From the NCBI GenBank assembly GCA_003009755.1, contig PXUB01000003.1:1-64000 (forward strand): 64,000 bases of DNA, written 5' to 3'. A program made the position numbers and the translations under genes. Origin of the DNA: Thermoplasmatales archaeon SW_10_69_26 (GTDB lineage Archaea; Thermoplasmatota; SW-10-69-26). The notes under the pieces are model-generated. The model was given only the letters and a program-made list of their open reading frames with translations, was not told the DNA's origin and ran no database searches. Of this stretch, positions 1 through 64,000 are shown one piece after another; the first letter of the stretch is position 1; every line of letters starts with the position of its first letter.

Positions 1-294
1 CGCTGATGCGATCCCCCCTGGAGAAGTGCGGCCGCCTTGAGGGCCGAGTTCCGCGATGGCTGCCTCTGCCCTCAGATTCGGACGGCCTCGGCAGTGTCCG
101 CGGTCGGCCGTCCTCTCCCGGCGGCCGCACGTGCCGCTGATGCGATCCCCCCTGGAGAAGTGCGGCCGCCTTGAGGGCCGAGTTCCGCGATGGCTGCCTC
201 TGCCCTCAGATCCGGACGGCCTCAGCAGTGTCCGCGGTCGGCCGTCCTCTCCCGGCGGCCGCACGTGCTGCTGATGCGATTCTCCCTGGAGAAG
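1..294. repeat. 134-bp tandem repeat array abutting tRNA-Gly
   Basis: Two full units with a 134-bp period and the start of a third are visible; the array continues off the left edge. Each unit has outer arms GTGCGGCCGCC (26-36, 160-170) and GGCGGCCGCAC (120-130, 254-264) that pair perfectly. Inside are two further inverted repeats, TGAGGGC/GCCCTCA and GGACGGCC/GGCCGTCC, so one unit can fold as a closing stem with two internal hairpins, on either strand. About 30 nt separate units. The third unit's left arm (294-304) is the 3' acceptor strand of the tRNA-Gly gene. No convincing protein is encoded. Function is unknown; it would be co-transcribed downstream of the tRNA on the minus strand. Confidence 0.85.
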
Positions 295-365
295 TGCGGC
301 CGCCGGGATTTGAACCCGGGCTAAGAGCTTGGAAGGCTCTGGTCCTACCCCTAGACCACGGCCGC
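295..365 (-). tRNA. tRNA-Gly (anticodon UCC)
   Basis: The minus strand folds as a cloverleaf. The acceptor stem GCGGCCG/CGGCCGC is perfect, the anticodon stem AGAGC/GCTCT encloses loop CTTCCAA with anticodon TCC, and the T arm reads CCGGG-TTCAAAT-CCCGG. The D loop carries GGGGTAGG. It is 71 nt including discriminator A, the 3' CCA is not encoded, and no intron is seen. The 3' acceptor strand coincides with the first arm of the adjacent 134-bp repeat. Confidence 0.93.
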
Positions 366-388
366 GTGCGCCCGACCACATACCGACC

Positions 389-400
389 CTTACTTTAGAG
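389..400 (-). promoter_or_regulatory. TATA-like element of tRNA-Gly
   Basis: On the minus strand an A/T-rich CTAAAGTA (391-398) is centred about 29 nt before the tRNA 5' end, in otherwise GC-rich sequence. That is the spacing expected of an archaeal TATA box. Confidence 0.55.
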
Positions 401-476
401 CCCGGGTCCCATCAGGGCGAACACGCACACGCCCGAGCACGCGCAGTAATAATCAGAGGTCGTCGGACGGGTCGCC

Positions 477-983
477 GTCTGAGGCCGCCGTCTGACGGAG
501 GGCCGTATGACGATCGTGTCTGACGCACCGTGTCTGACGCGATCGTCTGACGCTGCCGATGCCCGTCCGAGGGGGCCTGTGAGGGCCCGAACGGCCTGAT
601 CCCCCGGCCTCACCGTATGACGGGGCCGTATGACGCCTCCGTCTGACGCGACCGTATGACACCGGCGTCATACGCGTATGACGAGCGGCATACGCCCGCC
701 GGTGACGCCTGAAGATGTCGCCTGTCGGGTCGATGGAGCCTCTCGGCGGATGACGCCTGGCCGGGGGGACGCCCATGTCTGACGGTGATGACGCCCCTGT
801 CTGACGCCGTCGTCGCCGTCTGAGGGCGCTGTCGGGCGGCCGCTCGAGCCGACGGCGACGCGGAACCGTCCGTCTGTCAAGGGAGACGGGCTACGCCGTC
901 ACGGCTCGAGGTGGCCGAGCCGACCGGAACGGAACATATATATCGGGGGCCCAAGTGTTCTATTGTCAGACGATGTCTGACAG
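477..983. promoter_or_regulatory. GTMTGAC box array and cdrS-ftsZ2 promoter/operator
   Basis: This gene-free stretch carries about fifteen copies of GTCTGAC or GTATGAC, for example at 490, 505, 518, 532, 545, 615, 628, 641, 654, 676, 777 and 799. Most are in one orientation; reverse copies are at 667 and 965. An A/T-rich ACATATATATC (934-944) looks like the TATA box of the downstream operon. A 19-nt palindrome, TGTCAGAC-GAT-GTCTGACA (964-982), sits where transcription should begin, which fits autorepression. The binding protein is unknown; the RHH protein encoded next is the obvious candidate, by inference only. Confidence 0.65.
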
Positions 984-1098
984 CTGATGTCGGTCGGCAT
1001 CCAAGGGCCGACGACCCGCGCCGTGTTGGTGGGGGTCCGACGCCGGACGGGTGCCGGACCGACAGCTGTTGGGCGTCGTCGGGCACACGAGGGTTTGC

Positions 1099-1365
1099 AT
1101 GGGAACGGACACGAAGCGGATCACGGTGCGAGCGCCCGTCCGGGACGTCGAGTTCATGGACGCGCTCGTCGAGGCGGGGGAGTACCCCAGCCGAACCGCC
1201 GTGGTCCGTCGTGCGATCCGCGAGTTCCTCCGGGACAAAGGTCCCGAACTCGAGGAAGCCGTGGAGAGCCAGCAGTCCCTGACCCAAGCGCTGCAACAGA
1301 TGGAGCAGATGCAAGAACAGATCGAGGCTCAAAAAGAGCTCCTCGAGAAGTTCGTGCAACAGTAG
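1099..1365 (+). CDS. cdrS: CdrS-like ribbon-helix-helix regulator
   Basis: An 88-aa protein with an N-terminal RHH domain: beta strand KRITVRAPV, then helices around FMDALVEAGEY and SRTAVVRRAIREFL. The remaining half is a predicted glutamine-rich coiled coil (EQMQEQIEAQKELLEKF). In haloarchaea the short RHH protein CdrS is encoded immediately upstream of ftsZ2 and regulates cell-division genes; the same order here supports the name. The ATG at 1099 was chosen because the RHH strand begins right after it; a 16-residue longer form from 1051 is possible. The palindrome and box array upstream suggest autoregulation. A near-identical paralogue lies at 61311-61574. Confidence 0.8.
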   Translation: MGTDTKRITVRAPVRDVEFMDALVEAGEYPSRTAVVRRAIREFLRDKGPELEEAVESQQSLTQALQQMEQMQEQIEAQKELLEKFVQQ

Positions 1366-1523
1366 TGTGTCGAGGCCAGCCGGGCCTGAATCAACACGGA
1401 TGGGATGCAATCGTTCGGGGTCGGGCCGCTCCCGCCGGGGTCTCCCGGCGGGGTGGCCAACTCCCGGATGCACGCGCACAGCACGCTCAACCGCTGACGA
1501 CAAGCCGCTAGGAGATGGATGGG

Positions 1524-2660
1524 ATGGAAAGCATCATTCAAAGCGCGATCGAGCACGCCGGGGAAGAAGAGGACGAAGGGATGCCGCAGGATCTGGGCGG
1601 GGGTGAGGCCTCCGATTTGACCGGAACACCGCGCATCGTCATCGTCGGGTGCGGTGGTGCCGGTAACAACACGATCAACCGGCTGCACCAGATCGGTGTC
1701 CGAGGCGCCGAGACGGTCGCCATCAACACCGACAAGCAGCACCTCGACATGATCGAGGCCGACAAGAAGCTCCTGATCGGGAAGTCCGTCACCCGCGGCC
1801 TCGGCGCCGGCGGGTACCCCGACGTCGCCGAGCGATGCGCCGAGATGGCTCAAGGCCAGCTCGAATCGCTGCTCGAAGGCGCCGACCTGGTGTTCATCAC
1901 CGCCGGCATGGGCGGCGGCACCGGCACCGGCACCTCGCCCGTCGTGGCCGAGGTCGCCAAGGAGCAAGGCGCCATCGTGATCGGGATGGTCTCCACCCCG
2001 TTCAACGTCGAGCGCGCCCGCATCAAGAAGGGCGAAGAGGGCCTCGAGCGCCTTCGCAAGAAGGCCGACACCGTCATCGTCCTCGACAACAACCGCCTGC
2101 TCGACTACGTGCCCAACCTCCCCATCGACCAGGCGTTCTCGGTGATGGACCAGCTCATCTCCGAGACCGTCAAGGGCTTGTCCGAGACGATCACGCAACC
2201 GTCACTGATCAACCTCGACTACGCCGACGTGAAGACGATCATGGGCTGCGGCGGCGTCGCCGTGATGCTCTACGGCGAGTCCCAGGCCACGGACTCGAAC
2301 AAGGTCATCAAGGAGGCGCTCAACCACCCGCTGCTGGACGTGGACTACAAGGGCGCCACTGGCGCGCTCGTCCACATGACGGGCGGTCCCGACCTCACGC
2401 TCCGCTCCAGCGAGAACATCGCCCAGGGGCTCACCATGGAGCTCGAGTCCAACGCGAACGTCATCTGGGGCGCCCGCATCGACCCGGCCTACGAGGGTCG
2501 CGTCCGCGTCATGGCGATCATGACCGGCGTCGAATCGGCCAACGTGCTCGGCAGCGACTCCCCGCAGGGCGCCAGCCGCCAGGCGACGCCCACGCAGGAG
2601 CCCGAGTCCGTCGAGGAGTCGACCACCCAGGACGGCCAGGAGATCCACTGGATCAAGTAA
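1524..2660 (+). CDS. ftsZ2: Cell division protein FtsZ, FtsZ2 type
   Basis: Tubulin-superfamily GTPase that polymerises at the division site. The nucleotide-binding loop [10 protein letters not shown], the tubulin signature GMGGGTGTG and the synergy-loop region with [19 protein letters not shown] are all present. The sequence is closest to the archaeal FtsZ2 class as I remember it ([27 protein letters not shown] type segments). Start: the ATG at 1524 gives [12 protein letters not shown], like known FtsZ2 N-termini, and has GGAG 9 nt upstream; an ATG at 1515 is also in frame. The C-terminal tail (last about 40 residues) is acidic and polar. The gene follows cdrS by 158 nt and is probably co-transcribed with it. 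Confidence 0.93.
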
Positions 2661-2678
2661 GCCACTGAGTTCACGTTC

Positions 2679-2788
2679 GAAAGGGGGGAGGACGGCAGCT
2701 CAGCTGCCCAGGCCGCAAGGTCTGCTGGTTCCCTCTCGCTCACTCCTCCCCAACCCCAGACGCGCTTGGACCTGCCCTCCCCCCTTTC
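2679..2788 (+). terminator. Long inverted repeat after ftsZ2
   Basis: A G-rich arm (2679-2698, GAAAGGGGGGAGG then GGCAG) is matched by CTGCC-CTCCCCCCTTTC (2772-2788), allowing about 17 paired bases around a 73-nt loop. It lies between ftsZ2 and the next promoter. A transcription-termination or RNA-stability role is likely but unproven. Confidence 0.45.
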
Positions 2789-2894
2789 ACACTCCTCCCC
2801 CTCTTTTCCGATTGTCTGACCCCGCTGCCCAGCGTCGGCCATCGGCGGCCACTGTCGACGGAACTTATCCCCGAAGCTGGCGGTTGCTTCGACG

Positions 2895-4436
2895 ATGAGC
2901 GACCGGCTGACCTCCGTGAACCCGGCGACGGGCGATCTCGTCCACGAGACCGCGATCGACGACGCCTCCCAGGTTCGACAGGCCATCGCGAAGGCGCGCG
3001 AGGCCCAGCCCGCCTGGGCTGAACGAAGCCCCAGCCAGCGGCTCGTGGCCCTCGAGCCGGCGTTGACCCGGATCGTCGACGACCGCAACGCGTTCGCCGA
3101 AGCCGTCACCGCCGAGGCCGGCAAACCCGTCGCCGAGGCGCTGGTGGCCGACGTCATGCCCACCCTCGAGGCCGGCGCCTTCCTCGACCGTCACGCCGAG
3201 GCCATCCTCGAACCGCCCGCCCAGCGCCTGGACAACATGCTGCTGAAGGACCGCAAAAGCCATCTCCGGCGCGAACCGGCCGGCCTCGTCGCCATCGTCG
3301 CCCCCTGGAACTACCCGCTGGCCATCCCCGCCTCCCAGGCCCTGTTCGCGTTGGCTGCCGGCAACGCCGTCGTGCTCAAGCCCTCCGAGCGCACGCCCGG
3401 CGTCGGCCAACGGTTCGCCGACGCGATCGCAGACGCCGACCTCCCCGAGGGCCTGTTCCAGCTCGTCCAAGGCCCCGGCGATCCCACGGGCCGGGCCCTC
3501 GTCGAGGCCGACCCCGACGTGCTGTTGTTCACCGGCCGCGCCGAAACCGGGCAAGCCATCGCCGACGAGGTGGGACCCGACACCGCGACCGTGCTCGAGC
3601 TGGGCGGCAACGACCCGATGCTCGTGCTCGACGACGCCAACCTCTCGCTGGCGGCCCGCGGAGCCACGTGGGCTGCCTTCGCGAACGCCGGGCAGACCTG
3701 CTCGGCCGTCGAGCGGCTGTTCGTCGACCGCACGCGCGCCGGGGATCTCGAGGATCGACTGGCCAAGCACGCCGACGCGCTCCGCGTGGGCCCCGGCGAC
3801 CGCGAGGACGTCGACGTCGGCCCGATGATCACCGACGCCGCCGTCGAGCGCACGATGAGCCACATCGAGGACGCGCTCGACCGGGGCGCCCGGCTCGTCG
3901 CCGGCGGCCAGCGGCGCGACGACCTGGGGCCACGGTTCGTCCAGCCCGCGGTCTTGGCGGACGTGCCTCCCCAGGCGCGCGTGATGCGGGAGGAAACCTT
4001 CGGCCCGGTGCTTCCCGTCGCCACCGTCGAGGGTGAGGACGAGGCCCTCGAGCGCGCCAACGCCTCATGCTACGGGTTGACCGCCAGCGTGTGGACGACG
4101 CGGCCCGACCGCGGCGACGAACTGGCTGGCCGCCTGGAGGCCGGCACGGTCACGATCAACGATCACGCCTACACCTACGCCGCCTGCGAGACCCCCTGGG
4201 GTGGCGTGAAGGACAGCGGAGCCGGCCACACCCACGGCCGAGCCGGCCTCGAGGCCCTCACCCAGCTCAAGCACGTCAACCACGCCTCACCCAACCGCCC
4301 CGGCTCGCCGTGGTGGTTCCCCTACGACCAGGACCTCCGACGCATGGGCGACGAAGGCCTGGCGTTCCTCTACGGCTCGAAGAAGGAAGGTTTGGCCTCT
4401 GTCGCGCCCGCCGTCCGTCGTCTGCTCGGCCCCTGA
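2895..4436 (+). CDS. Aldehyde dehydrogenase, succinate-semialdehyde dehydrogenase-like
   Basis: NAD(P)-dependent ALDH-superfamily enzyme of 513 aa, oxidising an aldehyde to the acid. The cofactor-domain motif VAPWNYPLAIP is near residue 135, the general-base Glu is in LELGGNDP (about 236) and the catalytic Cys in NAGQTCSAVERL (about 270). EETFGPVLPV and the C-terminal NDHAYTYAACETPWGG follow in order. The length is normal for the family. The pattern resembles succinate-semialdehyde dehydrogenases, but the substrate cannot be read from sequence. AACTTATCC at 2862-2870 lies about 28 nt before the ATG, supporting a leaderless transcript. The gene stands alone. Confidence 0.88.
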   Translation: MSDRLTSVNPATGDLVHETAIDDASQVRQAIAKAREAQPAWAERSPSQRLVALEPALTRIVDDRNAFAEAVTAEAGKPVAEALVADVMPTLEAGAFLDRHAEAILEPPAQRLDNMLLKDRKSHLRREPAGLVAIVAPWNYPLAIPASQALFALAAGNAVVLKPSERTPGVGQRFADAIADADLPEGLFQLVQGPGDPTGRALVEADPDVLLFTGRAETGQAIADEVGPDTATVLELGGNDPMLVLDDANLSLAARGATWAAFANAGQTCSAVERLFVDRTRAGDLEDRLAKHADALRVGPGDREDVDVGPMITDAAVERTMSHIEDALDRGARLVAGGQRRDDLGPRFVQPAVLADVPPQARVMREETFGPVLPVATVEGEDEALERANASCYGLTASVWTTRPDRGDELAGRLEAGTVTINDHAYTYAACETPWGGVKDSGAGHTHGRAGLEALTQLKHVNHASPNRPGSPWWFPYDQDLRRMGDEGLAFLYGSKKEGLASVAPAVRRLLGP

Positions 4437-4440
4437 TCGT

Positions 4441-4465
4441 GGTTGTTCGTTCGAGTTGAACAACC
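4441..4465. promoter_or_regulatory. Inverted repeat upstream of RHH gene
   Basis: GGTTGTTC-N9-GAACAACC is a perfect 8-bp inverted repeat between the aldehyde dehydrogenase stop and the RHH gene at 4515. RHH proteins commonly bind inverted repeats in their own promoters, so this may be an autoregulatory operator (inference). Confidence 0.45.
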
Positions 4466-4514
4466 GAGGCACGATGGGCCTGGGGGTCCTTGCATGGGAT
4501 GGGTGCGTGAGGAT

Positions 4515-4718
4515 ATGACGATCGATGCCGATGTGGATCTCGACGAGACCAAGACGCTGAAAGTGACCCTGCCGGCGAGCATGCATCTGAAGCTCCACAG
4601 CCTCAAGGTGCTATCAGGGACGAACATCTCCGAGACCGTCGAGGAGGCCGTCCAGACCCACCTCGACGAGGAGTACGACGGCGAGGAGATCCCGATCCTG
4701 CCCGCCGGAGGCGACTGA
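4515..4718 (+). CDS. Small RHH-domain protein
   Basis: A 67-aa acidic protein with a core of KTLKVTLPASMHLKLHSLKVL then GTNISETVEEAVQTHLDE, the strand-helix-helix pattern of Arc/MetJ-type RHH DNA-binding proteins. It is closely similar to the protein at 5336-5569. Both sit just upstream of signal-transduction genes (a receiver here, a PAS kinase there), suggesting a duplicated RHH-plus-signalling unit. The ATG at 4515 was chosen over upstream TTG/ATG codons because the 24 preceding residues overlap the operator-like repeat and do not look protein-like. Confidence 0.7.
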   Translation: MTIDADVDLDETKTLKVTLPASMHLKLHSLKVLSGTNISETVEEAVQTHLDEEYDGEEIPILPAGGD

Positions 4719-4800
4719 GCTGCCGGGCGGCGGCTCTTCCTTCCGGAACCCGCCCCGCCGGGCAACGCTCGGAGAGGCCGGCTCGTCTCCACAGCCTCGG

Positions 4801-5211
4801 GTGCTGCTCGTCGAGGACGATCCCGACCGGATCCGCCTCAGCGAGCACGCGATCGAGACGGCCTCGGCCAAGTGCGAGCTCGAAGCCGTCGAGACCGGTC
4901 GAGACGCGCTGGCTCGCCTGGATGAGGGCTCGCCCGCAGCCTTCGATCTCGTGTTGCTGGATCTGGACCTCCCCGACGTCTCCGGCCACGAGGTCTGCGC
5001 GGAGATCCGATCCCAGGTCGCCCCTAGCGAGGTCCCGGTCGTCGTCCTGACATCCTCCGAGGAGGAGGACGACGTCCGCGCCTCCTACGAGGCCGGGGCG
5101 AACAGCCACGTCGCGAAGGCCGTCGACTACCAGACCTTCCGCGAAGACCTGGCCGGCATCCTCTCCTACTGGCTCGACGTCAACCAGACCGTCCCCTCCT
5201 CGACCTTGTAG
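4801..5211 (+). CDS. Single-domain response regulator (CheY-like)
   Basis: A 136-aa receiver domain without an output domain. The acidic pocket (LLVEDDPDR), the phospho-acceptor Asp in LLDLDLPDV, the conserved Thr/Ser of LTSSEEEDD and the Lys of HVAKAVDY are present. It resembles the PAS-kinase partner regulator at 8143 in its C-terminus (YW or FWLxVN/EIN ending). No ATG is available: GTG at 4801 starts within the first strand, so a non-standard upstream start (such as CTG 4720) cannot be excluded. The likely partner is the soluble kinase at 5622-8150. Confidence 0.75.
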   Translation: MLLVEDDPDRIRLSEHAIETASAKCELEAVETGRDALARLDEGSPAAFDLVLLDLDLPDVSGHEVCAEIRSQVAPSEVPVVVLTSSEEEDDVRASYEAGANSHVAKAVDYQTFREDLAGILSYWLDVNQTVPSSTL

Positions 5212-5289
5212 CGGGGACGGCCGCTAGATCCCCCTTGGGATGGTAACGCCTTCGATGTCCGGGTGTTTGTGCGATCTGAACAAGCATGT

Positions 5290-5303
5290 CTTGTCATGAC
5301 AAG
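5290..5303. promoter_or_regulatory. Perfect palindrome upstream of second RHH gene
   Basis: CTTGTCATGACAAG is a perfect 14-bp palindrome about 45 nt before the RHH start, a candidate operator for the RHH protein. Confidence 0.4.
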
Positions 5304-5335
5304 GCACAGTTTCCCATGGACGAGGGGTGACGCGA

Positions 5336-5569
5336 GTGAAGATCCAAGAGGGCGACCGGGAATTATCCGAGCGCAAAACGCTGAAGGTGTCCTTGCCGGC
5401 CAAGCTCCACCTGCAGCTCCACACGGTGAAGATCCTCAAGGGAAGGAACATCTCCGACACGGTGGAGAACGCCTTGGACGAGTTCTTCGAGGATCGGATC
5501 GACGACGGAGCCAGCGACGCCGGCGAAGGGGCCAGCGGTGCCAACGGTGCGAGCGAAGCCTCCGCCTGA
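5336..5569 (+). CDS. Small RHH-domain protein, paralogue of the 4515 gene
   Basis: A 77-aa protein: RKTLKVSLPAKLHLQLHTVKIL followed by GRNISDTVENALDEFFEDR gives the RHH fold, and a low-complexity Gly/Ala/Ser/Glu tail follows (about residues 55-77). It aligns along the whole core with the protein at 4515-4718. Start codons GTG 5327 and GTG 5336 are both possible; no ATG exists. It lies directly before the multi-PAS kinase, which has its own TATA element at 5589, so it is probably transcribed separately. Confidence 0.66.
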   Translation: MKIQEGDRELSERKTLKVSLPAKLHLQLHTVKILKGRNISDTVENALDEFFEDRIDDGASDAGEGASGANGASEASA

Positions 5570-5621
5570 CGTGCGTACCCCGGCGAAGGTATAAGGGGCT
5601 CCCAGCCGCGTGGATAGGGAG

Positions 5622-8150
5622 ATGGCCTCTCCGGGCGAACACGGGGAACCGACCCCTGCACGATCGTGGGACAGCCTGCTTGCCTGGTTCCCGGAGGCTG
5701 CGCTGCTCTGCGACGCGGGAGGCCGCATCCGCGCGGCCAACGATGCTGCCCGGGAGCTGGTGGCCGAGGCCGATCCCGTCGGCCGACGCCTCTTCGACGT
5801 CGTGCGGATCGAGGACCCCGCCTACGCCGGGGCCTGGCCCCCCGAGACCGAGGAAGCCAGCCTCACTGCCCGCGTCGGGGCCGAGCCCGTGGTCCTCCGC
5901 GTGCAGACCCGCGGTACGGGCGAGGACGAGCGGACGATCGTCTCGTTGCGCCGCCTCGATGGGACCACCGAGACGGTGGAACGCGCCGTCTCGCTGTTGG
6001 AGGCCACGCTCGACGCGACCGCCGACGGCATCCTCGTCGTCGACCTCGACGGCAGCATCGTCACCTGGAACCAGGCCTTCCAGCAGATGTGGAACGTCCC
6101 CGGGGACCTGCTGGCCGAACGCGACGACGAGAAGCTTTTGAGCTTCGTCGCCGACCAGCTCGAGGATCCCGACTCCTTCCTCGACAACGTCCGCGAGGTC
6201 TACCAGGATCCCGAGACCGAGAGCTTCGACGTCCTCCGGTTCGAGGACGGTCGCTGCTTCCACCGGTACTCGAAACCCCAGCGCGTCGGTGGCCAGGTCG
6301 TCGGCCGGGTGTGGAGCTTCCGCGACGTCACCGACCAGGAACGCATCGAGAAGCGCCTGCGGCGCAGCGAGCAGCAGTTCCGCTCGCTGTTCGAGAACGT
6401 GCCCATCGGCATCTACCGGACCACGCCCGACGGACGGATCCTGCTCGCCAACCCCTGGCTCGTCGACATGCTCGGCTACGAGTCCGCCGAGGAGATGGCC
6501 ACCCGCAACCTCGAGGCGGACACCGAGTTCTTCGAACCGGACTACTCCCGCGAGAAGTTCCGTCGCCAACTCGAGGAGGACGGCGAGGTCCGCGGCATCG
6601 AGGCCCGCTGGATCCGCGAGGACGGCAGCGAGATCTACGTCCGCGAGAGCGCCCGCGCCGTCCGTGACGAGCAAGGTGACATCCTGTACTACGAGGGGAC
6701 CGTCGAGGACATCAGCGAACGCCGCGAGTACGAGCGCCGGCTGCGCCGCATGGCGCGGTTCCCCGAGGAGAACCCGAACCCGATCCTCGAGGTCACGGCC
6801 GAGGGCGAGGTCACCTACCGCAACCCCCCCGCGCGCGAGAGGCTGGCCGAGCTGACCCACCTCGAACCCGACAGCCCGATCCGAGCCGCCGTCGATCACC
6901 TGCTCGACGCGGCCCAGGAGGGCCGCGAGATCGACGACCAAGGCGAGGTCTCCGTCGACGATGCGACCTTCGAGTGGAAGGCCTACACGCTGCCCGACGA
7001 GGGCTCGCTGCGGCTGTACCTGCACGACGTGACCGACCGCGTCGAAGCCAAGCAGGCGCTCCGCGAGAGCGAGCAGCGGCTGCAGACCGTCGTCAGCGAG
7101 GCTCCGATCCTGCTGTTGACGCTGAACCCCGACGGACGCGTCCGGTTCGTCACCGGCACCGGCCTCCAGGAACTGGGCCTCACCGCCGACGAGCTCGAGG
7201 GCCGCCACCCGCAAGAGATGGACGCGCTCGACGAGGACGCCCGGCGGTCGATCGAGCACGCTCTCGAGGGCCACCACGCCCAGACGCTGGCCCACATCGA
7301 CGACCGCTGGGCCCAGATCCAGCTCTCCCCCGTCCGAGACGAGGACGGCGAGGTCGAGAGCGTCATCGCCGTCGCGATCGACGTCACCGACCGCAAGGAG
7401 GCCGAGGACGAGGTCCGGCACCTCAACGAGAACCTCGAGCAGATCGTCGAGGAGCGGACCGCCGAGCTCGAGGCCGCCAACCGGGAGCTCAAAGCCTTCA
7501 GCTACAGCGTCAGCCACGACCTCCGCGCGCCCTTGCAGACGATCGACGGCTTCAGCCAGATCCTGCTCGAGAGCCGCTCGGAGGAGCTCGGCGAGGAGGG
7601 CCGTCACCTGTTGTCCCGCATCCGTCGCGCCAGCCAGACGATGGCCGACCGCATCGATGCCCTGCTCACCCTCTCCCGCGTCACCCGACACGAGCTCAAC
7701 CCCGACCGGCTGGATCTCTCCGACATGGCGCGCGAGATCCTGACCGAGCTCCACGAACGCAACCCCGAACGCTCGATCGAATGGGAGGTCGAGGACGACA
7801 TGCGGGCCACCGGGGACCCCTCGCTCGTGCGGGCCATGCTCGACAACTTGATCCGCAACGCCTGGAAGTTCACCCGCGAAGAGGACCCGGCCCGGATCCA
7901 GGTCTACCGCGCCGAAGGGGACGAGAACGCGTTCGTCGTCGAGGACAACGGCGAAGGCTTCGACCCCGCGCACGCCGACGAGCTCTTCCAGCCCTTCGAA
8001 CGCCTGGACGAGGACGTCGAGGGCACGGGCATCGGGCTCGCCACGGTCGAACGGATCGTCCGCCGCCACAACGGCGCGATCGAAGCCGACGGCGAGCCCG
8101 GCGAGGGAGCTTGCTTCACCTTCGTCCTGCCGGAGGAAACCGATGAGTGA
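5622..8150 (+). CDS. Soluble multi-PAS sensor histidine kinase
   Basis: 842 aa with no membrane segments, hence a cytosolic sensor. At least four PAS/PAC-like units precede the kinase core (about residues 10-110, 120-245, 245-370, 480-590; a degenerate one at about 375-480). The H box is FSYSVSHDLRAPLQTI near residue 630, followed by an N box (LDNLIRNAWKF, about 743), G1 (VEDNGEGFD) and G2 (GTGIGLATV). GGTATAAGG at 5588-5596 lies about 29 nt before the ATG at 5622, supporting that start over the upstream GTG at 5610. The gene overlaps the response regulator at 8143 by 8 nt, so the two form a kinase-regulator pair. The ligand is unknown. Confidence 0.88.
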   Translation: MASPGEHGEPTPARSWDSLLAWFPEAALLCDAGGRIRAANDAARELVAEADPVGRRLFDVVRIEDPAYAGAWPPETEEASLTARVGAEPVVLRVQTRGTGEDERTIVSLRRLDGTTETVERAVSLLEATLDATADGILVVDLDGSIVTWNQAFQQMWNVPGDLLAERDDEKLLSFVADQLEDPDSFLDNVREVYQDPETESFDVLRFEDGRCFHRYSKPQRVGGQVVGRVWSFRDVTDQERIEKRLRRSEQQFRSLFENVPIGIYRTTPDGRILLANPWLVDMLGYESAEEMATRNLEADTEFFEPDYSREKFRRQLEEDGEVRGIEARWIREDGSEIYVRESARAVRDEQGDILYYEGTVEDISERREYERRLRRMARFPEENPNPILEVTAEGEVTYRNPPARERLAELTHLEPDSPIRAAVDHLLDAAQEGREIDDQGEVSVDDATFEWKAYTLPDEGSLRLYLHDVTDRVEAKQALRESEQRLQTVVSEAPILLLTLNPDGRVRFVTGTGLQELGLTADELEGRHPQEMDALDEDARRSIEHALEGHHAQTLAHIDDRWAQIQLSPVRDEDGEVESVIAVAIDVTDRKEAEDEVRHLNENLEQIVEERTAELEAANRELKAFSYSVSHDLRAPLQTIDGFSQILLESRSEELGEEGRHLLSRIRRASQTMADRIDALLTLSRVTRHELNPDRLDLSDMAREILTELHERNPERSIEWEVEDDMRATGDPSLVRAMLDNLIRNAWKFTREEDPARIQVYRAEGDENAFVVEDNGEGFDPAHADELFQPFERLDEDVEGTGIGLATVERIVRRHNGAIEADGEPGEGACFTFVLPEETDE

Positions 8151-8559
8151 ACGCCACGTGCTGCTCGTCGAGGACGACCCCGACCGGGTCATGCTCACCA
8201 AGCGCGCGCTGTCGGATGCCCCCAGCCGGGCCAACGTCGAGGTCGCCGAGACCGGCGACGAAGCCATCGACCGGCTCGGCGAGGGCACCCCGGTCCCCGA
8301 TCTGGTCCTCCTGGATCTCAAGCTGCCGGGGTCGGACGGCTTCGACGTCCTCGACGCGGCCGGGGCCGACGACATGCCCATGGTCCCCATCGTCGTGCTC
8401 ACCAGCAGCGACGAGCGGGAGGACATGGTCCGCAGCTACGAGCTGGGCGCCAACGGTTTCGTCACCAAGCCCGTCGACTTCGAGGAGTTCCGCGAGGTCG
8501 TCCGCCACATCGCCCGCTTCTGGCTGGAGATCAACACGCCGCCGAGGTACGGCGGGTAA
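8143..8559 (+). CDS. Single-domain response regulator paired with PAS kinase
   Basis: A 138-aa CheY-like receiver. LLVEDDPDR supplies the acidic pocket, LLDLKLPG the phospho-acceptor Asp, LTSSDERED the Thr/Ser switch and FVTKPVDF the conserved Lys. No DNA-binding domain is attached, so output must be by protein contact or a phosphorelay. The ATG lies inside the 3' end of the kinase gene (ATGAGTGA overlap), implying translational coupling. It resembles the orphan receiver at 4801. Confidence 0.88.
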   Translation: MSERHVLLVEDDPDRVMLTKRALSDAPSRANVEVAETGDEAIDRLGEGTPVPDLVLLDLKLPGSDGFDVLDAAGADDMPMVPIVVLTSSDEREDMVRSYELGANGFVTKPVDFEEFREVVRHIARFWLEINTPPRYGG

Positions 8560-8562
8560 GGT

Positions 8563-9795
8563 TCAGCCCCCGTCGGCGGTCCGCGCGAGCCGGCGGTCGA
8601 TCGTGTCGACGAACTGCTGGACACCATCCTCGGCCGTCAGCCAGACGGCCCACTCCCCTTCGAAGGTCATCGAATCCGGCTCGCTGGCCGTGCCCATCGC
8701 GACGAGGACCTCCTCCTCGTCCACCTCGAGCACGGTCGCGTGGAAGGGCCCCTCGGCCGCCTCGAACAAGCCCTCGCCGGCGGCCTCGTCGGAGATGGCG
8801 CGCACGTCGGCCCCCTTCTCCTCGGCCCGGCGCAGCGCCGTCTCGATCCGGCCGCCGAGCACGCGGTCCCGCTCCACCGGTCCGGCGAGCAACCGCACGC
8901 GCTCCTCGGCGCGGTAAAGCATCTCCTTCATCCGGTCGTAGCGCATCCACCGACCGCGCACGACGTCCACGCGCTCGGCGCGCTCGCCGGTGTCGACCTC
9001 GGCCAGGCGTTCGCTGTGGTCCAAGCCCGTCGACCACAGCGTGTCGAACAGGGCCTTCTGGGCCATGATGAAATCCTTGGCGTTGAGCCACAGCACGGTC
9101 TCGCCGCTGCCCTCCGTGGACACCAACGGATCCAGGGACACGAACAAGGCGATCTCGGCCGTGTCCACGATGACGAGCTGGGCGTACCCGGGCAGGTCGA
9201 CGTGGCGGATCGAGCCCTCGCGCGCGACCGTGTCGATCGCCTCCGAGGACTCGTCGACCTCGGTCAGGGCGCGAAGGTCGACCCCGTCGGCGGCCCGGTC
9301 GGCGAACCCCTCGAGGACGCCCATCTGATCCAGCCGCGCCAGCCCGCGAGGAGGCGCGAGCACGAGCACCTCGTCCTCGGCCGTCTCGACCATGCGTTCC
9401 AGCACGCCGCGGATCTGGCTGCGGCCCTGGTGGACGCTGAACCGCTCCTTGCGCGCGCCGCGCCGGTCCTCGGTCTGCGGCCAACGGTCGGCCAAGCTCT
9501 TGCGCGTCTGCTCGAGCTCCTCGAGACGGCGGTGCTCCTCCTCGAGCTGCTGCTCGAGCACGTCCTCGACCGGGCGCGGCACGAACTTGCGCGGTCGCTC
9601 GAGCGTCGTCTCGACGAAGCCCTCGGACTCGAGGTCGTCCATCACGCGGTAGACCTCGGTTCGGCCCACGTCGGTGGCCTGGGCGACGTCCGAGGCGGTG
9701 GACGGTCCCAAGCGTGACAGGTGGAAGTACACTCGCGCGGCGCGTTCGTCGAGCCCGAAATCGGTCAGTTCCTCGACCAGTTCGCCGGCTTTCAC
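8563..9795 (-). CDS. TrmB-family transcriptional regulator
   Basis: A 410-aa protein with an N-terminal winged helix (about residues 5-75: LVEELTDFGLDERAARVYFHL, then GPSTASDVAQATDVGRTEVYRVMDDL, described in parts) followed by a coiled region and a large C-terminal effector domain, the TrmB layout. TrmB proteins control sugar and central-carbon genes in archaea; the effector here is unknown. Its start overlaps the stop of the receiver gene at 9792 by 4 nt (ATGA), so both are made from one transcript. The pairing of a TrmB-type regulator with a stand-alone receiver is unusual. Confidence 0.8.
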   Translation of the reverse strand: MKAGELVEELTDFGLDERAARVYFHLSRLGPSTASDVAQATDVGRTEVYRVMDDLESEGFVETTLERPRKFVPRPVEDVLEQQLEEEHRRLEELEQTRKSLADRWPQTEDRRGARKERFSVHQGRSQIRGVLERMVETAEDEVLVLAPPRGLARLDQMGVLEGFADRAADGVDLRALTEVDESSEAIDTVAREGSIRHVDLPGYAQLVIVDTAEIALFVSLDPLVSTEGSGETVLWLNAKDFIMAQKALFDTLWSTGLDHSERLAEVDTGERAERVDVVRGRWMRYDRMKEMLYRAEERVRLLAGPVERDRVLGGRIETALRRAEEKGADVRAISDEAAGEGLFEAAEGPFHATVLEVDEEEVLVAMGTASEPDSMTFEGEWAVWLTAEDGVQQFVDTIDRRLARTADGG

Positions 9796-10190
9796 GCCGG
9801 AGCCTCCAGGTTCGCGAGAACCTCGTCGGCGATGCGATCCATGAAGCTGGGACCCTTGACCACGTAGTCGTCCGCGCCGGCGTCGAAGGCCTCCCGCACG
9901 AGCGCCTCGCGGTCGACCGCCGTGACAAGCAAGATCAACGCCTCGCTGGCCTCCTCGCGGATCCGCTGACAGACGTCGATGCCCTCCCGGTCGGGGAGCC
10001 GGTAGTCCAGCAGGAACACCTCGAAGTCCTCGCTTCGGGCGGCATCGATCGCCTCGGCACCCGTCCGGACGTGGGTCACCTCGAACCCGAGGTCGGCCGG
10101 GAGGCCGTTCTGGGCGAGGAGAGCGTGGTCGACGTTGTCCTCGACGAGGAGAACGCGGATGATCTCGCCAGGATCCTCTGCTTCAACCAC
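9792..10190 (-). CDS. Single-domain response regulator upstream of TrmB gene
   Basis: A 132-aa receiver with LLVEDNVDH as acidic pocket, FLLDYRLPD carrying the phospho-acceptor, LLVTAVDRE and the Lys in YVVKGPSF. It is translated from GTG 10190 and overlaps the TrmB-like gene by 4 nt. A CCCTTAAGGG (10217-10228) palindromic A/T island about 30 nt upstream may be its TATA element. Its sequence differs from the receivers at 4801 and 8143, so a different kinase, not in this window, probably drives it. Confidence 0.83.
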   Translation of the reverse strand: MVEAEDPGEIIRVLLVEDNVDHALLAQNGLPADLGFEVTHVRTGAEAIDAARSEDFEVFLLDYRLPDREGIDVCQRIREEASEALILLVTAVDREALVREAFDAGADDYVVKGPSFMDRIADEVLANLEAPA

Positions 10191-10255
10191 TTGAGGCCAT
10201 CCTGGGGCTTACGCACCCTTAAGGGTTGGGGCGCCCGCCGAGGCGGGCGATCGCC

Positions 10256-11218
10256 TCACCAGACCGTCTTCTCCTCGAGGTAGTCGTCGATGTCAGCGGT
10301 CGGCTCGCCGTCGTCGTGCCAGTCCTCGACCGCGGGCGCGTTCTCCGGCCCGTACTCGCCCAGCCGGCCCTCGAGGCGCTCGCCGTAGGTGGGGAGGTCG
10401 ATCTTGTAGAAGTTGCCGATCGGGATGCGCTCGCCCCACTCCTGCGAGCGGGTGAACGCCTGAGCCTTCTTCGCGTTGACCTCCTCCTCGTCGGAGGGAT
10501 CCTGCACGTAGGGATCGTAGTCGTCCTCCTCCTCGAGCTTGTAGACCCGCGGCATGCCCGTCGCCGGCACGCTGGACTCGCTGTAGAAGTCCTTGTCGTG
10601 CAGGTCGTTGTACGTCGGGCACGGCTGCAGGACGTCGAGCAGGGCGGCCCCCTTGTGCAAGGTCGCTTCCTTCACCATGCGCTTGAGGTGCTGGACGTCG
10701 AAGGCGTACGAGCGCCCGACCCACGTGTACCCGGCGGCCAGCGCGGTCGCGATCGGGTTCACGTTGTCGTTGATGTTCGGCTCGGGGAGCGACTTCGTCT
10801 GCTCGCCGAGATCCAGCGTCGGCGAGGCCTGGCCCTTGGTGAGGCCGTAGACCTCGTTGTCGAACACGATGTAGGGCATGTCCAGGTTGCGCCGGCCAGC
10901 GTTGACGAAGTGGCCGGCGCCGATGCCGTACCCGTCGCCGTCACCGCCGACCGCGATGACCTCGAGGCCGGGGTTGGCGAGCTTGGCGCCCGTTGCCGTC
11001 GGGAGCACGCGACCGTGCATCGTGTGGACGCCGTAGGCCTTCACGTAGTGCGGCGTCTTCCCGGAGCAACCGATCCCAGAGAACAGGCCCACGTTGTGGG
11101 GCTCGACGTCCAGATCGGCCAGCGCCATCTGGATGCTGTTGAGGATCCCGAAATCCCCGCAACCGGGGCACCAGTCGTTCTCGATCTCGTTCTCCTTGAA
11201 GTCGGTGACGCTAGCCAT
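10256..11218 (-). CDS. korB: 2-oxoacid:ferredoxin oxidoreductase, beta subunit
   Basis: About 320 aa, with the thiamine-diphosphate binding region GDGDGYGIGAGHFVNAGRRN near residues 90-110 and the conserved NDWCPGCGDFG near the N-terminus contributing a cluster ligand pair. It forms the catalytic complex with KorA, oxidatively decarboxylating 2-oxoglutarate or a related 2-oxoacid to acyl-CoA with ferredoxin as acceptor. The start ATG is 2 nt beyond the korA stop, so the two are one operon. The C-terminal acidic tail (after about residue 270) is longer than the core fold. A ferredoxin gene lies at 38977. Confidence 0.9.
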   Translation of the reverse strand: MASVTDFKENEIENDWCPGCGDFGILNSIQMALADLDVEPHNVGLFSGIGCSGKTPHYVKAYGVHTMHGRVLPTATGAKLANPGLEVIAVGGDGDGYGIGAGHFVNAGRRNLDMPYIVFDNEVYGLTKGQASPTLDLGEQTKSLPEPNINDNVNPIATALAAGYTWVGRSYAFDVQHLKRMVKEATLHKGAALLDVLQPCPTYNDLHDKDFYSESSVPATGMPRVYKLEEEDDYDPYVQDPSDEEEVNAKKAQAFTRSQEWGERIPIGNFYKIDLPTYGERLEGRLGEYGPENAPAVEDWHDDGEPTADIDDYLEEKTVW

Positions 11219-11220
11219 GG

Positions 11221-13152
11221 TCAGATCCCTCCTCGCAGCACGATCCGATCGGGGGCGTCCTTGCGCACGTCGTCGACGATGTCGAGCACCTCGTTCTGCA
11301 TGATGGGGCGACCGTTGTACTTGACTGCTCGGTGATCGAACCCGCGGCCCAGCTGCTCGCGGACGAGGCGAGCCAGCTGGCTGGTGTAGTTGTTCTCGAG
11401 GCTGACAGCGTTGGTCGCCTCGTCGAGCACGTCGTCGATGACGTGGTTCGGGAACGGGGACAGGACACGGATCTGGACGAGATTCACCAGGTCGCCGTCC
11501 TCGTTGGCGACCTCCATCGCGTCGAGCACGGCGCCCTTCGGCGTGCCCCAGGTGACGAAGGTGACCTCCGCGTTCTCGGGACCGACGCGACGGACCATCC
11601 GGTCGTCGGGGATCTCCTCGCGTGCGGTCTCGATCTTCTCCATCCGCTTCTCCATGATCTCCTCGCGCTTGACGACGTCCTCGGTGATGTGACCGATCTC
11701 GGTGTGCTCGTCGCTCGTCAGCCAGTGGATGCCCCCCTCCTGGCCGATGACGCTGCGCGGCGAGATGCCGTCCTCGGTCGTGTCGAAGCGCGGGTGACGG
11801 TCCGCATCGTCCCGCCACTCCGTCTCGGCGAGCTCGTCCTCGTCGAACAGCTTGCCACGATCGATCTCGGCCTCGTCGACGTCGAACGTCTCGACGGTGT
11901 GGTTGTTGCCGGCCAGGTCCTTGTCCGGCAACATCAAGACCGGCGTCTGGTAGCGCTCGGCCAGGTTGAAGGCGTCGATCGTGTCGTGGAACATCTCGTC
12001 GAGGTCGCCCGGCGCCAGGACCAGGCGCGGGTACTCGCCGTTGCCCAAGGACAGGGCGAACTGGAGGTCGCCTTGCTCGGTCCGGGTGGGCATGCCGGTG
12101 CTGGGGCCGCCGCGCTGGTAGTCGACCAGGACGAGCGGGACCTCGCACAGCCCGGCGAAGCCCAGGCCCTCGACCATGAGGTTGACCCCGGGCCCGCTGG
12201 TGCTCGTGGCGGCGCGGGCGCCCGTCAGGGCGGCACCGATCGCCATGTCGACGGCCGAGAGCTCGTCCTCGGTCTGGACGACGACCACGTCGCTGCCCGG
12301 CTTGGACTCGAGGTAGACCGACTCGTCGGTGGCCGGGCTGATCGGGTAGTAGGTCTGCATGCGGCAACCGGCGACCATCTTCCCGAGCGCGACCGCGTCG
12401 GTGCCCTGCATGAACAGGCGCTCCTCGTCGGGCTCGGCGGGCGCGATCGTGTGCTCGAAGGGCTCGTAGTTGTCCCGCATGTACTGGGCCGAGTGCTCGG
12501 CCGCGACCTTGTTCATCTCGACGATGCGGTCGCTCTTGTCGCCGAAGATCGCGTCGATCGTCTCGTTGAGGTGCTCGAGCCCGAACTCGATCATCGCGAT
12601 CGAGGCGGCGGTCGCCATCGTGTTCTTGAGGATCTGCAGCCGGTTGTGATCGTCCATGCCGAGCTCGTCGGCGATGTCCTTCTGCAGCTCCTCGTACGGG
12701 AACGCGAACAGGCGGACGCCGTCCGCGGCCGCGTCATCCAGCAGCTGCTGGATGGTGATCTCGTCGGCCGGTTGGCCGTACTCCTCGGCGATGTCCGCCT
12801 TGACCCGGTGGTCCATGAACCGGATGTCGGCGATCGTCTCGTCGGTGTGCGAGGGATCGTAGAGAACCCCGCCACCGCCGACGAGAGCCCGGTGATCCTG
12901 GACGTGTCGGGCGAGCGTCTCGCTCTCGTACGTGGCCAGGAAGTGGACCCTGTCCACAGGGCTGTGGATCTCGTCCTCCGACATCCGGATCTTCGTGTAG
13001 GAGTGCTTGCCCTTGATGTTCGAGTAGTACTCGCGCTGGCCCCAGACGTTCAGTCCACCTCGGGAGACCGTCTGCGCGAACAACTGCGCCGCAGAATCGA
13101 CGCCTGAGCCCTGGGGTCCACCGACCATCCAAACGAGTCCATCTTCGGCCAT
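11221..13152 (-). CDS. korA: 2-oxoacid:ferredoxin oxidoreductase, fused gamma-alpha subunit
   Basis: 643 aa. Residues about 1-190 form the gamma domain (WMVGGPQGSGVDSAAQLFAQ, then GQREYYSNIKGKHS), fused to an alpha domain from about 195 (AVALGKMVAGCRMQTYYPISPATDES; TSGPGVNLMVEGLGFAG). This gamma-alpha fusion is the usual KorA form in aerobic archaea. AAGGTG lies just before the ATG as a Shine-Dalgarno-like site, and CTTTTAATG (about 13222-13230) is a TATA-like element giving a leader of roughly 45 nt. Downstream korB follows immediately. Substrate choice between 2-oxoglutarate and other 2-oxoacids is inferred from family naming. Confidence 0.9.
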   Translation of the reverse strand: MAEDGLVWMVGGPQGSGVDSAAQLFAQTVSRGGLNVWGQREYYSNIKGKHSYTKIRMSEDEIHSPVDRVHFLATYESETLARHVQDHRALVGGGGVLYDPSHTDETIADIRFMDHRVKADIAEEYGQPADEITIQQLLDDAAADGVRLFAFPYEELQKDIADELGMDDHNRLQILKNTMATAASIAMIEFGLEHLNETIDAIFGDKSDRIVEMNKVAAEHSAQYMRDNYEPFEHTIAPAEPDEERLFMQGTDAVALGKMVAGCRMQTYYPISPATDESVYLESKPGSDVVVVQTEDELSAVDMAIGAALTGARAATSTSGPGVNLMVEGLGFAGLCEVPLVLVDYQRGGPSTGMPTRTEQGDLQFALSLGNGEYPRLVLAPGDLDEMFHDTIDAFNLAERYQTPVLMLPDKDLAGNNHTVETFDVDEAEIDRGKLFDEDELAETEWRDDADRHPRFDTTEDGISPRSVIGQEGGIHWLTSDEHTEIGHITEDVVKREEIMEKRMEKIETAREEIPDDRMVRRVGPENAEVTFVTWGTPKGAVLDAMEVANEDGDLVNLVQIRVLSPFPNHVIDDVLDEATNAVSLENNYTSQLARLVREQLGRGFDHRAVKYNGRPIMQNEVLDIVDDVRKDAPDRIVLRGGI

Positions 13153-13366
13153 GTCCGCACCTTCTGGGAGCTCTCAACGGAAGGAGACTTCCAGCGTTCC
13201 GGGGGTAGGATACCTTCTTCATTAAAAGCTTCTCCAGGCGTTGGCTCTGGTCCTCAGTGGGGGCCTGGCCCTCGATCGCGGACGCATCGAACCGTCCTTG
13301 TTCGCGGTTCCAAGCCTTCGCCGGCCAAGGGTTGGCTTTAGGAGCCCCTCATCCTTCGGCCGCCGG

Positions 13367-14146
13367 ATGGTCCTCGGCGTCACCGCGACCCAACTCGTCC
13401 TCACCGTCCTCGCCGGCGTCGCCGCCGGCGTGATCAGCGGCCTGTTCGGGCTCGGCGGCGGCGTCGTGGCCGTGCCCGCAGCGCTGTGGATCTCCGCCTC
13501 CTCGTTCCACGAAGCCAAGGCCGCCTCGCTGATGGTCATCGTGTTCGGATCCACCATCGCGCTCGCGCGCCACCACCGCGCCGGCAACGTCCGCTGGCAG
13601 CGCGGGCTGCGGCTGGCTGGCGGCGGCGTCGCCGGCTCGATCCTGTCCTCCCTGATCGCTCAGGACGTCGCCGGCACCGTGCTGGGCCAAGCCTTCGGCG
13701 TGCTCGTGATCCTCGTCGGCCTGCGCATGGCCCTGGCCGCCCGCCCCGAGGAGGGCCGGGTCTGCTTCCCCGGCGCCGTGTTCGCGCTGGGCTTCTTCGC
13801 CGGCACCCTGACCGGCTTCCTCGGCGTCGGCGGTGGCGTCGTCATGACGCCCGGCCTGGCCCTGTTCGGCTTCCCGATGCACGCCGCCGTCGCCACCAGC
13901 CTCGTCGGCGTCATCGGCAACGGCTTCTTCGCCGCCGTCACCCAAGCCTTCCTCGGCATGGGCGAAGCCATGCTCACCGTCGGCGTTCCCCTGGCGGTCG
14001 GCGCCATGCTCGGCGGCCGCGCCGGCGCCAAGCTCGCCCTCGTCACGCCCGCCGACAAGCTCCGACGGGCCTTCGGTGTCTTCCTGGCGCTGGTCGGGTT
14101 GCGTTTCCTCGGCGTCTGGGAGGCCGTCGTCGGACGCTTCCGGTGA
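13367..14146 (+). CDS. TauE/SafE-family (TSUP) membrane transporter
   Basis: 259 aa, about eight hydrophobic segments arranged as two homologous halves. Each half begins with a glycine-rich loop: ISGLFGLGGGVVAVPAAL near residue 25 and TGFLGVGGGVVMTPGL near residue 150. This duplicated motif defines the TSUP family, which exports or imports sulfur-containing and other organic anions. The ATG at 13367 was preferred over upstream starts because GGCTTTAGG lies about 28 nt before it (leaderless) and the hydrophobic part starts there. The substrate is not predictable. Confidence 0.85.
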   Translation: MVLGVTATQLVLTVLAGVAAGVISGLFGLGGGVVAVPAALWISASSFHEAKAASLMVIVFGSTIALARHHRAGNVRWQRGLRLAGGGVAGSILSSLIAQDVAGTVLGQAFGVLVILVGLRMALAARPEEGRVCFPGAVFALGFFAGTLTGFLGVGGGVVMTPGLALFGFPMHAAVATSLVGVIGNGFFAAVTQAFLGMGEAMLTVGVPLAVGAMLGGRAGAKLALVTPADKLRRAFGVFLALVGLRFLGVWEAVVGRFR

Positions 14147-14399
14147 ACGCCGTCGCTGGCCGGCCGGTGTCGCTCATGGGTGCCCTCCTTGCCCGCCTCC
14201 GCCACCGCCCGGCCGACCGCACCCGCCGCTGAGGCTCTGGCGGCGTTCGTCCGCCGTCGGCGCGGACGGTCCCTCGGTGCGGCGAGCGCTCGGGCCGGGG
14301 CTGGTCGTGCTTCGCGGGGCGGGTTCGTCAGCGTTGTCCGGCAACGGCGTGGGGGTTGGGCCCCCGACATTGAAAGCGACCCATGGTTGTGCAGCGCCG

Positions 14400-15572
14400 A
14401 TGCCGCGCCCCGCGCCGGACCCGGGCACGCCGATCGACGAGCTCGCGACACCCCGCCTGCTGCTCGATCGCCAGCGTCTGCAGGCCAACTGCGAGCGCAT
14501 GCAGACCCGCGCCGACGAGCTTGACGTCGCGCTGCGGCCCCACATCAAGACGGCCAAGACCGTGCCCGTCGCCGAGCGAGCCAGCCCGGCCGAGCACGGC
14601 CCGCTGACCGTGTCCACGCTCGCCGAAGCCGAGCACTTCCACGAGGCCGGCTTCACCGATCTCACGTACGCGGTCGCGCCCACCGCCGCCAAGGTCGACC
14701 GATGCGCCGACCTGATCGCAGGCGGCGCCGAGCTCACGCTGATCGCCGACGATCCCACCACCCTGCGCGCCATCGAGGCGGCCGGGCGCGATCTCGAGGA
14801 GCCGATCGGGGTCCTGATCGAGATCGACTGCGATGGCACCCGCGGCGGCGTCGACCCCGAGGAACCGTTCCTCACGTACCTCGCCGAGATGTTCGCCGAG
14901 GCCAGCGGGGTCGAGCTCGCGGGCGTGCTCACCCACGCCGGCAGCGCCTACGACGCCCGCGGCGACGACGAGCTCCGCGAAGCCGCGGAGACCGAGCGCG
15001 AGGCCGTCGTGCAGGCCGCCGGGCGCCTGCGCGAACGAGGCCACGAGGTCCCCACCGTCAGCGTCGGCTCCACGCCGACCGCGCTCTCGGCCGAGGACCT
15101 GACCGGCGTCACCGAGATGCGGCCCGGCAACTACGTCTTCTTCGACCTCTACCAGGTGGGTCTCGGCGTCTGCGATGTCGACGATGTCGCCGTCACCGTG
15201 CTGGCTGAGGTCATCGGCCACCGCGACAGCGACGGCGCCGGGATCGTCGACGCCGGATCGCTGGCTCTCAGCGAGGACCGTTCCACCGCCGCCCACGATG
15301 ACGAGCGTGACAAGGCCTACGGCCTCGTCGCCGGCCTCGACGGCCAGCCGATGACGACCGAAGAGGAAGGGGAGGAGGTGCTCGTCGCCGAGACCAGCCA
15401 GGAGCACGGTCTCCTGCTCACCCGGGGAGGCCAGGCCCCGCAGCTGCGCGTCGGGGACAAGGTCCGCATCTACCCGAACCACAGCTGCATCACGGCCGCC
15501 TGCCACGACGCGTACACCGTCCTCGACGACGGCGAGGTCGTCGACCGGTGGGCGCGCGTCGACGGGTGGTAG
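14400..15572 (+). CDS. Fold-type III PLP enzyme, D-threonine aldolase/D-serine dehydratase-like
   Basis: 390 aa. An N-terminal alanine-racemase-like TIM barrel begins with TPRLLLDRQRLQANCERM; the PLP lysine is in LRPHIKTAKT near residue 50. The C-terminal beta domain has PNHSCITAACHD near residue 360, whose His and Cys bind the metal in D-serine dehydratases and D-threonine aldolases. It would cleave D-threonine or deaminate D-serine; which one is not decidable here. The ATG at 14400 is favoured because the family begins close to the PRLLLD strand. Confidence 0.83.
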   Translation: MPRPAPDPGTPIDELATPRLLLDRQRLQANCERMQTRADELDVALRPHIKTAKTVPVAERASPAEHGPLTVSTLAEAEHFHEAGFTDLTYAVAPTAAKVDRCADLIAGGAELTLIADDPTTLRAIEAAGRDLEEPIGVLIEIDCDGTRGGVDPEEPFLTYLAEMFAEASGVELAGVLTHAGSAYDARGDDELREAAETEREAVVQAAGRLRERGHEVPTVSVGSTPTALSAEDLTGVTEMRPGNYVFFDLYQVGLGVCDVDDVAVTVLAEVIGHRDSDGAGIVDAGSLALSEDRSTAAHDDERDKAYGLVAGLDGQPMTTEEEGEEVLVAETSQEHGLLLTRGGQAPQLRVGDKVRIYPNHSCITAACHDAYTVLDDGEVVDRWARVDGW

Positions 15573-15674
15573 GCGGGATCCCAGCGACGCTGCTTCTCTC
15601 TGGTCGTCGGGGAGAACAGACGAGAGCCGCAGCGGGGGCAACGCCCGCTGGGGAACCAGGCCCGTCAGCGCCGG

Positions 15675-16514
15675 TCAGCCGCGGCGCACGCGCATGGCGC
15701 CGACGGCGCCCACGCTACCGATGGCCGCCATCGCGACCAGCGCAGGGTTGCTGAAGAACGGGATCGCCGTCACCTCGGCGGTGGGGCAGTCCTCGGCATC
15801 GCCGGCCTCGTTGGCCGCGGTCACCTCGTAGGTGTACGTGGTCTCGGCCTCGGTCTCCGTGTCCGTGTAGCTGGTATCGTTGACCTGGGCGGCGTGGGTC
15901 ACCTCGCCGTCCGCCTGAGCACGGTAGACGTGGTACGTGCTCGCGTTGGCGGAGGCATCCCAGTCGAGGCGGATGTCCTCGGTCTGCATGGCGTGGGCCT
16001 CGAGGTTCGCTGGGCAGGCGGGGGGCTGGGTCTGCGTCTGGTCGCCATCGCCCGAGCCGTCGCACGTCTTGTAGTTCACGTCATGGTTGGGCGGCCCGTG
16101 GTCTCCTCCCTCGGCCCTGAGATGGACGAAGAGGAGGTAATCGTCGGACTCTTCGAGCGTGAACGGTCCGGCGTCGAAATCGTAGGTGCCGTTCTCGTTC
16201 TCCGTCCCGTTGAACGTGCCCACCGTCGTCACCTCGACGCTGGGCCCCGACCCGCTGGTGGCGTTGATCCACCCGCTCTGGTGGGAGAGGTTGTGGCCCT
16301 TCACCCAGAACTCGCATGTCAGCTCGACAGGATCAGGCTCCGTTGCTGTCGATGTCTGGGGCTCCCCATCTTCGCTATCGTGGAGCGTGACCTCCCCGTG
16401 GTCCTCGGAGGACACGTGCGCGGCCGCGCCGCCAGCCACGGCGCCGAACGCCATGAGGCCGATCAGGGCGAAGCCGATGCCGCGACGCTGTTCGTTGTGG
16501 GTTCGATCGAACAT
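15675..16514 (-). CDS. Secreted, C-terminally anchored fibronectin type III protein
   Basis: 279 aa. A signal sequence (IGFALIGLMAFGAVAGGAAA, about residues 12-31) leads into an acidic, Asn-Xaa-Ser/Thr-rich domain with cysteines. A fibronectin type III-like domain follows (about residues 165-250, YHVYRA then TYTYEVTAANEAG), and the C-terminus has a hydrophobic segment FFSNPALVAMAAIGSVGAVGAM ending in RVRRG, given here in part. The end suggests membrane or sortase-like surface anchoring. Many N-glycosylation sequons fit an S-layer-side location. No partner genes nearby identify its role. Confidence 0.7.
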   Translation of the reverse strand: MFDRTHNEQRRGIGFALIGLMAFGAVAGGAAAHVSSEDHGEVTLHDSEDGEPQTSTATEPDPVELTCEFWVKGHNLSHQSGWINATSGSGPSVEVTTVGTFNGTENENGTYDFDAGPFTLEESDDYLLFVHLRAEGGDHGPPNHDVNYKTCDGSGDGDQTQTQPPACPANLEAHAMQTEDIRLDWDASANASTYHVYRAQADGEVTHAAQVNDTSYTDTETEAETTYTYEVTAANEAGDAEDCPTAEVTAIPFFSNPALVAMAAIGSVGAVGAMRVRRG

Positions 16515-16528
16515 GGTCGTCACCTGCG

Positions 16529-16771
16529 TCACCCCGTCCCCCGCCAGGCGAGATAAGGGTGCTGAGGGACAGAGGCGAGGCATCGGCTACCGATATGCGG
16601 CGCCCCACCAACCCCTGCCACGCTCGCGACCACCTCTCGCACGGCCCGCTTCAGCCACCCGGTGTCGGTACGGTTCCCGGCGTCGTTCTCGGCCAGCTCG
16701 TCCATCTTCTCGTGCAGCTCGTCGATGCGCTCCTCGATCCGCTCGAGTCGGACCTCGTGCTTGCCGTTCAC
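16529..16771 (-). CDS. Small coiled-coil protein, unknown
   Basis: 80 aa from GTG 16771. The first 30 residues (KHEVRLERIEERIDELHEKM) are a predicted amphipathic coiled coil, followed by TGWLKRAVREVVASVAGVGG. The start overlaps the stop of the next upstream small frame (GTGA), suggesting coupling. The C-terminal 25 residues look less protein-like and the true end may be uncertain. Not a recognised family. Confidence 0.4.
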   Translation of the reverse strand: MNGKHEVRLERIEERIDELHEKMDELAENDAGNRTDTGWLKRAVREVVASVAGVGGAPHIGSRCLASVPQHPYLAWRGTG

Positions 16772-16926
16772 CCGTCCCCCTCCAGCAGCTCGAACCCGGA
16801 CTCGTCGGTCCGCTCGGCTTGGACGTAGCCGAAGTCGCACCCCTGTTCGAGCCTTTGGCGCTGAGGGCAGCTCTCGCCGGTCGTCCTCGCGAGCCGATCC
16901 GGGCCGTCGAGACCCTCTACCGACAC
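16768..16926 (-). CDS. Possible small acidic protein, unknown
   Basis: 52 aa from GTG 16926; the second half (GCDFGYVQAERTDESGFELL) has an acidic, protein-like composition. It overlaps the next gene by 4 nt. It contains two cysteines but no complete zinc-binding motif. It could also be the remnant of a longer gene. Confidence 0.3.
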   Translation of the reverse strand: MSVEGLDGPDRLARTTGESCPQRQRLEQGCDFGYVQAERTDESGFELLEGDG

Positions 16927-17042
16927 AGGCCGAGAAGCACGTTTCGGTGGATGGGTGGTCTCCCCGGGATGGCGGAGGTGGCCCGCAAGCGCCTGCGGGC
17001 ATCGTTGCCGGAGACGCTCTGTCTGGATCACAAGGGGCGCCC

Positions 17043-17300
17043 TCACCCCCTCTGGATCAGCCCCAGCTTCTCGTCCCGCGTCATCGCCTTGATCTCGGCC
17101 TCGCGGCTCATCGCCGCCGACCGCGTCTCGAAGGTCTCCTCGTGCACGAGCTCGACCGGCGTCCGGCCGCGCGTGTACTTCGCCGCCACGCCCTCATCGT
17201 GCTCTCGGACGCGGCGGTCGACGTCGGTCGTGTACCCGGTGTAGAGGGTGTCGTCGCTGCAGCGAAGCACGTAGACGTGGTGGGGCAACGGATCGAGCAC
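17043..17300 (-). CDS. GIY-YIG domain protein (UPF0213/YhbQ-like)
   Basis: 85 aa, essentially one GIY-YIG nuclease domain: HHVYVLRCSDDTLYTGYTTDVDRRVREHD, given in part, with the paired YVL/YTG strands, the arginine of DRRVREHD and the later EIKAMTRDEK. Stand-alone domains of this size are common in bacteria and archaea and have weak or unknown nuclease roles. GTG 17300 was chosen from domain length; upstream in-frame sequence is not protein-like. Confidence 0.8.
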   Translation of the reverse strand: MLDPLPHHVYVLRCSDDTLYTGYTTDVDRRVREHDEGVAAKYTRGRTPVELVHEETFETRSAAMSREAEIKAMTRDEKLGLIQRG

Positions 17301-17488
17301 CCGGTCGCCGACCTCGAAGCTTGCGGTTCCCCCCGCCGGCTCGCCTGCTCGTGTAGGGGTCGGCAACCTCGCCGTTGACCAGGTCCTTGGGGCCGAGGAC
17401 CGCTCGAGGCAACGCCGCTTGGGAGGCCCCAACCCTGCATCGTTGCCCTGCTTGGTGGATCTTCGGCGACGCAGGAGGTCGGACCCTA

Positions 17489-17508
17489 CGAGGCTCGGGC
17501 GAGCCTCG
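17489..17508 (-). terminator. GC-rich hairpin
   Basis: CGAGGCTC-GGGC-GAGCCTCG is a perfect 8-bp hairpin downstream of the minus-strand gene ending at 17598 and upstream of the GIY-YIG gene. The rest of 17301-17597 shows no convincing gene. Confidence 0.4.
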
Positions 17509-17597
17509 CCGCCGCCCACTGCTCGGTCGACGATGACGGGACGCGGACCCCCGCGTCTTCTCCGTTCCTGCTGTCTTCTCCTCCTGTCCGTTCTCGG

Positions 17598-18689
17598 TCA
17601 GCGTCGGGGGGTCGCCGGCAGGGGGCTAGGCTCGTCGATCAGGACGTTGACGCTCGTCGGCCAGACGCCGCCGTGGTCGAGCTGGGTGACCGTCACGGTC
17701 CGATTGCCTGTCAGAAGGTCCAGGTCCTCGGGCGCGATCTCGGCCCGGTAGGCGGGGATCTCGGCGACGCCCGTGTGGACGCCGGCTCGGTCGAGGGCCT
17801 TGTGGCCGCTCCACCAGGCGTGCTGGTTGAACGCCTCGGCCACCTGGCCGCCGTCGAGCCCGAGCAGCGCGTACACGTAGGGCACCGCCTCGAGGTAGCC
17901 GACGGGCTCGTCGTCGATGGTCACCTCGAACGTGGGCGGCGTCGGCTGCCGGACCCCGTTCAGGTACCAGAACTCGCCGTCGCCGTGGCCGCTGGTGAAC
18001 ACCTCCAGGATCGCCGACCGGGGAGCAGCGTCGCCGAAGGACACCTCGCCGGATACCGCGTCACCGGCGCCCTTGATCCGATCGAGGTAGAACGGGCTCT
18101 CGATCGCGTCCACCCGCGTCTGATCCGACGTCGACGGGGTGGGGTCCTCGAGGAAGTGGAACTGGACGTCGGTGACGATCCCCTGGCCGGGGACCCAGGT
18201 ATCTATGTACCAGGTCACGTCCACCGTCGTGCCGGGCTCGAACAGCGGGTCCAGCTCGGTCAGGTCCTCGTAGACGGTGAAGTTGCCCCGCGTGGTCGTG
18301 CCGTGCAGGACCTCGGCGCCCTCGACACCGACGCTGAACGTCCGATCCCACGGGTCACCATCGGGGTGGTTGGGCCAGGACGAGTACTCGATGTACACCC
18401 GATCGAAGTCCTCCTCGGGCACGTCCATCGAGGCCTGCCAGGTGCCCGCCGTGAACTCTCGCAGCTCGGTGTCGACCGGGTTCCGCGTGGCCACGTGCGT
18501 CGGAGCCTCCTGCCGGGTGGTCACGTCACCGGGTGGCACGTCCGGGCCTTGGTCCGGGACCAGCATCGGCTCCTCGGTCGGATCCTCCATGATGTTGGCG
18601 GACTGACCGAGACCGACCCCGGCCAGCGCGACGATCGCGACGATGACGACGCCCAGCAGCTCCGTGCGCACTTTCGCAGGCCTCCCCAC
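17598..18689 (-). CDS. Membrane-anchored or secreted protein, resembling PNGase A-type beta-sandwich
   Basis: 363 aa with an N-terminal hydrophobic segment (ELLGVVIVAIVALAGVGLG) and an extracellular remainder. Around residues 95-190 the pattern DRVYIEYSSWPN...DPWDRTFSVGVEG, ..EVLHGTTTRGNFTVYEDLTEL and VDVTWYIDTW recalls the N-terminal beta-sandwich of peptide-N-glycosidase A/F-like proteins, in which a WDR motif occurs. Catalytic residues cannot be confirmed. An A/T island (CTGAAAAG) lies about 26 nt before the GTG start. If it removes N-glycans it would act on cell-surface proteins; this is a tentative assignment. Confidence 0.5.
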   Translation of the reverse strand: MGRPAKVRTELLGVVIVAIVALAGVGLGQSANIMEDPTEEPMLVPDQGPDVPPGDVTTRQEAPTHVATRNPVDTELREFTAGTWQASMDVPEEDFDRVYIEYSSWPNHPDGDPWDRTFSVGVEGAEVLHGTTTRGNFTVYEDLTELDPLFEPGTTVDVTWYIDTWVPGQGIVTDVQFHFLEDPTPSTSDQTRVDAIESPFYLDRIKGAGDAVSGEVSFGDAAPRSAILEVFTSGHGDGEFWYLNGVRQPTPPTFEVTIDDEPVGYLEAVPYVYALLGLDGGQVAEAFNQHAWWSGHKALDRAGVHTGVAEIPAYRAEIAPEDLDLLTGNRTVTVTQLDHGGVWPTSVNVLIDEPSPLPATPRR

Positions 18690-18801
18690 CTCTAGTGGGC
18701 TGGGGTCTTTTCAGGTTGCCGGCCAGCGGCGACGGTGGCTCGGCTGCCGGCAGGAGGGTCGGCCCTGCGGCTCGCCCCGCCATCGGTCCGGGGTTCGCGG
18801 T

Positions 18802-19401
18802 TCACCGCTCACCGGGCGGCGTGGTGCCCTCGGGGCAAGTGATCGAGGGGTTGGTGGGCTCGAAGTCGGGCGTGGAGCGCACGTCCTCGGCCAGGTAGAC
18901 GTGGAAGTCCACGTGCCAGGGCATCTCGGGCGTGTGGCCCGGCATCGGGCCCTCCATCTCGGCGCCCATGAAGTCGGGCTTGGTGTCGGTCGAGTTCATG
19001 TCGGTGCCCTCGGTGAAGACGATGTACTCGATGCCGACGAACCGGTTCGCGTCCGGGTCCGTGAAGTTCTCGTTCTCGGGTTCGAAGAGGATGGCCTCGG
19101 GTTCGTCCTCCGAGAGCTCGGCGTCGAGGGAGGAGCCCTCTTGCCCGGGTTGGTGCAGCCAGTGCACGCCCATGCCGGGGACGCAGAACCGGTCGGGCTC
19201 GTAGCCGGCCTCGCGAGCCTCCTCGACGGTGTCGATGCCCGAGGAGACCTCCTCGGCGTGGTCCATGATCTCGGCGTGGCGCTCCTCGCTGGAGAGCTCG
19301 GCCTCCTGGTCGGCCTGCTGCGTGCACCCTGCAAGCAGGATGGCGAGACCGATCGCGAGCACCATGCCCCAGCGCGTGCGAAACGTCGTGTTCTCCGACA
19401 T
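18802..19401 (-). CDS. Conserved lipoprotein of unknown function
   Basis: 199 aa; the lipobox LAGC ends a hydrophobic leader (AIGLAILLAGC, about residues 15-25), so it should be lipid-anchored outside the membrane. The mature part contains PGMGVHWLHQPG, FVGIEYIVF, EGPMPGHTPEMPWHVDFHVYL and NPSITCPEG. The same order of motifs (GMGxHxxxP, VEY, GPMPGHxPxMPxHxxxHV, NPxxxC) is found in an uncharacterised family of extracytoplasmic bacterial proteins I recall. The many conserved His suggest metal binding (inference). Confidence 0.65.
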   Translation of the reverse strand: MSENTTFRTRWGMVLAIGLAILLAGCTQQADQEAELSSEERHAEIMDHAEEVSSGIDTVEEAREAGYEPDRFCVPGMGVHWLHQPGQEGSSLDAELSEDEPEAILFEPENENFTDPDANRFVGIEYIVFTEGTDMNSTDTKPDFMGAEMEGPMPGHTPEMPWHVDFHVYLAEDVRSTPDFEPTNPSITCPEGTTPPGER

Positions 19402-19585
19402 GTCCGACCCTCGTCGACCGAACCCCGTTCGGGGGATCGCGTCGACGCGGCGACGGGACGCCACGGTCAAGAGGGTTCCCTGTACGAGATTACAGCGGGA
19501 GGACGGCGCCCGGCCGGGGACGTCGACGGACCCTCCTAGGAAGGTTGCCCGAACCCTTAGGGGCGATCTCGGTCCTTCCAGGCTT

Positions 19586-20623
19586 ATGCCAGGCGGACGC
19601 GCGTCGGGGTCCCCGCTGGACGAGGCCGCGGGGGCCGCGGGACCGCACACCGTCGAGGGGTTCAAGCTGTTGAGCGACGAGACACGGCTGGCCATCTTGT
19701 TGGCCCTCTGGGAAGCCTACGATCCCGAGGAGGGCCGCGGGACCGTCTCGTTCAGCGATCTCTGCGACAGGGTGGGCGCCGCCGACAGCGGCAACTTCGC
19801 CTACCACCTGGACAAGCTCGCGGGCCGCTTCGTCGACGAGCACGAGGCCGGCTACGCCCTGTCCAACGCTGGCCACCGCGTCGTCCGGTCCGTCATCGCC
19901 GGCACGGGCCTCGAGGAGGCCACGCTCGAACCCACGGAGATCCCGCGGTCGTGCCCGACCTGTGGAGACCCGCTCGAGATCACCTATCGGGACCAGCGTC
20001 TCTACCAGCGCTGTTCGGAGTGCGAGGGCAGCCTGGGCCCGAGCTCACCTCTCCGGGCTCCCGAGGGAACCGTGACCGTCCACGACGACTTCGAACCCGC
20101 GGGTCTCGCCGGTCGAACCCCCGAGGAGGTGTTCGTGGCCGGCACGATCGACCAGACCCTCGCGCTCGCGCTGGTCGTCCGCGGCGTCTGCCCCGCCTGC
20201 ACCGGCTCGATCGAGGATGCCCTCCACGTCTGCGAGGACCACGACCCTCCTGTGGGTCACCGTTGCGGGGCCTGCGGCACGCGGGACGAGGTACGCGCCC
20301 GCTACGTGTGCTCGGTGTGCAAGTTCAACGTCTCCTACCCCGCCTGGTGCGTCACGCTCGACCACCCGGCCTCGTTGGCTTTCTACCACGACCACGGCTT
20401 CGAGGGCACCTACGGGCTCGAGGATCCCGAGACGACGGCTCGCCTGTGGGAACGGTTCCGCCGACGGCAGCAGATCGTCGACCGCGACCCGCTCCGCGTC
20501 CGCGTCGTGGTCGAGGACGCCGGCGAGACGTTGGCGCTCCTCCTCGACGGGGAGTTGGACGTGATCGAGGTCGAGGGTCCCCGCCCCGTGGCGGCCGAGC
20601 GGGCGAGCCTCGGGGACCGGTGA
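19586..20623 (+). CDS. ArsR-like winged-helix protein with C-terminal zinc-ribbon-like domains
   Basis: 345 aa. Residues about 20-110 form a winged helix (VEGFKLLSDETRLAILLALWE, SGNFAYHLDKL, in parts) as in haloarchaeal ArsR-type regulators. Two cysteine clusters follow: CPTCGDPLE...CSEC (about 118-150) and CPAC...HRCGACGTRD...CSVC (about 190-250). This architecture is common among archaeal regulators of unassigned target. A CCCTTAGG element about 30 nt before the ATG suggests a leaderless message. It lies just upstream of hmgA but has its own promoter; control of hmgA is possible but unproven. Confidence 0.72.
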   Translation: MPGGRASGSPLDEAAGAAGPHTVEGFKLLSDETRLAILLALWEAYDPEEGRGTVSFSDLCDRVGAADSGNFAYHLDKLAGRFVDEHEAGYALSNAGHRVVRSVIAGTGLEEATLEPTEIPRSCPTCGDPLEITYRDQRLYQRCSECEGSLGPSSPLRAPEGTVTVHDDFEPAGLAGRTPEEVFVAGTIDQTLALALVVRGVCPACTGSIEDALHVCEDHDPPVGHRCGACGTRDEVRARYVCSVCKFNVSYPAWCVTLDHPASLAFYHDHGFEGTYGLEDPETTARLWERFRRRQQIVDRDPLRVRVVVEDAGETLALLLDGELDVIEVEGPRPVAAERASLGDR

Positions 20624-20741
20624 GGTCCGATCAGCGGGGACTTGGCGGAGGGGGCCTGGCCCCGGACGGGGGCGGTAAGGGTCCACACGCCCGCGTGCCC
20701 TTTATCAAGCCGTTCGGGCATGGGCCGGTGAGGCGTCGACG

Positions 20742-21893
20742 ATGCCCCCCTACAAGCAGATGGGTGAGGTCCCGCCCAAACGGCACACCGAGTTCCGGAC
20801 CGAGGACGGCAAGCTGTTGCGCGAGGAGGTCTTCGGCACCGAGGGCTTCGAGGGTGTCGAAAGCATCCTCTACCACCACCACCCGCCCACCGAGATCAAC
20901 AGCCTCGAGGGCCGGCGCAACGTCGCGCCCGAGGAGTGGGAGCCCGACCAGCACCGCCATCACCACTTCCGCGCCGGCAAGCTCGGTGGCGACGGCGACC
21001 CGATCGACGCCCGCAAGGTCGTCTTGTTCAACGACGAGGCCAACGTGGCGATGGTCAACCCGAGTGAGGACCAGGACCGGTTCTTCCGCAACGCCGGCGC
21101 CGACGAGCTGTGGTTCGTCCGCGAGGGCGAGGGCCACCTCGACACCGTGTTCGGCGAGCTGCACTACACCAGCGGCGACTACATCCACGTCCCCCGCGGG
21201 ACGACCTACCGGTTCCGCAACCCCGCCGGCCACAGGTTCTACCTCGTCGAGAGCTCGGACCCGATCCGCATCCCGGATCACTTCCTCAACGATCGCGGCC
21301 AGCTCGTCGAGGGCGCGCCCTACAGCGAGCGCGACCTCCACGGCCCCAAACAGCTGATCACGAACGACGAGGAGGGCGACTTCGAGCTCGACGTCAAGGT
21401 CGACGAGGCGATCAGCACCTACACGCTCGACAACCACCCCTTCGACGTCGTCGGCTGGGACGGTTACAACTACCCGTTCACGTTCAACATCGCCGACTAC
21501 GAGCCGATCACCGGCAAGATCCACCAGCCACCCCCGGAGCACGTCACCTTCGAGGCCTCCAGCTTCGAGCTGATCAGCTGGGTCCCGCGCAAGGTCGACT
21601 ACCACCCGGACGCGATCCCGGCCCCCTACTACCACAGCAACATCGACACCGACGAGGTCATCTTCTACGTCGAAGGCGAGTTCTCCTCGCGCGAGGGCAT
21701 CGGCGACGAGTCGATCACGATCCACCGCCGCGGCCTGCACCATGGCCCCCAGCCCGGCCGCTACGAGGGATCGATCGGCGTCGACGAGGTCGAGGAAACC
21801 TCGGTCATGATCGAGGCCGACAGCCCGTTCAAGACCACCAAGTGGGCCCACCAGGTCGACGACAGCGAGTACATGTTCAGTTGGGCGGAGTGA
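20742..21893 (+). CDS. hmgA: Homogentisate 1,2-dioxygenase
   Basis: 383 aa cupin-type Fe(II) enzyme that opens the ring of homogentisate to maleylacetoacetate in tyrosine catabolism. Recognisable segments are NAGADELWFVREGEG, TFGELHYTSGDYIHVPRGTTYRF in parts, YHSNIDTDEVIFYVEG and HRRGLHHGPQPGRYEG, which carry the cupin histidine/glutamate metal ligands. CCCTTTATC (20698-20706) is the likely TATA element, giving a short leader. HPPD (35477) and a fumarylacetoacetase-like gene (40450) supply the flanking steps but are not in the same operon. Confidence 0.9.
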   Translation: MPPYKQMGEVPPKRHTEFRTEDGKLLREEVFGTEGFEGVESILYHHHPPTEINSLEGRRNVAPEEWEPDQHRHHHFRAGKLGGDGDPIDARKVVLFNDEANVAMVNPSEDQDRFFRNAGADELWFVREGEGHLDTVFGELHYTSGDYIHVPRGTTYRFRNPAGHRFYLVESSDPIRIPDHFLNDRGQLVEGAPYSERDLHGPKQLITNDEEGDFELDVKVDEAISTYTLDNHPFDVVGWDGYNYPFTFNIADYEPITGKIHQPPPEHVTFEASSFELISWVPRKVDYHPDAIPAPYYHSNIDTDEVIFYVEGEFSSREGIGDESITIHRRGLHHGPQPGRYEGSIGVDEVEETSVMIEADSPFKTTKWAHQVDDSEYMFSWAE

Positions 21894-21898
21894 GGGAC

Positions 21899-22365
21899 GA
21901 GCTCGACCGACCGGGAGAGTTCGTCCCGAACGAGTACGGCTACGGGTAGCTTGGGGCGGTAGCCGTACGTAGTCGGAGGCCAGCGGTGGGTGTTGTGCGC
22001 TGGTCTCCGATGCGAGCTCGACCGACAGGCAGAGCTCGTCCCGAGCGAGTACGGCTACCGGTGGCCTCGTGCGGTAGCCGTGCGACGTCGGAGGCCAGCG
22101 GTGGGTGTTGTGCGCTGGTCTCCGATGCGAGCTCGACCAACTGGGAGAGTTCGTCCCGAGCGAGTACGGCTACGGGTAGCTTGGGGCGGTAGCCGTGCGA
22201 CGTCGGAGGCCAGCGGTGGTGTCGTGCGCTGGTCTCCGAGTTGTGGGGGCTCGACCGACTGGGAGAGTTCGTCCCGAGCGAGTACGGCTACCGGTGGCTT
22301 GGGGTGGTAGCCGTGCGATGTCGGAGGCCAGCGGTGGGTGTCGTGCGCTGGTCTCCGGGTCGTGT
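21899..22365. repeat. Four tandem ~116-bp structured repeats
   Basis: Units begin at about 21899, 22014, 22129 and 22247 (periods 115, 115, 118). Each contains a hairpin GTACGGCTAC/GTAGCCGTAC (or a close variant) and a second, CGGAGGCCAGCG/CGCTGGTCTCCG, pairing with one G-U. A conserved junction reads GAGCTCGACC then CGTCCCGA. Divergence between units preserves the pairing, for instance GTAGCCGTAC versus GTAGCCGTGC with the partner arm varying less. No coding is supported. A single degraded junction copy occurs at 26436-26472. Confidence 0.8.
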
Positions 22366-22723
22366 CGAGCCCCAGCGCCAGCAGCGTCGGTCGCGCGGGT
22401 CTCCGGCCCGCTCGAGGCCTGCCGGCTCATGGGGACCTCCTCGCCCGCCGCCCTCCCCGGTACGTCGACCTTGACGCCCGGTCCCGAACCGAGCCCGGCC
22501 CCGTGACCACCGCCCGGGCCCCGGCCGCTCCCGGCCGAGTGCCCGTCGGCCGACCCGGACACGCCGTCCGACGTGCCGCCAGCCCGCGCCCGAGATCCTC
22601 GCCCGCCTGGACCCTCCCCCGCGTCCCGCTCCTCGCCCCCTCGGCGGCGCGACCCCGCACGCCCCGGTCCAGCCGAACGCTTATGCGCACCCCCTGCCCT
22701 CACACACCACGGAGGCTGTCTGG
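22366..22723. other. GC-rich intergenic region
   Basis: No gene or repeat is evident apart from tailing similarity to the tandem repeats at its left end. AACGCTTATGC (22678-22688) may be the TATA element of the phosphoesterase gene that starts at 22724. Confidence 0.5.
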
Positions 22724-24091
22724 ATGCAACTCGCCAGCGACGACGCGGCCCTGCGGGGCCTCGTGCTGTTGGCGGCGGCAGGGCTGGCCGTCGCCGGCGT
22801 CCTGTTCGTGACGACGCTCAGCGACGAGGCCGTCTCGCAGGCCAACGAGGACGCCGAGCTGGCCCCGCGCGGGGTCCATCTGAGCTTCACGGAAGACACG
22901 AGCACGACGATGACGGTGACCTGGTTCACCGACGGCGGCGAGGACCCGGGCACCGTGGCCCAGTGGGCATCCACCTGTGAGGACCTCGTGGACCCCGACA
23001 CCCGCTCCTCCACCACCGGCTCGGCCGAGCCGCTCACGCTGGCCCCGGACACCACCGTGCACGAGGCGACCATGACCGGGTTCGAGCCCGGCGAGAGCTT
23101 CGCGTACCGCGTCGGCAGCGCGGCGGGGGGCTTCTCGTCCTGCTGGGAGACCAGCACGATCCCCGAGGAGGGCCCCGTCGACATCGCCTTCTACGGCGAC
23201 CAGGGCCTGACCCCGAACGCCGAGGACGTCCGCGACCAGGTGCTCGAGGAGGATCCGGACCTCGTCCTGATCGCCGGGGACCTGTCGTACGCTGAGGGCG
23301 ACCCCGAGGTGTGGGACGAGTGGTTCGAGGTCCACGAGGAGCTCCACACCGAGACGCCGATCATGACCGCGCCCGGCAACCACGAGACCTACGCGGACAC
23401 CGACCCCGCCACGCTCCCCTACGAGGAGCGGCTGGCCCAGCCCGGCGAGGAGATCTACTACAGCTTCGACGTCGCCAACATGCACTTCCTGGTGCTCCAC
23501 TCCGACCTCGGCGACGCGCGCGAGCAGGGCGTCTACCTGGACATGCTCGAGTTCGCCGAGCGGGACCTCGAGCAGGCCCAGGCCGCCAAGGAGGCCGGCG
23601 AGATCGACCACATCTTCGTCCTGCAGCACCACCCGTTCTACAGCAACACCCAGAGCGTCACTCGGTGGGTGGAGCCCGAGCACACGGTCGTGCAGGAGCA
23701 GTGGCTGCACCGCTACGACGTGGCCATGCTCCTCACTGGCCACAATCACAACTACGAGCGGACCTACCCCGTCGCCTACCAGGCCCCGACCGACACGAGC
23801 GAGGGCCCCTACGAGGACCCGATCGGCTGGATCCAGGTGATCAGCGGCGGCGCCGGGCGCGGCTTGTACGAAATCAAGCACCCCAACGACCAGCTGCCGT
23901 ACTCCGCCACGGTCGAGTTCGCACACCACCACACGAACCTCCACGTGGACGGTGGCGAGGTCGAGGTGGAGGCGGTGCAGGCCCAGTTCCCCGCAGGCCA
24001 GGTGCTCGACGCGTTCACGTACCGCGACACCGGCGAGGACACGCCGGTCCCGACGCCCGAGGACGCGCGGGCCGACGCCCCGTCGCCCTGA
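22724..24091 (+). CDS. Purple acid phosphatase-like metallophosphoesterase, membrane-anchored
   Basis: 455 aa. A hydrophobic N-terminal segment (LRGLVLLAAAGLAVAGVLFV, about 10-30) anchors it. A fibronectin-like domain (about 45-145) precedes a calcineurin-type core: FYGDQGL, LIAGDLSYAEG, APGNHETY, QHHPFYS, GHNHNYERT (residues about 155-350). These match the metal-binding motifs of purple acid phosphatases. It probably releases phosphate from organic esters outside the cell. The C-terminal acidic tail after about 430 is poorly conserved. Confidence 0.85.
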   Translation: MQLASDDAALRGLVLLAAAGLAVAGVLFVTTLSDEAVSQANEDAELAPRGVHLSFTEDTSTTMTVTWFTDGGEDPGTVAQWASTCEDLVDPDTRSSTTGSAEPLTLAPDTTVHEATMTGFEPGESFAYRVGSAAGGFSSCWETSTIPEEGPVDIAFYGDQGLTPNAEDVRDQVLEEDPDLVLIAGDLSYAEGDPEVWDEWFEVHEELHTETPIMTAPGNHETYADTDPATLPYEERLAQPGEEIYYSFDVANMHFLVLHSDLGDAREQGVYLDMLEFAERDLEQAQAAKEAGEIDHIFVLQHHPFYSNTQSVTRWVEPEHTVVQEQWLHRYDVAMLLTGHNHNYERTYPVAYQAPTDTSEGPYEDPIGWIQVISGGAGRGLYEIKHPNDQLPYSATVEFAHHHTNLHVDGGEVEVEAVQAQFPAGQVLDAFTYRDTGEDTPVPTPEDARADAPSP

Positions 24092-24166
24092 CGCCGAGCG
24101 CGGAGGCAACGCCGGGGAGGGAAGCCTTGATGTCGGCCGAGAGCCATTTCCAGGGTGGAGGCTGAC

Positions 24167-26221
24167 ATGCGAGGCGACCCACGGCGAGGCAAGGCGCTGT
24201 TCGTCACGCTCTTCCTTCTGACCACCCCCCTGGCGCTGACCACGGCCGCCGCCCTCGGCGGCCCGACGACCCTCTCGCCCGACGCGGCGCGGACCCCTGT
24301 CGAGGCCGAGGGCCCCCTCGAGGCCGCCCACCAGGCAGCCGACCACGTCGACGCGGTCGCCGCCGCGAACGGGGCCCCTGCGCCGGGATCCACGGCCGTC
24401 GACGCCGTCGGCCCGACGCTGGACCTCGCCGAGGCCCTGCGGACCGCCGACGACCCGGGGATCGACACCGCGCTCGAGCGGGCCCGCCTCGCGAGTGACC
24501 ACCAGATCGGCCGGCTGGGCACCGACGCCGAGCCGGTCACCGCAGGGGACCACGAGCGGCCCAGCCGGGCGCTTACCGCCCTCGCCGACGACCACGACCG
24601 CCGCCTCGCGCTCGACGAGGTCCAGGCCCTGCGGGCCCTCGACCGGCTGCCGACGCCGACGGCTGACGCGCTGGCGGACACCGTCGACGCCTACCGCGCC
24701 TTCGAGACCGCGACCCTCGACGCCGCCGAGCAGGGCGCCTTCGAGGCCATCGCGGACCCGAGCCCCGCCGGCCTGGCGGGCGACGACCACGAGCAGGTGG
24801 CCACCGTGCTCGCCACGCGAACCGCGTTCCTCGACGCCGTCGCCGACCTGCACGCGGCCGCCGACGCGCCGCCCGCCGAGGCGCAGGCACCCGGGGCCTC
24901 GGCCGCCGCCGCGCCGGACGTCGACCTGTGCCCGGTCGCCGCCGTCGACCTCGGTGGCGCCACGAGCTACGAGGCCGACTGCTCGCTGATCGTCGACCTC
25001 GCCGGCGACGATACCTACGCGAACAACGCCGGCGGCGCCCGCGGGGGCGCCGCGGCCGTGGTCGACCTCGGCGGCCAGGACGCGTACGGGGACCCCGTCG
25101 ACCTCGACGACAACGGCGCCAACGGCGGCGCCGTCCAGGGCGCCGGCGTCCTCGTCGACGCCGCCGGGGACGACACCTACGAGGCCCGCTCCTGGGGCGT
25201 CAACGGGGGCGCCTTCCGCGGCGCCGGCCTGCTCGTCGACGGGGGCGGCGCCGACCGCTACCGGGCGGCGACCGACGAGACCGTCACGCGGCTGGCCGAC
25301 AAGGATGTCGGCTCCTACGGCGTCAACGGGGGCGGCCACCGCGGCGGGCTCGGGCTGCTCGTCGACCAAGACGGCCACGACGCCTACGAGGCGGGGACCG
25401 GGCTCGACTGCCAGGCCGTCTGCGCCACCGTCGGCTCCTACGGCGTGAACGGCGGCGGCAACTACGGCGGCCAGGGCCTGCTGCTCGACGCCGGCGGCGA
25501 CGACCGCTACCTGGCCGGCGTCGGCGCGGCGTGCCCGCTGGACTGCGACGACCTGGGGATCAGCGGCGTCAACGGCGGCGGGTTCTTCGGGAACGGCGGC
25601 CTGGTCGACGGCGGCGGCGAGGATGTCTACCGGGCCGGCGTCAACGTCGTCTGCGAGACCTCGGAGTGCCGGGAGATCGGGGAAAGCGGGGTCAACGGCG
25701 GCGCCCAGACGCACGGCGCCGGCGTCCTCGTCGACCACGGGGACGCGGACGACACCTACGAGGCGGGCGTGCACGTGAACTGCGACCCGCGGTGCACCGC
25801 CGGACGCGACGGCGCCAACGGCGCCGGCACCGCCGGGACCGGGCTCCTCGTGGACGAGGGTGGCGACGACGCCTACCGGGCCGGCGTCGACGTGCACATG
25901 CCCTGCGAGGGGACCTCCTGCGACGTGAATGTCGGCGGGGACGGCGCCAACGGCGGCGCCGACAGCGTGGGCCGGGCCGCGCTGGTGGACCTCGGCGGCG
26001 ACGACGCCTACCTCGGCGGGGTCGACGTGACGTGCGAGGCCGAGCTGTGCGAGGTCGGTCAGGAGGCCGTCAACGGCGGCGCTGACCTGGGGGCGGGCCT
26101 GCTCGTCGACGCCCAGGGGACCGACCGGTATGAGGACGACCAGGGCGGCACCGGCACCGACCGGACCGTCGCGCCCAAGGGCGAGCTCGGCGCCCAGATC
26201 GACACCGACGACGCGCCCTGA
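24167..26221 (+). CDS. Large secreted repeat protein A, GGDDxY repeats
   Basis: About 684 aa. Signal peptide (FVTLFLLTTPLALTTAAALG), then an alpha-rich domain (about 30-250), then about ten repeats with the consensus GxNGGG-GxGxLVDxGGDDxYxAG spaced 22-38 residues apart (about 270-665). Some repeats insert Cys pairs such as VCETSEC or LDCQAVC. The C-terminus is GTGTDRTVAPKGELGAQIDT. The Gly/Asp turns resemble RTX calcium-binding beta-rolls, so an extracellular Ca-stabilised solenoid is likely (inference). A paralogue with the same layout and C-terminal motif is at 30827-32788. The ATG 24167 was preferred because the signal peptide starts shortly after it. Confidence 0.72.
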   Translation: MRGDPRRGKALFVTLFLLTTPLALTTAAALGGPTTLSPDAARTPVEAEGPLEAAHQAADHVDAVAAANGAPAPGSTAVDAVGPTLDLAEALRTADDPGIDTALERARLASDHQIGRLGTDAEPVTAGDHERPSRALTALADDHDRRLALDEVQALRALDRLPTPTADALADTVDAYRAFETATLDAAEQGAFEAIADPSPAGLAGDDHEQVATVLATRTAFLDAVADLHAAADAPPAEAQAPGASAAAAPDVDLCPVAAVDLGGATSYEADCSLIVDLAGDDTYANNAGGARGGAAAVVDLGGQDAYGDPVDLDDNGANGGAVQGAGVLVDAAGDDTYEARSWGVNGGAFRGAGLLVDGGGADRYRAATDETVTRLADKDVGSYGVNGGGHRGGLGLLVDQDGHDAYEAGTGLDCQAVCATVGSYGVNGGGNYGGQGLLLDAGGDDRYLAGVGAACPLDCDDLGISGVNGGGFFGNGGLVDGGGEDVYRAGVNVVCETSECREIGESGVNGGAQTHGAGVLVDHGDADDTYEAGVHVNCDPRCTAGRDGANGAGTAGTGLLVDEGGDDAYRAGVDVHMPCEGTSCDVNVGGDGANGGADSVGRAALVDLGGDDAYLGGVDVTCEAELCEVGQEAVNGGADLGAGLLVDAQGTDRYEDDQGGTGTDRTVAPKGELGAQIDTDDAP

Positions 26222-26561
26222 GCCGAGACGAGCCCCTCTGGGGGCCCGTCGAGGGCGTCACCACGTTCCACGCGTCGTCCCCCGGTCCGAACGAACGGGG
26301 CGAGGAGGCGTGAGACGCGAGCGTGGCGCCCGAGCCTGCTCGGTCCACTGGCCGCCCTCGTCGCCCCGGTGGCCGGTTCCAGCCGGTCAGCTTCCCCCTC
26401 GAGCCGGGGCAGGCCTGCAGCACGCGGGTCTCCGGGTCGCGGGCCTCGACCGACAGGGAGAGCTCGTCCCCGTTCTCCTCGTCGCTTCGTCTGCCGCCAC
26501 ACATGCTCGGCGCGGCGAAGCCTCACCAGCCCTCCGCGGGTTCGGCCCGCGAGGCCTCGCC
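26222..26561. repeat. Intergenic region with degraded copy of the 21.9-kb repeat
   Basis: No gene is supported. Positions 26436-26472 (GGTCTCCGGGTCG... then CTCGACCGACAGGGAGAGCT) match the unit junction of the tandem repeats at 21899-22365, showing the element is dispersed. Confidence 0.5.
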
Positions 26562-27851
26562 GTGCCCTCGATCCCCACCACGATCCTGCCTGACAGCACG
26601 CTCTCCTTGATGCGCAAGCCCTACGATTTCATCCGCGAGGAGTGCCAACGCCAGGGCGCCGACCTCTTCGCGACCCGGCTCATGCTCGAGCCGACGATCT
26701 GCGTGACCGGCCCCGAGGCCGCCGAGCTCTTCTACGACGAGGACCGGTTCCGACGCTACGGCGCCGCCCCGGTCCGCGTCCAGAAGACCCTCTTCGGCGA
26801 CGAGGGCATCCAGAGCCTCGACGGCCAGGCCCACCGCCACCGCAAACGGATGCTGATGGACCTGACCACGCCGGAACGGGCCCGGGACCTGGCAGTGCGC
26901 TTCCGGCAACTGTGGCGGTCGACGGTGCCCCGCTGGGCCAGCGCCGACCGCGTCGTGCTCTACGACGAGGTGCGCGAGCTGATCACCCGCAGCGTGTTGC
27001 CCTGGGCCGGCATCCCCGTCGACGAGGACGAGATCCCGACGCGGACCCGCCAGCTCAGCAGCCTCTTCGAGACCGCCGGCGCCGTCGGACCCAAGCATTG
27101 GAAGGGCCGCATGGACCGATGGCAGGCCGACCGCTGGGCCGGTGACCTGATCCAAAGCGTCCGCGATGGCGAGATCGATCCACCGGAGGGCTCCCCGCTG
27201 CACGAGGTCGCCTGGCACCACGACCTGGCCGAGCGGCTGCTCGACCCGCGCGAGGCCGGCGTCGAGCTGTTGAACCTCCTGCGGCCGACCGTCGCCGTCG
27301 GCGTCTACATCACTTTCGTCGCCCACGCCCTCCACCAACACCCCACCTGGGACGACGACATCGACGACGAGCGAGCCTCGCGCTGGTTCGCCGAGGAGGT
27401 CCGCCGACACTACCCCTTCTTCCCCGTCGTCGCCGCCCGCACGCGGCGATCGTTCACCTGGAAGGGCTACCGGTTCCCCGCCGACCGCCGCGTCCTCTTG
27501 GACGTCGACGGCACCAACCACGACCTCCGCGTGTGGGAGGACCCCCACGAGTTCCGGCCCGAACGCTTCCGCGAGGCCGACCACGGCCCCTACGGCTTCA
27601 TCCCGCAAGGCGGCGGCGACCCCGAGACCGGCCACCGATGTCCCGGCGAGGACATCACGCTGGCTCTCACGGAGACGGCGCTGGACTGCCTGCAGCAGAC
27701 CAGCTACGGCGTGCCCGCCCAGGACCAGGCGATCGACCGCAGCCGCTTGCCCGCGTTGCCCTCCGAGGGCTTCGTGATCGACGACGTCGAGCCCCAGCCC
27801 GAGATCGAGGCCGCGATCGAACCGCCCGAACAGCGCCGGACGGCCCCCTGA
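26562..27851 (+). CDS. CYP152-type cytochrome P450 peroxygenase
   Basis: 429 aa. The heme-binding region is IPQGGGDPETGHRCPGEDIT (about residues 347-366), where the Cys is the axial ligand; the GGGD-xxTGHRCPGE form is typical of CYP152 fatty-acid peroxygenases, which use hydrogen peroxide instead of a reductase. The Arg in LLRPTVAVGVYITFVA (near 250) corresponds to the substrate-carboxylate-binding Arg-Pro of that family. The N-terminus (TTILPDSTLSLMRKPYDFI) also fits. GTG 26562 gives family-normal length. Expected products are hydroxy fatty acids or terminal alkenes. Confidence 0.85.
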   Translation: MPSIPTTILPDSTLSLMRKPYDFIREECQRQGADLFATRLMLEPTICVTGPEAAELFYDEDRFRRYGAAPVRVQKTLFGDEGIQSLDGQAHRHRKRMLMDLTTPERARDLAVRFRQLWRSTVPRWASADRVVLYDEVRELITRSVLPWAGIPVDEDEIPTRTRQLSSLFETAGAVGPKHWKGRMDRWQADRWAGDLIQSVRDGEIDPPEGSPLHEVAWHHDLAERLLDPREAGVELLNLLRPTVAVGVYITFVAHALHQHPTWDDDIDDERASRWFAEEVRRHYPFFPVVAARTRRSFTWKGYRFPADRRVLLDVDGTNHDLRVWEDPHEFRPERFREADHGPYGFIPQGGGDPETGHRCPGEDITLALTETALDCLQQTSYGVPAQDQAIDRSRLPALPSEGFVIDDVEPQPEIEAAIEPPEQRRTAP

Positions 27852-27913
27852 TCCACCGTCCGCAGGGATCTCGAAGCGTTCAAGCCGATCCACCAGCGTC
27901 CTCCCCGACCACG

Positions 27914-28333
27914 ATGGTCGACACCCACCAGGACCGGGACATGAGCACGCACTTCACGGTCGTCGCCGCCCTCAACCTCGTCCTCGCCGTGCCCGCCATC
28001 CTGCTGGGCCTGTTCGTCTTCGTCGGCGGCCTGATCGGCGGCGGCGCCGTCGGCGCCTTCTCCGACGTGCCCGCGGTCGGCGGCCTCGTCGCAGGGGCCG
28101 GCATCGTCGTCGGCCTCGGCATCATCGCGTTGGCCATCCCCGCCATCGTCGCTGGCGTCGGCCTGCTCAATCGCACGTCGTGGGCCAAACCCTGGACGAT
28201 CGGGGCCGCCGTCCTGCACCTGATCAACGTCCCGATCGGCACCGCGTTCGGCATCTACGCGCTCTGGGCCATGCTCCAGCCCGAGACCGACCGCGCCCTG
28301 GGTCGGCCTACCTCGGCACCCCAACGCCCATAG
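27914..28333 (+). CDS. Small membrane protein, unknown
   Basis: 139 aa with about four hydrophobic segments (VVAALNLVLAVPAILLGLFV; GLVAGAGIVVGLGIIALAIP; a short one; IGTAFGIYALWAML). A Gly/Ala-rich loop lies between the first two. No enzyme motif is visible. Alternative start ATG 27941 (MSTHFTVV) would remove nine residues. It lies between the P450 and the Fe-alcohol dehydrogenase on the same strand. Confidence 0.65.
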   Translation: MVDTHQDRDMSTHFTVVAALNLVLAVPAILLGLFVFVGGLIGGGAVGAFSDVPAVGGLVAGAGIVVGLGIIALAIPAIVAGVGLLNRTSWAKPWTIGAAVLHLINVPIGTAFGIYALWAMLQPETDRALGRPTSAPQRP

Positions 28334-28356
28334 GCCACGCTGGGCCTCTCGGACCC

Positions 28357-29433
28357 ATGACCGACCCATCGATCCGCGAACCGGACGTGCTCAACGAGCC
28401 CGGCGCCCGCGAACGCGCCGGCTGGGCCGCCGAAGCCGCCGAGCGCGAGAACGCCTTCGTGATCGCCTCCGGCAGCGTCCAACGCGAGACCCCGATCGTC
28501 GCGGACGTCGAGGAGGCCCTCGAGGACTTCCACGTCGGCACACACGTCGGGATCGGTCAACACGCCCCCAAGGACAACGTCGAGAAGGCCACCGAGGCCG
28601 CGCGCCGCGCCGACGCCGACCTCCTCGTCTCCGTCGGCGGCGGCAGCGTGCTCGACGCCGCCAAGTTCGTGCAACGCGAGCTCTCCGACGGGTTCGAGAC
28701 CGAGATCCCCGCCCACGTCGCGATCCCGACCACGCTGTCCGGCTCCGAGTTCACGATCCTCGCCGGCTGGACCGCCGAGGGCTCCGACGGCCAGCCCGTC
28801 AAGACCGGCATGAGCGACCCCCGCATCGTGCCCGACGTCGCCCTGCTCGACGGCGAAGCCTGCACGTACACGCCGCGCTGGCTGTGGGCCGCCACCGGGA
28901 TCCGCGCCGTCGACCACGCCGTCGAAGGCATCACCAGCTCGCAAGCCACCGAGGAAAGCGACGAGCGCTGCCTCGAAGCGATCGAGCTCTTCGCCGAGCA
29001 CCTGCCCGAGGCCGTCGACGACGCCGACGACGTCGAGGCCCACACCCAGTGCCTGGAGGCGGGCCGCCAAGCCTCGGCCGGCATCAACTACGCCGCCAGC
29101 GGCGCCGGCCTCTCCCACAAGCTCGGCAAGGCGATCGGCTCCACCTGGGACGTCCCCCACGGCGTCACGAGCGCGCTCACGCTGCCCAAGGTGCTCGAGT
29201 TCGAGGCCGAGCGCCAGCCCGAACGCGTCGCGCTCATCGAGGACGCGCTGGGCGTCGACGACGCCGCGGACGCCATCCGCCAGCTCGTCGCCGACGTCGG
29301 CATCGAGCGCAAGCCGCTCAAGGAGTACGGCATCGAGGGTACAGATGTGCCCTGGATCGTCGAGTACGCGCTCGGCAAGCGCGACGACGACGTCGAGCAG
29401 CTGACGCTGGAGCTGCTGGAAGACGTGGAATAG
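28357..29433 (+). CDS. Iron-containing alcohol dehydrogenase family protein
   Basis: 358 aa. NAD-binding motif VSVGGGSVLDAAKFV near residue 95, then IPTTLSGSEFT, and the metal-site histidines in RAVDHAVEG (about 190) and WDVPHGVTSAL (about 270). This is the Fe-ADH/maleylacetate-reductase-like fold; the substrate is unknown. CCATAGG (28329-28335) lies about 26 nt before the ATG (leaderless). The 3' portion from about 29150 is duplicated in decayed form at 30564-30728 on the far side of the toxin-antitoxin pair. Confidence 0.85.
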   Translation: MTDPSIREPDVLNEPGARERAGWAAEAAERENAFVIASGSVQRETPIVADVEEALEDFHVGTHVGIGQHAPKDNVEKATEAARRADADLLVSVGGGSVLDAAKFVQRELSDGFETEIPAHVAIPTTLSGSEFTILAGWTAEGSDGQPVKTGMSDPRIVPDVALLDGEACTYTPRWLWAATGIRAVDHAVEGITSSQATEESDERCLEAIELFAEHLPEAVDDADDVEAHTQCLEAGRQASAGINYAASGAGLSHKLGKAIGSTWDVPHGVTSALTLPKVLEFEAERQPERVALIEDALGVDDAADAIRQLVADVGIERKPLKEYGIEGTDVPWIVEYALGKRDDDVEQLTLELLEDVE

Positions 29434-29552
29434 GAAGGGCGGAGGCCTGCGGGCTTGGGTCCTCCGACGATCTCAGCCTGACCAGATCGACCCGATCGGA
29501 GAACGTCCGCTGTAGCCACCGGAAGGACTAAGCCACTTGGCGGTCTTAGATA

Positions 29553-29564
29553 TGCCATATGGCA
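29553..29564. promoter_or_regulatory. Palindrome over the antitoxin start
   Basis: TGCCATATGGCA is a perfect 12-bp palindrome that includes the antitoxin ATG, a plausible autoregulatory operator of the Xre-RES operon. Confidence 0.45.
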
Positions 29565-30029
29565 CTAGGCGCCGGGGCGGGGGATGCGCCCTCTGTCGAG
29601 GCGGCAGGCGACACCGAGCTCCCGACGGTCATCCGGAGCTTGAACTTGCAGGCGTCGAGCCCGCTCGCGGTCGCCGACGAGATCGAACAGGGGTTGGGCG
29701 TCGACGCGCTGGAAGCCCTGCAAGAGACCCTCCGGTTGTCCGGTGACCAGATGGCCGAGGCCATCGGTATCTCCCCCCGAACGCTCTCCCGGAGGAGGGA
29801 CGCCGGCATGCTCACCCCCGAGGAGTCGGACCGGCTCGTTCAGCTCGGGATCCTGTTCGACGAAGCCGTCGCGCTCTTCGACGGCGAAGTCGAGCAAGCC
29901 CGCGATTGGTTCAAGCACCCGACGCGAGCTCTGGGGGACGCGTCCCCGCTGGCCACGGCCAGCACGTTCGTCGGCGCCCGCGAGGTGGAGAAGCTCATCG
30001 GCCGACTGGAGCACGGGGTCTTCGCTTGA
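29559..30029 (+). CDS. Xre/MbcA/ParS-type antitoxin
   Basis: 156 aa. A helix-turn-helix (LRLSGDQMAEAIGISPRTLSRRR, in part; about 65-90) is followed by the toxin-binding C-terminal domain: FDEAVALFDGEVEQARDWFKHPTRALG, in part, and the FVGAREVEKLIGRLEHGVFA ending. This is the DUF2384-type antitoxin that pairs with RES toxins. The stop overlaps the RES start (TTGA). Expected to repress its operon and bind the RES protein. Confidence 0.85.
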   Translation: MALGAGAGDAPSVEAAGDTELPTVIRSLNLQASSPLAVADEIEQGLGVDALEALQETLRLSGDQMAEAIGISPRTLSRRRDAGMLTPEESDRLVQLGILFDEAVALFDGEVEQARDWFKHPTRALGDASPLATASTFVGAREVEKLIGRLEHGVFA

Positions 30030-30484
30030 CTCGGATCTGGCGGATGTGCAGATCTCGCCACCTCGACGACGCCTTCGACGGCGAGGGAGCCCGACGCTAC
30101 GGCGGCCGGTGGAACAGCCCCGGAACCCGGATGGTCTACACCGCGGACAGCGCCGCCCTCGCCACGCTCGAGATCCTCGTCAACCTCGAGCAGACAGCCT
30201 TGCTCGCGGCCTACAACTTCGTCCCGGCCGACCTCGACGAGGAGTTCATCGAGGATCTCGGCAACGACGAGATGCCCGACGACTGGCGTCAGGCCCCGCC
30301 CTCCGAGAGCACGCAGCGCATCGGGGACGAGTGGATCGAAAGCGAGAGCTCCGTTGGACTGAGAGTCCCCAGTTCCGTGGTGCCTGGAGAGAACATCCTC
30401 CTGAACCCCGACCACTCCCACTTCCGGGAGATCGAGGTCCAAGAACCGATGGACTGGGACGCGGATCCCCGGCTTCTGCCCTAG
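30026..30484 (+). CDS. RES-domain toxin
   Basis: 152 aa from TTG 30026, overlapping the antitoxin by 4 nt. The core motif GARRYGGRWNSPGTRMVYTA (about residues 20-39) and the later ALATLEILVNL and VPGENILLNPDHSHF are typical of RES toxins, which belong to the ADP-ribosyltransferase fold and deplete NAD+. All expected conserved Arg, Tyr and Glu residues of the first half appear intact, so the module may be active. Confidence 0.85.
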   Translation: MTRIWRMCRSRHLDDAFDGEGARRYGGRWNSPGTRMVYTADSAALATLEILVNLEQTALLAAYNFVPADLDEEFIEDLGNDEMPDDWRQAPPSESTQRIGDEWIESESSVGLRVPSSVVPGENILLNPDHSHFREIEVQEPMDWDADPRLLP

Positions 30485-30563
30485 TAGCTCACACGTCTCG
30501 TTCCCCTTCACAGTCCGTGGGAGGTCAGTAGGGGCGTCCGACCGAGCGGGGTGGGCAACGCGA

Positions 30564-30728
30564 ACTGGGATCCCCCGCGGCGTCACGAGCGCGCTCACCC
30601 TGCCCAAGGTGCTCGAGTTCGAGGCCGAGCGCCAGCCCGAACGCGTCGCCCTCGTCGAGCACGCGCTCGGCAAGCGCGACGACGACGTCGAGCAGCTGAC
30701 GCTGGAGCTGCTGGAGAGCGTCGAGTAG
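30564..30728 (+). pseudogene. Decayed copy of the Fe-alcohol dehydrogenase 3' end
   Basis: Reads VTSALTLPKVLEFEAERQ... and ends KRDDDVEQLTLELLESVE followed by stop, nearly identical to the end of the gene at 28357-29433. An internal stretch of about 120 nt is missing, joined between short similar sequences (TCGAGGACGCGCT and TCGAGTACGCGCT in the parent). It has no start. It lies immediately beyond the Xre-RES pair in the same orientation as the parent gene. The rest of 30485-30826 holds no gene. Confidence 0.85.
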
Positions 30729-30826
30729 ACGGGTCGGCGTCCGTCTCCGTCGGGTCGAGGACGACCGTGGCCTAGCTGTCCGTCGCCTCGTTGCCCACCT
30801 CGGCCCTCAGAGGTCGGCCGGGCATC

Positions 30827-32788
30827 TTAGGGGGTGGTGTCGTCGCTGTCCACCTGGGCGCCCACGGTCCCCTTCGGGGCCACGGTGCGGTCCACGCCGG
30901 TCCCGCCGGCACCGTCCTCGTACTCGTCGCGACCGCCGCCGTCCAGCAGCGCACCGACGCCCCCGGACCAGCCGCCTCCGTTCGTGCCCCTGTCCTCGGC
31001 GGTGTAGATGTCGTTCCCGGCTCGGTCGAGCAGGAACCCCTCACCGTCCCAGTAGCCGCCGCCGTTCGTCCCTGCACCTTCCGCGGCGTAGGTGTCGTCC
31101 CCGGACCGATCAAGGAGACGGCCTTCGCCTCCGGCAGCGCCACCGTTCGTCCCTTCGAAGCCACCCTGGTACGTGTCGTTGCCCGCTCGGTCGACCAGCA
31201 GACCGCTGGCGCCGTCGGCTCCCCCACCGTTCGTGCCCACGTCGGCGGCAGCGTACGAGTCGTTCCCGGCCTCGTCGATCAAGGTTCCCTCGCCGTCGAA
31301 GTTGGCCCCCTCGTGGGCTCCGCCGTTGGTACCCGACGTCCCGGCGGTGTAGGTGTCGTCGCCACCTTCGTCGAGCAGGAAGCCCGTGCCCGAGTCCCCT
31401 CCTCCGTTCGTGCCCCTGTCCTCGGCGGTGTAGGTGTCGCTTCCGCCTCCGTCGAGCAAGGCACCCACGCCAGCGAACCATCCGCCGCCGTTCGTGCCGA
31501 GGTCTTCCGCGCCGTAGGCGTCGTTGCCAGCTCGGTCGAGCAGGAAGCCGACCCCGTCGGATGTGGCTCCGCCATTCGCACCCGAGAGACGGGCGGTGTA
31601 GGTGTCGTTGCCGGCTCGGTCAAGCAGGGAGCCGGTGCCGAGGTTGTCTCCGCCTCCGTTCGTGCCGTGCGAAGCGGCCGTGTAGGTGTCGTTCCCGGTT
31701 TCGTCGAGCAGGAACCCTGCGCCGAGCGATCCACCCCCGTTCGTGCCGACGCGATGCGCATGGTAGACGTCGTCCCCGCCCTCGTCGAACAGGAAGCCCG
31801 CACCCTCGTAGCCACCGCCGTTGGCACCACAGCTGCGGGGGTCGGTTCGATCTCCGAAGGCATCCTCGCCGTGACCGAGGTCGATCAACGCCGCGGACGC
31901 ATACTCTCTCGTCTGGAGGAGCTGGCAAGTCCCCTCGGCGAGGTTGCTGCCACCGGCGTTGTTGCGGTAGCGGTCGTCGCCTCCCCCGTCGACCAGCACA
32001 GCCACGTCTTCCTCGTAGAGGTTGTCGCAAGAGGTCAAGTCGATCGAGAACGCAGGTGCCACGGTGAGGGGGTCACAGGCGGTCTGGGCCCCCGACTGGG
32101 GGAAGGCATCCTGTAGCCGGGTGGCGGCCTGGAGGACGTGTGTTCGGGACGTGAGGATGGGTCCCAGGTCTACGCCCGCCTCGGCCAGCGGGGTCGCACC
32201 CCTCGCGGAAGCGCTCTGGTGGGACGGACGGTCGGGGTCGACATCGGTCCCGGATGCAGCCATCGCGGCTTGGGGGCGCACGGTTCCCGGGTCGTAGCCC
32301 TCGTAGGCTCGCTGCGTGGCGGCATCGAAGGCCAAGAAGGCGTCGACGAACCGCGTCAGGGCATCGTGTTGCTCCGCGGGGAGGGTGTCGAGAACCTGGA
32401 GGGCCCGCCGGTCCTCGGACGAGGGTGTGGTGTTGTGGCGATCCATGAGCGTGGTCAAGGCATCGCTGGGCGAGCCATGGTGGGGCACCTCCACGTCGGC
32501 GAGCTCGGCTCCGTGCTGGTTGGCCTGCCACTCCGCCGCCTGCCGGGTCAGGCTCACCCTGTCTGCCTCCAGCGTGACTGGGGCCTCGGTCCGGCTACCG
32601 ATCGCGCTGGCGTCCACCGAGAGCCGCTGGGCTACCGGGTCCGGGAGGAGCGGCAGGTGCAGCCGATCGCGGACGTTCGCGTCCGCTGACGGGGACGCTG
32701 CGGTGGCGGAGGTCGCCAACCCCAACAGGACCAAAGCCACCACGCCCACGCCGACGATCGCCCAAGATAGGGATCGCGTAACCGTCAT
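30827..32788 (-). CDS. Large secreted repeat protein B, GGDDxY/AGNDTY repeats
   Basis: About 653 aa from ATG 32788 (an in-frame ATG at 32836 adds 16 residues). Signal segment SLSWAIVGVGVVALVLLGLA, an alpha-rich domain (to about 265), then roughly thirteen regular repeats of about 24 residues with consensus GTNGGG-GxGFLLDRAGNDTYTAED. The C-terminus GTGVDRTVAPKGTVGAQVDS matches protein A (24167-26221). Repeat regularity is higher than in protein A and Cys insertions are absent. Presumed extracellular, Ca-binding beta-roll-like (inference). It is transcribed away from the small secreted-protein genes at 32843 and 33378. Confidence 0.72.
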   Translation of the reverse strand: MTVTRSLSWAIVGVGVVALVLLGLATSATAASPSADANVRDRLHLPLLPDPVAQRLSVDASAIGSRTEAPVTLEADRVSLTRQAAEWQANQHGAELADVEVPHHGSPSDALTTLMDRHNTTPSSEDRRALQVLDTLPAEQHDALTRFVDAFLAFDAATQRAYEGYDPGTVRPQAAMAASGTDVDPDRPSHQSASARGATPLAEAGVDLGPILTSRTHVLQAATRLQDAFPQSGAQTACDPLTVAPAFSIDLTSCDNLYEEDVAVLVDGGGDDRYRNNAGGSNLAEGTCQLLQTREYASAALIDLGHGEDAFGDRTDPRSCGANGGGYEGAGFLFDEGGDDVYHAHRVGTNGGGSLGAGFLLDETGNDTYTAASHGTNGGGDNLGTGSLLDRAGNDTYTARLSGANGGATSDGVGFLLDRAGNDAYGAEDLGTNGGGWFAGVGALLDGGGSDTYTAEDRGTNGGGDSGTGFLLDEGGDDTYTAGTSGTNGGAHEGANFDGEGTLIDEAGNDSYAAADVGTNGGGADGASGLLVDRAGNDTYQGGFEGTNGGAAGGEGRLLDRSGDDTYAAEGAGTNGGGYWDGEGFLLDRAGNDIYTAEDRGTNGGGWSGGVGALLDGGGRDEYEDGAGGTGVDRTVAPKGTVGAQVDSDDTTP

Positions 32789-32842
32789 CCGTGCGAGCCG
32801 CCCAGCGGGGAGAACCCGCCGTGCGCGGAAAAACATGAGGTC

Positions 32843-33337
32843 TTGCCGCCCAGTTGGGGCACACCTCTGACTGCTCCGGCCGCCGCCGACCATGGCGCTG
32901 GACAGAAGTTCGTGGAGATGCAGGTTGGGCAAGCGCCGCTCCCGACGGCTGGCAACCACGTTCACCTCGACCCCGCCGACCCGGTCGGCACAGAGCGGAC
33001 CGTGGCGACGTTCGAGGTCCCCGACCACGACGATCGGTTCTACCTGCACGTGACCGAGGTCCAGACCAACGGCGCGGCGGTCGAGTTCAGCGACCGCATC
33101 ACCGCCGTCAGCCCCGACGGTAACCGAAGCGAGGTCGGCGGCTACACGCCGAACGGCAACTTCGTCGCGGTCTGGGCCTGCTACGATCCCCCGGCTCCGT
33201 TCTGTTCGGATGAGCGCCATCCCGGCCTGGATCCACCCCACGTGACCGAGGCCGGAGACGGGGAGTACGAACTCCGGTTCGTCGGCCTCACGTCCCTCAG
33301 CTACACCGTCTCCGTGTACGGGTTCGTCGACGGATAG
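32843..33337 (+). CDS. Small secreted-type protein, signal peptide apparently lost
   Basis: 164 aa from TTG. From residue 12 (APAAADHGAGQKFVEM) it aligns with the mature start of its tandem neighbour at 33378 (APVAADDGAGETFVEM), then shares TVATFEVPD, YLHVTE and a GEYELRF end. The hydrophobic signal core present in the neighbour is missing, because the sequence upstream is unrelated. It may be a 5'-truncated gene or may use a non-standard start. Confidence 0.5.
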   Translation: MPPSWGTPLTAPAAADHGAGQKFVEMQVGQAPLPTAGNHVHLDPADPVGTERTVATFEVPDHDDRFYLHVTEVQTNGAAVEFSDRITAVSPDGNRSEVGGYTPNGNFVAVWACYDPPAPFCSDERHPGLDPPHVTEAGDGEYELRFVGLTSLSYTVSVYGFVDG

Positions 33338-33377
33338 TCCCCGAAGTCCTTATCCACGCCGAGACGGTTCGACTGAC

Positions 33378-33896
33378 ATGCGATGGAGGTCCGGGCTCGC
33401 GGTCTGGGTCGGTCTAGCGATGGCGTTGCTGGGGATGGCTCCGGTCGCCGCCGACGACGGCGCCGGAGAAACGTTCGTCGAAATGGAAATCGGTGACGCA
33501 CCGGCACCTACCGTCGGGTACACGACCGAGACGGACGGCGGTTTTCCCGCCGACCGGGGACGCACCGTGGACACCTTCGAGGTGCCCGACCGCTTCGACG
33601 AGTTCCACCTCTACATGACCGAGAAGCACACCGAGGCCACGACGCGCGCCGAGGTGTGGGAGAGCTTCACTGCTGAGGCGCCCAGCGGGGCCTCGGTCCA
33701 GGTCGGCGGCCACACCGGCGGCACCGGGTTCGGGTTCAGCACCTGCCTCCCGCCGGCGGTGTCCTGCACGTACGAGAAGCACCCCGGATCGAACCCGAAC
33801 TACGTCAAGCCGGCCGAGGACGGAACCTACGAACTCCGGGTGGAGGGCGTCGTGACCGGCACCTACACGGTCACCGGCTATGGGCTCAGCGGGTGA
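33378..33896 (+). CDS. Small secreted protein, unknown family
   Basis: 172 aa with a clear signal peptide (SGLAVWVGLAMALLGMAPVAA) and an acidic mature domain with two cysteines and a predicted beta fold (TVDTFEVPDRFDEFHLYMTE; YELRVEGVVTGTYTVTGYGL). CCTTATCC (33348-33355) lies about 27 nt before the ATG, so leaderless. Tandem paralogue of the frame at 32843. Confidence 0.68.
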   Translation: MRWRSGLAVWVGLAMALLGMAPVAADDGAGETFVEMEIGDAPAPTVGYTTETDGGFPADRGRTVDTFEVPDRFDEFHLYMTEKHTEATTRAEVWESFTAEAPSGASVQVGGHTGGTGFGFSTCLPPAVSCTYEKHPGSNPNYVKPAEDGTYELRVEGVVTGTYTVTGYGLSG

Positions 33897-33917
33897 GAGC
33901 CTCGGCTTCCGGGCCGC

Positions 33918-34160
33918 TCATGCGCCCCGCGGGTCGACGAGCCGGAACCCGATGTCCGAGCCCATCTGCTGATCGAACGCCAGCTGCCTGTTCAGGTACG
34001 CCAGCGATTCCAGGTAGCGCGCATTCGCCAGCGGGCCGGCATCCGTCGTCTCGAACCCGATATCCTCGGCCAACGAGACCGCCTCCCGGCGAGCCTGCTC
34101 GTCGCCGGCCGCGACCACCGTCAACGGTTCCCCGCGCACGTCGCCGGACGGAGAGGCTTC
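33918..34160 (-). pseudogene. C-terminal fragment of an NADPH-F420 reductase-like protein
   Basis: About 80 residues without a start: LTVVAAGDEQARREAVSLAED, IGFETTDAGPLANARYLESL, and LAFDQQMGSDIGFRLV before the stop. This resembles the C-terminal half of F420-dependent NADP reductase/dinucleotide-binding proteins. The N-terminal Rossmann domain is absent. No parent copy is in the window. It lies next to a second 3'-end fragment (34234-34400), forming a small graveyard of gene ends. Confidence 0.6.
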
Positions 34161-34233
34161 CGAGAAAGGAACTGTTCGAGGACGCCCCCTCCCGGGGCCG
34201 CCTCGTGACCGACCGAGCCGCTGAGGCTCCCCG

Positions 34234-34400
34234 CTATTCGAGCGTGCGGCGCTCGGCCTGCTGTTGCTCGATCGCCTTGAACAGGGCCTTGAAGTTGCCC
34301 TTGCCGAACCCTTGGGCGCCCCTACGCTGGATGATCTCTCGAAGAACATCGTCGGGCGATCCTGGATCGGGTTCGTGAACAGCTGCAGCAGGTAGCCCTC
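34234..34400 (-). pseudogene. Decayed copy of the HPPD 3' end
   Basis: About 167 nt nearly matching the 3' end of hppD (35477 onward): it encodes GAQGFGKGNFKALFKAIEQQ and LFTNPIQDRP, but a 2-nt insertion and other changes break the frame. It has the same orientation as hppD and is separated from it by the MNT-HEPN pair. Similarity continues a little past the stop codon. Confidence 0.85.
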
Positions 34401-34464
34401 GTGACCCCTGGACGTGAGTCCACCTTTCGAAACCATCAAACCGTCGCCGCTGCGTTCGCGATGC

Positions 34465-34785
34465 GTGCCGAACCGACGGAGAGACGCCGCGAGGGAGTTC
34501 GCCCGCCGGCTCGAGCAGTTGCTGGGCGACAACGTGCGGTCGATCCTCCTCTTCGGATCCGTGGCCCGCGGCGAGGACGACGCTTCCAGCGATGTGGATC
34601 TCCTGGTGATCGTTGAGGACGAAGGCGAGGTGCCCGATCTCTCTGAGGCAATCGGGTCCTGGATGGTGGAGCACGACGAGGTTCTCCAGCTCCACGTCGT
34701 CTCGCGGGAGAAGTACGAGGAGCTCCGTTCCAGAGGCACCGCGTTCGCCAACACGATCGCAAGAGAGGGCGAAGCGCTTGCCTGA
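34465..34785 (+). CDS. Minimal nucleotidyltransferase (MNT), antitoxin-type
   Basis: About 106 aa. The nucleotidyltransferase signature LLFGSVARGEDDASSDVDLL (G-S...D-x-D) is complete near residues 28-47. Proteins of this size paired with a HEPN gene form the MNT-HEPN toxin-antitoxin class, in which the MNT inactivates HEPN by AMP transfer. GTG 34465 was chosen since CTTTCGAAAC about 30 nt upstream is the only A/T-rich element; GTG 34414 is an alternative. It overlaps the HEPN frame by 8 nt. Confidence 0.8.
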   Translation: MPNRRRDAAREFARRLEQLLGDNVRSILLFGSVARGEDDASSDVDLLVIVEDEGEVPDLSEAIGSWMVEHDEVLQLHVVSREKYEELRSRGTAFANTIAREGEALA

Positions 34786-35173
34786 CGGAGCGGACCGGGA
34801 AGCGCAGGCGACCTTCGAGGAGGCCGAGCGGTTCCTCGACGAGGCTCATCGCCTCCACCGAGCGGGTTTCTCCGGGCCCTCGCTTCGATCCTCCTACTAT
34901 GCCTGTACCACGCGGCGCGAGCTCTGCTCCGTCTCGAGGGAAGCGACCCGAAGACACATCGCGGCGTGGTTTCCGAGTTCACGCGCCTCCTCGTGCGCGA
35001 GGGACCGTTCACGGAGGGAACGAGTGGCGACCTCAGCCGGGTCCTGTCAACGGTTGGAGAGCGACTATGAACCCGGCTTGGAGGTCACCCAAGAGAAGGC
35101 CAACTGGGCCCTGGAACGCGCCCGACGATTCGTGAACGAGGTAGGTGACGAACTGGCGACACGCCTGTCGTGA
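34778..35173 (+). pseudogene. HEPN-domain toxin, frame-disrupted
   Basis: The frame opens at TTG 34778 with EEAERFLDEAHRLHRAGFSG and YYAC, and ends with EVTQEKANWALERARRFVNE, both HEPN-like. The middle of the HEPN domain (YHAARALLRLEGSDPKTHRG, FTRLLVREGP) is encoded in another frame from about 34905 to 35070. So there are two compensating shifts: one base missing near 34903 and a shift back near 35065. Either the toxin is inactivated or the sequence has two errors. The intact form would be an RNase-like HEPN toxin partner of the MNT. Confidence 0.7.
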
Positions 35174-35338
35174 GGTCCAGCCGTCGGACGAGGCAACCTC
35201 GAAAACGGAGCTGGCGAGAACGAGGGGATGAGAGGACGACCCCTCCCGGGGCCGTCTAACCGGCGGTGGACGCGACGATGCGAGCGAGGTCGGCGACGAA
35301 CGAGCGGACCGAGGCAGGGCGTACGAAGAGATGAGTTC

Positions 35339-35432
35339 GGCGTGAGCGGTCGCTGACGAGGAGCGCGAAGCAGGGATACCCCTGTGGTATCCCGATGCAG
35401 CGCAACGACCGTCAGCGGGACCCGCTCACGCC
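35339..35432. other. Long imperfect hairpin between HEPN and hppD
   Basis: Nested complementary arms: GGCGTGAGCGG/CCGCTCACGCC (35339-35349, 35422-35432), CGCTGACG/CGTCAGCG (35351-35358, 35410-35417), GCGC/GCGC and GGGATACC/GGTATCCC (35373-35380, 35386-35393) around loop CCTGT. It could be an ncRNA, a convergent terminator or the end of a mobile segment. The flanking sequence 35174-35338 has no gene. Confidence 0.65.
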
Positions 35433-35476
35433 GGCCTGCCGAGGGAGCTCGTGAGGCAGCCGACCGACCGAGCCCC

Positions 35477-36637
35477 CTATTCGAGCGTGCCGCGTTCTTC
35501 CTGCTGCTGCTCGATCGCCTTGAACAGGGCCTTGAAGTTGCCCTTGCCGAACCCTTGGGCGCCCTTGCGCTGGATGATCTCGAAGAACATCGTCGGGCGA
35601 TCCTGGATCGGGTTCGTGAACAGCTGCAGCAGGTAGCCCTCCTCGTCCTGGTCGACGAGGATGCCGAGCTCGGCCAGGTCCTCGAGCTTCTCGTCGATGT
35701 CTTCGACGGGGATGCGGTCGGGCAGGTCCTCGTAGTAGGTCTCCGGGGCGTCCAGGAAGTCGACGCCGCGGCCGCGCATCTGGTCGATCGTGGTCAGGAT
35801 GTCGTCGGTCGTGATCGCCAGGTGCTGCACGCCCGGCCCGGGGTAGAAGTCCACGTACTCCTGGATCTGGGACTTCTTGAGGCCCTCGGCGGGCTCGTTG
35901 AGCGGGATCTTGACCGACAGGTCGTCGTTGGCCATGACCACGGACCGCAGCGCGGTGTAGTCCGTCGAGATGTCGTCCTCGTCGAACCCGACGAAGCGCT
36001 CGAAGCCGAACACGTCCTCGTAGAAGCTGGCCCAGGGCTCGAGACCGCCCTCCGGCAGGTTGCCGACGGTGTGGTCGATCGTGCCGAGGCCGACGTCGCC
36101 GGCGCCGTCCGCGTCGTCGTAGGGCTCGTAGCCGGGCAGGAACACGCCGTCGTAGTCGGAGCGGTCGACGAACGTGTGCACGGTGTCGCCGAACGTCGCG
36201 ATCGTCGCGATCTCGACGGTGCCATGCTCGTCCTCGAGCGTCTCCGGCTTGCGCACCGCGACCCCGTCGTCGATCTCGCCCTGCGTGAGCTGATCCTCGT
36301 AATCGCGGGCGCGGTCGAGCGCGGTCTGGAACGTGTCCTCGACATCGTCAGCCGCCAAGGCGACGTCGCGGACGCCGTCGGTGTGCAGAGCCACGTGGTC
36401 GGCGATCGTGGTGTCCGGCGTCATCGGCGCCGTCAGGACGATCCGGATGTCCCCCTGCTCCATCACGTAGCTGGCCCGATCCTCCACGTCCGTCTCTGGG
36501 CCGGCGTAGGCGACGGGTTCGAAGCCGTACGCGTGTTCGTAAACGTAGGCCGCCTGCTTGGCGTTCCCAACGTACAGTTCGACGTGGTCGAACCCCTCGA
36601 TCGGGAGCTGTTCCACGTCCGTGTCGTTCGAGGTCAC
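35477..36637 (-). CDS. hppD: 4-Hydroxyphenylpyruvate dioxygenase
   Basis: 386 aa, two VOC (vicinal oxygen chelate) domains. Metal ligands are visible: His in TIDHTVGNLPEG (about 160), His in GPGVQHLAI (about 245) and Glu in TMFFEIIQRKGAQGFGKGNF (about 350), the hallmark C-terminal helix region of the family. It converts 4-hydroxyphenylpyruvate to homogentisate, feeding the dioxygenase at 20742. GTG start; a CCCTTATCG element lies about 38 nt upstream on its strand. A partial copy of its 3' end is at 34234-34400. Confidence 0.92.
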   Translation of the reverse strand: MTSNDTDVEQLPIEGFDHVELYVGNAKQAAYVYEHAYGFEPVAYAGPETDVEDRASYVMEQGDIRIVLTAPMTPDTTIADHVALHTDGVRDVALAADDVEDTFQTALDRARDYEDQLTQGEIDDGVAVRKPETLEDEHGTVEIATIATFGDTVHTFVDRSDYDGVFLPGYEPYDDADGAGDVGLGTIDHTVGNLPEGGLEPWASFYEDVFGFERFVGFDEDDISTDYTALRSVVMANDDLSVKIPLNEPAEGLKKSQIQEYVDFYPGPGVQHLAITTDDILTTIDQMRGRGVDFLDAPETYYEDLPDRIPVEDIDEKLEDLAELGILVDQDEEGYLLQLFTNPIQDRPTMFFEIIQRKGAQGFGKGNFKALFKAIEQQQEERGTLE

Positions 36638-36762
36638 CCTGAGCCCTCCATGACCCTGAACGGACGGCGCCGCGATAAGGGTTGTGTGTCACCGCGTGCC
36701 ATCGACCGCGCGCAAGGTGCCTTGTCGAAGAGTACAAGGGTCCGGGCGAGCTGGCCGGGGTG

Positions 36763-37536
36763 ATGGACGACCTCGAGCTGCTCCGCTCGATGGCCGACGA
36801 GGTCGAGGCGGCGGTCGGTGACCTCTCCCTGAAGGAACGAAGCGAGGAGGCCGGCATCGGCGCCGACGGCCTACCCGCCCACCGCATCGACCGCGTCGCC
36901 GAGCAGGCGGTCTTCGACGTTCTCGAGGGATCCCCCGCCGAGCTGAACGTCTGCTCCGAGGAGCACGGGGTCGAGGAGGTCGGCGCGCCCCGCACCCTGA
37001 TCGTGGACCCCGTCGACGGCACGCGCAACGCCCGCCGCGGCATCCCGTTCTACTGCGTGTCCCTGGCGATCACCTCCGGCGGCCTCGATCGGGTCGAAGC
37101 CGCCCTCGTGCGCAACATCCCCGCCAACCAAGACTACGTGGCCGTGCGCGGCGAGGGCGCCTACTGCGATGGCGAGCCGATCAGCGTCTCCGCCTTCGAT
37201 CCCGAGGAGGCGATCCGCAGCCCGATCCTCGTCTCGCCGGTCGGCACGGTCGCCGCCGGTCCGCTCGAGCAGGCACCCAACGTCCGCGGCCTCGGCGCCG
37301 CCGCGCTCGAGATGTGCCTGGTCGCCCAGGGCTCGATGGACGCCTTCCTCCACCTGACCGAGGGCCTGCGCATCGTGGACGTCGCCGCGGGCCTGCTCAT
37401 CGTCGAGGAGGCCGGCGGCAACGTCGTCGCCCCCGACGGCTCACGCCCCGAGCTCCCCGTCGACCCCAGCGCCCGCACGAGCCTGGTCGCCGTCGGCGAC
37501 GAGACCGTCCTCTCCGATCCGGAGGTGGCAGCGTGA
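36763..37536 (+). CDS. Inositol monophosphatase/fructose-1,6-bisphosphatase family (archaeal type)
   Basis: 257 aa. The Mg-binding motif VDPVDGTRNARRG (about 85) and the second IVDVAAGLLIVEEAGG motif (about 205) define the Li-sensitive phosphatase superfamily. Archaeal members hydrolyse both inositol phosphates and fructose-1,6-bisphosphate, the latter for gluconeogenesis. AGTACAAGG lies about 28 nt before the ATG. The stop overlaps the NAD kinase start (GTGA), and in methanogens homologous domains are also coupled or fused to NAD kinase. Confidence 0.88.
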   Translation: MDDLELLRSMADEVEAAVGDLSLKERSEEAGIGADGLPAHRIDRVAEQAVFDVLEGSPAELNVCSEEHGVEEVGAPRTLIVDPVDGTRNARRGIPFYCVSLAITSGGLDRVEAALVRNIPANQDYVAVRGEGAYCDGEPISVSAFDPEEAIRSPILVSPVGTVAAGPLEQAPNVRGLGAAALEMCLVAQGSMDAFLHLTEGLRIVDVAAGLLIVEEAGGNVVAPDGSRPELPVDPSARTSLVAVGDETVLSDPEVAA

Positions 37537-38348
37537 AGCTGGGCGTCAGCGGCCGCGCCGACATGGACCGCCGCGTCGAACTGGCGCAGGAGGTCGTCGA
37601 GACCTGGGAGAAGGTCGCCGGCGACACCCCCTCGATCGAGCCCGCGCTCGCCGACGCCCTCGGTCGCGACGGCGGCACCCCGGTCGAGGAGATGGACGCC
37701 GAGATCATCGTGCCCGTCGGCGGCGACGGCACGATCCTGTGGACGCTGATGAAGAACCCCGAGGCCCAACTGCTCGGCGTCAACGACGGCGAGCTCGGCT
37801 ATCTGACCGAGGTCGAACCCAACGAGATCCCCGACAGCCTCGAACGCCTGCACGCCGGCGACTACTTCGTCGAAAGCCGCAGCAAGCTCGACGTCACCCT
37901 CGACGGCGAACCGCTGGGCTCGTGCGCCAACGAGGTCGTCGTCAAGACCCCCCGCCCGAGCAAGCTGTTGTCCTTCGAGGTCTACGCCGAGGACCACCGC
38001 CTGGAGGACGTCCAAGCCGACGGCATCATCCTGGCCACGCCCACCGGCTCGACCTCGTACTCGATGTCGGCCGGCGGCCCGCTGGTCCACCCGGCGCTCG
38101 AGGCCGTGCTCTTCGTGCCCATGGCACCGTTCCGCGTCAGCCAACGCCCGATGGTGCTGCCCGCCTCCAGCGACGTCCGCCTTCGGCTGCAGGAGAAGGG
38201 CAAGGAGGGCGTGCTCGCGCTCGACGGCCAAAGCGAACACCGCATGGAGCCCGGCGACGAGCTCGTCGTCAGCCGCTCGGACGACGAGGCCCGCTTCGTC
38301 CGCTTCGAACCGCACTTCTACTCCCGCCTGCGGGAACTGTTCGGGTGA
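37533..38348 (+). CDS. nadK: NAD kinase
   Basis: 271 aa; phosphorylates NAD to NADP. The GGDGTILWT loop (about residue 67), [14 protein letters not shown] and [18 protein letters not shown] (about 165-185) are the family signatures. It starts at GTG 37533 overlapping the phosphatase gene, and its stop overlaps the JAMM gene start, so the three form a tightly coupled operon. Confidence 0.92.
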
Positions 38349-38788
38349 TCCTCGTGGGGTTCATCGACTGGCTGCTCGGCCGAGAGGACGAGACCCCCAA
38401 CCAGCGCCAACGCAGCGAGCACCCCGTCCAGAAGATCGAGAAGGAGGTGCTCGAGACGATCATCGAGTCCGCCAAGGCCGCCCACCCCAACGAGTTCGCC
38501 GGCGCGCTCCGCGCCGAGGGCGACACGATCACCGCCGTCCTGCTCGTGCCCGGCACCGTGCAAGGCGCCCGCCACGCCGTCATCCGCATGAACCGCTTGC
38601 CGGTCGACCGCAGCGTCGTCGGCGTCGTCCACAGCCACCCCTCGAAGAGCGCCCGCCCCTCCAAGGAGGACCTCCAGCTCTTCGGCAAGCACGGCCACAC
38701 CCACATCATCATCCACCACCCCTACACCGAGACCACCTGGCGGACCTGGAACCACCGCGGCGAACCGGTCCACCTAGACGTCGTCTGA
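38345..38788 (+). CDS. JAMM/MPN+ metalloprotease domain protein
   Basis: 147 aa. [18 protein letters not shown] (about 98-115) is the JAMM zinc motif HxHPx7Sx2D with an upstream Glu in [10 protein letters not shown]. Archaeal stand-alone JAMM proteins remove SAMP/ubiquitin-like modifiers or act in sulfur transfer. Translation is coupled to nadK (4-nt overlap). It begins with a short hydrophobic stretch ([12 protein letters not shown]) of uncertain role. Confidence 0.85.
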
Positions 38789-38976
38789 CCCCCCTCCGCT
38801 CTGAAACGGGGGCGGCGAGTTCCCGATTCCGCTCACTATCTGGGACGACGCCGGTCCTTGTTATGGCTGCTCTGGCGGCCAACTTCGGCCGTTTCGAAAT
38901 CGAAGGTCGCCCGAAATTTCCCAACGCTTACATAGGCCGTGTTGGGTTAGACGGCAACCCCGAGGGAGACCTTCCA

Positions 38977-39216
38977 ATGACGCACGTGATCGCCGAACCC
39001 TGCATCGGGACCAAGTCCGGAGACTGTGTCGACGTCTGCCCCGTCGACTGCATCTACGAGGAGGAGGAGATGTTCTACATCCACCCCGAGGAGTGCATCG
39101 ACTGCGGGGCTTGCGTCGCCGTGTGCCCGGTGACGGCGATCTTCACCGAGGGCGACCTGCCCGACAAGTGGTCCGAGTACAAGGAGAAGAACCGCGAGCT
39201 CGCCGGCCTCGCGTAA
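38977..39216 (+). CDS. 7Fe-type ferredoxin
   Basis: 79 aa. The first cluster motif is [19 protein letters not shown] and the second [18 protein letters not shown], the arrangement of [3Fe-4S][4Fe-4S] (or Zn-type) dicluster ferredoxins. It is a likely electron acceptor of KorAB. CTTACATAGG (38926-38935) is a strong TATA candidate, giving about a 20-nt leader with GGAGA before the ATG at 38977. Confidence 0.9.
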
Positions 39217-39274
39217 GCGACGTATCGACCACCCGTCGCGAACCCTGAAGGCCCCCGGCGAGCATTCCAAGCCC

Positions 39275-39949
39275 GTGGCCCTCGACCGCGAACGCGTCCA
39301 CGGCCAGCGGGTCCGCCCGGCCCGACGCCCTCGCTGGCGGTCCTACGCCCCTGCGATCGTCACCACGCTCCTGGCAGCGTCGTTGATCCCTGCCGGGAGC
39401 GGTCTCGCCGACCTCGGCGCTCGGATCGCCCTGCCCGCCCACGCCTCGGTGACGATCGCCGCGGGACTCGTCGTGTTGCTCACCAGCCTCACGGCTGCCC
39501 TTTGCGACCAGCCGCCGGCCCGCTGGTACATCGCCGGCGTCTTCGCCGTCAGCCTCGGCGGCAACGTCGCCCCGACGACGTGGGTCTCGATCCCGCTCGT
39601 CGCGACCGGCGTGATCGGCCTGCTCGTCCGCGAGGTCGAACGCGGCTTCGACGGCATCACGCTCGGCCCGGCCGGGTTGACGATCCACCGCCCGCTCAAG
39701 GACCCGCTCACCGTCGACTACGAGGACGTCCGCGCCGTCCACACGACACCCTCCGTCGACGACGACGGCACGCTCATCCTCGAGACCGAGCACGGCACCG
39801 TCACCGCTGGCGACCTCCCCGCCGTGGGCGATCTCAAGGCCCGCATCGAGGCCCGCACCGGCGGCTTCGACGTCGACGATCCCCAACAGACCGCTCGCGA
39901 GGTCCGCGAACGCATCCAGGACATCGTGCGAGGCAAGACCCCGACGTGA
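39275..39949 (+). CDS. Membrane protein with cytoplasmic PH-like domain, unknown
   Basis: 224 aa: about four hydrophobic segments in residues 25-120, then a soluble beta-rich part (LGPAGLTIHRPLKDPLTVDY, VRAVHTTPS, LILETEHGTVTAG) resembling bacterial PH-like domains, and a charged helix. The stop overlaps the acetyltransferase start (GTGA). No function is assignable. Confidence 0.65.
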   Translation: MALDRERVHGQRVRPARRPRWRSYAPAIVTTLLAASLIPAGSGLADLGARIALPAHASVTIAAGLVVLLTSLTAALCDQPPARWYIAGVFAVSLGGNVAPTTWVSIPLVATGVIGLLVREVERGFDGITLGPAGLTIHRPLKDPLTVDYEDVRAVHTTPSVDDDGTLILETEHGTVTAGDLPAVGDLKARIEARTGGFDVDDPQQTAREVRERIQDIVRGKTPT

Positions 39950-40407
39950 GCTCCGCCGACCCCGAGATCCGCAGCCTGACCCCCGGCGACCGCGAGGCCG
40001 TCCGCCAGCTGCACGAGGCCTCCTTCGCCGACGAGGTCGCCTTCGACGACATCGTGCTCGACCGCGTGTTCCGCCACTGGAACACGCTCAACCTCGTCGC
40101 CGAGACCGAGGACGGCATCGTCGGCTTCGCCGCCGCCTTGCACGGCAGCCGACCGAAGGCCCGCCTGCTCACGATCCAGACCCACCCCGAGGCCCGCGGG
40201 CGAGGCGTCGCCAGCGCCCTCCTCGCGGAGGTCCAACGCCGGCTGCGAGCCCGCAAGGCCGACGTGCTCGAGCTCGAGGTGCACGTCGACAACGAGCCCG
40301 CGATCGAGCTCTACGAGAAGCGGGGCTTCGCGATCGAGCGCGAGGACCCGGCCGCCTACCCGAGCCTCGACACCTCGGCCGGCTACGTCATGCACAAACA
40401 GCTCTAG
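39946..40407 (+). CDS. GNAT N-acetyltransferase, RimI-like
   Basis: 153 aa GNAT fold: TIQTHPEARGRGVASALLAE is the acetyl-CoA loop (about 78-97) and HVDNEPAIELYEKRGFAIER the C-terminal motif. Resembles RimI-type protein N-terminal acetyltransferases. Translationally coupled to the upstream membrane protein gene by a 4-nt overlap. Confidence 0.83.
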   Translation: MSSADPEIRSLTPGDREAVRQLHEASFADEVAFDDIVLDRVFRHWNTLNLVAETEDGIVGFAAALHGSRPKARLLTIQTHPEARGRGVASALLAEVQRRLRARKADVLELEVHVDNEPAIELYEKRGFAIEREDPAAYPSLDTSAGYVMHKQL

Positions 40408-40449
40408 CGAACCCAACGCCTTTTTGAGGGCGATACGGCTGGCCGGTCG

Positions 40450-41412
40450 ATGCGGTTGGTCTCGTTCCAGCGGTCGGACGCCGCGAGCGTCGAGGCAGGC
40501 GTGCTCGACGACGGCAGCGTGATCCCGGTCCGCCAGCTCGTCGACATCGCCCACGCCGTCGTCGACCGCGACCCGCCCGAACGCCTGCGCTCGGCCGATC
40601 CCGTCACGATGGAGGTCCTGCTCGACGGTTTCGGCGAACACCAACCGCTGCTGGAGGCCGCGCTCGCCGAGATCGACGACTCCCAGGGCCTGTCCCGCGA
40701 GGACGTGTACCTGCATCCGCCGGTCCCGACGCCGCCCTCGCTTCGCGACTTCTACGCCTTCGAGGGCCACGTCAGCCGCTCGTGGAAGCGCCGCGGCGAG
40801 CCCGTGCCCGACGCCTGGTACGAGATCCCCGTCTTCTACTTCTCGAACCCGGCCGCCACGTACGGGCCCGGCCAACCCGTTCCTCGCCCCAACTCGACCC
40901 GAGCCCTCGACTTCGAGCTCGAGGCCGCCTGGATCGTCGGCAAGCGCGCCCGCGACCTCGACGAGACCGAGGCCGAGAACGCCATCGTCGGCCTCACCAT
41001 CATGGACGACTTCAGCGCCCGCGACGTCCAAAAACAAGAGATGAGCGTCGGCCTGGGCCCCTCGAAGGGCAAGGACTTCGCGACCGCGCTGGGCCCTGCG
41101 ATCGTGACGCTCGACGAGCTGCCCCGAACCGACGAGGGCCACTTCGACCTCACCATGGAGGCCTACGTCGACGGGGAACGGATCTCCCAAGGCAACCTCG
41201 ACCAGCTCCAGTACACGATCGCCGAGATGACGGCCCACGCCAGCCGCGACACCTGGTTGCAACCCGGCGACGTCATGGGCACCGGCACCGTCGGCACCGG
41301 CTCGACCCTCGATCAGGGCACCGAGGAGTGGCTGGAACCCGGCCAGACCGTGCGCCTGGAGATCGAGGGCCTCGGCACGCTGGAGAACGAGATCGTCGAC
41401 CCCGGCGCCTGA
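40450..41412 (+). CDS. Fumarylacetoacetate hydrolase family protein
   Basis: 320 aa. FAH-domain features: PPSLRDFYAFEGHV, FYFSNPAATYGPGQPVPRP, acidic metal site in LDFELEAAWIVG, TIMDDFSARDVQ, and GTGTVGTGS near the end. With hmgA and hppD in the window, fumarylacetoacetate cleavage to fumarate and acetoacetate is a plausible role, but the family also hydrolyses other acylpyruvates. A CCTTTTTGAG element about 28 nt before the ATG indicates a leaderless transcript. Confidence 0.85.
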   Translation: MRLVSFQRSDAASVEAGVLDDGSVIPVRQLVDIAHAVVDRDPPERLRSADPVTMEVLLDGFGEHQPLLEAALAEIDDSQGLSREDVYLHPPVPTPPSLRDFYAFEGHVSRSWKRRGEPVPDAWYEIPVFYFSNPAATYGPGQPVPRPNSTRALDFELEAAWIVGKRARDLDETEAENAIVGLTIMDDFSARDVQKQEMSVGLGPSKGKDFATALGPAIVTLDELPRTDEGHFDLTMEAYVDGERISQGNLDQLQYTIAEMTAHASRDTWLQPGDVMGTGTVGTGSTLDQGTEEWLEPGQTVRLEIEGLGTLENEIVDPGA

Positions 41413-41455
41413 GACGTCACGGCCGGGCACGATCGCGCCGACCTCTCGCCGGCCG

Positions 41456-41593
41456 TCAGAAGAGCAGGACCCAGGCGATGTAGCCGTAGCCGAAGAACAC
41501 GAACGCCATCGACACGATCCACAGCCACCGGAAAGCGTTGGCGCGGCGCTCGGGATCCTCGAGCACGGCGAGGAGCCGATCCTCGATCGACAT
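41456..41593 (-). CDS. Small single-span membrane protein
   Basis: 45 aa: MSIEDRLLAVLEDPERRANA, then a membrane span FRWLWIVSMAFVFFGYGYIA and WVLLF end. The composition (basic/acidic N-terminal helix, aromatic-rich span) and clean start suggest a real small protein. It lies between convergent fahA-like and divergent trmI genes. Function unknown. Confidence 0.6.
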   Translation of the reverse strand: MSIEDRLLAVLEDPERRANAFRWLWIVSMAFVFFGYGYIAWVLLF

Positions 41594-41677
41594 CCACCGA
41601 AGTTCACCTGTCCTTTGCCGTTCAACGTTTCCCCTTCACCCCCCGGCTTCAAGGACCCCCACCTCTTCGTCGGGCCG

Positions 41678-42451
41678 ATGCCATCCCAGTCGGCGCCCGG
41701 CGACCCGATCGTGCTCAAACGCGACGACAGCACGCACCTGTTCCTCGTGCCCGAGCCCGGCGACACCGTCGACGTCGACGGGATCGGCGTCGTGAGCGGC
41801 GACCTGCTCGCCGACCTGGCCGTCGGCGACCGGATGGAGCTGGGCCGCACCGCCTTCCGGGTGCTGTCCCCCACCCCCCAGCTCGTCTTCGAAGCCCTCG
41901 AACGCGGCGCCCAAGTGATCCGCCCCGCCGACGCCGCCCGCATCGCCCACCTCGCCGCGATCGGTCCGGGCACCCGCGTCGTCGAAGGCGGCGCCGGCAG
42001 CGGCGCGTTGACCGCCTACCTGGCTCACCTCGTCGGCGACGACGGCCAGGTCGTCACCGTCGACCGGCGCCAGGACCACCTCGACGTGGCTCGCCGCAAC
42101 GTCGAGCGCGCCGGCCTGGCCGACCGCGTCAGCTTTCGGGAAGCCGAGCTGGCCGGCGTGGAGGAGGCCTGCGATGCGTTCGTGGTGGACGTGCCCTCGC
42201 CGGCCGACGTCGCTCCCGCCGTCGAGGACGGCCTGCGCCCCGGCGGCCGGGTCGTGTTCTACAACCCGCTCGTCGACCAGGTGCAGGCCGTCCGCGAGGC
42301 GCTCGACGAGGCGCCCTTCGCCGAGGTGCGCACCCTCGAGGCCCTGCAGCGGGACTGGGTCGTGCACGAGCGCGGCGCTCGCCCGGACTTCGACATGCTC
42401 GGCCACACCGGGTTCCTGACCGCGGCCACGCGCGTCACCGAGCGCTCGTGA
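41678..42451 (+). CDS. trmI: tRNA (adenine-N1)-methyltransferase TrmI family
   Basis: 257 aa. A small N-terminal beta domain (FLVPEPGDTVDVDGIGVVSG in part) is followed by a Rossmann methyltransferase: VVEGGAGSGALTAYLA binds SAM (about 105-120) and VVDVPSPADVA corresponds to the catalytic Asp motif region. QVIRPADAARI precedes it, as in archaeal enzymes methylating A57/A58. ATG 41678 was chosen over TTG 41615; CTTCAAGG lies 28 nt before it. Confidence 0.87.
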   Translation: MPSQSAPGDPIVLKRDDSTHLFLVPEPGDTVDVDGIGVVSGDLLADLAVGDRMELGRTAFRVLSPTPQLVFEALERGAQVIRPADAARIAHLAAIGPGTRVVEGGAGSGALTAYLAHLVGDDGQVVTVDRRQDHLDVARRNVERAGLADRVSFREAELAGVEEACDAFVVDVPSPADVAPAVEDGLRPGGRVVFYNPLVDQVQAVREALDEAPFAEVRTLEALQRDWVVHERGARPDFDMLGHTGFLTAATRVTERS

Positions 42452-43751
42452 CCTGAACCTGGAACACCAACAGCCGACCGCCCAGGTTGTTCTCGCCGTA
42501 GGCTTGGCGCCCGTAGGCGTCCTCGGGCGCGATGAACCCGACCACGGTCTCGCCCAACCGGGCACGCTGGATCAAATCGCCCGGCTGGGTCTTGTTCAGC
42601 GTCTCGGGCGAGGGCGACAGCGGGATGGCCTGAGGCTGGGCCGGCGGGTCCTTGAACCAGGTCAGGGACGCCTCGTCGACGTAGATGGTTTCGGTCGTGT
42701 CGAAGGCCCGGCCGTCCTCGAGCACCCCGATGTAGCGGAGGTGCACCTTGTCCTGATCGACGGCGGGCTGACCGAGTTCGCCCACGCGCGTCGTCAACTC
42801 GAGCGAGGTCGAGGACTCCTCGCCCCGGAACGTGACGTCGAACGTCTTCTCGGTCCCGGTCTCGGCGTCCTCGGGCACCGTCACGTTCAGCCCGTAGACC
42901 ACGGTTTGGCCGGAGGAGACGACGACCTGCTCGGCGTTCGTGATCGTCGCCCCCCACCCCTCGACGTCGTCCAGCGAGGTCTCCATCGTCCCGTCGAGGA
43001 TCGAGGGCCCCGTGTTGCGGACCGCGATCAGGTGCTCGGCGGTGTCGCCCGGCTCGGCCACCTCGGTGCAATCGTACCCGTAGGCGGACAGCTCGGGCGG
43101 GGGCGCAGCCGGCTCGGGCGGATCGATCCACGTCACGTTCTCCAGGTGAGCCCCGTACAGCGGTCGGTTGCGGTCGTCGGTCGGGGTGTAGGACAGCTCG
43201 CGCGCCGTGTCCAGGCCCTCGACGACCTTGCCGAACACCGGGTTGCGGTCGTCGAGGCTCGGCGAGGGCGACAACGTGATCACGAACTGGCTGCCGGCCC
43301 CGTTCGGCTGCGGGCTCAACAGCGAGACGATGCCGGGCTCGTCGTGGCGCAGGAACTGGTGGTGCTCGTCGACGGTGTTGAAGTGGTAGCCGCCCGAGCC
43401 CCACGCGTCCCGATCGTCGTTGCTCGAGCGCGGGTCGCCGCCGAACACGGCCTCGTCGGGGAACACCTGGTGGAAGCGGGTGTCCTCCCAAGTGTCCTCC
43501 TGCTGGGCCAGCCGGTTGACGTGGCCCGCCGTGAAGGGGACCTGTTGCCCGTACACGACGATCGTCATCGTGCCGTTCGTCGTCTCGAACCGCAACCGAG
43601 GGTTGTGCTCGGTCGTCGGCTCGAACGAGGTGTCCAGCTGGCCGCAGGGCTCGATCGGGTTCTCGGTCGACGGCCCAGCGCCGGTGCCCGCGCATCCGGC
43701 GAAGACGGGTACCAGAACGACGAGCGCGAGCGCGAAACCCCGGCCACGCAT
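42435..43751 (-). CDS. Lipoprotein foldase with cyclophilin and FKBP-type domains
   Basis: 438 aa. The lipobox FAGC ends a leader (FALALVVLVPVFAGC). Residues about 50-215 form a cyclophilin-type peptidyl-prolyl isomerase (RFHQVFPDEAVFGGD, SQFVITLSPSPSL, FGKVVEGLD). A middle beta domain (about 230-330) resembles archaeal extracellular NEW3-like folds. The C-terminus (from about 335: KVHLRYIGVLEDGRAFDTT; GFIAPEDAYG) is FKBP-like. Two unrelated isomerase folds in one extracytoplasmic chaperone are unusual. CGTTTTTGC lies about 28 nt before the ATG. It overlaps trmI's 3' end by 17 nt, convergently. Confidence 0.82.
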   Translation of the reverse strand: MRGRGFALALVVLVPVFAGCAGTGAGPSTENPIEPCGQLDTSFEPTTEHNPRLRFETTNGTMTIVVYGQQVPFTAGHVNRLAQQEDTWEDTRFHQVFPDEAVFGGDPRSSNDDRDAWGSGGYHFNTVDEHHQFLRHDEPGIVSLLSPQPNGAGSQFVITLSPSPSLDDRNPVFGKVVEGLDTARELSYTPTDDRNRPLYGAHLENVTWIDPPEPAAPPPELSAYGYDCTEVAEPGDTAEHLIAVRNTGPSILDGTMETSLDDVEGWGATITNAEQVVVSSGQTVVYGLNVTVPEDAETGTEKTFDVTFRGEESSTSLELTTRVGELGQPAVDQDKVHLRYIGVLEDGRAFDTTETIYVDEASLTWFKDPPAQPQAIPLSPSPETLNKTQPGDLIQRARLGETVVGFIAPEDAYGRQAYGENNLGGRLLVFQVQVTSAR

Positions 43752-43970
43752 GCTCTGGCCAACCCGGGCCCCGGCAAAAACGTTCCCGATGTTGGCCCTG
43801 GTCGTGACAGCTGGCCCGTCCCCGCCGCTTGCCTCGGGGGAACACCGAGGTTGCGGATATCGAAAGGGCTTTCCCGAGCTCGCCGGCTCGGCCGATCGCA
43901 GGGTCGCCGTGGACAGAGCGCCATCGTCCCCCGATCCGCCGACCCGCGGGTCCGTCACCCTGGGGGCTGG

Positions 43971-45257
43971 ATGGAGGCGGCGACCGTGACGACCGCCTCT
44001 TTCCTGCTGGGCTTGGCGGCGGCGATCGGCGTGGGCGCGCTCGTCGGCATCGAGCGCGAACACCGGCGCGACCGCACGACCGTCGTCGCCGGCATCCGCA
44101 CGTTCCCGCTGATCGCGATCGCCGGCTACCTGACCGCGCTGCTGGCCGTCGAGTTCGACAGCGAGCTCGTCATGGCCGCCGGTGTCGTGGCCGCCGCCGC
44201 GTTCACGATCGGGTTCTTCTACGTCCGCTACCTCTCGGGCAGCCTCGGCCTCACGACACCGATGGCGGTCTCGGTCACCTTCCTCGCCGGAGCCCTCATC
44301 GGCGTCGACCTCCTGCTCGAGGGCATCGTGGTCGCCGTCGCCGCCACCTTCCTTTTGTTGACGAAGGACCGGCTGCACCAGCTGGCCGAGACCCTGACCC
44401 AGGACGAGGTGATGGGCGCCTTGCAGTTCGTCGCCTTGGCGTTCGTCGCCTTCCCGATCGCGACCGAGTTCGAGGGCCCCTACCTGCGAGGCCTCGTCGG
44501 CGACGGGCGACCGATCGATCTCCAGTGGACCCTGCTCATCGTCGTCGCCGCCAGCGGCCTGGCCTTCCTCTCGTTCCTCGCCATGCGCCAACTGGGCGGT
44601 CGACGCGGGATGGCGGCCAGCGGCGCGCTGGGCGGCCTCGTCAACTCCGAGGCGGCCACCGCCAGCGTCGCCACGATCGCCCAGAACACCACCGGCCTGC
44701 AGCGGGCCGCCGCCACCGCCGTCGTCGCCGCCGCCGGCACCTCGCTGATCCGCAACCTCGTGCTCGCCGGGTTCGCCGACCCGTCGCTGGCGATGGTGGA
44801 ACCGTTCGCGATCGTGCTCGCCGCGCCGGTCGTCGTGACGATCGTGGGCGTCGCCTGGCTGGCCAGCGGCGCCGAGGAAAGCCAACCCCCCGACGACATC
44901 GGGCTGCGCAGCCCGTTCGCGATCAAGCCGGCGCTCACGTTCGCGCTCGTGTTCACCGCCGTCAACGCCGCCGCCTTCTTCCTCCAGCAAGGCGCCGGCG
45001 ACCTCGGCGTGTACGCCACCAGCATCGGCGCCGTCGTCTCCTCCGGCGCGGTCGTCGCCTCCGCCGCCAACCTCGTCTACACCGGCACCGTGAGCCCCAC
45101 CGTCGGCCTGATCACGGCCACCTTGGCCACCATCATCGGGTTCCTCGCCAAGATCGGCGTCGTCGCCTTCGCCAACCGCGGCCTCGTCCGGGACGTCACG
45201 CCCTCGCTCGTGCTCGGCGCGCTCGCCACCGTCGGCGGCCTGCTGTTCGTCATCTGA
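43971..45257 (+). CDS. MgtC/DUF4010 family membrane protein
   Basis: 428 aa, about twelve hydrophobic segments. The N-terminal third has the MgtC signature (GLAAAIGVGALVGIEREHRR, RTFPLIAIAG) and the remainder matches the DUF4010 pattern (GGLVNSEAATASVATIAQ; TLATIIGFLAKIGV). Transport of ions such as Mg2+ has been suggested for the family; the substrate is not known. Confidence 0.82.
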   Translation: MEAATVTTASFLLGLAAAIGVGALVGIEREHRRDRTTVVAGIRTFPLIAIAGYLTALLAVEFDSELVMAAGVVAAAAFTIGFFYVRYLSGSLGLTTPMAVSVTFLAGALIGVDLLLEGIVVAVAATFLLLTKDRLHQLAETLTQDEVMGALQFVALAFVAFPIATEFEGPYLRGLVGDGRPIDLQWTLLIVVAASGLAFLSFLAMRQLGGRRGMAASGALGGLVNSEAATASVATIAQNTTGLQRAAATAVVAAAGTSLIRNLVLAGFADPSLAMVEPFAIVLAAPVVVTIVGVAWLASGAEESQPPDDIGLRSPFAIKPALTFALVFTAVNAAAFFLQQGAGDLGVYATSIGAVVSSGAVVASAANLVYTGTVSPTVGLITATLATIIGFLAKIGVVAFANRGLVRDVTPSLVLGALATVGGLLFVI

Positions 45258-45302
45258 TCCGCGAGCACCAGGCTTTTCCTCGCCGCCACGGTGCCTTCTG
45301 CG

Positions 45303-46148
45303 ATGCCCGTCGCGATCGTCACCGGCGGCCCCGGCACGATCGGGGCCCGCATCTGCGAGCACCTCGCCCGCGAGGGATACGACGTCGCCATCGGTTACCG
45401 CCAAGACCACGAGGGCGCCCGCGCCGTCGCCGACGACGTCGAGGACCGAAGCCAACAGGCGACCACGCTGGCCGGCGACGTCACCGACGCGATGGTCCGC
45501 CGCCGCATCGTGCAACGCACCGTGGACGAGCTGGGCGGTCTCGACCTGCTCGTCAACAACGCCGGGATGCGCGAGACCGAGCCCTTCCTCGAGGTCCCCG
45601 CCGGCGAGCTCGAACGCACGCTGCGCCTCGACGTGGCGGCCGGCTTCCACCTCGCCCAGCAAGCCGCCGAGCCCATGCTCGATGGGGACGGCGGCGCGAT
45701 CGTGAACGTCGCCGCGGCCGCGGGCCTCCGCGCCGACCCAGCCCGGGCCGTCTTCTCGATCGCCAAGGCCGGCGTGCTCGCGTTGACGCGCTCGGCCGCC
45801 GTCGAGCTGGCGCCCGAGGTGACCGTCAACGCCGTCGCGCCCGGGTTCGTCGCCAGCGCCGACGACACCGACCGGGCCCCGGGCGAGCAGACGACCGTCG
45901 AGGAGCAGACCCCGGCCGGGCGATGGACGAGCGCCGCCGAGGTCGCCGACGCCGTCACCTACCTCGCCCAAGCCCCGGCCACGCTCACCGGCGAGGTGCT
46001 CACACTCGATGGCGGCCTGGCCAGCCAGCTGTACCCGGCCGGGGACGAGACCGACCGGGCCGGGGACGAGGAGCTGGGCCCCGGCATCGAGCAACGCATC
46101 GAGGGCCCGCCCGAGGAAGCCGTCGAACGCCACGAACGCGATCGTTGA
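45303..46148 (+). CDS. Short-chain dehydrogenase/reductase with altered catalytic residues
   Basis: 281 aa SDR fold. Cofactor motif VTGGPGTIGARIC (about 6-18) and NNAGMRE are present. The usual catalytic Ser and Tyr are missing: the Ser region reads NVAAAAGLRA and the YxxxK motif reads FSIAKAG, keeping only Lys. It may be non-catalytic or use other chemistry. A C-terminal acidic extension of about 35 residues follows the normal SDR end. GGCTTTTCC lies 28 nt before ATG 45303, favouring it over GTG 45291. Confidence 0.8.
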   Translation: MPVAIVTGGPGTIGARICEHLAREGYDVAIGYRQDHEGARAVADDVEDRSQQATTLAGDVTDAMVRRRIVQRTVDELGGLDLLVNNAGMRETEPFLEVPAGELERTLRLDVAAGFHLAQQAAEPMLDGDGGAIVNVAAAAGLRADPARAVFSIAKAGVLALTRSAAVELAPEVTVNAVAPGFVASADDTDRAPGEQTTVEEQTPAGRWTSAAEVADAVTYLAQAPATLTGEVLTLDGGLASQLYPAGDETDRAGDEELGPGIEQRIEGPPEEAVERHERDR

Positions 46149-46358
46149 GCCGACCGCGGACGAGGGCCAGCGTGGACGAGGGCCATCGGCCCCACGCTGG
46201 TCGGGCCCCGGCCCGCCCACCTCGCCGACGATCGGGTCACCGGCGAGACCAGCAGCGAGCGGGACGTGCTCGTCGTCTTCGCCGCCGAGGAGGCCGACCG
46301 CCAGGACACGCCCGCCCCCGCGGCCGCCCTCGCCGCGATGGCCATCGTGGGCGCCGCG

Positions 46359-46368
46359 CTCCTAAACT
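46359..46368 (+). promoter_or_regulatory. TATA-like element of candidate ncRNA
   Basis: CTCCTAAACT has its A/T core (TAAA, 46363-46366) about 25 nt before 46389, where the closing stem of the structured element begins, as expected for an archaeal TATA box placing the start there. Confidence 0.45.
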
Positions 46369-46384
46369 GCCGGACGTGTTTTGC

Positions 46385-46647
46385 TTAAGCTCTCGCGCCG
46401 GTCTGAGCGAGGTAAGGTCGCGGAGCCCGAGGAAGGAAACCCCTGTGGGTTTTCGACGGATGCTGGGGGCGACAACGGCCGAGCACCGGTCTGCCACGCA
46501 GACCGGTCTCGGCTGCGTACGGATCTTCGATCCGGGCGAATCCAGCGATCGGCCACCGGCCGATCGGTGGAGAATACGAATCTCCGATTCGTGTGAACCT
46601 TCGTCTCGGCTCCGCGCTTTCACCGCCTGAGGGCGGCGAGAGCTTAA
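46385..46647 (+). ncRNA. Candidate structured ncRNA, class unknown
   Basis: The ends pair perfectly over 12 nt (TTAAGCTCTCGC 46385-46396 with 46636-46647). A second long-range stem joins GCGGAGC-CGAG-GAAGG (46420-46436) with 46598-46615. Between lie five hairpins with tight loops: 46437-46452, 46478-46513 (15 bp with one bulge), 46520-46534, 46546-46566 and 46576-46592. No protein reading is convincing. The conserved motifs of RNase P RNA and SRP RNA were looked for on both strands and not seen. An alternative is a miniature inverted-repeat element with TTAA flanks. Confidence 0.65.
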
Positions 46648-46735
46648 CCCAAGCATGGCCGGCAGTCTAGCTCGACGCCGCTGAGACGAGCGTCCGGTCG
46701 GACGTTGAAGACCCAGCCCGTGCCTAGCCGGCTCG

Positions 46736-48673
46736 ATGCCGGGGACCGTCGCCGAACAGCTCGTCGAGGATCACCTGGTCGAGGGAACGATGGAGCCGGG
46801 CGAGGAGATCGCGCTCGCGATCGACCAGACCCTCACCCAAGACGCCACCGGCACGATGGTGATGCTCGAGCTCGAGGCGATGGGCATCGAGGAGATCGAC
46901 ACCAACCTCTCCGCCCAGTACGTCGATCACAACCTCATCCAGGAGGACAACAAGAACCCCGACGACCACCTGTTCCTGCGAAGCGCCGCCGAGAAGTGGG
47001 GGCTTTGGTACTCGCCGGCCGGCAACGGCGTCTCCCACCCCGTCCACCAGCAGCACCTCGGCGTGCCCGGGCAGACGCTGCTCGGCTCGGACAGCCACAC
47101 CCCCGCGGCGGGCTCGATCGGCATGCTGGCCATGGGCTCGGGCGGCCTCGACGTCGCGATGGCGATGGCTGGGGAACCCTACTACGTCAACATGCCCGAG
47201 ATCTGGGGGGTCGAGCTCCGCGGCGAGCTCCCCGACTGGTGCAGCGCCAAGGACGTCATCCTCGAGATGCTGCGCCGCCACGACGTCGACGGCGCCCTCA
47301 ACCGCATCATCGAGTACCACGGCCCCGGGCTCGCGGACCTCTCGGCCATGGACCGTCACGTCATCGCCAACATGGGCACCGAGCTGGGCGCCACCAGCAC
47401 CGTGTTCCCCGCCGATCGGGAGGTCCAGCGGTTCCTGCGCCGCCAGGACCGCGCCGGGGACTTCCAGCCGGTCACCACCGACGACGACGTCACCTACCAC
47501 GCCACGGAGACGATCCACCTCGACGAGATCGAACCGATGATCGCGTTGCCCTCCAGCCCCGGCAACGTCGAACCCGTCGCCGACGTGCAAGGCGAGGAGA
47601 TCTACCAGGCCTACATCGGGTCCAGCGCCAACCCCGGCCTGCGGGACTTCGGCGTGCCCGCGGAGATCGTCGACGGCCACCAGATCCCCGCCGACGTCAG
47701 CTTCGACGTCAACCCCACCTCCCGCCAGATGCTCGAGAACCTCATCGACGGCGGCCACCTCGGCCAGCTGCTGCGATCGGGCGCCCGCATCCACCAGGCC
47801 GGCTGCAACGGCTGCATCGGCATGGGCCAAGCCCCCGCCTACGGCCGCAACAGCGTCCGCACCGTGCCCCGCAACTTCCCCGGCCGCTCGGGCACCCGCG
47901 AGGACAGCGTCTTCCTCGTCAGCCCCGAGACCGCCGCCGCCAGCGCCCTGACCGGCGAGATCACCGATCCCCGCACGCTCGCGGACACCCACGGGATCGC
48001 GTACCCCGAGTGGAACGAGCCCGACGACATCATCGTCGACCGCGCCAACCTCCGCCCACCCAGCCCCGACGGCGCCGGCGAGCTGCACAAGGGACCCAAC
48101 GTGCGCTCGCTGCCGGAGTTCGAACCGATCGAGCCACCGCTCGCGGGCGAGGTCATGATCCACGTCGGCCACGACATCTCGACCGACGAGATCATGCCCG
48201 CCGGCTCCAACGTGCTGCCGTTCCGCTCGAACGTGCCCAAGATCAGCGAGTGGGTGTTCGACCAGCTCGACCCGGCCTTCTACGATCGCGCGATCGACGC
48301 CGAGGGCCCCTGGGTCGTCGTCGCCGGCCGCAACTACGGGCAAGGCAGCTCCCGCGAGCACGCCGCCCTGGCGCCCTACCACTTGGGCATGCGGGCCGCG
48401 ATCGCGATGAGCTATGCCCGCATCCACTGGCAGAACCTCGTCAACTTCGGCATCGTGCCGCTCGAGTTCCTCGACGAAGCCGACTACGAGGCGATCGACC
48501 AGCGCGACGAGCTGGCCTTCCCCGCCATCCGCGAGGAGATGGCCAGCGGCCACCGCGTCACGGTCGAGAACCGCACCCAGGGCACGACGTTCGAGGCCGA
48601 GCACGAGCTCAGCGACCGCCAAGTGGACGTCGTCCTGGAAGGCGGCCTCATCCGGGACTACAAGCAGCGCTGA
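46736..48673 (+). CDS. acn: Aconitate hydratase, Aquifex/archaeal ~650-aa type
   Basis: 645 aa, converting citrate to isocitrate in the TCA cycle. GSDSHTPAAGSIGMLAMG (about 120), the cluster-ligand segment HQAGCNGCIGMGQAP (about 345) and the C-terminal swivel domain with GRNYGQGSSREHAA (about 525) are present. In the segment where many aconitases have GSCTN, this protein has YIGSSANPG, so the first iron-sulfur Cys is not in the usual place; this may be typical of the subfamily. GTTGAAGAC lies about 28 nt before the ATG. Confidence 0.87.
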   Translation: MPGTVAEQLVEDHLVEGTMEPGEEIALAIDQTLTQDATGTMVMLELEAMGIEEIDTNLSAQYVDHNLIQEDNKNPDDHLFLRSAAEKWGLWYSPAGNGVSHPVHQQHLGVPGQTLLGSDSHTPAAGSIGMLAMGSGGLDVAMAMAGEPYYVNMPEIWGVELRGELPDWCSAKDVILEMLRRHDVDGALNRIIEYHGPGLADLSAMDRHVIANMGTELGATSTVFPADREVQRFLRRQDRAGDFQPVTTDDDVTYHATETIHLDEIEPMIALPSSPGNVEPVADVQGEEIYQAYIGSSANPGLRDFGVPAEIVDGHQIPADVSFDVNPTSRQMLENLIDGGHLGQLLRSGARIHQAGCNGCIGMGQAPAYGRNSVRTVPRNFPGRSGTREDSVFLVSPETAAASALTGEITDPRTLADTHGIAYPEWNEPDDIIVDRANLRPPSPDGAGELHKGPNVRSLPEFEPIEPPLAGEVMIHVGHDISTDEIMPAGSNVLPFRSNVPKISEWVFDQLDPAFYDRAIDAEGPWVVVAGRNYGQGSSREHAALAPYHLGMRAAIAMSYARIHWQNLVNFGIVPLEFLDEADYEAIDQRDELAFPAIREEMASGHRVTVENRTQGTTFEAEHELSDRQVDVVLEGGLIRDYKQR

Positions 48674-48924
48674 CCGCTCGCCGACCCTGCCCAAGAGCCG
48701 AAGTGAGAGGAGGGGAACACGAAGCCGGGTGCAGGGAGAGGACATCGGCCCGCCGGGCGCCGCCCGAGCGGCCAGTCTCTCCGTCGCGCTGCCTCGGAAC
48801 CCGCTGGCCGGGGGTCCCTCCTCGCGCTCCTCGATCTCGTCTCGGTCAGCCGCAGCGAGCGGCCAGCGGATCCCCCCTCTCCGTGGCCGGGAACTGAAAC
48901 GACGGAGGCCCGTTCGCTGAGGTG

Positions 48925-49419
48925 ATGCAGCGCCACGAGGCTCTCGCCGACCTCTCCCGCGATCACCACCGCGGGCTCGTGTGGGCCAAGCGCCTGAGCG
49001 ACGCCGCCGAGGACGAGGCTGAGGCCACCGCCGAGGCCTTCGTGGCGTTCTGGGACGACGAGCTGGCCGCCCACGTCACCGAGGAAGAACACGTTCTGTT
49101 GCCGATCTACCAGCGCCACGTCGACCTCACCGAGGACGAGCTGGTCCTCACCATGCTGGCCGACCACGCCTGGTTCCGCGACCGCGTCCCCGACCTCCGC
49201 ACCCGGTCGAGGGAGGGCCAGCCGCTGGGTGAGGCCCTCGCGGAGCTGGGTCGACGGCTGCACGACCACGCCCGCATGGAGGACCGCGAGCTGTTCGGTC
49301 GCATCGAGGAGACGCTGGCCGAGGACGAGCTGGCCGAGGTCCACGACCGCTCGCGCCGGTTCCGCCGAGCCCACCGTGGCGAGGGCGCCATCGGTCCCCG
49401 ACCCACGCGCGAGGACTAA
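48925..49419 (+). CDS. Hemerythrin-like domain protein
   Basis: 164 aa four-helix protein. Candidate diiron ligands are spaced as in hemerythrin HHE domains: LSRDHHRGLVWAKRL (about 10-25), HVTEEEHVLLP (about 52-62), LADHAWFRD (about 80-88) and LHDHARMEDRELF (about 113-125). Likely binds oxygen, NO or iron, or senses them. GAGGTG immediately before and overlapping the ATG resembles a Shine-Dalgarno sequence. The 250 nt upstream hold nothing recognisable. Confidence 0.82.
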   Translation: MQRHEALADLSRDHHRGLVWAKRLSDAAEDEAEATAEAFVAFWDDELAAHVTEEEHVLLPIYQRHVDLTEDELVLTMLADHAWFRDRVPDLRTRSREGQPLGEALAELGRRLHDHARMEDRELFGRIEETLAEDELAEVHDRSRRFRRAHRGEGAIGPRPTRED

Positions 49420-49871
49420 ACCGCCAGCGGGTCGACCAGCTCCTCACGCATCTCCTCGAGGTGGTGCCGGGTGTCCCATCGAAGGATCCTCTCGACGATC
49501 GGGCGCGTGGCGCCGGAGATCCAGGACAGCGGCCCTCGCGGGTCGACGTCGGCCACGAGCGAGACCTGGGTCCCCTCGGGATCGAACGTCGGCTCGAACG
49601 TGTAACGCGCCCGGAACGTGGCCCACGTGTTCTCCCCGAGCAGCTTGACCGTGTTGCCGCGCTGCTGGGCACGCACGCGCTCGGTGAACACCGGCAGGCC
49701 CAGCCACTCGACGCGGTCCTCGATCACGTGGGCGCGCTGTTCCTCCATCACGCGGCGCTCGATCCCGGGGACGAACGTGTGATCCCGCTGGCCCTCCCGG
49801 TAGTCGGTCCACCACGACAGGGCCCGTTCGGGATCGACGCCGGCGACGGTGTCCTCGAGCTCGACGCGCAC
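49416..49871 (-). CDS. SRPBCC/START-like domain protein
   Basis: 151 aa. Predicted helix-grip fold: a first strand with ELEDTVAGVDPERALSWWTD, central TFRARYTFEPTFDPEGTQVS strands, and a long C-terminal helix (PIVERILRWDTRHHLEEMRE). Such proteins bind hydrophobic ligands or act as cyclases; the ligand is unknown. GACTAAAGC lies about 26 nt before GTG 49871 (leaderless). A second SRPBCC gene is at 60334. Confidence 0.75.
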   Translation of the reverse strand: MRVELEDTVAGVDPERALSWWTDYREGQRDHTFVPGIERRVMEEQRAHVIEDRVEWLGLPVFTERVRAQQRGNTVKLLGENTWATFRARYTFEPTFDPEGTQVSLVADVDPRGPLSWISGATRPIVERILRWDTRHHLEEMREELVDPLAV

Positions 49872-49948
49872 GCTGACCCAACCTGGGGCTGATGCTTTAG
49901 TCCCACGAAGCGAAGGCCGTGGGCGCCCTCGGGTCGGCCCTCGAGGCG

Positions 49949-50992
49949 TCAGATGCTGTCCACGATCAGGTCGTCGAACGCGGCCACGCGTTTGCGCCAC
50001 TCCTTGGGGTGGACGAAGCGGCTCACGGCGGCCACGTTGGACAAGATCGCGTTGCCGTCCTGGGGCGTGAAGCAGAACCCGCTCACGGTCGAGCCGTCGG
50101 TGTGGATCGACTCGCGAGCGATGACGCCCTGGTTGAGGATGCGACCGAAGGGCCCGAACTGCCGCCCCATGTTGAACACGAGGTCGGCGTTCATCTTGTC
50201 GGTGAGAGCGATGTACTCGTCGTCCTCGAACCGGGCGATCGCCTCCTCGCGGGTGACGGGGTCGTCGAGATCCAGTTGGAACCAGATCGTGTGCATGAAC
50301 TGCGTGGGGACCTTGATCGCGGAGGAGAACAGGTCCAGATCCTGGTCGCGGGTCCCGTAGAGGTCGACGACGTCCTCGGCGTGGTGGGTGCCCTCGTCGG
50401 CGTCGTGGACGCTGAGCTTCGGCGCCAGCGGGCCCGCGCCCTGCTGGCCGACGTCGGTGGCCCGACGGATGCAGACCACGCGCCCGCTGTCGAGGGCATG
50501 GCCCCCGTCGCCGAGCGCGCGCACGATCGCGGCGATGTTGTGCGTGTTGCAGGACACGATGTGCACGAACCGGTCGTCCACGGCGTCGAGCACGTCGTTG
50601 TTCACGCCCAGCGCGAACGGCGTACCGAACCCGGCCTCGCTCCCCTGCGCGAGGAAGCCCTCGGGGCCGTCCATCGTCTCGTAGGTGGGCTTGCGGTCCA
50701 GCGCGATCCCGCTCGGCGTCGCCTCGACGACGACGGTCGCCTCCTCGACCGTGCCATCGAGCTCGCCGTCCACGTCGAACCCCGACTGCGCGAACTGCTT
50801 GCGGCGGTCCTCGTCGACGACGAACTCGGCACCCGCCTCGCGGACGCGATCGACGAGCGGTGCGTCGCTGCGTCGAGGGGTGTGCTTGGTGAACGTGACG
50901 CGGTCGAGGCCCAGCTCGGTGCCGCGGTCGGCCAGCAGGTAGGCCAACGGGGCCCCGATCGTGCCGGCACCCTGGATATGGACCCGGGTCAT
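49949..50992 (-). CDS. gap: Type II glyceraldehyde-3-phosphate dehydrogenase
   Basis: 347 aa archaeal phosphorylating GAPDH, interconverting glyceraldehyde-3-phosphate and 1,3-bisphosphoglycerate. N-terminal Rossmann motif VHIQGAGTIGAPLAYLL, and the catalytic Cys in HIVSCNTHNIAAIVRAL (about 140). The C-terminal NVAAVSRFVHPKEWR also fits. TTTATAAGG (51018-51026) is an excellent TATA box about 29 nt before the ATG at 50992. Confidence 0.92.
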   Translation of the reverse strand: MTRVHIQGAGTIGAPLAYLLADRGTELGLDRVTFTKHTPRRSDAPLVDRVREAGAEFVVDEDRRKQFAQSGFDVDGELDGTVEEATVVVEATPSGIALDRKPTYETMDGPEGFLAQGSEAGFGTPFALGVNNDVLDAVDDRFVHIVSCNTHNIAAIVRALGDGGHALDSGRVVCIRRATDVGQQGAGPLAPKLSVHDADEGTHHAEDVVDLYGTRDQDLDLFSSAIKVPTQFMHTIWFQLDLDDPVTREEAIARFEDDEYIALTDKMNADLVFNMGRQFGPFGRILNQGVIARESIHTDGSTVSGFCFTPQDGNAILSNVAAVSRFVHPKEWRKRVAAFDDLIVDSI

Positions 50993-51082
50993 GCTTGGGC
51001 CAACCACCACGACCATCCTTATAAAGGTTGCACGACGGTTGGTGCCCAAGCAGGTCGTCGCTATGGATGGCGGGCCGACGGT

Positions 51083-51655
51083 TCACCGCTTGCAGATGTC
51101 GACGAAGTTCTCGAAGATCTCCTCACCGTGCTCGGTGTGGGAGACCTCCGGGTGGAACTGCAATCCGTACAGCGGGCGCTCGCGGTGGCGCATCGCCTGC
51201 ACGCGGCAGGCCTCCGAGCTGGCCAGGGTCTCGAAGCCCTCGGGCACGGTCGTCACCTCGTCGTTGTGGCTCTCCCAGACCTGGCTGCGATCGGGGAGGC
51301 CGGCTAGGATGTCGTCCTGACCGACCCCGTCCTCGAGCACCAGCTCGGTCTTGCCGAACTCCGGCGTCTGGGCCGCCTCGGCGCGCCCGCCGAAGTGGCC
51401 GGCCATGAACTGGTGGCCCGCGCAGATGCCCAAGATCGGCACCTCGGCCTCGTCGAGGTAGGTCCCGCACTCGCCCAAGGTGTCCTCGAGCCCGATGCGC
51501 GGGGACCCGCCCGAGAGGACGAGACCGTCCACGTCGAGCTCGGCCAGCGGCGTGTCGTTGGGCACGATCTCCGTGTCCACCCCGAGATCGCGCAGCGTGC
51601 GCCACTCCCGGTGCGTCCACTGCCCTCCATTGTCGATGACGACGATGCGGACCAC
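51083..51655 (-). CDS. guaAA: GMP synthase subunit A (glutamine amidotransferase)
   Basis: 190 aa class I glutaminase that supplies ammonia for XMP to GMP conversion. Nucleophile Cys in LGICAGHQFMAGHFGG (about 77) and the His-Glu pair in LQFHPEVSHTEHG (about 168-172). Archaea encode the synthetase subunit separately; it is not in this window. GTG start; CTTAAG at 51691-51696 may be the TATA element. Confidence 0.9.
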   Translation of the reverse strand: MVRIVVIDNGGQWTHREWRTLRDLGVDTEIVPNDTPLAELDVDGLVLSGGSPRIGLEDTLGECGTYLDEAEVPILGICAGHQFMAGHFGGRAEAAQTPEFGKTELVLEDGVGQDDILAGLPDRSQVWESHNDEVTTVPEGFETLASSEACRVQAMRHRERPLYGLQFHPEVSHTEHGEEIFENFVDICKR

Positions 51656-51946
51656 GGTCGGCTCCTATCCCGACCAAGCCTCCCTCCGTTCTTAAGCGAT
51701 TCGTCGTCGGCCCCCGCCGTGGACCCCGGGCTGTCTCGTTAAGCAGGGGCCGCGAAGGACACGAGGGATCGCCACGGCCACGAAGGGCCTGTGACTCGCC
51801 GCCGGGCGGCGTTGTCACGGCAGCTGCTCGCCTTTGTGCCCTGCGTCCCTTCGCGTACTTGGTGGTCCCCCCCGTTCCTTATCCTTACAGCGCGCGTGGA
51901 CCCCCTCGCGTGGTTTTTCAACGATGCCGACGTTGGTCGCGCCACC

Positions 51947-52675
51947 ATGGCAGCACCGATCGAAGACCTCGAGCCGCCGGTCCTCGTCGTCAACTACAAG
52001 GTGTACCCCACGGCGCTGGGCGAACGCGCCCTCAGCCTTACACGCGAACTGGAGGAGGCCGCCGCCAGCTACCCGGACGCCACGCTCGCCATCGCCCCCA
52101 GCCACCCCGACGTCGGCGCCGTCGCCCAGGCCAGCGACCTACCCGTGCTCGCCCAGCACGCCGACGGCCACCGACCCGGGTCCGGTACCGGTCGCGTGCT
52201 GCCCGAGAGCCTCTCCGACCGAGGCGCGATCGGGAGCCTCATCAACCATGCCGAGCGCCAGGTCACCGAGAAGGAGGCCAACCGGTCCGTGGACCGCCTG
52301 ACGGAGAAGGGCATGGCCGTCATCGCGTGCGCCGAGGACGTCGAGGTCACGCGCACGATGGCCTCCCTGGAACCGACCTATGTCGCCATGGAGCCGCCCG
52401 AACTCATCGGCGGCGACGTCTCCGTCACCAGCGCCGATCCCGGCATCATCGAGGACAGCCTCGAGGCGGCCCAGGAGATCGATCCCGACGCCCGCATCCT
52501 GTGCGGAGCCGGCGTCAAGGACGCCGAGGACGTGGCCAAGGCTCGCGACCTCGGCGCCGAGGGCGTGCTCGTGGCCTCCGGGGTCACGAAGGCAGAGGAC
52601 CCGACCCAGGCGGCCCGCGACCTGCTGCGAGGCGCCGTCGAGCCGGCAGCGACGCTCGAGGGAAGCGAGAAGTGA
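51947..52675 (+). CDS. tpiA: Triosephosphate isomerase, archaeal type
   Basis: 242 aa, shorter than bacterial enzymes as usual in archaea. VVNYKVYP contains the active-site Asn and Lys; the electrophilic His lies in INHAERQV (about 100) and the catalytic Glu in AMEPPELIGG (about 148), followed by the phosphate loop GAGVKDAEDV. TGGTTTTTC lies about 30 nt before the ATG. Confidence 0.92.
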   Translation: MAAPIEDLEPPVLVVNYKVYPTALGERALSLTRELEEAAASYPDATLAIAPSHPDVGAVAQASDLPVLAQHADGHRPGSGTGRVLPESLSDRGAIGSLINHAERQVTEKEANRSVDRLTEKGMAVIACAEDVEVTRTMASLEPTYVAMEPPELIGGDVSVTSADPGIIEDSLEAAQEIDPDARILCGAGVKDAEDVAKARDLGAEGVLVASGVTKAEDPTQAARDLLRGAVEPAATLEGSEK

Positions 52676-52723
52676 AGAGGAGAGAGAAGAGGGGAAGCGG
52701 CCGGAAACCGGCCGAAGTGGAGG

Positions 52724-52909
52724 TTACGACTTCCGCAAGTACGGAAGTCCGGTCGAGTCGTTGACGCCAACCTCGTAGCCGTCAGGCAACTTGGATTGGC
52801 TCCCGGACTTCGGTTCGTCCTTGGAGAAGAAGTAGATCGTCTGCTCCCCACCGTTCTTCAGATCCACGTTGCGGGAATAGAGTGTGTACCCGTTGTGCTC
52901 GTACGGCAT
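52724..52909 (-). CDS. Small conserved protein of unknown function
   Basis: 61 aa: IYFFSKDEPKSGSQSKLPDG and YEVGVNDSTGLPYLRKS. The motif set IYFF...PxGYxVxxNxxTGLPxLKK is shared by many short bacterial and haloarchaeal proteins of unknown role. GCTATACCA on its strand lies about 25 nt before the ATG. The ATG at 52909 was preferred over an upstream start because it begins the conserved region. Confidence 0.75.
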   Translation of the reverse strand: MPYEHNGYTLYSRNVDLKNGGEQTIYFFSKDEPKSGSQSKLPDGYEVGVNDSTGLPYLRKS

Positions 52910-53116
52910 CCCTTGCACCCGACGGTGGTATAGCGTGGCCAGGCATGAAGGTTCCGCTTTCCCTCCGGGGAAAGCGGTCCTCACAAGGGAAACAGCCGAC
53001 GGCAGCGGGGTTGACGCCGAGCGTCACCGCGATCCGTCCCCACGCGGTGTGGATGGGGCCCATTGAAAGGGCCGAAGGGAATATGGCAGGGAAGGCATGG
53101 AGGCCTGTCCCCTTCG

Positions 53117-53626
53117 ATGGCATCCTCCGGAGGAGGAGTAGTGGTCGGTCCCGACGAGATCGTGGCCAACGCCCGCGACCGGGGGGTCCCCGTGGATCTG
53201 CTCTCGGATCTGGGCCCCATCCGAACGGTCGTCGAGGCCTCGGAAGCCGCCGGCCGCAGCCTCGGGGAGGTCGGGAACACGGTCCTCGTCACGATCCAGG
53301 GCCGACCCGTGCTCGTCGTCGTCCCCGGCGACCGCGCCCTCGACGGCGAAGCCGTCGGCGCCACGTACGGCGCGGACGCGCTCGAGATCTCCCTCGCCAC
53401 GCAAGCCGAGGCCCGCGAGCTGACCGGCTACGATCTCGGCCTGATCCCGCCCGTCGGCCACGAAGCCGACTGCGACCTCCTCGTCGACCGCCACCTCCTC
53501 GACCACGAGCGGGTCCTGTTCCCAGCCGGCACCGACGACACCCTCCTCGAGCTGGATCCCCGCCAGCTCGCCGCGCTGGACGACGCCGAGGTGGGCGAGT
53601 GGAGCCGCGCCAAGGACGAGGGTTGA
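53117..53626 (+). CDS. YbaK/ProX-type aminoacyl-tRNA deacylase
   Basis: 169 aa. The fold is indicated by TVVEASEAAGRSLGEVGNTV, VLVVVPGDRALD, and GLIPPVGHEADCDLLVDRHL in parts, the order seen in YbaK/prolyl-tRNA editing domains with the conserved Lys replaced in the usual place by VLVVV context. It hydrolyses mischarged aminoacyl-tRNA. A GAATATGG element is about 33 nt upstream. Confidence 0.75.
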   Translation: MASSGGGVVVGPDEIVANARDRGVPVDLLSDLGPIRTVVEASEAAGRSLGEVGNTVLVTIQGRPVLVVVPGDRALDGEAVGATYGADALEISLATQAEARELTGYDLGLIPPVGHEADCDLLVDRHLLDHERVLFPAGTDDTLLELDPRQLAALDDAEVGEWSRAKDEG

Positions 53627-53679
53627 CCCCGTCCGGACTGCCGAGGTTTTATCACGAGTCACGGCTAAGAGGAGCCACG

Positions 53680-53997
53680 ATGGCCGAGGACGATGACCAG
53701 GGCAGCGGGTTCAACGGGCCTCTGCCCGACGAGCGGAAGCGGGAGATGTTCGCTCTCGCCAAGAACCTGCTCGGCGGCTCCCGCCTCGAGGTCGTCTGCG
53801 AGGACGGCGAGACCCGCATGGGACGCATCAAGGGCAAGCACAAGCGCCGCATGTGGATCCGCGAGGGGGATCTGTTGATCGTCAAGCCCTGGGACTTCCA
53901 GGACGAGAAGTGCGACGTCGAGTACCGCTACGTCCAGAACCAGTCCGAGTACCTCTCTCGCCGGGGCATGATCCCCGACGAGCTGGACGTGTTCTAG
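53680..53997 (+). CDS. eif1A: Translation initiation factor aIF1A
   Basis: 105 aa. OB-fold core with LEVVCEDGETRMGRIKGKHK, RMWIREGDLLIVKPWDFQDE, and the C-terminal helix KCDVEYRYVQNQSEYL. The factor promotes small-subunit scanning and start-site selection. The N-terminus is acidic rather than lysine-rich. TTTTATCA (53647-53654) lies about 29 nt before the ATG, so almost leaderless. Confidence 0.95.
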   Translation: MAEDDDQGSGFNGPLPDERKREMFALAKNLLGGSRLEVVCEDGETRMGRIKGKHKRRMWIREGDLLIVKPWDFQDEKCDVEYRYVQNQSEYLSRRGMIPDELDVF

Positions 53998-54400
53998 CTC
54001 GGTCGGTCGGCTCCCTTGGGGTCTCCCGTCGGCAGGCTGCCCCCAGCGGCTCCCGCCGACGGCGTCGCTCTGGATCGGAACGCCTCCGGCATTCCTGCTT
54101 CGAGCTCGTTGTCAGTGACCGCTGAGGCTATGCAGTGGATTCGGGCAGCCTGCCTCGGTCCGACCCTTCGGTCGCCGACCTCCCTCGCTGTGAAGCCGGG
54201 GTCATTGTCAGCGAACATGGGAGGGCGGCCATCCTGCCTTGGGTCCAATCGGCAGAGGCCGGCCCTCCGAGGAGGACGGATCCTGATCCGTCCGAACCGT
54301 GAGGGCTCCTGCCGTCAGGCGAACCCTCGCGGGAAGCCGAGCTTGCTCGGCTGACCCTTCGGTCGCCGACCTGCCTCGCTGCTGTGCAGCTGCCTGTTGC
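53998..54400. other. Intergenic region with hairpins and a direct repeat
   Basis: No gene is supported. The 28-nt sequence CGACCCTTCGGTCGCCGACC then TCCCTCGCTG (54161-54190) recurs with two changes at 54352-54381. Potential hairpins include CCGTCGGC/GCCGACGG, GGACGGAT-CCTG-ATCCGTCC and AGCCGAGC-TT-GCTCGGCT. An unrecognised RNA is possible. Confidence 0.5.
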
Positions 54401-54582
54401 TGCTTGAAGCCTGGACGATGATAGAGGGGGAACTCCGCAGGTCGTTTCCTCGTCTGAGCGGGGGAGGTTCTACCGCCAAGAGGGGAACCGATCCCGATCT
54501 GCCGTGGCACGACCCCACACATATATGGCGGCTGACCGATACGGGCCACGGGCGCTGGGAGGCGTCCAGGAAGCAACTCGAT

Positions 54583-55011
54583 ATGCGGAACACGATCATC
54601 CTGCTGGCAGCTGCGAGCCTGTTGACGATGGCGCCGGCGGCCGTCGCCGGTCACGGCGAAACGTTCGAAGAGGACGGCGAGATCCTCCTCGGTCAGCCCG
54701 GCACCAATGCCGGGGTCGGCGTCACCGAGCTCGGCGCCGCCTGCGATACCGAGAGCGAGCTGAACGGTGTCGACGGCCAATGGTACGCCATCGACGGCTT
54801 CGACGACCACGACTTCGAGCTGACGATGGACGACACGCTCGACGTCGACATGTACTTCTACACGACCGAATGCGAGTTCATCGACGACGGCTTCGACGGA
54901 GCCGAGGCCTTCCTCGGCGGCACCGAGGACGGCACGGTCCCGTCCGAGGCCGCCTTCGCCGTCGTCGACGGCTTCGCCGGCACCGGCGACTTCACGCTCT
55001 CGATCAGCTGA
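54583..55011 (+). CDS. Secreted acidic protein, unknown
   Basis: 142 aa with signal peptide NTIILLAAASLLTMAPAAVA and an extremely acidic mature part (about 30% Asp+Glu) with two Cys. The TGDFTLSIS ending and the repeated FDxHDFELTMDD pattern suggest a pre-peptidase C-terminal-like beta sandwich. ACATATATGG (54520-54529) is a good TATA candidate, giving a leader of about 30 nt. Confidence 0.68.
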   Translation: MRNTIILLAAASLLTMAPAAVAGHGETFEEDGEILLGQPGTNAGVGVTELGAACDTESELNGVDGQWYAIDGFDDHDFELTMDDTLDVDMYFYTTECEFIDDGFDGAEAFLGGTEDGTVPSEAAFAVVDGFAGTGDFTLSIS

Positions 55012-55111
55012 CGATCGGGCCCACCGCGGGCGGCCGCTGGCCGCCCGCCGTCTTCTTCTGTACATCTGACCCTCGCCGGGGCTCCAAGAGGCACCGGTGG
55101 CTTCCCAGCCC

Positions 55112-55426
55112 ATGCGCGCGATGGTGTTCTTCTCCCTGCATCCGATCGGCCGGGACGACAGCATGTCCGACGAGATCGCCGAGGCCGTCAAGGTCCTCCG
55201 CGAACACGGCCTCGAGCACGAGGTCGGCCCGACCGGGACCACGATCTTCGGCGAGCTCGGCGACATCATGCAAGCGATCGAGGAGTGCCACGACCGGATC
55301 AGCGAGGACGGCACCCGCGTGAACAGCGAGCTGATGATCGACGCCAAGCCCGGGCTCGACGTCGGCGAGATGCGGGGCCGCGTCGACCGGGTCATGGAGC
55401 GGTTGGAGGAGCCGGCTCCCGCCTGA
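55112..55426 (+). CDS. MTH1187/YkoF-like thiamine-binding family protein
   Basis: 104 aa: MVFFSLHPIGRDDSMSDEIA, then VKVLREHGLEHEVGPTGTTI and LMIDAKPGLDVGEMRGRVDR. This is the ferredoxin-like fold of the MTH1187 family, members of which bind thiamine-like compounds. GTG 55097 is an alternative start. A frame-disrupted tandem copy follows. Confidence 0.8.
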   Translation: MRAMVFFSLHPIGRDDSMSDEIAEAVKVLREHGLEHEVGPTGTTIFGELGDIMQAIEECHDRISEDGTRVNSELMIDAKPGLDVGEMRGRVDRVMERLEEPAPA

Positions 55427-55464
55427 GCCCGCAGCCTCGAGACCCGCCGCCCGGTTCGCGGGTC

Positions 55465-55756
55465 GTGCGCGCGATAGCGGTCGTCTCGATCCATCCCATC
55501 GGCGAGGGGGCCAGCCTCGGCGACGAGATCCGAGACGATCGAAGTCCTCGAGGACGGCGGCCTCGAGCACGAGGTCGGCCCCAGCGGCACCACGATCCTC
55601 GGCGGCTGGGACGAGGGGATGGCCACGCTCGAGCGCTGCAACGAGGCCTTGGGCGCCCCCGAGACGCGGGTCAACACCGTGATCGAGGTCGACGCCAAGC
55701 CCGGCCTCGACCCCGGCGACATCGAGGCGAAGGTCGACCGCGGGACCGGTCCCTAA
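55465..55756 (+). pseudogene. Frameshifted tandem copy of the MTH1187-like gene
   Basis: Begins VRAIAVVSIHPIGEGASLGDE as the intact neighbour does, but a single missing base near 55532 moves the rest (IEVLEDGGLEHEVGPSGTTI; VIEVDAKPGLDPGDIEAKVD) into another frame ending at TAA 55756. The similarity of both halves to the neighbour is clear, so this is a recent inactivation or a sequencing error. It ends against the convergent DUF429 gene. Confidence 0.8.
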
Positions 55757-56466
55757 ACATGAATCGCTACGGGCCGGCCCGTCTGCGGGTCCTCGTCGGG
55801 AACCTCGGGCAACCGGCCGGCCTCGCCCTCGGCCACGCGGTGGGCCGACCAGGCGGCGATCGAGGCGTCGAGCACGTCGCGCGGGCTCATCCGGCCGACG
55901 CCACCGAGCGAGCGCGTGGGCCGCAGCCCGGCTTCCGCCAACAGCGTCAGCCGTTCGTAGGTGGCTCGCGCGCCGCGCCCGTAGGTCTCCAGCGGCCCGC
56001 CCTCGCCGCGTGCGTCGTTGAGCGCCAGGTAGGAGACCTCGGGGTGCATCTCGACGATCCGATGATCGTCGCCGGCGGCCTCGTTCACCGCCAACAGCCG
56101 CTGGCGGCCGGCGAACATCGGCTCCGCGGGCTGCGGGCAGCCCTGCTCCTCGGCGATCCGGCAAGCCTGCTCGTAGCTGTCGACCTCGAACACGGCCAAC
56201 GGCGGCGTCCAGAACACGCGCTCGCCGGCCTCGCCCAGCGCCTCGCGAGCGGCCACGTCGGCCCGGCGGCGGCCATCGCGCTGGTTGCCCTCGGGGTCGT
56301 CGTGCCCGATCGGGACGTCGACGGCGATCGTGTCCGCGCCCTCGGCGGCGTCGAGCAGCTCGTCGAGCTGGTCGAAGCGGCGGATCGCCGCCAGCGAGCC
56401 GTCCTGCAGCTCGACGGCGACCCAGGCGTCCGGCTGGCGGGCGTCGACGCCCAAGACCCTCGTCAC
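55753..56466 (-). CDS. DUF429 family protein, paralogue 1
   Basis: 237 aa. VLGVDARQPDAWVAVEL at the start, TIAVDVPIGHDDPEGNQRDG, RRRADVAAREALGEAGERVF and IVEMHPEVSYLALND are the RNase H-like DUF429 features, with acidic residues placed as in nuclease active sites. Two further paralogues follow at 56921 and 57651; all end GRxVAIHV or GRLVAVHA. Function unknown. Confidence 0.78.
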   Translation of the reverse strand: MTRVLGVDARQPDAWVAVELQDGSLAAIRRFDQLDELLDAAEGADTIAVDVPIGHDDPEGNQRDGRRRADVAAREALGEAGERVFWTPPLAVFEVDSYEQACRIAEEQGCPQPAEPMFAGRQRLLAVNEAAGDDHRIVEMHPEVSYLALNDARGEGGPLETYGRGARATYERLTLLAEAGLRPTRSLGGVGRMSPRDVLDASIAAWSAHRVAEGEAGRLPEVPDEDPQTGRPVAIHV

Positions 56467-56506
56467 GCGCCCGGCAGAACGCCGGGCCCGTTTGTACGTG
56501 ACGGCC

Positions 56507-56872
56507 TCAGCAGGTGGAGTGGATCAAGGCGCCGACGTCGGCGTCCTCGGCGAGCTCGTTGTACCGCTCGACCGCCGCGTTCGACTCGAGCACCTCGGTC
56601 TCGATGCCCTGTTCCTCGAGCCAGGCCAGCGTCTGGTCCTGCACCTGCAGGCGCTCGTTCTGGCCGCGGGAGAGGATGATGCGCTGGGCCCCCTCGTCGA
56701 CGAGCTCCTCGACGTCCCCGATCTGGATGCCGGGGACGTGGCTGGTGCCGGTCTCGTTCCAGTTCCAGCCGCGAGCGCCGCCGGGCCACAGTTTCGCGTC
56801 GCGGAACGAGCCGTGGCCCTCGACGTCGACCTGGCCCCACGACAGGTCCTCGATCGTTGGTGGCTTCTCCAT
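56507..56872 (-). CDS. Mth938-like domain protein (DUF498)
   Basis: 121 aa: DLSWGQVDVEGHGSFRDAKL, WNWNETGTSHVPGIQIGDVE and RIILSRGQNERLQVQDQTLA follow the Mth938/NDUFAF3 fold pattern. Role unknown in archaea. It lies between two DUF429 paralogues on the same strand. The ATG at 56872 was chosen over a TTG at 56893. Confidence 0.77.
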   Translation of the reverse strand: MEKPPTIEDLSWGQVDVEGHGSFRDAKLWPGGARGWNWNETGTSHVPGIQIGDVEELVDEGAQRIILSRGQNERLQVQDQTLAWLEEQGIETEVLESNAAVERYNELAEDADVGALIHSTC

Positions 56873-56920
56873 CGTCGACCCTCGTGCTGGCAAGCGGGTC
56901 CCGGCTACATGGGTGCTGGG

Positions 56921-57616
56921 TCAGGCGTGCACGGCGACCAGGCGACCCGTGCGCGGGTCCGAGGGCGGGTCCCCGGGCAGACGGCGGGCCTGGCCGCGGC
57001 TCACGCGGTGGGCGGTCCAGGCGGCCGCGCAGGCGTCCAGCGCCGGGCGCGGGTCGTGGTCGGCCGGTTCCACCTCCTCCGGGTGCAGGCCCTCCCCGTG
57101 CAGCCGCTCCAGCCGCTCGTCGAGGGCGGCCCACGAGCTGCCGTAGTGCTCGGGCGGGCGCCGACCCGCGCCCATGTGGGCGAAGCTGACCTCCGGATGC
57201 ACCTCGACCAGGCGCTGGTCGCGACCGGCGCGGTCGGCCAGCGCCGCCAGCCGGTCGGCGGCGAACCACAGCGCGGCCTCGAGCTTGGGCCAGCCGCGCT
57301 CCCGGCACATCGCCAACGCCTCGTGGTACGTGTCGGTCGCGAACACGGCCGGCGGTGGCAACACGAAGAACCGCTCGCCGGCCTCGCCCAGCACCTCGCG
57401 CGCGGCCACGTCGCAGGCCCGCCACCCGTCGCTCTCGCCTCGGGGGTCCTCGTGGCCGAGGGGCACGTCGACGGCGATCGTGGCCACCTCATCATCGGCC
57501 GCCAGGGCCGCGTCGAGATCCCCGGCCGCGTGCAGGTCGACGAGCTCGCCGTCCTCGATCTCGGCGACCCAGAACGGGGCTCGTCCGCGAGCGTCGACGC
57601 CTTGGACCCGCACCAC
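56921..57616 (-). CDS. DUF429 family protein, paralogue 2
   Basis: 231 aa; VQGVDARGRAPFWVAEIEDG, TIAVDVPLGHEDPRGESDGW, VAAREVLGEAGERFFVLPPP and LVEVHPEVSFAHMG match paralogues 1 and 3. GTG start. Sequence divergence between the three copies is substantial, so the duplications are not recent. Confidence 0.76.
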   Translation of the reverse strand: MVRVQGVDARGRAPFWVAEIEDGELVDLHAAGDLDAALAADDEVATIAVDVPLGHEDPRGESDGWRACDVAAREVLGEAGERFFVLPPPAVFATDTYHEALAMCRERGWPKLEAALWFAADRLAALADRAGRDQRLVEVHPEVSFAHMGAGRRPPEHYGSSWAALDERLERLHGEGLHPEEVEPADHDPRPALDACAAAWTAHRVSRGQARRLPGDPPSDPRTGRLVAVHA

Positions 57617-57650
57617 ACGCTCGCGAACCCGGGTCCGGGTTGAAGACTGT

Positions 57651-58367
57651 TCACACGTGGATCGCGACCGCTCGCCCCGTGCGGGGATCCGTGGGCGGAT
57701 CGGTGGGCACCGTCCGCGCCGCCTCGCGTCTCACCCGTCGGGCGACCCAAGCGCAGGCGGCCGCGTCGACGACGTCGTGGGCGCGGGCCCGCCCGGCCTC
57801 GCCGGCCTCGCGGGGCAGCTCGATGCCCGCCGCCGACAGAAGCGACAGCCGTGCCCACCGTCCCCGCCAGGACCGCTTGGATCCGATCGCGAGGTCGGGG
57901 TCGTGGGTTCCAGCCATCGCCTGGAAGGCCAGTTCGGGGTGAGCCTCCACGAGGCGCGGGTCGCCGGTGGCCACCTCGCGGACCTCGCGGATGCGGTCGG
58001 CCAGCGCCCAGGCTTGGCGGGAGGGGGCGATCGTGTCGCGCTGGCGGGCCCGATCGACGGCCGCCTCGTAGGTCTCGGCCGCCATCACGTCCGGGGGCGG
58101 GACGGGGAAGACCGAGGCGGCCCTGTCCCCCAACAGGTCGCGAGCGCGCTCGTCGGCCCGCCGGCGGCCGTCGGCGTCGCCGTGGGGGTCCTCGTGCCCG
58201 ATCGGGACGTCGACGGCCACGGCCTCGGCGGCCGGGTTGGCGTCGAGGGCTTCGGTCAGCTCCTCGACGAAGGACAACGCGGGTGAGGCGTCCTCCGCCA
58301 GGCGGCACACGAGCCAGCCTTGGACCGAACCCATGCGAGCACCGTCGACACCGAGCACGCACGACAT
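57651..58367 (-). CDS. DUF429 family protein, paralogue 3
   Basis: 238 aa; MSCVLGVDGARMGSVQGWLV, AVAVDVPIGHEDPHGDADGR, VFPVPPPDVMAAETYE and LVEAHPELAFQAMAG. The conserved acidic residues of the family are kept. It is followed downstream on the same strand by paralogues 2 and 1. The acetyltransferase gene ends 11 nt upstream. Confidence 0.76.
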   Translation of the reverse strand: MSCVLGVDGARMGSVQGWLVCRLAEDASPALSFVEELTEALDANPAAEAVAVDVPIGHEDPHGDADGRRRADERARDLLGDRAASVFPVPPPDVMAAETYEAAVDRARQRDTIAPSRQAWALADRIREVREVATGDPRLVEAHPELAFQAMAGTHDPDLAIGSKRSWRGRWARLSLLSAAGIELPREAGEAGRARAHDVVDAAACAWVARRVRREAARTVPTDPPTDPRTGRAVAIHV

Positions 58368-58378
58368 CGGATCGGTCC

Positions 58379-58945
58379 TCAGGCGCGCCCGGTGCGGCGC
58401 TCCCACTCCTCGCGCAGCAGGCCGAAGAAGATCTTGTCCATCCAGTCGCCTTGGCGGCGGGTGTGCCAACGCAACCGGCCTTCCTCGTGGAACCCGTAGC
58501 GTTTGAACAGGTCGATGCTGGCCTTGTTACCCTCGAGCACGACGCCGTAAAGCTTGGTCAGGTCCAGGCGGTCGAAGGCGATCTCGAGCAACAGGTCGAA
58601 GGCCTCGAAGGCCACGCCCTCGCCCCACATCTCGCGGCCGAGCCAGATCCCGATCTCGGCGTTGTGGGATTCCAGGTCGACGTCGGAGAGGGCAGCCATG
58701 CCGACGAGGCGATCGGCCTCGATCGTGGCGATCGCCAGGTGGAAGGACTTGCCCACGCGGGCCTCCTCCTCGGCGAGCGCGATGAAGCGGGCCCCGTGCT
58801 CGCGCGAGTAGGGGTGTGGGAGGTCGGTCCAGCGGGCGATCGCTTCGTCGTCGGCGGCGTCGACCAGGTCCTCCAGGTCCCCGTCCTGGACGGGGCGTAG
58901 GCGGACCCGCTCGCCTTCGCGCCGCAGAGCCTTGGCCTGGACCAC
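58379..58945 (-). CDS. GNAT acetyltransferase, RimJ/RimL-like
   Basis: 188 aa. VRLRPVQDGDLEDLVDAADD at the N-terminus, EIGIWLGREMWGEGVAFEAF as the acetyl-CoA loop, and YGVVLEGNKASIDLFKRYGF near the C-terminus are typical of the RimJ/RimL group that acetylates ribosomal proteins or small molecules. GTG start. Confidence 0.82.
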   Translation of the reverse strand: MVQAKALRREGERVRLRPVQDGDLEDLVDAADDEAIARWTDLPHPYSREHGARFIALAEEEARVGKSFHLAIATIEADRLVGMAALSDVDLESHNAEIGIWLGREMWGEGVAFEAFDLLLEIAFDRLDLTKLYGVVLEGNKASIDLFKRYGFHEEGRLRWHTRRQGDWMDKIFFGLLREEWERRTGRA

Positions 58946-59071
58946 ATCGATGCTGGAGGTCTCCTCCGCCTAAAGGCACGGGGCTTTTCCCACCGCGGGA
59001 GCCCCGTTCTCGGGTTCCGCCGGTCAACGGCGGGCCGCCCGATCTCGTCCGCGATGGTGAACTGTGAGCAG

Positions 59072-59332
59072 TCACCCAGCTGGGACAGGCAGCCGCGCTG
59101 GACGGGGACCGTCGGTGGTCAGCTGGCGGTAGAGGACGGTCGGTCGGCCGTGTCGGCGCCCGTGAGGCCGCCCGCATAGAGGTTCCCGCTTCACCGTGTC
59201 GGGCGCGTTGCCCGCGTTGTGGTGCCACCCGTCCGGATCCTCGTCGGTGCCGTCGACGGCGAACCCGAGGCGTCCCTCCTCGGCCGCGGTCACGGCGGTG
59301 AAGAGGACTGAGGTGAGATCCTCGGGCTCCAA
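59072..59332 (-). CDS. Possible small protein or gene remnant, unknown
   Basis: 86 aa from TTG. Only the first half (EDLTSVLFTAVTAAEEGRLG, FAVDGTDEDPDGWHHNAGN) looks protein-like; the rest is Arg/Pro/Gly-rich and may be untranslated. The reading frame stays open upstream without a start codon, which suggests a truncated gene. Confidence 0.25.
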   Translation of the reverse strand: MEPEDLTSVLFTAVTAAEEGRLGFAVDGTDEDPDGWHHNAGNAPDTVKREPLCGRPHGRRHGRPTVLYRQLTTDGPRPARLPVPAG

Positions 59333-59359
59333 GCCGATCGCGGAGAAGAGGAAGGAGAA

Positions 59360-59382
59360 CCCCCTGGCGGGGGGCCAGGGGG
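59360..59382 (-). terminator. Hairpin downstream of secreted-protein gene
   Basis: CCCCCTGG-CGGGGGG-CCAGGGGG, an 8-bp stem after the minus-strand gene ending at 59442. A terminator role is plausible. Confidence 0.4.
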
Positions 59383-59441
59383 AGAGGGGGCGGACCCCAG
59401 CACGTCAGCGGATAGACGCAGACCGCCGGCGGGTGGCCGGT

Positions 59442-59783
59442 CTAGACGGAGGCGCCGTCCTCGATCGGGAACAGGGGACAGTCGGGTCCGCACTGGAAGG
59501 GTCCGTTGTTCAGCTCGAACTCGCAGTCGCCCTCGTGCTCGAGCAGGGTGTTCGTGTCGGCCAGGTCCTGGCAGGCCTGCTCGTCGTGGACGATCACGGA
59601 GGGGCAGCCGTCCGAGCCGTCGACGGTGACGTAGCGGCCCTCCTCGTGGAAGAGGTAGACCTGCGTGCAGTTGTCGGGCTGCTTGCCGGGGATCTCGGTC
59701 TCCGCGCCGGCGAGGGGGGCGGTCAGCGCGGAAGCCAGCAGGCCAAGCGTCGCGATCGCGAGGATGGTGGTTCGTAGGTTCAC
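59442..59783 (-). CDS. Small cysteine-containing secreted protein 1
   Basis: 113 aa from GTG. Leader VNLRTTILAIATLGLLASAL then an Ala-x-Ala cleavage-like end. The mature part has six Cys (DNCTQ, DGCPS, ACQDL, GDCEF, FQCGPDCP). The leader type LxTTxLAxAxLGLxAxA is shared with proteins at 59967, 60954 and 61960, whose mature parts differ. Function unknown. Confidence 0.62.
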   Translation of the reverse strand: MNLRTTILAIATLGLLASALTAPLAGAETEIPGKQPDNCTQVYLFHEEGRYVTVDGSDGCPSVIVHDEQACQDLADTNTLLEHEGDCEFELNNGPFQCGPDCPLFPIEDGASV

Positions 59784-59966
59784 GGGAACACCGCCCACGC
59801 CAAATCCAGGCCAAGGCAAATCTCTTGCGGTGCCGACGCAGCGAGGATCGCTCTCCCGCGGAACGTTCCCACGATGGGTCGAAGCCTCGGACGCGGGATC
59901 GAGGCTAGCCGTCAGGGGTGAAGAGGGAGAGGGAGCGGACCGGTCGCGTCCGGCCCGCCGGGCCGA

Positions 59967-60269
59967 TCACTTCTCGATCGGGGTCGAGGAGGCCTCGGAG
60001 TCGATCACCGGGCAGGTACAAACGGGGTTGCAGGGGATGGTGGTGACGAGCTGGCAGGGGTCCGTCTCGATCGCGCAGGCGATGAACATCGGCGTCGCGT
60101 CTGTGCACGTCTCGTTGACCTCGTCCTCGATCGCCTCGCGGCAGTCGTCGGTGTCGTCGTGGACGTTCTGGGGCTCGCAGGTCGCCTCGCTGGCGCTCGC
60201 GGTGGCGGTGAACGCGGTCGCGAAGAGGCCGAGCGCGGCGACGGCCAGCAGCGTGGTTCGAAGCTTCAC
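59967..60269 (-). CDS. Small cysteine-containing secreted protein 2
   Basis: 100 aa from GTG 60269. Leader VKLRTTLLAVAALGLFATAF, mature part with eight Cys, including PCQLV and IPCNPVCTCP. Same leader family as proteins 1, 3 and 4; no similarity of the mature domain is visible beyond Cys content. Confidence 0.62.
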   Translation of the reverse strand: MKLRTTLLAVAALGLFATAFTATASASEATCEPQNVHDDTDDCREAIEDEVNETCTDATPMFIACAIETDPCQLVTTIPCNPVCTCPVIDSEASSTPIEK

Positions 60270-60333
60270 GTCGATCACTCGGCGGGCCAGGCCGGCTGGG
60301 CCCGATAGTCGTTGCGGATCCCGCTCGGTGCGC

Positions 60334-60822
60334 TCACGTCGATGCCCTCGTGGGCGAGGCCGCCTCGCCCGCGCGATGCTCCTCGAAGACGGCGACCGCG
60401 TCCGAGAAGACCTCGGTGAACATCTGCTTCCAGTTCGGGATCATGACGCGCTGGGCGAGCTTGCCTGGGAGGTGATCGTAGCTGATCGTCGAGCGGATCT
60501 CCAGGTGGGCGCCCGTCTCCGTGGCGGTCACCTCGTAGCGGTCGACGATCTCGAACCCGGGCCCGGGGACGACGAACCGCCACCGTCCGGGCCCCTCGTC
60601 GTGGAGGGTCTCCTCGAGCGTGAACGTGAGCCCCATCGGTCCCCGCCACTCGGTCTCGTAGACCGCGCCGTCCTCGGTCGTGGCGAGCCGCTCGATCCGA
60701 TGCGGCTGCTCGCGGGGGTCCTCGGCCTCGTACACCTCCGGAAGGTCGGTCCACCACTGCTCCAGGCGCTCGGGCGAGGCGGCGACGTCGAAGCCGAGGA
60801 CGAGCTCTTCGGGTTCCACCAT
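60334..60822 (-). CDS. SRPBCC domain protein
   Basis: 162 aa helix-grip protein: ELVLGFDVAASPERLEQWWT at the start, YETEWRGPMGLTFTLEETLH and FEIVDRYEVTATETGAHLEI as central strands, and a C-terminal helix (PNWKQMFTEVFSDAVAVFEE). Ligand unknown. It interrupts the run of small secreted-protein genes and shares the WWTD motif with the SRPBCC protein at 49416. Confidence 0.74.
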   Translation of the reverse strand: MVEPEELVLGFDVAASPERLEQWWTDLPEVYEAEDPREQPHRIERLATTEDGAVYETEWRGPMGLTFTLEETLHDEGPGRWRFVVPGPGFEIVDRYEVTATETGAHLEIRSTISYDHLPGKLAQRVMIPNWKQMFTEVFSDAVAVFEEHRAGEAASPTRAST

Positions 60823-60953
60823 CGCCACACCGACGGGACGGTGCGGGGGATGATAGAGCTTGGCCCGGACGTTGACGGCCAGCTCCGCTCGCTTGGCGGA
60901 GGGTGAACGGAAAACAGAGCGCGGGGGCGGCCCCCGCTCGGTGGGACGACGGC

Positions 60954-61223
60954 TTACAGGAACCGGGGGTGCGGGTCGCAGGTGCAGGTGCAGAACAGGC
61001 GAAACTCCTCGCAGGGGTGGAACTCCGGCGAGCAGTCCACGCTGTATTTGAGGACGGTCTCCTCGCAGACGAGGGCCCGAACGTCGTCCTCGTCGGGCAG
61101 GTCTTCCTCGTCGGGCAGGTTGTCCTCGTCGGGGAGGTCGTGGTTGGCGCTGGCGGAGGGGGCAAACGCGGTCGCAAACAGGCCTACGGCGGCGAAGGCG
61201 AGAACGATCGTTCGGGGGTTCAT
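60954..61223 (-). CDS. Small cysteine-containing secreted protein 3
   Basis: 89 aa. Leader TIVLAFAAVGLFATAFAPSA, then an acidic repeat (LPDEDNLPDEEDLPDEDD) and a Cys-rich C-terminus (VCEET, DCSPEFHPCEE, FCTCTCDPH). Same leader family as its neighbours. Function unknown. Confidence 0.62.
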   Translation of the reverse strand: MNPRTIVLAFAAVGLFATAFAPSASANHDLPDEDNLPDEEDLPDEDDVRALVCEETVLKYSVDCSPEFHPCEEFRLFCTCTCDPHPRFL

Positions 61224-61310
61224 CCAAACACCGACGGATCAACGCCGGTCGAGGCGAAAAGGCTTGCGAAGCCCGCCGCGGCCTCGGCCCGCTGGGGTGA
61301 CGTGCCGGTC

Positions 61311-61574
61311 TCACTGCTCGAGGACCTGCTCGAGCAGCTCGCGCTGGGTCTCGATCTGCTCCTGCATCTGCTCCATCTGCTGGAGCGCCTGCGTGAGCCG
61401 CTGTTGGCTCTCGACCGCCTCCTCGAGCTCGGGTCCCGTGTCCTTCAGGAACTCGCGGATCGCCCGACGCACGACGGCGGTCCGGCTGGGGTACTCGCCG
61501 GCCTCGACCAGCGCGTCCATGAACTCCACGTCCCGGACCGGGATCCGGGTCGTGATCCGCTGGGTGTCGGGCAT
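61311..61574 (-). CDS. CdrS-like RHH regulator, paralogue
   Basis: 87 aa, almost the same as CdrS at 1099-1365 through the whole RHH domain (VRDVEFMDALVEAGEYPSRT; AVVRRAIREFLKD) and the coiled-coil tail, ending EQVLEQ. It lies far from any ftsZ gene, among small secreted-protein genes. A CGTATTTGG element (about 61608-61616) suggests a start near 61589 or 61574; the latter matches CdrS. No GTMTGAC box array accompanies it. Confidence 0.75.
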   Translation of the reverse strand: MPDTQRITTRIPVRDVEFMDALVEAGEYPSRTAVVRRAIREFLKDTGPELEEAVESQQRLTQALQQMEQMQEQIETQRELLEQVLEQ

Positions 61575-61959
61575 GGGAGCCGGACCCATGCTTTGGTCGG
61601 CTGGCCCCAAATACGTTCGGGTGCTAGGCGAGGTCCCCGCCGCGCCGGGCCCCGAGCGTCCATCGACGGTAGGCATCGCCGGAGGCCACGATCGGGTGTA
61701 GACCTTCGACGGGATCGGGCGTCCCCGGCGCCTGCCGGTCGACGAACGCCACCCCTGCCACCAGCCCCAGACCGACGGCCAGGCCAGCGACCGGCTCCCA
61801 CCCCGCGAGCTCGGGTCGCTCCCGTCACCGGAAAGCGTCGTTGTAGAAGGCCCACTGGGCCGCGAGACCGCCCCTCGGTCCCGAGCTTGGGGGTGGTTGA
61901 TCAGGGAGGAAAGAGGGAAGGAGGGGCCAGCTGGCCCCGGGTCGGTCGACGGTGGGGGC
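61575..61959. other. Intergenic region with possible gene remnant
   Basis: On the minus strand 61624-61824 is open and encodes ELAGWEPVAGLAVGLGLVAG and IVASGDAYRRWTLGARRGG, which look protein-like, but there is no good start codon and an in-frame stop precedes it. It may be a C-terminal fragment. Nothing else is recognisable. Confidence 0.3.
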
Positions 61960-62328
61960 TCAGTCCTGGCCGGGCTTGGGCGGGCAGTGGCTTTGCGGGC
62001 AGGGCTCGAAGGGACCGTGGTCCTCGCAGAACGTGAGCGCGACCCCGAACTCCCCGGTGTCGCAGGCGTTCTGCGGATCGTCGAGGACGCCGTTCACGTA
62101 CTCGCAGTACGTGGATGGGACGTGGATCCCGTCGGGGTCGAGCTCGCAGGGCACGTCGGCCGGGGGATCCTGGGTCTGGTCGTCGACGTTGCACTGGATG
62201 CCGTTGGGTTCACCGTGCGGGTACACGGCGCAATCGACCGGGCCCGGCTGGGCGGCCACGGCGGGAGCGAGCCCAGTGGCGAACAGACCGGTAGCCGCGA
62301 TCGCGAGAAGCGTGGTCTCGAGATCCAT
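61960..62328 (-). CDS. Small cysteine-containing secreted protein 4
   Basis: 122 aa. Leader LETTLLAIAATGLFATGLAP, then a Cys-rich mature region (VDCAV, IQCNV, VPCEL, TYCEY, NACDT, TFCED, PCPQSHCPP). Same leader family as proteins 1-3. A broken piece of a similar gene lies at 62425-62520. Function unknown. Confidence 0.62.
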   Translation of the reverse strand: MDLETTLLAIAATGLFATGLAPAVAAQPGPVDCAVYPHGEPNGIQCNVDDQTQDPPADVPCELDPDGIHVPSTYCEYVNGVLDDPQNACDTGEFGVALTFCEDHGPFEPCPQSHCPPKPGQD

Positions 62329-62424
62329 GAGATACCATCGCGAGCAGTCCCGCTGACCGGCAAAAGCGTTACGCATCACCGGCACCACGGTGCCGAGCGG
62401 GGCGTCTCGTGGACCGTCCACGGC

Positions 62425-62520
62425 CCCTTCGATGCCGTTGGGTTCACCGTCGGCAGCCATCCCAGTCGACAGGGCCATGCTGGTCGGCCTCGGCGGGAGC
62501 GAGCCCGGTGACGCGGCATC
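62425..62520 (-). pseudogene. Fragment of a secreted-protein-4-like gene
   Basis: DNA matches the gene at 61960 in two places, GATGCCGTTGGGTTCACCGT and GGCGGGAGCGAGCCC, encoding DGEPNGIEGAVDGP like HGEPNGIQCNVDD. It lacks a signal peptide, most cysteines and a start. The remainder of 62329-62562 has only the NikR promoter. Confidence 0.5.
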
Positions 62521-62534
62521 GAGCCCGAGGATTG

Positions 62535-62559
62535 ACAACATATCGCCGTCTCATGTTAA
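62535..62559. promoter_or_regulatory. NikR-like gene promoter with inverted repeat
   Basis: AACAT-N11-ATGTT (62537-62557) overlaps the A/T-rich CATATC TATA candidate, about 24 nt before the GTG start. An autoregulatory operator is likely. Confidence 0.45.
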
Positions 62560-62562
62560 GAC

Positions 62563-62949
62563 GTGCGCGTCATCAGCGTCTCCCTGCCCGAGGACACCGT
62601 GGACGAGCTCGACCGGCGAGCCGACCAAGACGGATACAGCGGCCGCAGCGAGCTCGTGCGCGCGGCACTGGGGCCCTTCCTCGATCAGGCTCGAGGCGAG
62701 GAGGCACGCGAGGGACCGGCCACGGCCACGCTGGTCCTCGCCTACGACGAGGAGATCAGCGATCTCGTGAATCGGCGCCGCCACGATCACGCCGAACCGA
62801 TCACGACCATGGTCCACGGGCACACCGATGATCATCGGTGCCTGGAGGTCCTCGTCCTCGAGGGGGGAAGCGACGAGATCCGGTCGTTGGCGAACGACCT
62901 GCGGGGCCGCCCGGGGATGAACCAGGTCGAGCTGACGTGGCTCGACTGA
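62563..62949 (+). CDS. NikR-like metal-responsive RHH regulator
   Basis: 128 aa. An N-terminal RHH domain (RVISVSLPEDTVDELDRRAD; GRSELVRAALGPFL) is joined to a C-terminal ACT-like domain with VLAYDEEISDLV, MVHGHTDDHRCLEVLVLEGG and DLRGRPGMNQVELTW. The His/Cys arrangement HGH...HRCLE matches the high-affinity metal site of NikR. The adjacent target is a Zn/Mn-type binding protein rather than a nickel importer, so the metal sensed may not be nickel. GTG start, leaderless. Confidence 0.83.
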   Translation: MRVISVSLPEDTVDELDRRADQDGYSGRSELVRAALGPFLDQARGEEAREGPATATLVLAYDEEISDLVNRRRHDHAEPITTMVHGHTDDHRCLEVLVLEGGSDEIRSLANDLRGRPGMNQVELTWLD

Positions 62950-62999
62950 CTGTTGATAGTAAAACAGGCCTTCACAGTTAACAGGAGGAAACTAATAAC
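62950..62999 (+). promoter_or_regulatory. Promoter/operator of metal-binding lipoprotein gene
   Basis: CTGTT-N8-AACAG (62950-62967) and a further AGTTAACAG (62976-62984) precede ACTAATAAC (62991-62999), a TATA element about 26 nt before the ATG at 63021. These half-sites are candidates for the NikR-like regulator. The segment is strikingly A/T-rich for this genome. Confidence 0.5.
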
Positions 63000-63020
63000 G
63001 GGAGGGGGGTGGCAGGCGTG

Positions 63021-64000
63021 ATGACGCGCCGATTGCTCCCCCTGCTCGCCGCGACGCTGCTCGCCACCGCCGGTTGCGTCGGCCCCCTGACCGACACCGG
63101 CGATAGCCCCGATGTCCTCGTCACCCACTACCCCATCGAGTTCCTCGCCTCCGAGATCGCCGGCGACGATGTCGACGTCGACGCCTTCGTCGAGGGGGGC
63201 CAGCCCCACGACTTCAACCCAGGCTTCGAGGACAGGTCCGCCCTCGAGGACGCGAGCCTGGTCGTGTACCAGGGCGCCGGCTTCTCGCCCGGCGTCGAGG
63301 GGATGCTGGCCAGCGCCGGCGAGGACGGGCCGCCCTCGCTTGCCCTCGTCGACACCGTCGACACGATCGTTCACGAGGACGAGCACCGTCACGAGGCTGA
63401 GGAAAACCATTCCAACCACGAGGACCGCGACGGTGGCGACCAGGACGAGCACCACGAGAGCGAGCACGAGCGCGAGCACGACGAGCACGCGGAGGGTCGC
63501 GAGGACCCGCACACCTGGCTGGACCCCGTGCGCATGACCCAGCACGCCGAGGCGATCCGCGACGCGATGCAGGAGGCCTTCCCCGAGCACGAGGAGGCCT
63601 TCGCGAACCGGACCGCCGACCTCGTCGACGACCTCGAGGCCCTCCACGGGGACTTCGAGGCCGGCCTCGCGACCTGCGAGGTCCGGACCGCCGTCGTCAA
63701 CCACAACGCTTTCGCTTACCTCGGAGACCGCTATAACATCACCTTCGAGGCCGCCCACGGGCTCTCGCCCGACACGGAGCCCTCGGCCGAGACGATCGAC
63801 CGCCTCGCGGAGATCGTCGACCACCACAACCTCACGACCGTGTTCTTCGAGGAGTTCGTCAGCCCGGAGGTCGTCGAGACGATCGCCGACGAGACCGGCG
63901 CCGACACCGAGGTCCTCTCGCCCCTCGCGGCGCTCACCGACGAGCAGCGCGCCGACGGCGAGACCTACCTCACCCGCATGCGAGCCAATCTCCACGCGCT
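63021..64000 (+). CDS. Zinc/manganese ABC transporter substrate-binding lipoprotein (cut by right edge)
   Basis: At least 326 residues, open at the window end. The lipobox TAGC follows a hydrophobic leader (LLPLLAATLLATAGC). VTHYPIEFLASEIAGDDVDV, QPHDFNPGFED (metal His), a His/Glu/Asp-rich loop (about 115-160), DPHTWLDPVRM (second metal His) and FEAAHGLSPDTEPSAE define the cluster A-I (ZnuA/MntC-like) family. ATPase and permease genes are expected beyond the edge. The His-rich loop favours zinc. Likely repressed by the NikR-like protein upstream. Confidence 0.88.
   Translation, partial: MTRRLLPLLAATLLATAGCVGPLTDTGDSPDVLVTHYPIEFLASEIAGDDVDVDAFVEGGQPHDFNPGFEDRSALEDASLVVYQGAGFSPGVEGMLASAGEDGPPSLALVDTVDTIVHEDEHRHEAEENHSNHEDRDGGDQDEHHESEHEREHDEHAEGREDPHTWLDPVRMTQHAEAIRDAMQEAFPEHEEAFANRTADLVDDLEALHGDFEAGLATCEVRTAVVNHNAFAYLGDRYNITFEAAHGLSPDTEPSAETIDRLAEIVDHHNLTTVFFEEFVSPEVVETIADETGADTEVLSPLAALTDEQRADGETYLTRMRANLHA

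Follow-up and report, generated by a model that had tools for sequence, protein, structure and literature searches.

Integrative elements sit in the 3' ends of tRNA or protein genes, as e14 does in icd. To our knowledge, it is largely unknown how small toxin-antitoxin (TA) modules with no recombinase of their own enter genomes. Reviews that treat restriction-modification (RM) genes together with toxin-antitoxin systems describe RM systems as duplicating target DNA 'in the order of 100 bp' when they insert, and refer insertion with long target duplication to the RM genes of Helicobacter pylori (Nobusato et al. 2000, as cited in PMC3874152, PMC3031569 and PMC1643837). We found that two TA modules in the window (the whole 64,000-nucleotide stretch of DNA analysed) have an architecture which, by analogy, fits such an insertion: each is a small addictive module lacking its own recombinase in an otherwise intact neighbourhood, and each lies between direct repeats of host DNA which, as in the RM case, measure at least about 100 bp, here 282 nt at an alcohol dehydrogenase gene (ADH) and 410 nt at hppD. 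The locus differs from the RM case in that its cargo consists of Xre-RES and MNT-HEPN, in that what is duplicated is, in each case, the 3' end of one of the two genes on either side of a single gap, and in that the copies have decayed and the insertion is read from sequence. Together with those around different cargo in the same genome, these footprints would carry a mechanism proposed for bacterial RM genes over to toxin-antitoxin modules, in a lineage that is GC-rich and probably archaeal, and suggest a simple reason for their location at gene 3' ends.

Along the window, the order is ADH - TA1 - ADH' - cargo - hppD' - TA2 - hppD (primes marking end copies; Table 1), an exactly nested arrangement in which ADH and hppD are convergent genes bounding one gap and both gene-end fragments lack their 5' part and point inwards. 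The two direct duplications are far above chance in self-BLAST of the window, with E values of 1e-69 for the hppD pair and of 1e-38 and 4e-25 for the two ADH pieces. They bear out the arrangement described in a first-pass annotation, namely that at each gene a TA pair is followed by a decayed copy of that gene's own end, with the same architecture at two unrelated toxin families. The Xre-RES module is codirectional with its target ADH and the MNT-HEPN module antiparallel to its target hppD. A tandem duplication with ends in flanking genes, such as that of a relative (G006, locus L174), likewise yields 3' fragments of neighbours, but its order is A - X - B'/A' - X - B, with two cargo copies, against A - TA1 - A' - cargo - B' - TA2 - B in the window, and this explanation was rejected because the gene order is wrong. 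GC3 is 0.93-0.96 in the surrounding core genes and 0.79-0.87 in every gene between the ADH and hppD stop codons, an unusual composition that spans the whole of 29434-35476; the lower values, shared by both modules and the secreted-protein genes, therefore mark the stretch as accessory DNA.

Table 1. Features of the ADH-hppD region (window coordinates)
Feature	Position	Strand	Basis
Fe-containing alcohol dehydrogenase (ADH), parent gene 1	28357..29433	+	PF25137/PF00465; self-BLAST
Insert 1, 1136 nt, Xre-RES and flanks	29434..30569		Stretch between two ADH 3'-end copies
Predicted Xre/ParS-type antitoxin	29559..30029	+	PF20432, PF09722; NF049845 103.2 bits (cut-off 90)
Predicted RES/ParT-type toxin	30044..30484	+	PF08808; NF049844 153.4 bits (cut-off 110)
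Decayed ADH 3'-end copy, ends at own stop codon	30570..30728	+	Self-comparison
Middle segment: repeat-rich secreted protein	30830..32788	-	ORF list; no Pfam family; GC3 0.83
Small secreted protein, paralogue of 33378..33896 ORF	32843..33337	+	ORF list
Small secreted protein	33378..33896	+	ORF list
NADPH-dependent F420 reductase, C-terminal fragment	33921..34170	-	TIGR01915, weak
Decayed hppD 3'-end copy with 3' flank and hairpin	34177..34400	-	Self-BLAST; coding part 34234-34400
Insert 2, 831 nt, MNT-HEPN module	34401..35231		Stretch between two hppD-unit copies
MNT-type nucleotidyltransferase	34414..34785	+	PF01909; GSX10DXD motif present
HEPN gene, frameshifted	34781..35173	+	PF05168, weak match, C-terminal piece only
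Duplicated hppD unit, parent copy, with 3' coding end, a palindromic repeat and the hairpin	35232..35641	-	Self-BLAST
Dispersed palindromic repeat copy, abuts hppD stop codon	35260..35476		Repeat searches of genome
hppD, 4-hydroxyphenylpyruvate dioxygenase, parent gene 2	35477..36637	-	TIGR01263 416.9 bits (cut-off 277)

The adjacent Xre/ParS and RES/ParT genes both score above the curated cut-offs and constitute a predicted type II RES/Xre toxin-antitoxin. For type VII MntA-HepT, the PF01909 domain and the GSX10DXD motif were seen, the MNT protein scored below the cut-off of the MntA model (NF047752), and the HEPN gene is frameshifted. The earlier naming of the modules thus held for Xre, RES and, by domain and motif, MNT, but the HEPN partner is a broken gene whose match to its family is weak.

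At ADH, the copy starts at 30570 rather than at the 30564 first annotated, and corresponds to the last 282 nt of the parent gene (29152-29433), of which 123 nt (41 codons) are missing through an in-frame deletion; the nucleotide alignment of parent and copy that had been proposed as a check showed 93% identity, with substitutions at 11 of 165 positions. The homology runs precisely up to the stop codon, and the 300-nt flanks downstream of the parent and copy stops shared no similarity, the score being reached by 90% of shuffles. A motif at 30538 (CCGACCGAGC) had suggested that the boundary between Xre-RES and the ADH copy, too, bears the dispersed palindromic repeat, but a profile search lent this no support. 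At hppD, the coding part of the copy represents the last 165 nt of the gene (96% identical, 7/165 substitutions) and is thrown out of frame by a 2-nt insertion, but the copy is longer than the 34234-34400 first recognised, as it includes 3' flank, whose homology was reached by 0 of 500 shuffles, and a hairpin. This hairpin, CCCCTCCCGGGGCCG, is present at 34186-34200 in the copy and at 35240-35254 in the parent, its only two occurrences in the window, and, at the sensitivity of the search, the wider stretch around it matched nothing else in this genome. The duplicated unit covers about 35232-35641 (410 nt), and the roughly 188 nt lost from the copy are most of a palindromic repeat dispersed in the genome. 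A plasmid search with insert 1 gave no useful match, and no relative of MNT or hppD was found in viral contigs.

The only same-family genome among those compared, G001 (72-76% protein identity), served as outgroup; it has a single ADH and a single hppD, no end copies, and other genes, not syntenic, downstream of both. The intact genes carry the outgroup base at every informative difference (9/9 in ADH and 6/6 in hppD), all 15 changes falling on the copies and none on the parents, and in these copies synonymous and non-synonymous changes occur in proportions that do not differ from the neutral expectation (P = 0.39, 0.36 and 0.18). Since the intact genes are ancestral at 15/15 sites, the copies are best read as duplicates of the lineage's own genes that decayed after loss of function, rather than as ends from a diverged strain; such an origin of the repeats from the recipient would be a further likeness to the RM case. 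The first-pass annotation had offered orthologous ends from another strain as its alternative; as we would picture it, a donor's TA module and diverged 3' end would have recombined into the gene and left the old end behind. In favour of this are the homology that stops at the stop codon in ADH and in a gyrB copy elsewhere in the genome, and the differences of that gyrB copy, 9 synonymous and 2 non-synonymous (P = 5e-5 against neutral). Two diverged orthologues, however, would share the changes between their lineages, against which the 15:0 polarity speaks, and the hppD unit retains non-coding 3'-flank homology, so that this origin appears improbable at ADH and hppD. A misassembly in which contigs from two strains were joined is very unlikely: although the draft genome comprises 49 contigs and exact 99-nt duplications elsewhere in it, at L074 and L128, look like assembly joins, the copies in the window are 93-96% identical, frameshifted and deleted, and hence not intact strain alleles, and there is no N at the joins.

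The pattern had also been taken to suggest a dedicated TA insertion route targeting gene 3' ends, which should recur at other modules. We looked for direct repeats on either side of 42 RES/HEPN loci. The broken HEPN of the window was absent from the profile hits and so lies outside this set, in which the loci other than the window's RES locus are six other HEPN loci of the same genome and 35 HEPN/RES loci elsewhere. No gene-end duplication spanned the module at any of these 41 loci, the window's own RES locus being the sole case of the 42. The other repeat matches proved to be dispersed or intergenic repeats (L060, L084) and a marginal 46-nt match (L110). RES was found in 3 of 390 sampled genomes of the phylum and HEPN in 91 of 293, and the three bacterial RES relatives found among GTDB contigs (41-46% identity) had no gene-end duplication.

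We also surveyed a 1.21-Mb sample (43%) of the genome, including all six other HEPN loci, for gene ends recurring nearby, setting aside paralogue pairs, low-complexity repeats and a truncated paralogue at L145. Two clear cases emerged outside the window, neither with a TA pair. In contig C32 (L142), 148 nt that form three strong hairpins in a row separate the gyrB stop at 5900 from a copy of the gene's end (6049-6151; 103 nt, 89% identical), which ends at the stop codon. In its excess of synonymous changes this copy is unlike those of the window and looks like an orthologous end, suggesting that more than one route may give the same picture. In contig C25 (L131), both 3' ends of a convergent lipoprotein/GtrA pair are copied at 597-770, and the interval of about 3 kb between gene ends and copies contains an S8-type protease gene. 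Gene-end copies thus surround non-TA inserts in this genome, and the duplication is therefore a feature of the genome and not of TA cargo; TA modules were present at 2 of 4 gene-end-copy sites, an association that is post hoc and comes from a sample enriched for TA loci. A similar process has already been proposed for RM genes; in the present genome it shows no tie to toxins. Taken with the opposite orientations of the two modules, these results argue against the dedicated route.

The geometry of the window would also arise from a mobile element whose site-specific recombinase, encoded elsewhere or since lost, targets and restores gene 3' ends in the manner of tRNA-targeting islands: as at e14 in icd, the full gene lies on one side and a partial 3' copy on the other, like the attL and attR of elements integrated at the 3' ends of genes. 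As the first-pass annotation had remarked, no integrase is visible among the gene products examined: neither the island ORFs nor the ten neighbouring window ORFs belong to integrase or transposase families. Unlike those elements, the inserts are not element-sized (just 0.8 and 1.1 kb), have no common att-like core and share no sequence at their ends, and the modules lie in opposite orientations relative to their targets. Typical att cores are shorter than the 280-410 nt duplicated here, and the other 41 TA loci have no flanking gene-end copies. The missing recombinase, small inserts, differing orientation and unshared ends thus make an integrase-driven element highly unlikely.

We prefer the reading, to which we give a probability of about one half, that two TA modules were inserted without an integrase into the gap between ADH and hppD, duplicating adjacent host DNA; the insertion events, their order and their molecular route are what we infer from the footprints. 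On module entry, about 280 nt ending at the stop codon would have been duplicated on the ADH side, and about 410 nt comprising the 3' end and 3' flank on the hppD side. Each event would leave the module between the full gene and a 5'-truncated copy of that gene's end, and the redundant copies would then decay by substitutions, a frameshift and deletions. Re-replication or template switching may have been the route, or else a circle bearing the module and a gene end may have integrated homologously, and recombination between the flanking repeats could allow excision. The bias to 3' ends would probably reflect a survivorship filter and need no targeting, because a duplication starting inside a gene spares that gene only if it extends beyond the stop codon, other insertions being lost. 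That gene ends are duplicated around unrelated inserts at two more sites of the genome suggests that the process acts in this lineage. Several observations count against the preferred reading: the ADH and gyrB copies end exactly at the stop codon, unexpected for a random duplication end; the genes downstream in G001 differ, so that the empty site is not visible there; the pattern did not recur at the 41 other TA loci; and the two events, similar in divergence, fall at opposite edges of a single gap, as would also be expected from one nested insertion.

Under such a nested insertion, a 3.8-kb piece (30570-34400) from another allele of this region would have entered between two adjacent TA modules. 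It would have begun in the ADH 3' end, included the secreted-protein genes and finished in the hppD 3' end, the gene-end copies being its two broken ends. A single event would then account for both duplications, for the exactly nested gene order with its 5'-truncated, inward-facing fragments and for the similar divergence of the copies (11/165 versus 7/165 substitutions). However, both TA modules would have to be adjacent in the recipient beforehand, the donor piece must have been nearly identical to the recipient at that time, given the 15:0 polarisation, and the outer junctions show neither target-site duplication nor obvious microhomology. The F420 reductase fragment, which adjoins the hppD copy as a third 3' gene remnant (58% identical to a full gene on contig C6 and 61% to that of G001), would also be left unaccounted for. 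We regard the single event as a serious, if less probable, alternative to the two insertions.

Beyond the two integrase-less insertions that we prefer, a broader reading would be a lineage-wide, recombinase-independent placement of cargo (toxin-antitoxin modules, hairpin strings and a protease gene) directly behind stop codons, with duplication of the last 100-400 nt, such that the gene survives and the repeats allow excision or transfer by homologous recombination; this seems unlikely.

The gene at 20742-21893 resembles a homogentisate dioxygenase, with a score below the model cut-off, and a close match to it stands directly beside ADH in G001. With hppD confirmed, this neighbour and its G001 counterpart suggest that the ADH-hppD stretch probably sits in a tyrosine-degradation cluster.

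Duplicated gene ends were also present elsewhere in this genome. On contig C32, gyrB is followed by three strong hairpins and then by a duplicate of its last 103 nt, which is 89% identical to gyrB's own end and differs from it mainly at synonymous positions (9:2), which makes the duplicate look like an orthologous gyrB end. On contig C25, copies of both 3' ends of the convergent lipoprotein and GtrA genes lie at a distance of about 3 kb, and an S8-type protease gene separates the pair from the copies. In the relative G006, a tandem duplication has left a 3' fragment of each of the two bounding genes, placed back to back, in contrast to the nested order in the window (ADH, toxin-antitoxin pair, ADH copy, cargo, hppD copy, toxin-antitoxin pair, hppD). 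Two exact 99-nt direct duplications are probably assembly joins of the draft genome.

The F420 reductase fragment in the window shared only 58% identity with the genome's full-length gene, which suggests an older or foreign 3' remnant. The two secreted-protein paralogues, one within the accessory island between ADH and hppD (30830-32788) and one outside it, differ strongly in GC3 (0.83 versus 0.96, respectively), and the two CopG-type genes, located at opposite ends of the window, share 80% DNA identity.

Two intergenic repeats recur across this genome. The 161-nt repeat gave 24 matches in 22 of the 61 sampled stretches, with 93-96% identity among the matches listed, and so appears to represent an abundant, young family. 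The palindromic repeat (about 215 nt) has more than 20 copies, full or partial, in 1.2 Mb; its DNA fold is strong (z about -6), and a stop codon lies no more than 16 nt from the end of several copies.

Coordinates of the duplications, repeats and paralogues (L numbers, sampled DNA stretches)
Feature	Location	Remark
Tandem duplication	L174:7566-11245	G006
gyrB end duplication	L142:5901-6151	C32
Lipoprotein/GtrA end duplication	L131:506-4688	C25
Exact 99-nt direct duplication	L074:14563-14661/14827-14925	
Exact 99-nt direct duplication	L128, about 3230-3328	
161-nt intergenic repeat	L081:9192-9352	about 20 other stretches
NADPH-dependent F420 reductase, C-terminal fragment	window 33921-34170	adjoins hppD copy
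Palindromic repeat	window 35260-35476, 53997-54203	also L124, L128, L152, L160, L161
Repeat-rich secreted-protein paralogues	window 24155-26221, 30830-32788	opposite orientation
CopG-type ribbon-helix-helix genes	window 1051-1365, 61311-61676	opposite orientation
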